Notes under the pieces: model-generated
What the model saw: only the letters and a program-made list of their open reading frames with translations
The model's database searches: none
What the model was told of the DNA's origin: nothing
IMG/VR virus record: IMGVR_UViG_3300017727_000115
Coordinates: 1 to 27,827 of that record
Source: a virus
Length of the DNA stretch: 27,827 nt
Strand: one strand, 5' to 3'
Shown here: positions 1 to 27,827 of the stretch, piece after piece
How positions within the stretch are numbered: the first letter of the stretch is position 1
Layout of the letters: each line of letters opens with the position of its first letter
Made by a program: the position numbers and the translations under genes

Positions 1-17
1 ATATCTGATAAACTCAT
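1..17 (-). CDS. Start of a further gene running off the left edge
   Basis: An ATG at 17-15 opens five sense codons (MSLSD) before the window ends. It lies one base beyond the TAA of the preceding gene (stop at 21-19), giving TAAAATG, the same tight spacing seen at other junctions in this operon. The short coding stretch says nothing about function. The call rests only on position and spacing. Confidence 0.35.
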
Positions 18-18
18 T

Positions 19-204
19 TTATTCTCCGCATTTTTTAGATGGATCATCGACTCTTCTCCAGTCTTCTTTTTCAAACCAGTCTCTAAGTGTAGCTCCTTTT
101 TTACGAGCGCCTTTAACATTAGTCTTAGACGATCTTTTATATTTACCTTTCGCGCCAGCAGATTTTTTAGAGTTTACTAGCTTTTCTCTTTGTTCTTTAC
201 TCAT
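19..204 (-). CDS. Small basic DUF5872-like protein, probably the 3' part of an interrupted gene
   Basis: A 61-codon frame starting at ATG 204. It encodes a very basic product rich in Lys, Arg and Ser, ending in a pattern RDWFEKEDWRRV..PSKKCGE. From memory this resembles small DUF5872-type proteins, in which a D-W-F...W...P..CG motif and a basic 'CLP..K..SM(S/T)..R' motif occur together. The second motif straddles this ATG: the codons just upstream, in the same frame, read CLPASKIRS and run directly into MSKEQR. I therefore think ATG 204 is not the ancestral start and that the gene once ran from 423, with an in-frame TAA at 282-280. Translation from 204 remains possible, but the upstream bases show no clear ribosome site. 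Function unknown; small basic proteins like this may bind nucleic acid, which is inference. Confidence 0.55.
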   Translation of the reverse strand: MSKEQREKLVNSKKSAGAKGKYKRSSKTNVKGARKKGATLRDWFEKEDWRRVDDPSKKCGE

Positions 205-279
205 GCTTCTTATTTTAGAAGCAGGTAAGCAAGTTTTAGTTGTACCACCACCTTTTTGTTTATTAAGCGGAGATCTTTG

Positions 280-423
280 TTATTCTGCGTGTGCAAGCCC
301 AACCTTATTGCCGTCACCTCTACCAGATACAGCAGCGGTTCTATTACGCATTTTATTCCAAGGCTTTGAGTGCATAACAGTAGCAGCACAATGCATCATT
401 GGTGTTTTTTGTTTATAAGCCAT
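280..423 (-). CDS. 47-codon ORF, probable 5' part of the same interrupted gene
   Basis: Starts at ATG 423, overlapping the TAA of the preceding small gene (TAATG, 425-421), a coupling arrangement repeated elsewhere in this operon. It encodes 47 residues beginning MAYKQKTPMMHC and ending VGLAHAE, then TAA at 282-280. The same frame stays open past this stop for 25 codons (QRSPLNKQKGGG and so on) and continues without another stop to the end of the 61-codon gene at 19. The complete frame 423-19 is thus 134 sense codons with one internal stop. Either this is a genuine short gene, or the gene is broken by a nonsense mutation or sequencing error. The good TAATG junction supports 423 as the real start. 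Confidence 0.5.
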   Translation of the reverse strand: MAYKQKTPMMHCAATVMHSKPWNKMRNRTAAVSGRGDGNKVGLAHAE

Positions 424-578
424 TATTTCTTTTTACCTCCAAAGTTACTAGGTCCACCAGCTTTAGTGCATCGCACGCCCCAACCCGAAGCATAAGCACT
501 AGGCCAAACCTTAAATTTTCTTTTTGCAGCAGCTTTACAAGCTGAACTTATTTTACCGTATAAAGGACTATTTGCCAT
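423..578 (-). CDS. 51-aa basic protein, DUF5872-like motif
   Basis: A complete 51-codon gene. Its ATG at 578 overlaps the last 11 bases of the giant virion gene, whose TAG is at 570-568. Its TAA at 425-423 overlaps the next ATG. The product is small and basic, beginning MANSPLYGK and ending with a Gly-Lys tail. It carries KFKVWPSAYASGWGVRC, close to the '(V/Y)xPSAYAxGxxVxxC' motif I associate with DUF5872-type proteins of phages and large viruses. The neighbouring 423-19 frame has the other motifs of that family, so the two genes may be split or duplicated parts of one small-protein family. Role unknown; placement after the virion genes suggests a late product. The overlap with both neighbours and the recognisable motif make it likely to be real. 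Confidence 0.75.
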   Translation of the reverse strand: MANSPLYGKISSACKAAAKRKFKVWPSAYASGWGVRCTKAGGPSNFGGKKK

Positions 579-3500
579 CTTTCTTTTTATTTTGTAGTTC
601 AATTATTTTTTTAACTCTAGCTTCTTCATAACGCAATGCTTTAATTTGTTTTTTATCAAGACCCAAATCTAATAGCATTTGTGTTTGCTCAGCTGTATTA
701 GTATCACGCTTCATTACATTGATCTCTTGTTGCTTAAGCTCTGCTTCTGTAGGTTCTTTTGGTTTATCCCAACCACCATAATATGGAAGACCAACATCAT
801 AAGAAGACCAACCAAGCGACATAGAAACTTTCTGCCATATCTGTGATTGCTCACTCATTATACCTCTAATATTGTTTATTTTTTTAATAACACGATCTAA
901 CGGTATATTTGTAAATGCAGTTACTATTTGTGCACCTGCTAAATAAGCTGGATTATCAAGACTAAAACCTTTTTCTTTTATTTCTTTTCTATTCCAACTA
1001 AAGCTTTTTAAACCACCTACTATTTTTCTATATTTAGAGCTAATAGCTGGTGAAAAACTTAATGCTTCTATTGCAGCTTTTTCAAACTCAGGTGTTTTCT
1101 TTTGAGACTCTTCATATATCTTCATTAGAGTGTTCTTAGCAGCAACCATAGCTGCGCCTGCAATACCTAAACCTTTTAATTGAGAGTCAACCATACCGTT
1201 TGCAACTCTAGCTATTTTTTTATCTTTAGCTTTCTTTTTCTTTTCATCTTCTTCGTCATCATCACCAAAGCCTATAGCAAATAATGCTTGTTGTAAAGCA
1301 TTAAATATTAAGTTTTGCATAACACCGTAATAAGCTATTCTAGATATATGTACTTTAGCGTCACCACGTCCTGCTGTTAAATCTTGTAAAGCACGCTTTT
1401 GTATTCTTACATACTGCATTGGGGTGTTAGCCCAGTTAAGTATAACACGACCAGCTGCTGATGCTTGTTGCATACTTATTTTATCAGGTGAACTAGACTG
1501 TTGGCTTTCTTCTGCAATTAATCTAAAGTCTTGAAAAGCTTTTTCTGTAGCCAACTCTTGACTCATGCCTTCTTTAATATATTTATTAAGTCTATTTCTA
1601 TAAAAAGTAGCACCACCTGAAGCAATTGCAAAACTATCTGCATATCTAGTGAGTACAAAACCTTTACTAAGTAAATATGCTATAGCGGATTTAGCTTTGT
1701 TTTTAGAATCTTTAACAGCATCCGCTATCTCAGATTCACTCACGTTTATCTTAAGACCATTACGACGCTCCGTTAAGTAATCAGAGTTCATAAGAGTCGT
1801 AAAATCTCCCCAGAATTGTTTTTGGTTTGCAAACGCTTTACCTGCAGCTATAATATTATTATCACCCCAATTTATAAAGTTTACAGCAGATATAGTTTGA
1901 AGTAGCGCAGATCTAGTATTTAAGAACATCACAGCGCCAACAGAGTTGTTAACCCAGTCAAGTACAGCGCTTGTTTGATCATTGTAACCAAGTCTGTTTG
2001 TACCAGCCTTCATTCTAGTTAATGTGTTTTCTAAAGCTTTACGCCAGCGCGTGCCATAAGCCGCTTCCATTTTGTTTAGATTTTCTGGTGAAAATATAAT
2101 ATCTACATTTTCTCTAAACTCTTGTTGATACTCTTTACGATTAACATCGTTTATACCACTAATAATATCTGTAGTTAAATTGCCACCTAACCAATCTTTG
2201 CCTGGCTTAGGATATGGTTTACCTTTTTGTATTGATATTAATTGATCTGCAAAAGCTTGAAGCTTAGCGTCATCAGTTATAAACTTATTAAGTTTTCTAA
2301 CATCTGCTTTTGAAAGCCCAGGTATCGACATGCCTTGTTTAGTCCACATGTAAGTACGAAGCGCGTGCTGATAATTAAATTTACCAACACCTGTTTCTGT
2401 CTCTAATGTTGTAGGTAGACCTGGAAACTGCTCTTTTAAAGCCATGAAGTCATTAGCTGCAGCTATTTTTGCTTGAGTTATAGAATCTTCAGCTTTATTA
2501 TATGTATCGATGAGATTTGTTTTTAAAAACTCATACTGAGATTCACCTTTTTTACCGTTACCTATCAAGTTATATAATAAACCCTTAAAATCTTCAGCTG
2601 ACGAAGCTAATGTTAACCAATCAAATCTTCCTTTATTTCTACCTAATGTTTTAGCTTTAGCGGCAGAGAACGTTTTGAATGACTCAATACCTGAAGAATC
2701 TTGAATCATTTGATTTACTATAGTATCAAATGTATTTGTTTTACTAAACTTAGCTTGTTGTACTCTTGATTTAACATCTATTTGATCTAATACTTCTTTA
2801 ACTGCTTTAACGTTTTTACTAGCATCATCTGCAAAATAAAAGTCATTATAACCTTCAGCTGCTTTACCAGCGATCCATCTACCTTTCGCAGCAGCGGTGC
2901 CATCGGCTAAGCCTGTTATATTTTTTAAAGGTATGTTAATACCTAAAGCTTTCATAAAAGCTTTTATAGGACCAGCTGCAGATTGTGGTCTAGCTGTTAA
3001 TATAAATAAATCTTCTGTACCACGAGTGTCTGCTATTTTTTTAGCAACATTAAATAATGGACCTTTTTTGCCATCAATAACTTGTTCAAATTCTGTAAAA
3101 TCAAATTCAGCACCTTCTGACTGTAATGTAGAAGCTTGTTCAGCAAATTGAGTAGCGTTTATTTTTTTAGTAGATCCATCAGGCATATTTACAATTACCT
3201 TACTTTTAGACCTAGCTAGTGTATCGTCAAAATCAAATACTCTTATTTTCTTAACAGGTTTATCTACTTTTCTACCTTCAGCTAAAGCTTTGTCAAGAGT
3301 GTTTAGCTCGTCAGTAACAAGCACGCTATTACCAGCGGCTTTGTCATTAAACTTGAGGCTGTTAGGTTGCATGTTGTTATTTGTAATACTAGGTTTTACT
3401 TTAGCATTACCAGAGCTGATCTGAGCATTAAGTCTTTTAACTGCTTCTGCTTGAGTTATTTCACCAGTCAAAACCTGATATGTAAGTTCGTTTTGAACAT

Positions 3501-6500
3501 ATATATTATTAGAGTTTTGATCTGATTTAGGTAATTGACGTGTGCGAGTTTCCGCCACGCTTTTACCCATTATGTAAAAGTTGTTAGAGTTTAAACCTTG
3601 TATGCCGTCTCCACTAGAATTTCTATTTACTTGAGGATTAAAATATCTAACTTCAGGAGTTGGTATTTCACTTACATCGCCAGTTTTAAAATACTCTTTT
3701 ATTTTATCATAAAAAAACTGTGTTTGAGTTTCTTTATAGTTATATGACTCACCATATTTGCCGTCTGTATCTATTAATTTGTTGTCTTGTGTTTCTGTTA
3801 TACCTAATTGAAAATAAACTTTTTCAACAACAGGCATTATATATTTTACGTCATCATACAGTTGAGCTGGGTACATTAACGAAGCCATGTCATTAGAAGG
3901 ATCAACATGCTCTTTTACAGTTTTACCACTTTTATCACGTTTAGCTTTTATATATTCTTCACTAACACCTTTATCTACAGCCATATTTCTTACTAAATGA
4001 GAAGTAGAAACAGATTGAGTTCCATAAATAGCTAGTAAAGGTAAATAATTAGCTGGGTCTGCTTTTACAGCATTTGCTCCGCCTTGTAATATAGCTTCAA
4101 CACCTTTATAATTATCATCTACTTTTTTCTGTGCAGATGGTTTAGAATATCTATTAGAAACAACAGAAGGGCTTTTAGCCGCTTTCGCCACGTTAACTTC
4201 TTTTACATTGTATGAAAGAGTGTTACCCTGATCTAACCAAGCTTTTCTATTTTTTTCAGCGTTTTTAAGTATATCATCAAATTGTTTAGTATCAAAAAAT
4301 ATAGCATTACCTTTAGAACTATAATCTACCATAGTTCCTTTAGTTAAAGATTCTAGTGGAATATATTTCCACATTTCATTTTCTATATTTCTTTTTAAAT
4401 ATTCTACAGCTTTAGGGTTTGTCGCTTTAAAGTTATTTACTGTTAATTCTTCACCTTCAAATTCAACTTTTATATTATTGTCTTTAGCAAACTTTTCAGC
4501 AGCTGTTCTCATTACTTTAACACCTTGCTCACCTAAAGTAGCTGTGTATACACCAGGTCTTTGTGCTTGCGTAATACTAAACTTAGCACCACCACGTAGT
4601 CGCTGAGGTGTTGTTGGTACTAAAGTTTCAAACATACGGTTTCTAATATGAGTATTTAATAAACCTCGTATTAGCTGAGCGTATTTACTATCTCTATATA
4701 ACTTACCTGTGGGTTTACTTCTAAGAAGATCCATATAATCTTTTAGTGTACCTGTAAGTTTGCCGTCAGTATATAAAGCATCTTTCATGTTTTTAGGTAT
4801 GAAAGTACCTCTACCGCGTGTAGTAGTCTCATCTTTAGTTTTAGGCAGTCTTGCATAATCACTAGCTGCATTAGCTAATAAAAATCTTTGAGCAGCATTT
4901 AAACCTGCTTCGTCATAATTTTGATACGTTCTAGTTTTATCAATAATAGTCTCTGGGTTTAAACCAAGCATGTCACCATATATTTTAGCCACAGCTGGTG
5001 GTACATCTTTTGTTTGACCAAACCTGTCTACATCTACATCTTTAAAACTCTCTGTAGTTGCTTCTGTTATTTTAGTTTCAAGCTCGCCTTTATTTTTAAC
5101 ACCTGCTTTTTCTATAATTGTATCAGAATACTTAACTGTTTCAGTTGGTGTTTTAGGCGTTCTAGAGCGTTTAGTTGTTGTTTGTTTTGTACTAGTATCT
5201 ACGACTTGCTTAGCTACCTCAGAATCAATGCTAGTGCCTTCTTGCAATGTTCCTCCTATTTGTTTAGCTCGTTCAAGTATTTCAGCTTGACGTTGTCTCA
5301 TTAAAGATCCTAAATAAGTATTAAGCTGAGCTGTGTCTGCGTTGAAATCAGCAAGCAATTGTTTGTTTCTACCTGGAAATATACCTTGCATTTGCTCGGT
5401 TATAGCTGTCTTAACGGCGTCCATTGGTATACTACCTGTTGGGTTGAACTTTAGTCCTTTGCTAATTACAGGCCAGTTAGTCTCAACAATAGCTTCTATA
5501 GCTGCAAACTTATCTGTTTGGTTGCTAGATTCAGAATTAATAGTATCAACTAGGTTTTCGTTTGTAATAGTTCCATCTCTTGAAAGATCTATAAACTCTT
5601 GACCTCTAGTAGTTATAGATGGCGATGTTCTATCACTAGTTGTTAAATCACCTTTTCTAATTAAAGCCTCTGCTCTTTCAGATACTTTACCTTCTTTTAT
5701 ACTTTTGTTATAATCTTTTATAAAATTATACGCGTCTCTACCACTTTGATATTCTAGATTCTTAAAACCAGCTGGTCCAAATACAGATTCTTTTAACTTC
5801 TTTACAAATCTAAGTAGATTTTCACCTAAGTTATCAGTAAAACCTATTTGATTTTTACCTACAAGATCAGAAAACACATTAAAATATTCTTCTGCATATG
5901 CAGCGGGTTCTTTTTCTATTTTATTACCTTGATCGTCTAACACAAAACCATCGTCATCGTTCATTTCATAACGGTAATTAGCATCAATTCTTTCTTGTAC
6001 TAATCTAAGCTCTTTATTGCTTAAAGTCTTTTTAAAATCTTCTACAAGTTCAACAGCTTTTTGAGGATTAGTATCAAATAAAGACTTTTGTATTTTATGT
6101 AGTAACTCGTGTTCAGCTGCTGTAACAGCTCCTACTGTAGCCGCCCACTCTTTGTTTATATATATTTGATTAGTTTTAGGATCTACGTAAGCATCTACAA
6201 ATTTAGGAATACCTTCTGGTAAGTTATTCATATCATCTATAACGTTTATATCTTCACCTAAAACTTTTTTAGTTACTGTTTCTACTTTTTCAATAGACTT
6301 TTTAAGTATAGCTTCGTTTTTAGCTTTATTTTCAGCTATTACATATGGAGCTATTATTTTAGCTCTTTGTTGCTCTAAATCTCTAAGCTCAACTTGTTTA
6401 GATTTAATTTGTATTTGCTTTGCTTCTTCTGAAATACTAGTATTATTATTAATACTTTCAATACTTCTAATTATATTATATTGATCAGCTTTATTTTTTA

Positions 6501-9429
6501 ATAAAAAGTTTTTCTCATCGCTAGTAAGCTGATCTATTCTATCTAAATCAACTTTTAAAGCTTTCATGCTTTTTTCTGTTAAACTATTTATTTCTGATTT
6601 TATAGAATTAAAAGCTTCAGTATCTATATTTGGAGAATTTTCAAGTTCGGCTTGTAGTTCTTTTATTCTATTAGCATTTTCACCTATTATTTGAACTGAT
6701 TGTCTGCTTCTAAAAGGAGCTATTATAGACTTACCTATTACAGGAGCTCTCATTACTAAACCCGAAGTCCAAGCTGTACTTATTGCAGTATCTTTAAATC
6801 CGTCAAATAAATTTACATCTTTTTTCTTAAGTATATATTTATCAGTTATATTACCTATCATTTGATCTAGAAGTTCACTAGAAACTTCTTCTGCTTGATC
6901 TATACCCCAATTTGATGCTCCAGTAATAAGGTTTTTAAGACCATCTTTAAAAGATGAGTTAAAAGCAGAATTAGCACTAAATGCCCCGCTAAGTCTTCCA
7001 AGCATACCTTGAGTTACGTATTCTGTTGCGACAGCAGATGTACCTGTTAAAGTTGCAGCTGTGTACATTTCAAATAAACTATAATTAGCACCATTAAGGT
7101 CTATTTCTTTTTGCATTTCTCTAAACTTACTTCCAGCTGTAGCTGCTCCTATTATAGGTAATCCAGCTCCACCAGATAGCAATAAAGTAGTCATTATAGG
7201 CACTTGGTTTCCTGTTGCTTCTGCAAAATAGGCTAATTTATCTTGCCATGTTTTTGTTTGATCCCAAGCTTGAGATTCAGCTAATTGACCTTCTATTGTG
7301 TCAGATAAGTAATCAACACTTGCTAACGCAGTGTCTGTAAGTTCTCTTCCAACTGATTTTCCGTCTTTTTTTAAAACAAACTTATCAAATAGATTTTTAC
7401 TTTGAAAAATTTTTCCAATAGGATTAACAGCAAGAGCGGTGTCTGTAATACCATATCTTTGACTAGATTCTAATACTCCAGCAGCTATGGTATTTAAAAA
7501 ACCTTGCGATGTTCTACCAAGCATTTTTGCTGCGATTCCGTAGTTTCTATTTAATACATCTGTAAATAAAGCTGCTTCTTCGTCTGTTTTTACTTTAGAA
7601 TCTAGCTCACTTATATTGTCTTGAATAATTTCTAAATTAGCTTTACTATTTATATTTAATTGTCTTAAATTATATTGAGCTTTGTCAACATCTTCTTGTG
7701 TTAAATACTGTTGATTAATTAAAATGGAAGACTGTAATTGATTATTATATATGTTTTGTTCAGCAATATTCATACTTACGTAAGTATTTGCTAAATCTAA
7801 TTCAGCTGCTGCAGATCCTAATTTACTAGCTATTTCTTCATCTGTTTCTCCAATAACATCTTTCCAACTTTTAGATCCACTAAACAATCCTAATAAAGCT
7901 CTACTAACAGCACCACCCTCAACTTTTACCTCATATTTAGCATATTCAGTATAAAGTCTTTTTAACTCATCTTTTTCAAGCTTTGTTTGATACATGTCAA
8001 TAACATCATCTCTCACCATTTCATTAGTGACATTAGCTACATTTACTTTATTTCTTTTAGCATAGTTAATCTTTGCTTGATTATAAAAATCTTGTTGCAA
8101 TAAAACATCTTCATCAACCCCTGGGTCTAAAACGTCTCCAGTAAGTGTTAAAAGACCTCTAGCTAAAGCACCTGTAGCAGTGTTAGGTTGAGTTTGTGCT
8201 TGAGTTTTAATAATTTTTCCAGCTATATTTAACATAGATGGCTCTTCGACAGGCTGTATTATAGAAAGCTGTCTAGCTTGTCTTTTTATATCTGGAAGTA
8301 TTTTTTTAAATTTATCATCAACCCATGCTTTTCCTGTAAGACTTAAATAAAGATTAACATCAGAATATTCTTTTTCTAATTGTTTTTTTTCTTCTTCTAA
8401 AGCAGCTATTTTACCAGTCTCGACTGGAGAAAGATTGTTTATTTTTTTATCTATTTCTGCCTTTTTAGTTACAAGTTCTTTTTTCTTTTCTTTAACTTTT
8501 TCTACTATATCTTCACCTCCATACTCTTCAAGTAAAGAATTAAACTCTCTTCTTTGAGCTTCCTGATTTATTTTTGATATATTAACACTTCTATCTACAG
8601 ATTCTAATTTACTAGAAATCTCATTTTGTTCCATATTACCAATTAGCATATCATCAAAAGACTGTGTGCCTTCTCTATTTGGATCAAAATCTTGTTGACT
8701 TGAAACTTGTAATTTCTGATTTGCCTGCTTTTTTACCTCAGATGGTAAAAAACCTAATTGAGACTGTATAGCTGCTTCTTGGTTTTGTAAAGCTATATTT
8801 TTAGGATTGCTTTTAGCACGTTCTGAAGCATTAACAAACTCTTCGTCATCTTTACTTTTGTAAAAAACTTGTAAATCTAAATTACCATCTTCATCTACTT
8901 CTGATTGATATTTATATGTAAAATCACCATCTACAACTTCTTCACCTGAGTTTACTATTTCAACGTCAGAGTTTACATCTTTATAAGCATTTTTTACAGC
9001 ATCATCTATAGCTTTTCTTCTACCAGTTTCATTTTTTTGTTTTTGAACTGTATCAAAAAATCTTTTACGAATTACTTGGTAACTTTCTTCTTCAGGTTCT
9101 TGTGATTCCGATGAACCATCTTCCGACGGAGATTCCGTATCTTCTTCCTCGGATGCATTTTCCGGTGTAGTTGTTACAGTCGCATCCTGTTCCTCCGCAA
9201 CAACTTCTTGATTTCCCTCTTCTTCAATTACCTCTTCTTTTTCAACACCTTCTTCTTCAACCGGTTTTTGATTTTCAACAACTTCAGGTGTTTCTTTTGT
9301 AGTTAAAACACCTTCAGTTTCTTGCATTGATTGATCTGCTTGCCATTTTCCAAGTTCAGCAATTATCTGATTTCTAGTCAGCGGTGGACTAACAGACTGA
9401 AGTTCTATAGTTTTTTGTTCTAATGTCAT
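568..9429 (-). CDS. Giant 2953-aa internal virion/ejection protein with zinc-peptidase-like and HAD-like motifs
   Basis: By size, position after the tail and gp14-like genes, and build, this is probably an internal protein ejected with the DNA, analogous to T7 gp15/gp16 or N4 giant virion proteins. Residues about 45-118 are strongly acidic and low-complexity, followed by long helical, coiled-coil-like stretches. A Gly/Ala/Leu-rich hydrophobic segment lies near 740-765 and others near 2500 and 2690-2720, which could interact with membrane. A zincin-like HELLH motif sits at H1107-H1111, with candidate third ligands E1180/E1181 in the following helix. Residues about 2060-2230 hold all HAD phosphatase motifs: DFDDT (D2066, D2068, T2070), LTARP (T2145), downstream lysines, and FADD (D2201, D2202). 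I saw no lysozyme or transglycosylase motif. The start at 9429 lies 5 bases past the upstream stop; the gene ends in TAG. The virion role is inference; the motifs are directly visible. Confidence 0.85.
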   Translation of the reverse strand: MTLEQKTIELQSVSPPLTRNQIIAELGKWQADQSMQETEGVLTTKETPEVVENQKPVEEEGVEKEEVIEEEGNQEVVAEEQDATVTTTPENASEEEDTESPSEDGSSESQEPEEESYQVIRKRFFDTVQKQKNETGRRKAIDDAVKNAYKDVNSDVEIVNSGEEVVDGDFTYKYQSEVDEDGNLDLQVFYKSKDDEEFVNASERAKSNPKNIALQNQEAAIQSQLGFLPSEVKKQANQKLQVSSQQDFDPNREGTQSFDDMLIGNMEQNEISSKLESVDRSVNISKINQEAQRREFNSLLEEYGGEDIVEKVKEKKKELVTKKAEIDKKINNLSPVETGKIAALEEEKKQLEKEYSDVNLYLSLTGKAWVDDKFKKILPDIKRQARQLSIIQPVEEPSMLNIAGKIIKTQAQTQPNTATGALARGLLTLTGDVLDPGVDEDVLLQQDFYNQAKINYAKRNKVNVANVTNEMVRDDVIDMYQTKLEKDELKRLYTEYAKYEVKVEGGAVSRALLGLFSGSKSWKDVIGETDEEIASKLGSAAAELDLANTYVSMNIAEQNIYNNQLQSSILINQQYLTQEDVDKAQYNLRQLNINSKANLEIIQDNISELDSKVKTDEEAALFTDVLNRNYGIAAKMLGRTSQGFLNTIAAGVLESSQRYGITDTALAVNPIGKIFQSKNLFDKFVLKKDGKSVGRELTDTALASVDYLSDTIEGQLAESQAWDQTKTWQDKLAYFAEATGNQVPIMTTLLLSGGAGLPIIGAATAGSKFREMQKEIDLNGANYSLFEMYTAATLTGTSAVATEYVTQGMLGRLSGAFSANSAFNSSFKDGLKNLITGASNWGIDQAEEVSSELLDQMIGNITDKYILKKKDVNLFDGFKDTAISTAWTSGLVMRAPVIGKSIIAPFRSRQSVQIIGENANRIKELQAELENSPNIDTEAFNSIKSEINSLTEKSMKALKVDLDRIDQLTSDEKNFLLKNKADQYNIIRSIESINNNTSISEEAKQIQIKSKQVELRDLEQQRAKIIAPYVIAENKAKNEAILKKSIEKVETVTKKVLGEDINVIDDMNNLPEGIPKFVDAYVDPKTNQIYINKEWAATVGAVTAAEHELLHKIQKSLFDTNPQKAVELVEDFKKTLSNKELRLVQERIDANYRYEMNDDDGFVLDDQGNKIEKEPAAYAEEYFNVFSDLVGKNQIGFTDNLGENLLRFVKKLKESVFGPAGFKNLEYQSGRDAYNFIKDYNKSIKEGKVSERAEALIRKGDLTTSDRTSPSITTRGQEFIDLSRDGTITNENLVDTINSESSNQTDKFAAIEAIVETNWPVISKGLKFNPTGSIPMDAVKTAITEQMQGIFPGRNKQLLADFNADTAQLNTYLGSLMRQRQAEILERAKQIGGTLQEGTSIDSEVAKQVVDTSTKQTTTKRSRTPKTPTETVKYSDTIIEKAGVKNKGELETKITEATTESFKDVDVDRFGQTKDVPPAVAKIYGDMLGLNPETIIDKTRTYQNYDEAGLNAAQRFLLANAASDYARLPKTKDETTTRGRGTFIPKNMKDALYTDGKLTGTLKDYMDLLRSKPTGKLYRDSKYAQLIRGLLNTHIRNRMFETLVPTTPQRLRGGAKFSITQAQRPGVYTATLGEQGVKVMRTAAEKFAKDNNIKVEFEGEELTVNNFKATNPKAVEYLKRNIENEMWKYIPLESLTKGTMVDYSSKGNAIFFDTKQFDDILKNAEKNRKAWLDQGNTLSYNVKEVNVAKAAKSPSVVSNRYSKPSAQKKVDDNYKGVEAILQGGANAVKADPANYLPLLAIYGTQSVSTSHLVRNMAVDKGVSEEYIKAKRDKSGKTVKEHVDPSNDMASLMYPAQLYDDVKYIMPVVEKVYFQLGITETQDNKLIDTDGKYGESYNYKETQTQFFYDKIKEYFKTGDVSEIPTPEVRYFNPQVNRNSSGDGIQGLNSNNFYIMGKSVAETRTRQLPKSDQNSNNIYVQNELTYQVLTGEITQAEAVKRLNAQISSGNAKVKPSITNNNMQPNSLKFNDKAAGNSVLVTDELNTLDKALAEGRKVDKPVKKIRVFDFDDTLARSKSKVIVNMPDGSTKKINATQFAEQASTLQSEGAEFDFTEFEQVIDGKKGPLFNVAKKIADTRGTEDLFILTARPQSAAGPIKAFMKALGINIPLKNITGLADGTAAAKGRWIAGKAAEGYNDFYFADDASKNVKAVKEVLDQIDVKSRVQQAKFSKTNTFDTIVNQMIQDSSGIESFKTFSAAKAKTLGRNKGRFDWLTLASSAEDFKGLLYNLIGNGKKGESQYEFLKTNLIDTYNKAEDSITQAKIAAANDFMALKEQFPGLPTTLETETGVGKFNYQHALRTYMWTKQGMSIPGLSKADVRKLNKFITDDAKLQAFADQLISIQKGKPYPKPGKDWLGGNLTTDIISGINDVNRKEYQQEFRENVDIIFSPENLNKMEAAYGTRWRKALENTLTRMKAGTNRLGYNDQTSAVLDWVNNSVGAVMFLNTRSALLQTISAVNFINWGDNNIIAAGKAFANQKQFWGDFTTLMNSDYLTERRNGLKINVSESEIADAVKDSKNKAKSAIAYLLSKGFVLTRYADSFAIASGGATFYRNRLNKYIKEGMSQELATEKAFQDFRLIAEESQQSSSPDKISMQQASAAGRVILNWANTPMQYVRIQKRALQDLTAGRGDAKVHISRIAYYGVMQNLIFNALQQALFAIGFGDDDEEDEKKKKAKDKKIARVANGMVDSQLKGLGIAGAAMVAAKNTLMKIYEESQKKTPEFEKAAIEALSFSPAISSKYRKIVGGLKSFSWNRKEIKEKGFSLDNPAYLAGAQIVTAFTNIPLDRVIKKINNIRGIMSEQSQIWQKVSMSLGWSSYDVGLPYYGGWDKPKEPTEAELKQQEINVMKRDTNTAEQTQMLLDLGLDKKQIKALRYEEARVKKIIELQNKKKDGK

Positions 9430-9434
9430 TTAAT

Positions 9435-10535
9435 TTAACTTAATTTATTATCTTGTAAAAATTTTTGAGCCTTAGCAGTTCTGCCTTCTGATAAATCAAA
9501 CACAGCTGCGTCTTCTTGAACAGTAGGTAATCTATCTGTAATGAATTGTTTTAAATAGTTATTCATAAAATATTCTACAAATTTATTTTCAAATAAAACT
9601 TTTTTATCTTGAGAAAGAGGTAAATCTTCTTCATAACTCCAGCTTTTGCTAGCTGCATTTGCGTTTTGTACCATTTGGTCGTCTTCTTCAACGCTAGTTT
9701 GCATTGCTAAATAAACATTCCAAAGTGCAATTGCTTCTTGTTCTTGAGATAAAATACCAGCAATTTCAGCATTAATAAAAGGCATTGATTTTCTAGTTAT
9801 TTTATCTATATCAAACTTAAGTATGTTTCTACCTTTACCACCACCTATTTCTATTATTTCATAATCAAAAGAACCATCTGGATTTTTCATTACAAACTCG
9901 TCAGTTATTCTAGCAACAGGAGATAATTCACCATTTTCTTGTATAGAATTATCTTCAAATAAACCTGTTTGAGGAAGTATAGCCATCATTAGTTTATTTA
10001 TATCTGGAGTTTCTGTGACTATACTAGTACCAGCTTCTGACAAAGTATTAAGAGCAACGCTATTTATAACTAAAGGTTCTTCAAACATAGGTCCAATAAA
10101 TACTAACTCTAAAGATCCAGTTTCAAGTATATTCATAAATACATTATAGCCTTGTGATTTAGAAAATCCTGGTTTTTCAGTTATTACAGAATTAGCTACT
10201 GTATATTTGTAGTTGTTATTAGGATCAAAATTAGAATCTTCTGTTGTTTCTAATTGAGATATAACTTCAGTTAAAAACTCAATTGCATTTTGTGGAGCAT
10301 TTTTTAAAAACTCTAGCTGCTTATATTCATATTCACAATTTGGAGAACTACATTTATTGTTTTCAATATTAGACATTAATTTAGCGTATATTTTACCCGT
10401 AGGTCTAAAAGCCTTACCTAATATATCAAAATCTAAATCAAAATTAGATGCTATAAATCTTTTATCAAAACCTAAAGCATTGCTTTCATTAAGCTGTTTT
10501 AGATATAAATTCGTTTGTATATTTTTATTTTCCAT
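9435..10535 (-). CDS. 366-aa unrecognised virion-associated protein
   Basis: I do not recognise this family. The product is acidic, predicted mostly helical, with no signal peptide or membrane segment. It has two close cysteines in NKCSSPNCEYEY near residue 64, not enough to claim a zinc site. A Gly-rich stretch, IGGGKGRN, lies near residue 230 in a mixed alpha/beta context. It sits between the gp14-like gene (10 bases upstream) and the giant ejection protein (5 bases downstream). In podoviruses that slot usually encodes internal or ejected virion proteins, so a virion or assembly role is likely by position only. The AGGAGG 14 bases before the start belongs to the Gly-Gly codons ending the upstream gene and is too distant to be a convincing ribosome site. 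Confidence 0.7.
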   Translation of the reverse strand: MENKNIQTNLYLKQLNESNALGFDKRFIASNFDLDFDILGKAFRPTGKIYAKLMSNIENNKCSSPNCEYEYKQLEFLKNAPQNAIEFLTEVISQLETTEDSNFDPNNNYKYTVANSVITEKPGFSKSQGYNVFMNILETGSLELVFIGPMFEEPLVINSVALNTLSEAGTSIVTETPDINKLMMAILPQTGLFEDNSIQENGELSPVARITDEFVMKNPDGSFDYEIIEIGGGKGRNILKFDIDKITRKSMPFINAEIAGILSQEQEAIALWNVYLAMQTSVEEDDQMVQNANAASKSWSYEEDLPLSQDKKVLFENKFVEYFMNNYLKQFITDRLPTVQEDAAVFDLSEGRTAKAQKFLQDNKLS

Positions 10536-10545
10536 ATGTTATATC

Positions 10546-11268
10546 TTATCCTCCTAGTGCTCCTGCAGCAAAAGACATCACTGAATCCCCAAGACCACCA
10601 ACAGCTCCTGTAAGAGCATTAGAAGCAGCGGCTTGAGCTGATTGTTTCGCGCCTGTTAAAGCAGCTATTTTATTTCTTTGATAATTTATGTTGTCTTGCT
10701 CTCTATTTTCTTGAGCTTGCATACGTATGTTTTCACCCATACCTATAAGCTGTTGAGTTCTACCAGCTTCAGAAACTTGAATTGATTGTATTCTTTGTGC
10801 GTCAGCTAGTTGCTGTTGCTCCATCATTTGTTGGCCTTGAGCTCTTAGTTTCTCATTAGCAGCTTCTTGGCTTTCAATACTAGCAGCAACATTTTGTTTA
10901 CTTTGTAAAGCAGCTTGAGCTAAAGCAGTAGCGCCACCTGCTCCCGCACCTGTAGCTCTTAACGTATCTAAAGTATTAGCTAGTGCAATATCAGATTGTT
11001 CCATTTGTATTTCAGCTGCTTTTGTAGCCACGCCTAGATTAGCAAAAGGATTAGTAACTTTACTAGAAAGATCCGTAGCTAGCGCTGACACATCTGTAAC
11101 ACCGCTATAAGGATTTGTTATTTGCTGTCTACTAGCTTCTAAACTATTAAGCTTAGCTGTTTCTTTTTTTAAGGCTCTGCGCAAAGCTCTTGCTCTTTTT
11201 TTAGCAGCGCTTGACGCGAATATTCCAGATGCTACTTTTAAACCTGCACCTAATGCAAATAGTCCCAT
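10546..11268 (-). CDS. gp14-like internal virion/ejection protein
   Basis: A 240-aa Ala-, Gln- and Ser-rich helical protein. It begins with a short Gly/Ala-rich amphipathic stretch (MGLFALGAGLKVASGIFASS), followed by a basic segment (KKRARALRRALKK). The middle has long Gln/Glu/Ala heptad-like helices with QQMMEQQQLADAQR, and the tail is Gly/Ala-rich. This build is typical of podoviral internal virion proteins of the T7 gp14 type, which are ejected first and form a pore in the outer membrane. The order hub, gp14-like, unknown, giant protein is similar to T7 gp11-gp12-gp13-gp14-gp15-gp16. The assignment rests on composition, size and position, not on a conserved catalytic motif. The leader (AAAAATTAAAAATATG) has no Shine-Dalgarno. 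Confidence 0.65.
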   Translation of the reverse strand: MGLFALGAGLKVASGIFASSAAKKRARALRRALKKETAKLNSLEASRQQITNPYSGVTDVSALATDLSSKVTNPFANLGVATKAAEIQMEQSDIALANTLDTLRATGAGAGGATALAQAALQSKQNVAASIESQEAANEKLRAQGQQMMEQQQLADAQRIQSIQVSEAGRTQQLIGMGENIRMQAQENREQDNINYQRNKIAALTGAKQSAQAAASNALTGAVGGLGDSVMSFAAGALGG

Positions 11269-11282
11269 ATTTTTAATTTTTA

Positions 11283-12755
11283 TTAATAACCACTTGAAAA
11301 AGTGTAGTTAGATGACACTGCAAATAATTCTTTAAAACCTCCAATATCTGTCACGCTATCAGTCTGCATTGTAACAACTCCAAAAAATCCTTTTATTCCA
11401 GATATTTGATTTCCAAATACAACTTCACCTTGTATTGTACCTTGTGCAGCAAAGTTCGCTTGAGTATTGTTAATTATATTTGCACAATATTTGTTTTCTT
11501 TTCTATCAAACCCAGCTCTAAATATAGGTTGAACTGTAGCTGATATTCCCGTGTTTGGTGGATTTGCAGAATCATATGCTCCTTGTACAAAACTTAAAAC
11601 TGAATTAGCTTGATCAAAAGCAAATGAAGAACTATTAAGCGATGTTCCTGCTCCAGTTCTATCAGATTCAAGTTGTGTAACCTCCCAACCATTAGATCCT
11701 TCGTAATTAATTGTGTTAAACACTTTTTCGTTACTTGGATTAGGGTTAAATATAAATTTAACTGATGATGGATAATCTACTCCGTAAAAAGATCCATAAT
11801 TAACAGTAGCAGAATCATGTATATATAAACTACTACCAGTAGTTGTGTAATGTCTATTTTTTACACTAAAAGATTGACTTGGTTTAAAATTATAAAAACT
11901 AATCCAACCTTGTGCTCTTTCGTCATATGAAAGAGTTTTAAATTCTGTATTATCACTAGAAGGTTGTATAGATAAATTATATTCTTTATTATACATATCC
12001 CAACTACCTATGAGTTTACCTTTACCAAACGAAGGTGAATCTACTCTTACTATTTGTCTTCTAAAAAATGAAGTCATACCAGTAGATGATATTTCCTCTA
12101 TACCATTACCGCTTAATCTTAGTACAACAGACTGATTTGGATCTACAAAATATTTGTTATATCCATAAACTGCAAAACTCTCTGGATGTGTTCCTATGCC
12201 GTAATTGCCCGCAAAAGGAACTGTTTGGCCTATAACAACTTTTAATGAGCTAACAGGTAATCCACCACCTTCAGCACTATATATAGCATCTTTGTCTATT
12301 AAAGCTTTACTTACTTTTATTTCTTGGAATATAATTAAATTAGTGTCTTCAGCGTATAGCTTTTGTATAGAACCGTTTGCAGGTTCTAAACTTTTAGTTA
12401 TTTCTTCAGCAACACTAAATACGTTAGTTTGGTTTATATTGGTTCTAGAATTATATATACCAGAGTATATCATAGAATTAAATCTTATACTAGCGTTTGG
12501 TTCTTCTTCAACTAAATAAGCTCTAACTCCGTAATCAGTAGATGTATTGTTATATCCGCCTCTTATTCTAGCTTCTTCTATAATCCAAGCTTTATCTTCG
12601 TTTATATTACTGTTTCTTCTAAAACCAGGACCATATACACCTAAATCACCGGGTATACCTAATGATCCGTTCCAAATTAAATCATTTGTTCCGTTTTCTG
12701 GCTGTTTTTTTAAAACAAAGCTGTTAAAATATTTAACTTCTACTATGGCTGCCAT
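11283..12755 (-). CDS. C-terminal part of the tail hub / gp12-like nozzle protein, encoded separately
   Basis: A 490-aa beta-rich structural protein. Motifs I associate with the C-terminal half of the tail-hub ('phage stabilisation', T7 gp12-like) protein of crAss-like and related podoviruses appear in order: EEARIRGGYNN (about 60-70), LYAEDTNLIIFQE and KALIDKDAIYSAEGG (about 135-170), ESFAVYGY and VLRLSGNGIEEIS (about 190-220), GWISFYNFKPSQSFSVKN (about 285-305), and FIFNPNPSNEKVFNTINYEG (about 335-355). In the relatives I recall, these follow the N-terminal region in one polypeptide. Here that region is in the upstream gene, 31 bases away and in a different frame. It probably forms part of the tail barrel through which DNA exits. 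The start is the ATG at 12755, with an AT-rich leader and no Shine-Dalgarno. Confidence 0.7.
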   Translation of the reverse strand: MAAIVEVKYFNSFVLKKQPENGTNDLIWNGSLGIPGDLGVYGPGFRRNSNINEDKAWIIEEARIRGGYNNTSTDYGVRAYLVEEEPNASIRFNSMIYSGIYNSRTNINQTNVFSVAEEITKSLEPANGSIQKLYAEDTNLIIFQEIKVSKALIDKDAIYSAEGGGLPVSSLKVVIGQTVPFAGNYGIGTHPESFAVYGYNKYFVDPNQSVVLRLSGNGIEEISSTGMTSFFRRQIVRVDSPSFGKGKLIGSWDMYNKEYNLSIQPSSDNTEFKTLSYDERAQGWISFYNFKPSQSFSVKNRHYTTTGSSLYIHDSATVNYGSFYGVDYPSSVKFIFNPNPSNEKVFNTINYEGSNGWEVTQLESDRTGAGTSLNSSSFAFDQANSVLSFVQGAYDSANPPNTGISATVQPIFRAGFDRKENKYCANIINNTQANFAAQGTIQGEVVFGNQISGIKGFFGVVTMQTDSVTDIGGFKELFAVSSNYTFSSGY

Positions 12756-12786
12756 TTATATTATCACTTATTTTATTATTAAATTC

Positions 12787-15700
12787 CTAAACACTTATTA
12801 CTGTTGCTTTTGCATTAAAATCTTGACCAGGAAGTCCTACTGTTGGATTAGTAACAACAGTTAATCTATAAAAATATTCTCCTTCAGATTTTGTAATAAA
12901 TGCTGGAGATGTTTGTTCTGGTTCAATACCAGCAACTACTTCTGAAGCAGAAGTAAAAGGAGGTGTAAGAACAGCAGGTATGCCAGATCCACTACTATTA
13001 TTATATATTTCTAAAGTAGCCGTACAGCTAACCAATGCTCCTGCTGAACTACCATTTAATTGAGTTTTTACAGTTATATTTTTATCTTCACCTTGAACAA
13101 TTACTAAGCCTTCTAATGTTTGTAAACCGTTAAGCGCTGCTCCTGCTACACAATTAGAAGTCACATTATTAGTGCTAGGATTAAAATCTAAAGGTGGTGA
13201 AAACTGAGCAAAAATATACTTCATAGTACAAACTCCTAATCCAATTGGTTCTTCTCCTTCAAAATCATATATTTTAACAGTAACATTATAAGCTGAAGGT
13301 CTGTCTACTTCTTGAGCATATGTAAGTTTTCCATTTATTGCACCTGTAGATGTTAAGTCATCTACTATTGTAAATAAATTATCTTGTGTTACATCAGCAC
13401 CAGTGTTTGCATCTGTAACTAGAGATATTTCATATGTTAAACCTAGTTGGTTTAAACTTGTAGTGCTAGAGCCATTTACACCTGTATATGTATACATTGT
13501 ACCAAAAAGTGGAAAACTTGGAACTATAGTAACAGGTCCAGCACAATTAGTAATTTCAGGTAAATCATTAGACAATGGGCATCTAAAACCTTCTTGCACT
13601 AAAGTAGTTTCTTCAGCTGAAGGGTGATTAAACTTCATTTCAATAATATATTGATTTGGATCTAATTCGCCAACCTCGTTATATACTAATCCTACATTAC
13701 CACCTGGTGCATTTAAAGTAATATTAAAAGTACCGTTACCGTTATTTACTATATTAAATATTCCATTTGCAGGCGTAACAGCATCATAATATAAAACACC
13801 AGGATTTTCTGGATTAGATTCATTTCCAGCACCATCTATTATACTTAATATTTCTCCAGTTGTAGTTGCTGGTGGCGCAAATGATGTACCATCAAATTTA
13901 ACAGGTATAAATGAATTAACTGCTGTTGTCCCCGTATTATCTTCTCTTAAATACCAATTCCACTCTTCTATTCTATGAAAAGAATTAGCACCTGCACCTG
14001 CATTAACTGCTTGATTTAAGTCATCTATAACACCACTTGTAGTTGTTTCATAGTAAATATCTAACAAAGAAACTGTAGGTTCTACTTCATAAACATTTAA
14101 AAATGGACCATTTTTATATTTACCTGCTGTACTTCCAGTCTGAGGAACTTGAGCTCCAAATTGTTTTTGTGTATTTATTCTAGCTACAAAAGCACTTGCG
14201 TCTGGAAAAGCACTGCTAGCTGTAGTACCACCGACCTCATAATCAAAATTATAAAACACATATTCATTAGCTGATAAATTTATATCTTCAAAAGCTTGAT
14301 AATCAAATAAATCTTTTATAGTAGCTATTGTGTTACTTATATCAGCCAAAGATTCAGGATAAAATTGTTGATTAGTATCTAAATTTTCTGGCGCAGAAAC
14401 ACTTAAAAAATTTGTTACTCTTCCAAAAAGTCTTACATTACTTCTGTATTCCTTATCTGTTGGTCCTACTTCTTTTAAATCTCTAGGTATTTTATTTATA
14501 TTATCATTATATAAAACAACGTGAGAAGTTGCTCCAAGCTCTTTAATGTCATTTAATGGATATGCAGCCATAGCTGTTGGCACGTAAGCATTGTAATAAT
14601 CTTGCTCAGTTTGCTTAACTACAACTTTATAAGAATACCAACCTAATGGATTGTAATCTTGTGATGCAGGATCTCCATTATATAAGCCAGGACTACCTTG
14701 ATAACTACCGTTTATAGTAGCATTAAATTGAACTTTAATTGAGTTACCATCAAAAGAAGACATAACAGGTGTATCAAACTGATTTCTATAAGGAGAATAA
14801 ACTGTTGAATCTAAAAAACTAGGACTTCCTGCTAAATTAGTTCTTGAAAAAACAGGTGTTGATTGTCTACCAAATCTATCAGATAAAACTACACCAACTT
14901 CATATGTTCTATTTTGTTTTAAAGTAGCATTAGGATATTCTACAGAGCTTGATTTTGTAATACTTTCATATTGACTAGTAAAAAAAGGATTTTTAGCACT
15001 AGCTGTTAATGAGTAATTTAAAAATGCCGGAGGCGTATGTTTGTTTTGAAAATTACCATAAACAACTCTATTACTTATAATTTCTTGAGCTAAAGCTTTT
15101 ACAGGAACTTTATCAAAAACTCTTGTTACTTCGTTTTGTGGTAATGTTTTAAAAGGTGGTTTAGACCCATATTCATACTGGTAATATTGATCATTACCTG
15201 TAACATTGTCAATAATAGGTATTGTTTCAACAACTTTGATGCTAGTTTGATCAGATTGTTTATAAAGTATGTCTATTTCTGTAGCTTTTAAATCTGATGT
15301 TATATTTTGTGCTTTATATGGAAGAGGTATGTTTAAAAGTATTTTATTTACTTTATTTTCCATGAAATCAACTTCTGTGCTTTGATAAGCTCTATCTTCG
15401 TCATCTACAGTTTCTGTACCTATTTGTTGTCTTAAAAAATAACCGTCTTGTTGCGGTATAAAACAAGGTTGAGTAAATGGCGCTATTAGTGAATATTCAC
15501 CGTCATCAAACTTGTATCTATATGAAAATCTAACAAATTTATCTCTTAAAAAATCTACATTAGCTTTAGTTGCAAAATTAACATCATAATAAGGATTTGT
15601 TATAGCAAATTTAACAACATCTCCTAATGCTAAAGTAACATTTCCACTAGCTGTTATAGTAAAATTAGTACCGCTTGAAGCAAAATTTGATACTGTTACC

Positions 15701-16953
15701 CCTAAACTTGAATAAGCACCACTTGAAGGATTCTGTAAAAATATTGTTTGACCATCAATAGGTATATTACCTAAAAAACTAGCTTGTGTAACATCAAAAA
15801 CTGTTACACCAGTAACAGCTCCAGCAACGGTAGCTGTAGCAGAAGGTCCTATATCTTCATTTATAGCCTCTTGCATTGTTGTTTCAGGCTTTACAAATTG
15901 TAGAGCAGTTCCTGCTGAAAGCGTTTGTGGTATATTAACCTCTATGCTTGTTGGTAGATTAGTTACGTCTGTAACAAAAACGTTTTGACCAACCTCTGCT
16001 CCAATTAAACCTTGGTTTATACCAATAGCTGCAGAACCAGTAGTTAAAGGTATTGTTGTAGAATTACTTACAGCTGCTGAAGTTGTATCATTAGCTATAA
16101 CAGCTGTGGTTAATTGGCTAGGCTGATAAAGCTGTATAGTATCATAAGGATAATATTTAGCTACAGAAATTTGATCTTCTTTTGTATAATACCCTTCTGG
16201 ATTATTTACATTTACTTTTCTTGGTTGATTTCTATTGTCAGTAAAAAACAATAGCTCTTCTAATAAATTAACTCCAATTACAGGATATAACGTAGAAAAA
16301 TTAAGCCATTCACCTTGTGCTATTACTTTTGTTGTTAAGCTTTTAGTATTAAAAGAAACTATAGCTCCCCAACTAGGTAACAATGTGTCGATGCTTATAA
16401 CCGCATTAGCGTTACCACCTAATATTCTTACAGTATCATTTAAAGCATAGCCATTACCAAATCTTATAATTCTAACATTTGTTATAACACCACCTGTTTC
16501 ATCAACATCAACTACCATACCGCTTCCACTTCCTGTTATTGCAGTTGTTTCACCTGTTGCAGGAGTTGTATTATAACCTGTACCACCAGCGTCTAATGTT
16601 ATAGGTCCACCAGTAGATAATGTATCTTGAGAACTAGGATATGTTGTGTTTTTACCTACAGCACCAGCAGGTACATAAGGCTCTATAATATTATTAGTTA
16701 AAAACAAATATATAAAATCTGTAACATTATCTGCATAAAAGCCAATAACTTCTAATCCAGGTTTAGCTATAGTATTAAAAAAATTTTCAACTAAATTATT
16801 TCCTAAAACAGTCTGAAGTGTTCCAACGTTTTCTCCAATAGATTTATTAATAGAAACATTAAAAGCTTCTCTATATTCACCATTAGGTATTAATCTATCA
16901 TCAAGGTCTTGATTCATTTTAGACCTAATGAAACTATTTTTAACTTCTGCCAT
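12787..16953 (-). CDS. Tail hub / gp12-like structural protein, N-terminal part, with inserted beta domains
   Basis: A 1388-aa virion protein. The N-terminus (SKMNQDLDDRLIPNGEYREA, FNVS) is a hallmark of the hub/stabilisation proteins of crAss-like and marine podoviruses. Residues about 115-195 hold a Gly-rich module with paired GTGY...GSGSG...GNGY repeats, looking like an insertion. The core continues with GEYSLIAPFTQPCFIP (about 488), NRVVYGNFQNKHTPP (about 637), TYEVGVVLSDRFGRQS (about 690), VGPTDKEYRSNVRLFGRV (about 838) and VSLLDIYYETTTSGVIDDLN (about 970). From about 1000 to 1388 the sequence becomes Thr/Asn/Val-rich, with several Ig- or cadherin-like beta repeats, a common carrier for surface binding. 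It ends with TAG at 12789-12787, 31 bases before the gene for the rest of the hub. The core family call is fairly secure; the added-domain fold is inferred from composition. Confidence 0.75.
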   Translation of the reverse strand: MAEVKNSFIRSKMNQDLDDRLIPNGEYREAFNVSINKSIGENVGTLQTVLGNNLVENFFNTIAKPGLEVIGFYADNVTDFIYLFLTNNIIEPYVPAGAVGKNTTYPSSQDTLSTGGPITLDAGGTGYNTTPATGETTAITGSGSGMVVDVDETGGVITNVRIIRFGNGYALNDTVRILGGNANAVISIDTLLPSWGAIVSFNTKSLTTKVIAQGEWLNFSTLYPVIGVNLLEELLFFTDNRNQPRKVNVNNPEGYYTKEDQISVAKYYPYDTIQLYQPSQLTTAVIANDTTSAAVSNSTTIPLTTGSAAIGINQGLIGAEVGQNVFVTDVTNLPTSIEVNIPQTLSAGTALQFVKPETTMQEAINEDIGPSATATVAGAVTGVTVFDVTQASFLGNIPIDGQTIFLQNPSSGAYSSLGVTVSNFASSGTNFTITASGNVTLALGDVVKFAITNPYYDVNFATKANVDFLRDKFVRFSYRYKFDDGEYSLIAPFTQPCFIPQQDGYFLRQQIGTETVDDEDRAYQSTEVDFMENKVNKILLNIPLPYKAQNITSDLKATEIDILYKQSDQTSIKVVETIPIIDNVTGNDQYYQYEYGSKPPFKTLPQNEVTRVFDKVPVKALAQEIISNRVVYGNFQNKHTPPAFLNYSLTASAKNPFFTSQYESITKSSSVEYPNATLKQNRTYEVGVVLSDRFGRQSTPVFSRTNLAGSPSFLDSTVYSPYRNQFDTPVMSSFDGNSIKVQFNATINGSYQGSPGLYNGDPASQDYNPLGWYSYKVVVKQTEQDYYNAYVPTAMAAYPLNDIKELGATSHVVLYNDNINKIPRDLKEVGPTDKEYRSNVRLFGRVTNFLSVSAPENLDTNQQFYPESLADISNTIATIKDLFDYQAFEDINLSANEYVFYNFDYEVGGTTASSAFPDASAFVARINTQKQFGAQVPQTGSTAGKYKNGPFLNVYEVEPTVSLLDIYYETTTSGVIDDLNQAVNAGAGANSFHRIEEWNWYLREDNTGTTAVNSFIPVKFDGTSFAPPATTTGEILSIIDGAGNESNPENPGVLYYDAVTPANGIFNIVNNGNGTFNITLNAPGGNVGLVYNEVGELDPNQYIIEMKFNHPSAEETTLVQEGFRCPLSNDLPEITNCAGPVTIVPSFPLFGTMYTYTGVNGSSTTSLNQLGLTYEISLVTDANTGADVTQDNLFTIVDDLTSTGAINGKLTYAQEVDRPSAYNVTVKIYDFEGEEPIGLGVCTMKYIFAQFSPPLDFNPSTNNVTSNCVAGAALNGLQTLEGLVIVQGEDKNITVKTQLNGSSAGALVSCTATLEIYNNSSGSGIPAVLTPPFTSASEVVAGIEPEQTSPAFITKSEGEYFYRLTVVTNPTVGLPGQDFNAKATVISV

Positions 16954-16959
16954 TAAATT

Positions 16960-18177
16960 TTAGTGTTTTATCCATTTAGATTTACCTCTCATAACTTGAG
17001 CTATTTCATCAAGTTTTATGTTAGATAATCTTATTTTGGCATTTCTTAATTTAGCGCTTCTATCTCTTTTAAGTCTTATTATATTATTAGGATCTTGATT
17101 TGCTCTAACAGAAACTATATTGTAAAGTATAGAAGCATATAAAGCATCTTCTGCAAGTTTGGGAACCTTTGTATCTAAGTCAGTGCCTAACCCATCAGAT
17201 ATGTACTCTAATACAATTAATTCGTTTACTAGTTCGTTTGAAAAAGATATTTTACCCTCTCTATAGTTCATGCTAAACCAGCCGTTTATTTGAGAAGTTT
17301 GAGGATCTAAGCCATATAATCTTCCTGTATTAAAATTACCATCAAAACCATACAAGTTCCACCAATAAGCAAAATCATTAAAATTGTCTAACAGATTGAA
17401 ATTAAGTAAATCTAAATTTGCTTTAGCCCATCTTTCTTCCGTAATAGATGTGCCTTCAATGTTGTTGCCAAAATTATCTTGAGTAGGAACTCCAGTTGTA
17501 TCTTGAACAGGGTTGTTATATGGGTTTATTGTTAAATTATTTACAGGGTATATTATTCTTTTAATTCCTAACTCATCAATTCTAGAAACTCTTACATAGT
17601 TTACGTAGTCTTGAGGTAGTGGTAAGCTTAAAGATGGAGGTACCGTTAGTTCTTGAGAGTGTATGCTCTTTAAAGTATCATAACTAAATTCTTGCAATGA
17701 TCTTTTAGCAAAAAATAAAACATCAGATTTTTTTGCTTGTTGTAGTATTTTACCATCTCCAACGTAACCAACCATGAAGTTATCTATAGCATCATTTAAA
17801 CTTATGTATTCATAACCTCCGTAATTTTCTTCTACAGTTTGGCCAAAAGCATCTTGATTGCCATAATTACCGCCACTTAACGATTTTAACTGAACAACTA
17901 AATAATGATTTATAGTTAAAGAATTAGCTACTTTTATAGTGTTATTTGTTACCGTATAAGTATTAGTATATTCTGTAAAACTACCTGGCAAACCTGTAGC
18001 GCTTGTATATAATTTAAAATTATTTAAAGCATAATCTACGTTTGTAGGATCAAATGAACCAAAAACTAAATCTGTATTAAAAGTGGTTGTAAACTCTTGG
18101 TTAGTTCCAGTTGCAGGTATTAAAAAAGGTTGAGCTCCTTGATAATATTGTTGATTAGTTTCTGTTGTCAATGCCAT
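16960..18177 (-). CDS. Head-tail connector / ring protein (T7 gp11-like family)
   Basis: A 405-aa structural protein carrying a segment very typical of the neck/ring proteins of crAss-like and marine podoviruses: VGYVGDGKILQQAKKSDVLF, then AKRSLQEFSYDTLKSIHSQE and LPLPQDYVNYVRVSRIDELG (residues about 130-205). The central helical domain matches the gp11/adaptor role of bridging portal and tail hub. The N-terminal about 110 residues are beta-rich, and the C-terminus is strongly basic (IRLKRDRSAKLRNAKIRLSN to the end). It sits between another connector gene and the tail hub, 6 bases from each neighbour, so all are probably made from one mRNA in proportionate amounts. The role is by family resemblance; the exact ring position cannot be told from sequence. 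Confidence 0.72.
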   Translation of the reverse strand: MALTTETNQQYYQGAQPFLIPATGTNQEFTTTFNTDLVFGSFDPTNVDYALNNFKLYTSATGLPGSFTEYTNTYTVTNNTIKVANSLTINHYLVVQLKSLSGGNYGNQDAFGQTVEENYGGYEYISLNDAIDNFMVGYVGDGKILQQAKKSDVLFFAKRSLQEFSYDTLKSIHSQELTVPPSLSLPLPQDYVNYVRVSRIDELGIKRIIYPVNNLTINPYNNPVQDTTGVPTQDNFGNNIEGTSITEERWAKANLDLLNFNLLDNFNDFAYWWNLYGFDGNFNTGRLYGLDPQTSQINGWFSMNYREGKISFSNELVNELIVLEYISDGLGTDLDTKVPKLAEDALYASILYNIVSVRANQDPNNIIRLKRDRSAKLRNAKIRLSNIKLDEIAQVMRGKSKWIKH

Positions 18178-18183
18178 AATTTA

Positions 18184-18948
18184 CTAAGATTTTTGATTTA
18201 TTTCAACAGCTTGAGCTTCTTGAGCAGCAACTTCTATTATTGTAGGATCATTAATTACAACACCAAAATACTTTAATGTATTTATAATTAAGTTTGTTTG
18301 CTCTGAAATATCTAACTGAAAATTTATTGAAGTCACGGGATTATAAACATATTGACCCAAACTTCCAACAGCATAATTCCATTGTGGCGATATTGGGTTT
18401 AATAAGCAATTAACTTTAACATTTCCATTTGTAGTAGGTGATGGAGTTACTTTTAAAACAAGTTCTGAATCTGTAAGTCCTGTAGGTACAGCATTTGTTG
18501 TTATAAATAAAGGATATTGTTTAGTAGGAGTTGTTAGCTTAGATCTTATAATTTTATCAAAATCTTTTTTACTAGCCAACTGTGTAATTGAAGAATATTG
18601 AGGCTGGCCGTCGTATGTAGTTATGACTTCACCTATTTTATATATTTCAGAAGATGTGGCATTGTAAAAAACATCATTATTGCTATCGTAAGAAAATATT
18701 ATTTCTTCTTCAAAAGGATATAACTTATATGCTATATCTTTATACATATTAAAAAACTCAGTATCGTTTTGTGTATTATTTTGGTTTTGTCTATTAACTT
18801 GATTTCCGTCAGGAAAATAAGAATTAAATATTTCTTTTTGTACAAGATCGGCAATACTATTAAACTCAGAAGGTGTTACATAACCTCTTTGTTCTTTGTT
18901 TAATATGTACAAGACTGTTGTATATACTTTGTTTACGTTTACTGCCAT
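18184..18948 (-). CDS. Neck / connector structural protein
   Basis: A 254-aa protein whose N-terminus, VNVNKVYTTVLYILNKEQRG followed by YVTPSEFNSIADLVQKEIF (residues about 3-42), matches a motif I recall from structural proteins just before the gp11-like ring gene in crAss-like and marine podoviruses. The middle and C-terminal parts are beta-rich with a Pro/Asn-rich section (ISPQWNYAVGSLGQYVYNP), then a helical tail. It is the first gene after the terminator at 18963-19001 and lies 6 bases before the ring-protein gene, suggesting the neck genes form their own transcription segment. The stop is TAG. A head-completion or ring role is inferred from motif and position. Confidence 0.65.
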   Translation of the reverse strand: MAVNVNKVYTTVLYILNKEQRGYVTPSEFNSIADLVQKEIFNSYFPDGNQVNRQNQNNTQNDTEFFNMYKDIAYKLYPFEEEIIFSYDSNNDVFYNATSSEIYKIGEVITTYDGQPQYSSITQLASKKDFDKIIRSKLTTPTKQYPLFITTNAVPTGLTDSELVLKVTPSPTTNGNVKVNCLLNPISPQWNYAVGSLGQYVYNPVTSINFQLDISEQTNLIINTLKYFGVVINDPTIIEVAAQEAQAVEINQKS

Positions 18949-18962
18949 TTTATATTTTTTAT

Positions 18963-19001
18963 ATACTAAAAAGGCGGCCGAAACCGCCTATATATTAGTA
19001 T
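18963..19001 (-). terminator. Rho-independent terminator after the 275-aa gene
   Basis: On the minus strand, a 6-bp G+C stem AGGCGG/CCGCCT (+ strand 18972-18977 with 18984-18989) with loop TTTCGG is followed by five T residues. An outer 7-bp stem, ATACTAA/TTAGTAT (18995-19001 with 18963-18969), encloses it, separated by a small internal loop. The stem is strikingly GC-rich in an otherwise very AT-rich spacer. It lies between the stop at 19011 and the next start at 18948. Because the following gene must still be expressed, it may be a partial terminator or sit upstream of another promoter. Confidence 0.8.
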
Positions 19002-19010
19002 CACTTGTTT

Positions 19011-19838
19011 TTATAGTTTTTTATCTATAGATTTATAGATTTCAACACCTTCATCTGTTTTTAAGAAAGCAGCGAAAGCTGAGTATGGGTTTTCGTCAAA
19101 AGGTACATTCATTAATTTTCTACCAGTTGATCCCCATGTAAATGTTCTTTGGTCTTGCGATAAATTAATTATACCAGCTTCTGTTGCTCTAATAGCTATA
19201 TTTCTTAATTGAACATTATCATCATTTGCTAAATTAATAAATAATTGTGGATTATTTCTAGCAAATAAAAGTAAATCTCTTTTTAACTCTTTAGAGCTCA
19301 TGTTATTTACTTTTGATCCTAGCTCTACTCTTAATATAGCTTCTGCTTGATCTATATCTATATTTCTAGCTGCGTTTAAAGCATCTATTTGAAGATCTAA
19401 AATATCTAAATCGTCTGCAGCTACTTTAACAGCGTTAAATTCTTCATACATTTTACCTTTTAATGGGTGATATAAAGAAAGTAGTTTTTGCAAGTTTTGT
19501 TTTTCTTTTGGTACTTTTAAATCACCATCTCTAAATATAATGTGACCTAAAGTTGCTTCACCTTTTTGTTCATCTACAAATGGTGAATCTTGATTAGTAG
19601 CATATCTTATTTCTTTCTGTTTACCAGTTTCTGAATCAAAATAAAGCAATGAGTGCTTTGACGTATGTCTACTAGGTATTGTTAAAGTAAGTGGTGACTT
19701 ATTATGTTTTAAATAATAAATTCTATCTTTAATTTCCCACTCTGGTTTAATTGGTTTTACTTCTTTTTTTAGTGCAGCTTTTACTGCTACTTCTTGAGGT
19801 GCAACCTCAACAGTTTCTGCTTTAGCTTTTTTAGCCAT
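19011..19838 (-). CDS. 275-aa unrecognised virion-associated protein next to the capsid gene
   Basis: I do not recognise a named family. Residues 1-32 are Lys/Ala/Val-rich and probably disordered (MAKKAKAETVEVAPQEVAVK). A compact domain follows (about 33-125) with IYYLKHNKSPLTLTIPSRH, then HIIFRDGDLKVPKEKQNLQK and LLSLYHPLKG, a pattern seen in several small phage head proteins. The rest is helical, ending in PYSAFAAFLKTDEGVEIYKS. The gene stands alone between two intrinsic terminators, directly after the major capsid gene, so its expression level is probably set separately from both neighbours. A head-decoration, head-completion or DNA-associated internal protein would fit the position, but nothing in the sequence decides between them. 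The leader is AT-rich with no Shine-Dalgarno. Confidence 0.7.
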   Translation of the reverse strand: MAKKAKAETVEVAPQEVAVKAALKKEVKPIKPEWEIKDRIYYLKHNKSPLTLTIPSRHTSKHSLLYFDSETGKQKEIRYATNQDSPFVDEQKGEATLGHIIFRDGDLKVPKEKQNLQKLLSLYHPLKGKMYEEFNAVKVAADDLDILDLQIDALNAARNIDIDQAEAILRVELGSKVNNMSSKELKRDLLLFARNNPQLFINLANDDNVQLRNIAIRATEAGIINLSQDQRTFTWGSTGRKLMNVPFDENPYSAFAAFLKTDEGVEIYKSIDKKL

Positions 19839-19868
19839 GATATAATAAAATTAAATAGTTAATAATAA

Positions 19869-19907
19869 AAACCTTAGGACTACGCTCACTATGCAGTCCT
19901 AAGGTTT
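19869..19907 (-). terminator. Strong intrinsic terminator downstream of the major capsid gene
   Basis: A perfect 13-bp inverted repeat, AAACCTTAGGACT (19869-19881) with AGTCCTAAGGTTT (19895-19907), and a 13-base loop whose ends can pair further (GC/GC). Read on the minus strand, the stem is followed by TTTTTATTATT. On the plus strand it is followed by AATTT only, so it acts mainly for minus-strand transcripts. It starts 13 bases after the MCP stop, the usual place for limiting readthrough from the most abundant late transcript. Confidence 0.88.
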
Positions 19908-19919
19908 AATTTAAGGTAA

Positions 19920-21353
19920 TTAGATACCTTTGAATAGTACAAAGTTGTTAGCAGCTTGTGTTACTAAACATCTTTCAGATAGGAAGTTTACTTCCATAGC
20001 ATCTAGATCAGATGTAAATGCACCACCAGCAGAACCAGTCAACCAAGACTTCATTCTTCTGTCGTCAGCCTGTGAAGCTCTATAACGTACATGTAAGAAA
20101 GGTCTACGAATATTAGTTCCTAAAATTTGATCGTAAACAGTTGAAGTTCCAGCAGGTACTAAAACACCTTCAATAGAACTTACTCCAGTTATTGCTCCAC
20201 GAGTTGAAGCATCATTTAAGTATTTCCAATCTGTTTTATAGAAATCATAAGAACCTCTTCTGAAACCGCTAAAACCTAAGTTTAATGCCATTTCTTCAGA
20301 GTTTTCAAATAATCCGTAAGCAGTACCACCAGCAGTACCACCAGAAATTGAAGCTAGCATGTCATCAAAATCCAAAGCAGTTTGTCTTTGTAAGAATAAC
20401 ATGTTTTCTTCAATAGCTCCTTGAGTATCTAAGTTTTTTAAGATATCATCAAAAGCTGTTAATCCAGCAGCAGCAGTAAATCCAACGTTTACATTACCAC
20501 GATCTTCGATAGCAGCAAATAAACCTTGAGTACCTTTAGCATTAGTGATACCAGAACCACCACCTACTTCTTCACCTTCAACCATAGACATTTCTAAGTA
20601 ATCTTCAAAACGTAAACGAGTTTCAGATTCAGCTTTTAAATACCATAAATATCCAGAAGCACCATCTTCAGTTGCAACTTCAACCCAACCGATTTGTGCC
20701 ATATCAGAACCATTTACAACATATTTGTTTCTAATAATTATTGGAGAGTTTGCATATTGAGTAAAAGAAGGATCTACACTAATGTATCCATTAACAGGAC
20801 CAGCAGCTGCAGTATTGTTAGGTGTTAATGAACCTTTTTCATATTCAGAACCATAAACAAATACTTTAACATTTCCAGTAATACCAGCTGTAGCAAGTGT
20901 AGCAGAAGTGTATGGTAAAACGTCAATAACAAAAGTAGTAGTATTAGAAGCTGTTACTAAACATTTTACTTCATTTCCATTGTTATCTAAAACAACAACA
21001 GTTGCTCTAGGAGAAATAACATTTTGAATTTGAGCAGAAGCAGTAGGATTAATATTAATAGTGTTACCAGCTCCAGTTTGAGTACAATCATCATAAGCGA
21101 TATGTAATCTATTTTGCTCAGACCAAATAACTTGATCAGATGTCATTGGCATTTCAGCGCCAACCATTCTTAAAAATCCAGAAAGTGTACGATTTCCGTA
21201 GCGCTCTACTTCTTGTTCGTAAACTTCAGGTAAATATTGCTGTGCAAAAGTATCAGTTCCTGCAGCAGCGTCATTAAATACTAAATAATTAGTACCTAAT
21301 AATTCTTGTTTTTGACTTGGTATAATACTACCAAATTGAGGAGTCAAAGCCAT
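19920..21353 (-). CDS. Major capsid protein
   Basis: A 477-aa protein, probably with the HK97 fold, forming the icosahedral shell. Residues about 36-84 contain YLPEVYEQEVERYGNRTLSG, then FLRMVGAEMPMTSDQVIWSE and QNRLH, a block I associate with the major capsid proteins of crAss-like and related uncultured podoviruses. Residues about 85-175 are a beta-rich, Thr/Val-rich section that could be an inserted domain. A long helical section follows (SETRLRFEDYLEMSMVEGEE near 245-265, then LDTQGAIEENMLFLQRQTAL near 300-325), as expected of a spine helix. The C-terminus is beta-rich and ends NNFVLFKGI. The gene follows a scaffold-like gene and is followed by the strongest terminator in the window, as is usual for capsid genes. 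The start at 21353 has the leader TAAAAATTAATTATTATG. Confidence 0.88.
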   Translation of the reverse strand: MALTPQFGSIIPSQKQELLGTNYLVFNDAAAGTDTFAQQYLPEVYEQEVERYGNRTLSGFLRMVGAEMPMTSDQVIWSEQNRLHIAYDDCTQTGAGNTININPTASAQIQNVISPRATVVVLDNNGNEVKCLVTASNTTTFVIDVLPYTSATLATAGITGNVKVFVYGSEYEKGSLTPNNTAAAGPVNGYISVDPSFTQYANSPIIIRNKYVVNGSDMAQIGWVEVATEDGASGYLWYLKAESETRLRFEDYLEMSMVEGEEVGGGSGITNAKGTQGLFAAIEDRGNVNVGFTAAAGLTAFDDILKNLDTQGAIEENMLFLQRQTALDFDDMLASISGGTAGGTAYGLFENSEEMALNLGFSGFRRGSYDFYKTDWKYLNDASTRGAITGVSSIEGVLVPAGTSTVYDQILGTNIRRPFLHVRYRASQADDRRMKSWLTGSAGGAFTSDLDAMEVNFLSERCLVTQAANNFVLFKGI

Positions 21354-21368
21354 AATAATTAATTTTTA

Positions 21369-22577
21369 TTAGTTAAATTTTCTTGTTTTAATTTTTAGTT
21401 TTGTAGAATCAGCGCCTGAAATAGCTCTAACTTTCATTCCGCCAATAAACACATCTCCTTGAGAAGTTCTAGCTTTAGTGTCACTCAAGTTTTTTGATTT
21501 GTTTACAACGTCTTTCACAGCATCTGCTTTTCCTTGCTCATAAAAATGAGCGGCAATCTTATCTACATTTTCAGCAGCATAAATAGCCTTGTGATAGCCA
21601 TTAACATCTTTAACGTTACCATTTTCGTCTAGGAACTTCCCGACGAGGTTTGTTATATTAGATTGGTTTTCTGCAACTTTATCAACATTTTGAATATTGT
21701 ACTTATATTTCTTTTCACCAACTTTGATATCAAAACCTTTGAAATCATCACTGAAAAGCTTTTTAGTATTATCCTTAAACATTTGATGTTGTTGCTCAGC
21801 TTGTTCTTGCTCCTTATTATATCGATTGAAAAAGTCTATTGCTTTTTGTTGTTCCTGAGTTACGCCGGGTCTCAACTTGATTTCGTCGTAATACTTACTC
21901 TTGGTTTCCTCTAAAAAGCTTTTGGCTTTTGCAACTTCTTCTTTAAACGCAAGTTTCTTTTTGCGAATATCTTTTTCCTCATCTATATCTTCATCATAAT
22001 CAAAATCTTCTAATAAAAGATCTAAATCTGAATTATCTAAATAAGGTTTATTTTTTTTGTAATACTCTTTTATAAGAGTTTTATCGTCTACATTACTGTA
22101 ATCAGCGTTTAAACGAGTATAATCTTCTATTGTCCCACCAGTTTCTTCCATAAAAGCAACTAGTTTTTCAATATTTTCAGGTAAAGGTTTACCTAATACT
22201 TTTTCATCTCTTACAGCTTCTTTAACTTCAGCTTCAACTTTTTTGACTTCAGCTTCAGTTACTTCTTGGATCGGAGAAAACCCTTCAGTAGTCTCGTTGG
22301 ACTCTTGTATAGGTTCTCCCACCTTTGCGCTATCTCCGGATGATTCTTCCACAGATACCTTCTTTGCTTCTCCGATTTGAATGGCATCTTCTTCTTGTTT
22401 TGGAATTATTACTTTTCTAACCTCAGGTTCTAATTCAACTAAAGGTTCTTTAGGATTAATATTAATTTTAGTAACATTATCCTTAGTTTCGTTTAATTTT
22501 TTTGGTGTTTTCTTTTTAGTTTTTAACTTAAAGTCACCTTCCTGTTTAACAGGTTCATTTGTTTTTACTTCTGACAT
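21369..22577 (-). CDS. Scaffold-like capsid assembly protein
   Basis: A 402-aa, highly charged protein between portal and capsid genes, the canonical scaffold position. Residues 1-150 are rich in Lys, Glu, Pro and Val and look disordered; 150-290 hold long acidic and coiled-coil-like helices (for example LDLLLEDFDYDEDIDEE and QQKAIDFFNRYNKEQEQAEQ). Near 325-355 a folded part has VGKFLDENGNVKDVNGYHKA and ENVDKIAAHFYEQGKADAV, which I recall from scaffold-type proteins of related phages. The C-terminus is basic (KLKIKTRKFN), typical of scaffold proteins that contact the acidic inner capsid surface. No protease gene is evident in the window, so whether it is cleaved or exits intact is unknown. 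It ends 15 bases before the MCP start. The call rests on position and composition, with moderate motif support. Confidence 0.72.
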   Translation of the reverse strand: MSEVKTNEPVKQEGDFKLKTKKKTPKKLNETKDNVTKININPKEPLVELEPEVRKVIIPKQEEDAIQIGEAKKVSVEESSGDSAKVGEPIQESNETTEGFSPIQEVTEAEVKKVEAEVKEAVRDEKVLGKPLPENIEKLVAFMEETGGTIEDYTRLNADYSNVDDKTLIKEYYKKNKPYLDNSDLDLLLEDFDYDEDIDEEKDIRKKKLAFKEEVAKAKSFLEETKSKYYDEIKLRPGVTQEQQKAIDFFNRYNKEQEQAEQQHQMFKDNTKKLFSDDFKGFDIKVGEKKYKYNIQNVDKVAENQSNITNLVGKFLDENGNVKDVNGYHKAIYAAENVDKIAAHFYEQGKADAVKDVVNKSKNLSDTKARTSQGDVFIGGMKVRAISGADSTKLKIKTRKFN

Positions 22578-22608
22578 AATATAATATAATTAAATAATTA
22601 AATAAAAA

Positions 22609-24996
22609 TTAAGCAAACGCGTTCATATCTACGTCTACATTTTGTTCAAAATCTATTGGAGGTCCATCTACATTTCTTTGTGTTATCATTTCACTTTGCT
22701 GCGTACCCTCCATTTTTATACGCTTATCTTTTCTGTCTTCTATCATTTTTTCCTTTGCTCCAACAGCTTGCATATCCATTTGCTTTAATTGCATATCAAA
22801 CTCAAATCTTCTTTGCATTTTTTGCATTTCAAGTTCATTTTGTACTTGCATGCGCTCTATTTCCATTTGATTTTTAGACTGCTCAAACTGAACTTTACTT
22901 CCTGTTATAGCTTCTTGCTTTTGTACTTCAGCCATAGCTGTTTTTTCAGCAGTTGAAGCTTGAGCATCAGCTTGAGCCTGTATATTAGACTGTTGTATTT
23001 GCGTGTCTTGCTTTTGCTTAGCTTTACGCTTAACTTTAAGCATTTGATTAGCAAGCTTAAGATTTTTTATTTGTCTTAAGTCTATAGCATCTTCAAGATT
23101 TATCCCACCTTGCTGTATCGCTGCTTGTATGTTTTGCTCTAACTGTGCTTGTTCTTCTTCGTCTGGTTCTAATTCTAAAAATATACCAAAGTCATGAAGG
23201 TTTAAGTTCACTATTTCCTCTAACGTTTTAATGTTATAAGTTGATATAGAGTTCTGTAAAGAGCTTTTTGTAAGAGGAAACTCTAATGCATCTGCTACTC
23301 TAAGCGCTACGTTTTCTGATATTCTAAGAGTTAAATATAAGCTAGACTGTAATATATGTTTAGTAGCTGTGTTAGACGCGTTTGCAGCTAGTTTTTGTAA
23401 TCCAACTAACGTGTTGCGATCAGGCAAGCTACCGTCTCTAGCTTCGTTTAGACCGGTCACATCACGTATCATTTGTAAATAATATTGATACGTTTGAATT
23501 AAGCTAGCTATTTTAGCATTTCCGCTTCCACTTTGTAATTCTTGAATAGGTACTCTACCTGCGTTCATTTCACCGTCTTGTGTAAGTGATCTACCAACAA
23601 CAGAACCCGTTTGAAAATACATGTTTAATGCTTCCGCAGGATTGTAGTTAGTACCGTTACCAAGATCGACTTCAGCAAGTCCGTCCATATCTAAATACAC
23701 ACCATCTGGCACCATGCGAGATATTACTTGCTGTAATTTTAAATGTGTAAGCTGTATCATATCAGCAAAACCAGTACATCTACTTACTAATGACTCTATT
23801 CTACCTTTATATATTCTTGGTGCACAAATAGCATAATTCATTTTAACCTTAGTTGTATCAGCATAAGGCCTAGTCATATTTTTACATAATTCCCAATTAA
23901 GCATTATATTAGTTCCTAAAACTTTAGCACCACTATATAAAACTTCTATTGATCTTGATACTCTTTCAAAGTTGTCATTTTCAGGTGGATTAAATGTGTC
24001 GGGCTTTTCAATAGCCTTCATTAACCCTTGATCTGTTTGTTTTATTTTAAAAACCTGATTGTGATATGTTTTATAATCAAAATAAAGAACTTGAACAGTG
24101 TTATTATCATAATTACCGTAACCAGTTATATATGATTTATTACCTGGTGTATTTTGAATTATTTTTAATTCTTCTTCAGGTATACCCGGAAATTCTTTTT
24201 TTAACTCTGGTATAGTTAATGATTTAACTTCTCCAACATAATATATATCTTCAAAGTTTGGATCTTCTGTATAAGAGTAGACCATATAAGCAGGATCAAC
24301 ATAATCAATAGTAACACCGTTGGCAATATTAAAATCAGTTTTAACAGCTGCTATACCACAAACTGCAAGATCCATGTTTAATCTTCTTCTAGTAAGATCA
24401 TATTTATTTTGAGCCATTACAGAAGATATAGATTCTTCTTGTGCAATTTCTATAGACTGCTTATAACTCAACTGCATGTGTAGCTCTAAATCCTCTGGTG
24501 TCTCAGGTATTACATCTTTGTTTGGAGATTGATAAGCATTTATACCTAATGTTTGTTCTAAATTTAAAAGATATTCTTTTGATATCATATCTTCATATAA
24601 TTTAGTAGCGTAATCAGTTCTTTTTCTAACTGACTCTGGATCTTGAGCGTATGCTTTTACATCATAAGATTTTTGTGATATACCGTTTACGACTATGTCT
24701 ACAAACTTAGATAAAATAGGAACAGGTGTCCAGTCTAAATTAAGATAAGACAAATCACCATTAATAGATAATTCATCTTTGTATTTTTGAACGCTTTGTT
24801 CACCTCTTGCGTAAAGTCTTAATTGATTAAAGTTGTTCCAATTAGTTATATACCTATTACCTGTAGTTCTACCTTGACTAAACCATTCGCCTTCTATAGC
24901 TTGTGCTACTTGTTTACCGTATTCAATACTTGATTTTTCTTGGTCACTAACTACTTGGCTAGGAAATGCACTTCTAGTATTAGTATATATATTCAT
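22609..24996 (-). CDS. Portal protein
   Basis: A 795-aa protein that would form the dodecameric ring at the packaging vertex. The N-terminal motif RLYARGEQSVQKYKDELSIN (60-79), followed by LNLDWTPVPILSKFVDIVVN (85-104), matches the portal family of crAss-like and other Bacteroidota podoviruses. The central region has VDPAYMVYSYTEDPNFEDIY and LQQVISRMVPDGVYLDMDGL. The conserved helical stem region is RDVTGLNEARDGSLPDRNTL (near 530) with LAANASNTATKH. The C-terminal about 130 residues form a long Gln/Met/Lys-rich coiled coil (QKQEAITGSKVQFEQSKNQM and on), common in these portals as the crown or barrel. The ATG at 24996 overlaps the terminase TAA (TAATG), indicating translational coupling. This is the expected neighbour of the terminase. 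Confidence 0.9.
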   Translation of the reverse strand: MNIYTNTRSAFPSQVVSDQEKSSIEYGKQVAQAIEGEWFSQGRTTGNRYITNWNNFNQLRLYARGEQSVQKYKDELSINGDLSYLNLDWTPVPILSKFVDIVVNGISQKSYDVKAYAQDPESVRKRTDYATKLYEDMISKEYLLNLEQTLGINAYQSPNKDVIPETPEDLELHMQLSYKQSIEIAQEESISSVMAQNKYDLTRRRLNMDLAVCGIAAVKTDFNIANGVTIDYVDPAYMVYSYTEDPNFEDIYYVGEVKSLTIPELKKEFPGIPEEELKIIQNTPGNKSYITGYGNYDNNTVQVLYFDYKTYHNQVFKIKQTDQGLMKAIEKPDTFNPPENDNFERVSRSIEVLYSGAKVLGTNIMLNWELCKNMTRPYADTTKVKMNYAICAPRIYKGRIESLVSRCTGFADMIQLTHLKLQQVISRMVPDGVYLDMDGLAEVDLGNGTNYNPAEALNMYFQTGSVVGRSLTQDGEMNAGRVPIQELQSGSGNAKIASLIQTYQYYLQMIRDVTGLNEARDGSLPDRNTLVGLQKLAANASNTATKHILQSSLYLTLRISENVALRVADALEFPLTKSSLQNSISTYNIKTLEEIVNLNLHDFGIFLELEPDEEEQAQLEQNIQAAIQQGGINLEDAIDLRQIKNLKLANQMLKVKRKAKQKQDTQIQQSNIQAQADAQASTAEKTAMAEVQKQEAITGSKVQFEQSKNQMEIERMQVQNELEMQKMQRRFEFDMQLKQMDMQAVGAKEKMIEDRKDKRIKMEGTQQSEMITQRNVDGPPIDFEQNVDVDMNAFA

Positions 24997-27206
24997 TAAC
25001 TTATTATTTTTGATGTATTCCCTCTATTATCGTATTTTTTTATTCCCAAATCAACAGCTTTTAAACTAATAGGCACACTTGGTGCGTATCTATGCTTGTT
25101 ACAAGCCATTAAAGCTAATCCAGAGCTAATAGAAGCATCATGCTTAGTTCTGTTATTTATATTAAATTTAGCCCAATCTTCGAGTGTTCTTTGAAAATAA
25201 ACATCACCATATCCACTTTCTTTTAACCCTACAAAATCTTCTATGTAAGACTCAATAGCAGCTGCGTGGGCTTGTTTTATGTCTTCGCTAGAGTTTGGTA
25301 TACCACCTAATTCTTTTTCTGTAACTGAAAGTTTGTTTCTTTTTTTATCTGGCCTATTCATTGAAAAGCCTCTATAACCTCTTCTTTTAAAATGATACAA
25401 AAGTCTAGGTTTATTATTTTCTGCTAATATTGGCATGCCATAAAATACACAAGCCATAAGTACGTCTTCAAAAAATATTTCAGCAGTTTGTGGCCTAGCT
25501 ATATATTCTAAAAAGAAATGATTTGGCGGAGTGTCTGTCATTGAAAACTTAGTAAGACCGTGTAAAGATCCTTTTGAACCTCTTTTGTCTACAGTACCTG
25601 ATATATCATAAGGGTCACATCCAAACGCTCCTAAACTTTCATTTAGAGGATATTTAATACCTCCTTTTGTTATTACAGCGTTTTGCATATTAACAGGCGG
25701 AACCCAAGTTATTAAAAACCTACCGTTTTTATTTGGCATAAACAAAACTTGACTATCTTGTATACCATCTTTCCACATAAAATTACCGCATGTTATATTT
25801 ATAGAATTTTTTAAATCTTCATTAAAATCTATTTGTTCATAAATTTTAGTTAAATTAAATAAAGATTCTTTTGATTCATCTCTAAAAGCATGCTTTTCAG
25901 TACGTGGAAACTGTCTGTAAAATTCATTTAAAGCATCTTGATCCTGCTTTAAACCCTCTACTTCATTATCCCAATATTCTATTACACCTAAATCTATAAT
26001 TTCACTTTGTGGTCCTTTAACAGGTTTGTTTGGTGTTTGGAAGACAGGTAAGCCATAAGAATCAATGTATCCTTCGTAATTCCATTCCATAGGTATAAAC
26101 AAGCTATATAATCCAGAGCGAGTTTGTCCATTCGCGTTTCGTTGTGTAACATCTGAGTCATTATATAGTTTTTTAAAGTTATCACCACCTTTATCTAATG
26201 AGTTACTAGTTGAACCCATCATACATTTGCCTATAATTCTACTACCTAATCGTAAGCAGGTTTTCGTGACCCTCCAGTTGTTAAGGATGTTCGTCGGACG
26301 TTCCCACTTGCCGCTCTCATCGTGGACGAGGAGTTTGAGCTTTTCACCGTCGTAGGAGTTGTCACCCGTGTTCTTCCAGTCGATCGTTGTGTCGAGCCCG
26401 TCCAACTCTTGTAGCTGTTGGTTTGTCTCAAGTTTTTTACGCGTATATTTCGTTGCGGGTACTCTGTACGCGAGCTCTGTCTTTGGACGGTCCATTCCGT
26501 CCTGAATTGGTTTGAAAAAGAAGGGGTAATTAACGGATATTGGTACCACCTTATCTGTGAACATCTTCTTTGCATCAGGACCAGACTTTGATAATATCCC
26601 AAACCTAGAGTCGCTTGATATGGTTGCCATATTAACGCACTCTCCCGAGGCCATAAATGAAAACCCAGAACGCCTGTTCTTAAGGTAGCACATGCCATAG
26701 GATCTGTTATCGGCCTTACAAGCTTCCCAGAATATGTAAAATAATCTGTTTGATTCACGAAAGTCTGGTTGTCCAACGTCGATCTTGCTCCACTGCAAGT
26801 ACATATAATGAGTACCAGTAATGTAAGTAGCCACATTCTTATTATAGAACCAAAAGCCTTCTTCCCTGCGGACGAACTCATTATCGATGTAATCATACCA
26901 TTTTTCTTTAAAGTCTAATGGGTATTGTTCCCAATCAAAAACAGACTTTATTTTTTTTAATACTTTTGGGTATTCAACATGCTCCCAAGTATTTGTTTCA
27001 AATTTATGTGTTTTATTTTCTTCAGGTAAAGCTATTTTTAGGTTTTGTATTTCATATATTTCACCTATTTTACCTGTCTTACTTATTACAATAATATCGT
27101 GCTCTTTATTGTATCCATACTCCCATTTATTATACCTATTCATTCGTTTAAGAACTTTAGGTTTAATATGGTCTTTTAAAATCTTATATAAACTCTGCTC
27201 GTACAT
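24996..27206 (-). CDS. terL: Large terminase subunit (TerL)
   Basis: A 736-aa packaging motor. The ATPase half has a deviant Walker A, LKNRRSGFSF (175-184), of the K-x-R-x-x-G-(F/Y)-S type seen in crAss-like terminases, and Walker B LKLLVHDESGKW (290-301; D296, E297). A probable coupling motif, MMGSTSN, is at 329-335. The nuclease half has the RNase-H-like acidic motif FGCDPYDISGT and a later acidic helix, ESYIEDFVGL. The length fits this family. The start overlaps the stop of the 91-aa gene and the stop overlaps the portal start (both TAATG). One oddity: codons for residues about 105-317, exactly the ATPase core, use many C/G-ending triplets (CTC, GTC, ACG, ATC, GGC, CGT), whereas the rest uses TTA, AGA and ATA. 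The protein frame is intact throughout. Confidence 0.93.
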   Translation of the reverse strand: MYEQSLYKILKDHIKPKVLKRMNRYNKWEYGYNKEHDIIVISKTGKIGEIYEIQNLKIALPEENKTHKFETNTWEHVEYPKVLKKIKSVFDWEQYPLDFKEKWYDYIDNEFVRREEGFWFYNKNVATYITGTHYMYLQWSKIDVGQPDFRESNRLFYIFWEACKADNRSYGMCYLKNRRSGFSFMASGECVNMATISSDSRFGILSKSGPDAKKMFTDKVVPISVNYPFFFKPIQDGMDRPKTELAYRVPATKYTRKKLETNQQLQELDGLDTTIDWKNTGDNSYDGEKLKLLVHDESGKWERPTNILNNWRVTKTCLRLGSRIIGKCMMGSTSNSLDKGGDNFKKLYNDSDVTQRNANGQTRSGLYSLFIPMEWNYEGYIDSYGLPVFQTPNKPVKGPQSEIIDLGVIEYWDNEVEGLKQDQDALNEFYRQFPRTEKHAFRDESKESLFNLTKIYEQIDFNEDLKNSINITCGNFMWKDGIQDSQVLFMPNKNGRFLITWVPPVNMQNAVITKGGIKYPLNESLGAFGCDPYDISGTVDKRGSKGSLHGLTKFSMTDTPPNHFFLEYIARPQTAEIFFEDVLMACVFYGMPILAENNKPRLLYHFKRRGYRGFSMNRPDKKRNKLSVTEKELGGIPNSSEDIKQAHAAAIESYIEDFVGLKESGYGDVYFQRTLEDWAKFNINNRTKHDASISSGLALMACNKHRYAPSVPISLKAVDLGIKKYDNRGNTSKIIS

Positions 27207-27481
27207 TACTTAGATCTACCTTCTGCAAAACCTTTAAAAGTTCTTTCTTCTTTAACTTCTTTTGGTTTTTCGTTTAATAAGTCTTCTTCTTCTTCAATAC
27301 GACTAAGTATTTCAAACGCATCGAATATAGCTAGCTTTTTAGTGGCAGCCGCGTTTTTAAGTCTGTCAGCTGATATGTCATCATCTGAATCAACAATAGC
27401 TTCTTTAGCTACTTTGATTAACTCCTCAACTGCTCTTTGCCCAGCTTGGATTATATTCTTCTTCGTTTCCTTGGTATTCAT
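27206..27481 (-). CDS. 91-aa candidate small terminase subunit
   Basis: A small, highly charged, helical protein. It has an N-terminal basic stretch (MNTKETKKNIIQAGQRAVEE), a helical core (LIKVAKEAIVDSDDDISADR then LKNAAATKKLAIFDAFEILS), an acidic linker (EEEEDLLNEKPKEVKEE) and a Lys/Arg tail. It lies directly before terL and its TAA overlaps the terL ATG. That position, size and helical content suit a TerS-like DNA-recognition or packaging partner, but I see no diagnostic helix-turn-helix and cannot name a family. The only Met is the first residue. The ATG at 27481 lies inside the upstream co-chaperonin-like gene, so the two genes overlap out of frame by 56 bases, which is unusual but consistent with the compact operon. 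Confidence 0.6.
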   Translation of the reverse strand: MNTKETKKNIIQAGQRAVEELIKVAKEAIVDSDDDISADRLKNAAATKKLAIFDAFEILSRIEEEEDLLNEKPKEVKEERTFKGFAEGRSK

Positions 27482-27809
27482 ACTTAATTACAATATCATT
27501 AGATTTCATACAGTAAAGTCTCTTTCCTTCAACTAAAAATTCCCATTCACCATTAGGTTTATAACCTACAAGATCTCCTGGGTTTATTTCTAGCGCTTCT
27601 AAGGACTTATTGCCATATTTTAATATACCAACAAGCTTACGCTCTTTGTCAAGCGTTAGAGGATCATTACTTTTTATTGGTGTTATAAAGCATCTGTCAC
27701 CTACAGTATGCCAACCTGTTTTATTTTTATATAAATAAACCTGGTCAAGGCTGCAGAAATATAAATCATTTTCAAAATATGATCTACTTTTCTTTTTATT
27801 ACCTTTCAT
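27426..27809 (-). CDS. GroES/Cpn10-like candidate co-chaperonin
   Basis: A 127-aa protein whose segments line up with the small GroES beta-barrel: DRCFITPI (38-45) for the DRV-(L/I)-V strand, KLVGILKYGN (58-67) for the 'GxVxxxG' strand, INPGDLVGY (75-83) for 'VKVGDxVxF', and FLVEGKRLYCMKSNDIVIKY (91-110) for the 'xxxxGxExxxMxExDIxA' end. Phage co-chaperonins (for example T4 gp31) work with host GroEL to fold the capsid protein, so a place in the packaging/head operon makes sense. The mobile-loop region (46-57) is short and lacks a clear hydrophobic tripeptide. The frame has no stop upstream of ATG 27809 and stays open to the window edge (in-frame codons FRTFYD precede it), so the true start may be outside. 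The fold is a motif-level inference. Confidence 0.55.
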   Translation of the reverse strand: MKGNKKKSRSYFENDLYFCSLDQVYLYKNKTGWHTVGDRCFITPIKSNDPLTLDKERKLVGILKYGNKSLEALEINPGDLVGYKPNGEWEFLVEGKRLYCMKSNDIVIKYEYQGNEEEYNPSWAKSS

Positions 27810-27827
27810 ATCATAAAACGTTCTAAA

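Follow-up and report, generated by a model that had tools for sequence, protein, structure and literature searches.

A private in-frame TAA in a small phage gene is probably a nonsense change, real or in the consensus

One frame with one internal stop

Close to the end of a 27,827-base viral contig (IMGVR_UViG_3300017727_000115, positions 1 to 27,827; "the window" below is this whole stretch), a small reading frame is interrupted by a single TAA. This raises the question of whether the codon is a signal for expression of a longer product, a boundary between two genes, a mutation or an error. Retranslation bore out the first-pass annotation in that the frame running from 423 to 19 on the reverse strand is open but for the TAA at 282-280. 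It comprises 47 codons, this stop, 86 further codons and a terminal TAA at 21-19, the internal stop being included in the count of 134 codons. The motif CLP..K.RSMSKEQR was likewise confirmed to cross the ATG at 204-202, CLPASKIRS being continuous with MSKEQR across it.

19 to 423, reverse strand: interrupted single gene, 134 codons plus stop with one in-frame TAA, identified from the reading frame and its relatives
280 to 282, reverse strand: the in-frame TAA, not seen in relatives; those sharing the N-terminal module carry a sense codon at this place
283 to 423, reverse strand: N-terminal module of 47 codons, missing or swapped for other sequence in many relatives
22 to 258, reverse strand: conserved core of 79 residues behind the stop (KGGGT-x-K-x-CLP ... 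W-x(4-5)-W ... CGE)
202 to 204, reverse strand: internal ATG, supplying the Met of a motif of SMSKE type that lies within the open frame of many relatives
423 to 578, reverse strand: adjoining 51-codon gene with a WPSAYASGWG motif and a weak DUF5872 match
568 to 9429, reverse strand: 2953-codon open frame upstream of the two small genes, free of internal stops

The stop of the 51-codon gene overlaps the ATG of the interrupted frame. A WPSAYASGWG-like motif was detected in 74 of 80 loci of relatives (the best 80 of 259), in a forward frame, and lay upstream of the gene in the 12 loci where its position was read. At the other end of the window, the terminase-like protein encoded at 24996-27206 matched 87 phage records, 68 of them Flavobacterium and 15 Cellulophaga phages; its best match was the environmental phage MW202828.1 (62.9%).

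Relatives encode one continuous protein

The part behind the stop was used as a query against IMG/VR and recovered 259 encoding stretches, of which the best 80 were used. Further queries with an intact relative, an alignment of the N-terminal module and two more distant members brought the total to at least 160 distinct IMG/VR contigs, counted by contig name and by eye. Three of 160 contigs end within the gene (L020, L177 and L214), leaving 157 with a complete core. Among the contigs listed, 156 of these 157 had the core open in one frame and preceded by a start codon. This count combines 147 contigs recognized by pattern with nine whose reading frames were judged by eye (L265, L283, L284, L286, L308, L311, L318, L319 and L320); three relatives without an ATG start (L227, L268 and L293) were scored as intact on GTG or TTG starts. 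An earlier pattern scan had overlooked three of the 80 loci (L107, L108 and L115), the frames of which were open when read. The sole exception, L178 (701-1107), is an otherwise normal relative with a frameshift in the core caused by a two-base insertion, making it a second disrupted copy besides that of the window.

The 86 residues behind the stop share up to 99% identity with relatives, several of which align from the first residue after the stop. Thirty-five of the 80 records (again the best 80 of 259) were searched whole, and each held a single, stop-free copy. Relatives at 63-69% identity were also found in three bacterial metagenome bins, with open frames in all three. No match to the post-stop part was found among named phage records at E 0.01. 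A search by DNA pattern with the site left open pointed to eight contigs, which we set aside since the translated core search there gave nothing significant (best E 5.4). The gene family comprises small conserved phage proteins, encountered here almost only in uncultured viral contigs. That relatives encode one continuous protein strongly supports the earlier proposal of present or past coding between the stop and the ATG.

These data also bear on the suggestion of two independently translated pieces, a 47-residue protein and a core with its own start at the ATG at 204. An ATG is indeed present at that position, and relatives of 91-92 residues consisting of nearly the core alone are known (L009, L017 and L054). 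However, these start ahead of KGGGT-CLP and not at the window's internal ATG, and a start at 204 would remove ten residues that are invariant among 44 sequences (K9, G10, G11, G12, T13, K15, C17, L18, P19 and K22 of P0002). Moreover, the N-terminal module ends at the joint in none of the 20 loci listed that carry it, and two genes with the same break, looked for in the relatives, were not found. With 156 of 157 complete relatives open from a start ahead of the core, we consider two separate genes very improbable.

Codon 48 is a sense codon in relatives

The internal stop occupies codon 48. In all ten relatives that were compared gap-free over the whole frame, the nearest of which shows 95.6% DNA identity, this codon encodes Glu, one substitution away from the TAA of the window. 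Alignment of homologues at the stop site, as the first-pass annotation had advised, gave 12 Glu, 7 Lys and 1 Ala in the 20 N-terminal-module loci listed, the single Ala being out of register owing to a small insertion. A stop was found in none of the 20.

Programmed or regulated readthrough of the TAA, yielding a short and a long product, would predict the same stop to be common to relatives with an open frame behind it. The downstream part is kept in frame among relatives and the stop sits at the joint of two modules, as such a mechanism would have it, but the stop itself was found in no relative examined. In addition, TAA is the usual terminator in the window, ending 12 of the 16 listed frames (the interrupted one included), and ARAGORN found no tRNA gene in the window. 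Readthrough thus appears highly unlikely. Still less likely is reassignment of the stop codon or suppression of TAA by the host, for which the in-frame stop itself, and nothing more, can be cited; against it, the other 15 listed frames run over 9,050 codons free of internal stops, and TAA serves as their usual terminator.

The part behind the stop has been under constraint

A recent nonsense allele would predict a sense codon in relatives together with constraint behind the stop, and both were observed. Codon differences behind the stop were 10 synonymous and 1 non-synonymous between the window and L002, and again 10 and 1 between the window and L003; for the more distant L018 and L025 the ratios of synonymous to non-synonymous differences were 19:8 and 21:10. 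The 10:1 excess suggests that constraint on the post-stop part lasted until very recently. Furthermore, every base of the window's 237-base core occurs in at least one of the 79 relatives compared, which argues that no decay has taken place. Judged from these comparisons, the stop is younger than any detectable decay, and the part behind it still looks like a protein under selection.

An older pseudogene that lost its role and has since drifted neutrally could find some encouragement in the existence of L178 as another disrupted copy. The synonymous excess behind the stop and the lack of private bases in the core both speak against it, and we hold this explanation to be very doubtful.

The same comparisons were considered with respect to exchange of modules between phages, which we do not claim, since synonymous divergence was lower in the core than in the large upstream gene only in some pairs. 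At four-fold sites, L009 gave 5/32 in the core vs 83/192 in the upstream gene and L024 gave 6/31 vs 82/163; pairs without lower core divergence were L018 (14/29 vs 76/236) and L023 (15/32 vs 7/23).

A probable nonsense change, real or in the consensus

The sense codon present at position 48 in relatives fits the first-pass proposal of a recent nonsense mutation or a sequencing error. We conclude that the TAA is very probably (about 0.93) a private nonsense change in one phage gene, either a young null allele or an error in the consensus. A single-base substitution would have converted a codon that is Glu in the nearest relatives into TAA, where the optional N-terminal module meets the constant core. 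The stop cuts off the constant core and spares the optional module; if the change is real, the phage would make the 47-residue N-terminal module only and lose the core, as a very young null allele. If it is not real, it would represent a consensus error within the last 300 bases of the contig. We put the chances that the stop is a sequence error or a minority variant at about even, and those of a real young null allele at a little under even.

The position of the stop, 280 bases from the contig end, is relevant to this choice. Among the best 80 of 259 loci, contig ends fell within 300 bases downstream of the gene in 5 of 80 cases vs 0.87 expected, and within 300 bases upstream in 1 of 80 vs 0.87 expected. 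Over the four distances tried, the downstream counts were 5, 6, 11 and 24 of 80, vs 0.87, 1.45, 2.90 and 8.41 expected, and the upstream counts 1, 3, 5 and 14 of 80; six loci stopping short of the contig end were excluded downstream, with no such exclusion upstream. This excess of contig ends downstream of the gene suggests that assemblies may break near there. On the other hand, no further sign of error was seen in the window, even in the core near its end, which to some extent favours a real change over an error. The second broken copy, L178, makes occasional real loss of the gene conceivable, but L178 could equally be an error.

Where a nonsense codon private to one record lies close to a contig end, mutation or error is the best reading unless relatives indicate something else. 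Here the relatives decide against a special signal, and the stop itself is most likely ordinary.

A constant core behind variable N-terminal parts

Alignment of diverse members revealed 23 invariant residues in the core among 44 sequences; 43 of 46 chosen cores were included, L283, L308 and L311 having been dropped for their C-terminal extensions. In contrast to this constant core, the part ahead of it varies among relatives. We distinguished the window's module, a CWKGYERVPGT-type, a type that looks helical by eye, a PAP2-like type and forms of 91-92 residues with nearly no N-terminal part. The PAP2-like type is represented by L038 (2389-3252), whose long N-terminal domain scored E 5.8e-06 and 26.5 bits vs a Pfam cut-off of 27.2. 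By eye, L043 (20-865) and L050 (2374-3261) have a long N-terminal part resembling that of L038. Two of the members with C-terminal extensions, L308 (707-1201) and L311 (734-1255), carry a DUF6321 domain behind the core in the same frame, with E values of 1.2e-10 and 5.1e-8 that pass the Pfam cut-off.

The post-stop part is very basic, with 26 Lys/Arg vs 9 Asp/Glu in 86 residues as counted by eye. The intact protein might be a very basic, Cys-containing domain that perhaps binds nucleic acid and is virion-associated, a tentative and rather doubtful assignment; virion association is proposed because the gene adjoins the terminase-portal gene block. Ten of 20 sequences gave a Pfam match of the core to MACPF, which stayed below the cut-off (E 0.068 at best) and was set aside as chance.

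A possible permuted relation to DUF5872

The first-pass annotation had called the frame DUF5872-like. In native order this label failed: Pfam PF19197 (DUF5872; curated cut-off 27.5 bits) matched none of P0002, P0003 and window:19-204, nor any of the 20 aligned sequences, nor L103, L107 or L108. The PF19197 profile runs from a W half to a CLP half, whereas the core runs in its native order from the CLP half to the W half. With the halves exchanged, one of four cores, that of L103, matched PF19197 at positions 51-112 of 116 (18.8 bits, E 0.0026, below the cut-off), where the native core had given none; for the window, L107 and L108 the core had no PF19197 match after exchange. What survives of the DUF5872 label for the core is this weak match of L103 after half exchange. 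The neighbour gene at 423-578 matched PF19197 positions 6-37 in its own right (E 0.0091, below the cut-off). In the literature, the search for DUF5872 led to an algal virus genome (PMC12085832).

Two PHROG families of unknown function, phrog_23735 and phrog_14910, gave a similar picture. The exchanged window core matched phrog_23735 over positions 3-76 of 81 (E 2e-4), vs E 0.058 for a native query of equal length, which matched with one half only, and had no match to phrog_14910. The exchanged L108 core, swapped at the linker, matched phrog_23735 at 4.1e-6 and phrog_14910 at 2.2e-5; the native L108 core matched phrog_14910 at E 1.3e-4 and phrog_23735 at 0.0023, in two separate stretches each, so that for phrog_14910 the gain on exchange was only about sixfold. 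Within the native L108 core, the C-terminal half (54-79) aligned with phrog_14910 at its beginning (5-31), and the N-terminal half (10-46) with phrog_23735 at its end (38-74). Residues 106-142 of native L107 matched phrog_14910 at 28-64, and the exchanged L107 core matched the same family at 1.7e-5. The way in which these halves of L108 and L107 match the profiles indicates that the order of the core is opposite to that of the PHROG profiles.

Shuffling and rotation of the L108 core served as a control for the half exchange in the PHROG matches. Four of four shuffles gave no PHROG match. When the core was rotated at residue 35, E was 7.9e-5 with phrog_23735 and 1.1e-4 with phrog_14910; rotations at 20 and 65 did no better than 0.016 with either family.

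On the basis of these profile matches, the proposal that a DUF5872-type domain in block-swapped (circularly permuted) form makes up the 79-residue core, with the adjoining gene as the remaining DUF5872 segment, appears evenly balanced. If true, the two adjacent genes would form a split, permuted DUF5872 protein, with a constant core and exchangeable N-terminal parts. This possible relation is the only part of our results with some novelty. A short and very constant phage domain with exchangeable N-terminal parts, unmatched by Pfam and with halves that may have been reordered, would help to explain the lack of annotation.

Structure model of the core

Modelling gave a core structure of low to middling confidence (pLDDT 65, pTM 0.50). 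Each half of the model has a short strand (residues 17-19 and 74-76), and the two would fit a compact domain with close ends. Comparison with the PDB, for which a single chain was compared, gave no Z of 2 or more. Fold matches to the core model were found in BFVD, where the uncharacterised uncultured-virus protein A0A218MML8 matched at E 1.1e-7 (56% identity) and A0A218MLK1, likewise uncharacterised and named as a DUF6321-domain protein, matched at E 5.5e-4 (67% identity).

Follow-up and report, generated by a model that had tools for sequence, protein, structure and literature searches.

Proteins that phages eject into their hosts act before phage gene expression, and most giant proteins of this kind have no known activity beyond the RNA polymerase of phage N4. 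The N4 virion RNA polymerase (vRNAP, gp50; Schitoviridae) is the product of the last gene of the head block and carries a HExxH domain (HELVH at 2228) ahead of a large, helical C-terminal part. N4-like vRNAPs are devoid of cysteine, which has been explained by their passage through the tail and the periplasm (PMC3715699, PMC3915230). A second group of comparable proteins are the phage polyvalent proteins, giant and multidomain, encoded beside virion genes and in part equipped with a zincin-like metallopeptidase (MPTase) that has HExxH plus E or, in a variant form, HEXXXH. The presence of zincins in giant ejected and polyvalent proteins is thus known (Iyer et al. 2017, PMC5512222). In that survey, self-processing is put first among the functions of such zincins, and N4 vRNAP is described as packaged uncut.

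The window analysed here is the whole 27,827-nt stretch of the IMG/VR record IMGVR_UViG_3300017727_000115, a 27.8-kb virus record that is probably a fragment. Its minus strand holds a reading frame that is open from 9429 to 568 over 2953 aa, referred to below as the giant. A preliminary description of the DNA had given the positions of this frame and of its HELLH, DFDDT, LTARP and FADD motifs exactly. The features are as follows (residues are those of the giant).

568..9429, minus strand: giant virion-type ORF of 2953 aa, without cysteine, closing the head-gene block
775..2694, minus strand: residues 2246-2885, the constant C-terminal core, helical and with structural resemblance to large polyvalent phage proteins
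2689..3264, minus strand: HAD-type phosphatase domain, residues 2056-2247 (motifs, model, profiles)
2824..2835, minus strand: HAD motif IV, FADD 2199-2202, with the putative Mg-binding residues D2201 and D2202 (77-row alignment)
2884..2886, minus strand: candidate for HAD motif III, K2182, identical in all rows
2986..3000, minus strand: HAD motif II, LTARP 2144-2148, with T2145 (77-row alignment)
3220..3234, minus strand: HAD motif I, DFDDT 2066-2070, with the putative nucleophile D2066 and acid/base D2068, invariant
5644..6327, minus strand: zincin-type domain, residues 1035-1262 (conservation, model, profiles)
5887..5889, minus strand: E1181, likely third Zn ligand, kept in 73/77 relatives and helical in the model
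6097..6111, minus strand: HELLH, residues 1107-1111, two putative Zn ligands and general base, kept in 75-76/77 relatives
6415..7284, minus strand: hydrophobic module, residues 716-1005 (peak 745-763), common to the giants of phi18:3, phi40:1 and elemo, and to that of Gundel_1 over 719-837
9435..12755, minus strand: three genes (366, 240 and 490 aa) immediately before the giant, in the place of N4 gp51/gp52 by positional analogy only
16960..27206, minus strand: genes for the terminase (736 aa), the portal (795 aa), a capsid candidate (477 aa) and further virion proteins, as context

Like N4 gp50, the giant is the last gene of its head block, and like the polyvalent proteins it is encoded beside virion genes: upstream of it lie a GroES-like protein, the terminase, the portal, the capsid candidate and further virion proteins. 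The same gene order with a terminal giant gene is found in elemo, Calle_1, phi40:1 and MW202828, and a looser version of it in phi18:3 and Gundel_1. Cultured relatives have Flavobacterium, Cellulophaga, Tenacibaculum and Maribacter as hosts, so that a host among the Bacteroidota, of the marine flavobacterial type, is likely. The whole giant had no match in Pfam, PHROGs or PADLOC, none of the named polyvalent Pfam domains was significant in it, and sequence-profile searches against the PDB gave no significant match. IMG/VR contains many relatives, and the lineage has at least several hundred metavirome matches. One relative, L004, has its giant in two frames, with the break near residue 2282 of the window giant; either a sequencing error or a true frameshift would account for it. 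Seven giant-bearing contigs (L083-L087, L089 and L091) are binned in Aliivibrio, Woesearchaeota, Ilumatobacteraceae and Maricaulis MAGs and are probably misbinned phage.

Conservation was assessed mainly in an alignment of 77 full-length relatives that were not selected for motifs. A further alignment, A1, omitted six rows (L032, L036, L050, L053, L064 and L072), and its invariance was therefore not used as evidence. Over the first 2050 residues the identity of the 77 relatives to the window giant is only ~6-30% per 50 residues, and the only columns that are at least 90% identical within the first 2065 residues are H1107, E1108, H1111 and E1181. Judged by sequence pattern, these are exactly the predicted Zn ligands and base of a gluzincin. 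Among the 77 relatives, 75 have H1107, 76 have E1108, 75 have H1111 and 73 have E1181, where the local background identity is about 10-30%; since E1180 is kept in only 42, E1181 is the likely third ligand of the pair 1180/1181 that had been proposed before. A second set, gathered by the HAD block without reference to the zincin, comprised 91 ORFs, 82 of them extending far enough upstream. HExx(x)H lies 700-1400 residues ahead of the HAD domain in 77 of these 82; the set shares some contigs with the 77-row alignment and is not fully independent of it. The five motif-free ORFs are L106 (on the contig of L036), L124, L125, L132 and L172. In L036 itself EEIFH replaces HExxH and L041 has neither, so that the lineage does not strictly depend on HExxH. 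L028 carries HEKAGH, the HEXXXH form known from polyvalent-protein peptidases (Iyer et al. 2017, PMC5512222). In shuffled versions of the giant, HExxH arose in 1/2000 and FxFDxDxT in 5/2000 cases.

The AlphaFold2 model of residues 1035-1262, built from 45 sequences, reached a pLDDT of 84 and a pTM of 0.82. In the predicted order, a helix and strands precede the HExxH helix, and E1181 sits in a helix further on, which fits the zincin topology. A Foldseek search with this model against the PDB gave no significant match, the best zincin being found at a probability of 0.41. For comparison with N4, a profile was made from the HExxH domain of the vRNAPs of nine schitoviruses, in which H, E, H and a later E are invariant. 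Profile-profile alignment of the zincin with this domain gave a probability of 72 (P 3.5e-5) and a score of 42.7, against 11.9 for the reversed profile and 16.0 for the best of 60 shuffles. In hhalign, the zincin was matched by the elemo giant with a probability of 97, by one of two sites in a Manatee Spring phage giant with 86 and by the Gundel_1 giant with 52; a zincin is thus also present in the elemo giant and probably in that of Gundel_1. Together, sequence and model argue for a zincin-type metallopeptidase domain that would be catalytically active. The zincin also joins N4 vRNAP and the giants of flavobacterial phages into one architectural class. The Manatee Spring phage giant (L094 741-12320, minus strand; 3859 aa) has two HEFGH motifs, at 1615 and 2500, and possibly two zincins; its label 'reticulocyte binding/rhoptry protein' looks wrong.

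The HAD-type domain is still more strongly conserved. D2066, D2068, T2070, LTAR with T2145, K2182, D2201 and D2202 are present in 77/77 relatives, and motifs I-IV are also invariant in a separate 20-row alignment. The AlphaFold2 model of residues 2035-2885 (pLDDT 77) places DFDDT, LTAR and FADD at strand ends, with the strand order of a Rossmannoid HAD fold; the two models hence put the motifs into predicted zincin-type and HAD-type folds and not into coiled coils or loops. Foldseek with the HAD/C-terminal model found nothing significant in the PDB (best HAD at a probability of 0.87, E 0.38), and the HAD block alone found no relative among cultured phage records. At the profile level, phrog_415 'polynucleotide kinase' was matched by 22/39 members (best 6e-6), with weak matches to TIGR01664 (DNA 3'-phosphatase), HAD-IA/IIIC models and PF12710. 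Alignment by hhalign with T4-type 3'-phosphatases (the PseT/Pnk domain of the HAD superfamily) extended over 125 columns, brought the catalytic motifs into register and gave a probability of 95, P 3.8e-8 and a score of 53.6, the shuffle maximum being 21.6. With single sequences, phage 3'-phosphatases gave 1.5-81% and four E. coli HADs 0.3-16%; because of these ranges, placement in the polynucleotide 3'-phosphatase subfamily is suggestive only. In contrast to T4-type PseT/Pnk, the domain has its motifs I and II farther apart, is embedded in a virion-type giant, and no kinase partner was found. Polynucleotide 3'-phosphatases being its closest relatives among those tested, nucleotides or phosphorylated ends are a reasonable prediction for the substrate, with 3'-phosphate ends as the simplest guess. 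We also considered DFDDT as the DxDGD motif of a two-barrel RNA polymerase and rejected this, as there is no DxDGD and the full HAD set is invariant.

The two sets of residues, together with the models and profile matches, bear out the proposal of two enzyme-type domains with complete catalytic sets, and the comparison of homologues that had been suggested as a check came out in its favor. Two disparate catalytic-type domains, zincin and HAD, accordingly share one chain, as in polyvalent proteins. Zincins in such proteins being known, the invariant HAD domain in a constant core appears to be new, as the main text of the polyvalent-protein survey does not mention a HAD phosphatase (PMC5512222). 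With two catalytic centers and the exact residues to mutate, fixed across the lineage, the question of the role of these giants can be reduced to a few assays.

Around these two centers the giant is a mosaic. In L005, L007 and L034, identity to the window giant is 89-90% over the C-terminal core and 77-84% over the HAD domain, yet no more than 16-27% over the N-terminal and middle regions (53% for the zincin of L007); the drop falls within ~40 residues, 2040-2060, and the three genes just upstream are 46-59% identical. Because the identities switch so sharply, we read the HAD domain and the C-terminus as the constant part and the remainder as exchanged or very fast-evolving, with the zincin center as a fixed point. 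Foldseek against viral models showed that the C-terminal block resembles many giant phage proteins, several of which are named large polyvalent protein, and the Gundel_1 giant also matches residues 2546-2722. With the C2 part of N4 the helical C-terminus has no sequence match, and the C-terminal parts are not alignable by sequence.

The module at 716-1005 is homologous to gp123 and gp101 of the Cellulophaga phages phi18:3 and phi40:1, respectively, both annotated from virion MS/MS. The homologies to the cultured giants emerged by hhalign, BLASTP and unfiltered hmmsearch, while simple column profiles and default filters gave none. Of three hydrophobic segments proposed earlier, the one near 750 is clear (745-763, mean Kyte-Doolittle 1.61), whereas those near 2500 and 2700 (1.03 at 2498 and 1.18 at 2703) are weakly hydrophobic and questionable as transmembrane segments. 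HAD motifs are absent from the giants of elemo, Gundel_1, phi18:3 and phi40:1, and the latter two also lack HExxH.

The absence of cysteine is separate, indirect evidence for ejection of the giant. Given the cysteine frequency in the remaining genes of the window, the giant would be expected to contain 13 but has none, and 64/77 relatives (L002-L080) are likewise cysteine-free. The same holds for N4 vRNAP (3500 aa) and the giants of elemo (3694 aa), Gundel_1, phi18:3 and phi40:1. The ejected proteins gp51 and gp52 of N4 and gp15 and gp16 of T7 have no cysteine, and a single one occurs in the likewise ejected T7 gp14. Cysteine is present in most of the other virion proteins that we checked, the N4 major coat protein being free of it. 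The lack of cysteine thus marks giant ejected proteins across unrelated phages and might offer an inexpensive way to screen metaviromes for ejected proteins. Together with the gene position shared with N4 vRNAP and the partial homology to MS/MS-verified virion proteins, it agrees with the initial view of a giant virion-type protein.

We consider it likely, with a probability of roughly 70%, that the giant is an internal protein of a podovirus particle and resembles the ejected N4 vRNAP and the phage polyvalent proteins in construction and use; for the window giant itself we infer packaging, ejection, catalysis, the cleavage target and the HAD substrate. The giant would be packaged together with the genome and, upon infection, pass through tail and periplasm in an at least partly unfolded state, the module at 716-1005 aiding at the membrane; such a passage would account for its lack of cysteine. 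After refolding inside the host cell, the zincin would cut the giant, in cis or between copies, and thereby free or activate the N-terminal parts. The HAD domain in the constant C-terminal core would take phosphate off a nucleic-acid end or a nucleotide, the simplest targets being 3'-phosphates on the entering phage DNA or on damaged RNA. Because N4 vRNAP is packaged uncut, self-cleavage of the giant is not a given. Against the interpretation as an ejected internal protein, neither model has a significant PDB match, a few relatives are without HExxH, the MS/MS-verified giants of phi18:3 and phi40:1 have neither enzyme motif, and we found no virion proteomics of any HAD-bearing member. More tentatively, and against the odds, we speculate that a widespread lineage delivers a fixed 3'-phosphate repair HAD in every infection while the self-processing zincin frees an N-terminal cargo that is swapped wholesale. 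If true, the giant would be a constant launcher with an exchangeable payload, the boundary lying just before the HAD domain.

The evidence for delivery would be identical if the zincin were an effector that cleaves host proteins of defence, transcription or the envelope, with the HAD domain dephosphorylating host nucleotides or signals. Some such peptidases may target host proteins according to Iyer et al. 2017 (PMC5512222), and the highly variable sequence around a center that is kept resembles an arms race. However, an enzyme that stays the same while the N-terminal parts next to it differ completely suits common self-processing at least equally well, and neither Pfam, PADLOC nor the other searches run indicated a host target. 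We therefore regard the effector as possible but doubtful; action on host envelope proteins in particular, as first suggested, is unsupported, self-processing being placed first in the survey. It is unlikely that the zincin is a head-maturation protease that cuts the giant or head proteins during assembly, the HAD domain acting in the virion or being passive. P1 DdrB is processed before packaging with a zincin as the proposed agent (PMC5512222), and some members weakly match the phage families 'minor head protein' and 'metallo-protease', but the uncut packaging of N4 vRNAP, with its related domain, and the lack of any sign of a partner substrate in the first-tested members of the upstream gene set speak against it.

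That both domains are non-catalytic relics whose folds persist for the sake of packaging or structure appears improbable. The zincin-holding region of N4 is needed for encapsidation (PMC5512222), and L036 retains a related helix with EEIFH in the place of HExxH. Yet where almost all else changes, the residues that persist are precisely those of ligand, base and nucleophile, and a structural role does not predict conservation of catalytic residues. A diverged virion RNA polymerase, with the polymerase in the variable N-terminal or middle region, is a very improbable identity for the giant, even if it shares with N4 gp50 the gene position, a zincin ahead of a helical C-terminal part and the lack of cysteine. 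Unlike gp50, the giant has a HAD domain, and no RNA polymerase domain was found in it: neither the giant nor the N-terminal parts of 23 relatives match an RNA polymerase family, the DxDGD motif is absent, and no region of the giant other than the zincin and HAD domains keeps an invariant catalytic set in the alignment of relatives.

Two minor observations concern the variable regions. In the middle part, an EH..P motif lies at residues 1840-1844 (3898-3912, minus strand), E1840 and H1841 being present in ~82% of the relatives, and may represent a third active site. Glyco_hydro_108 was matched in 2/23 of the relatives' N-terminal parts (alignment A4; best E 2e-4), some of which may carry a cell-wall enzyme.
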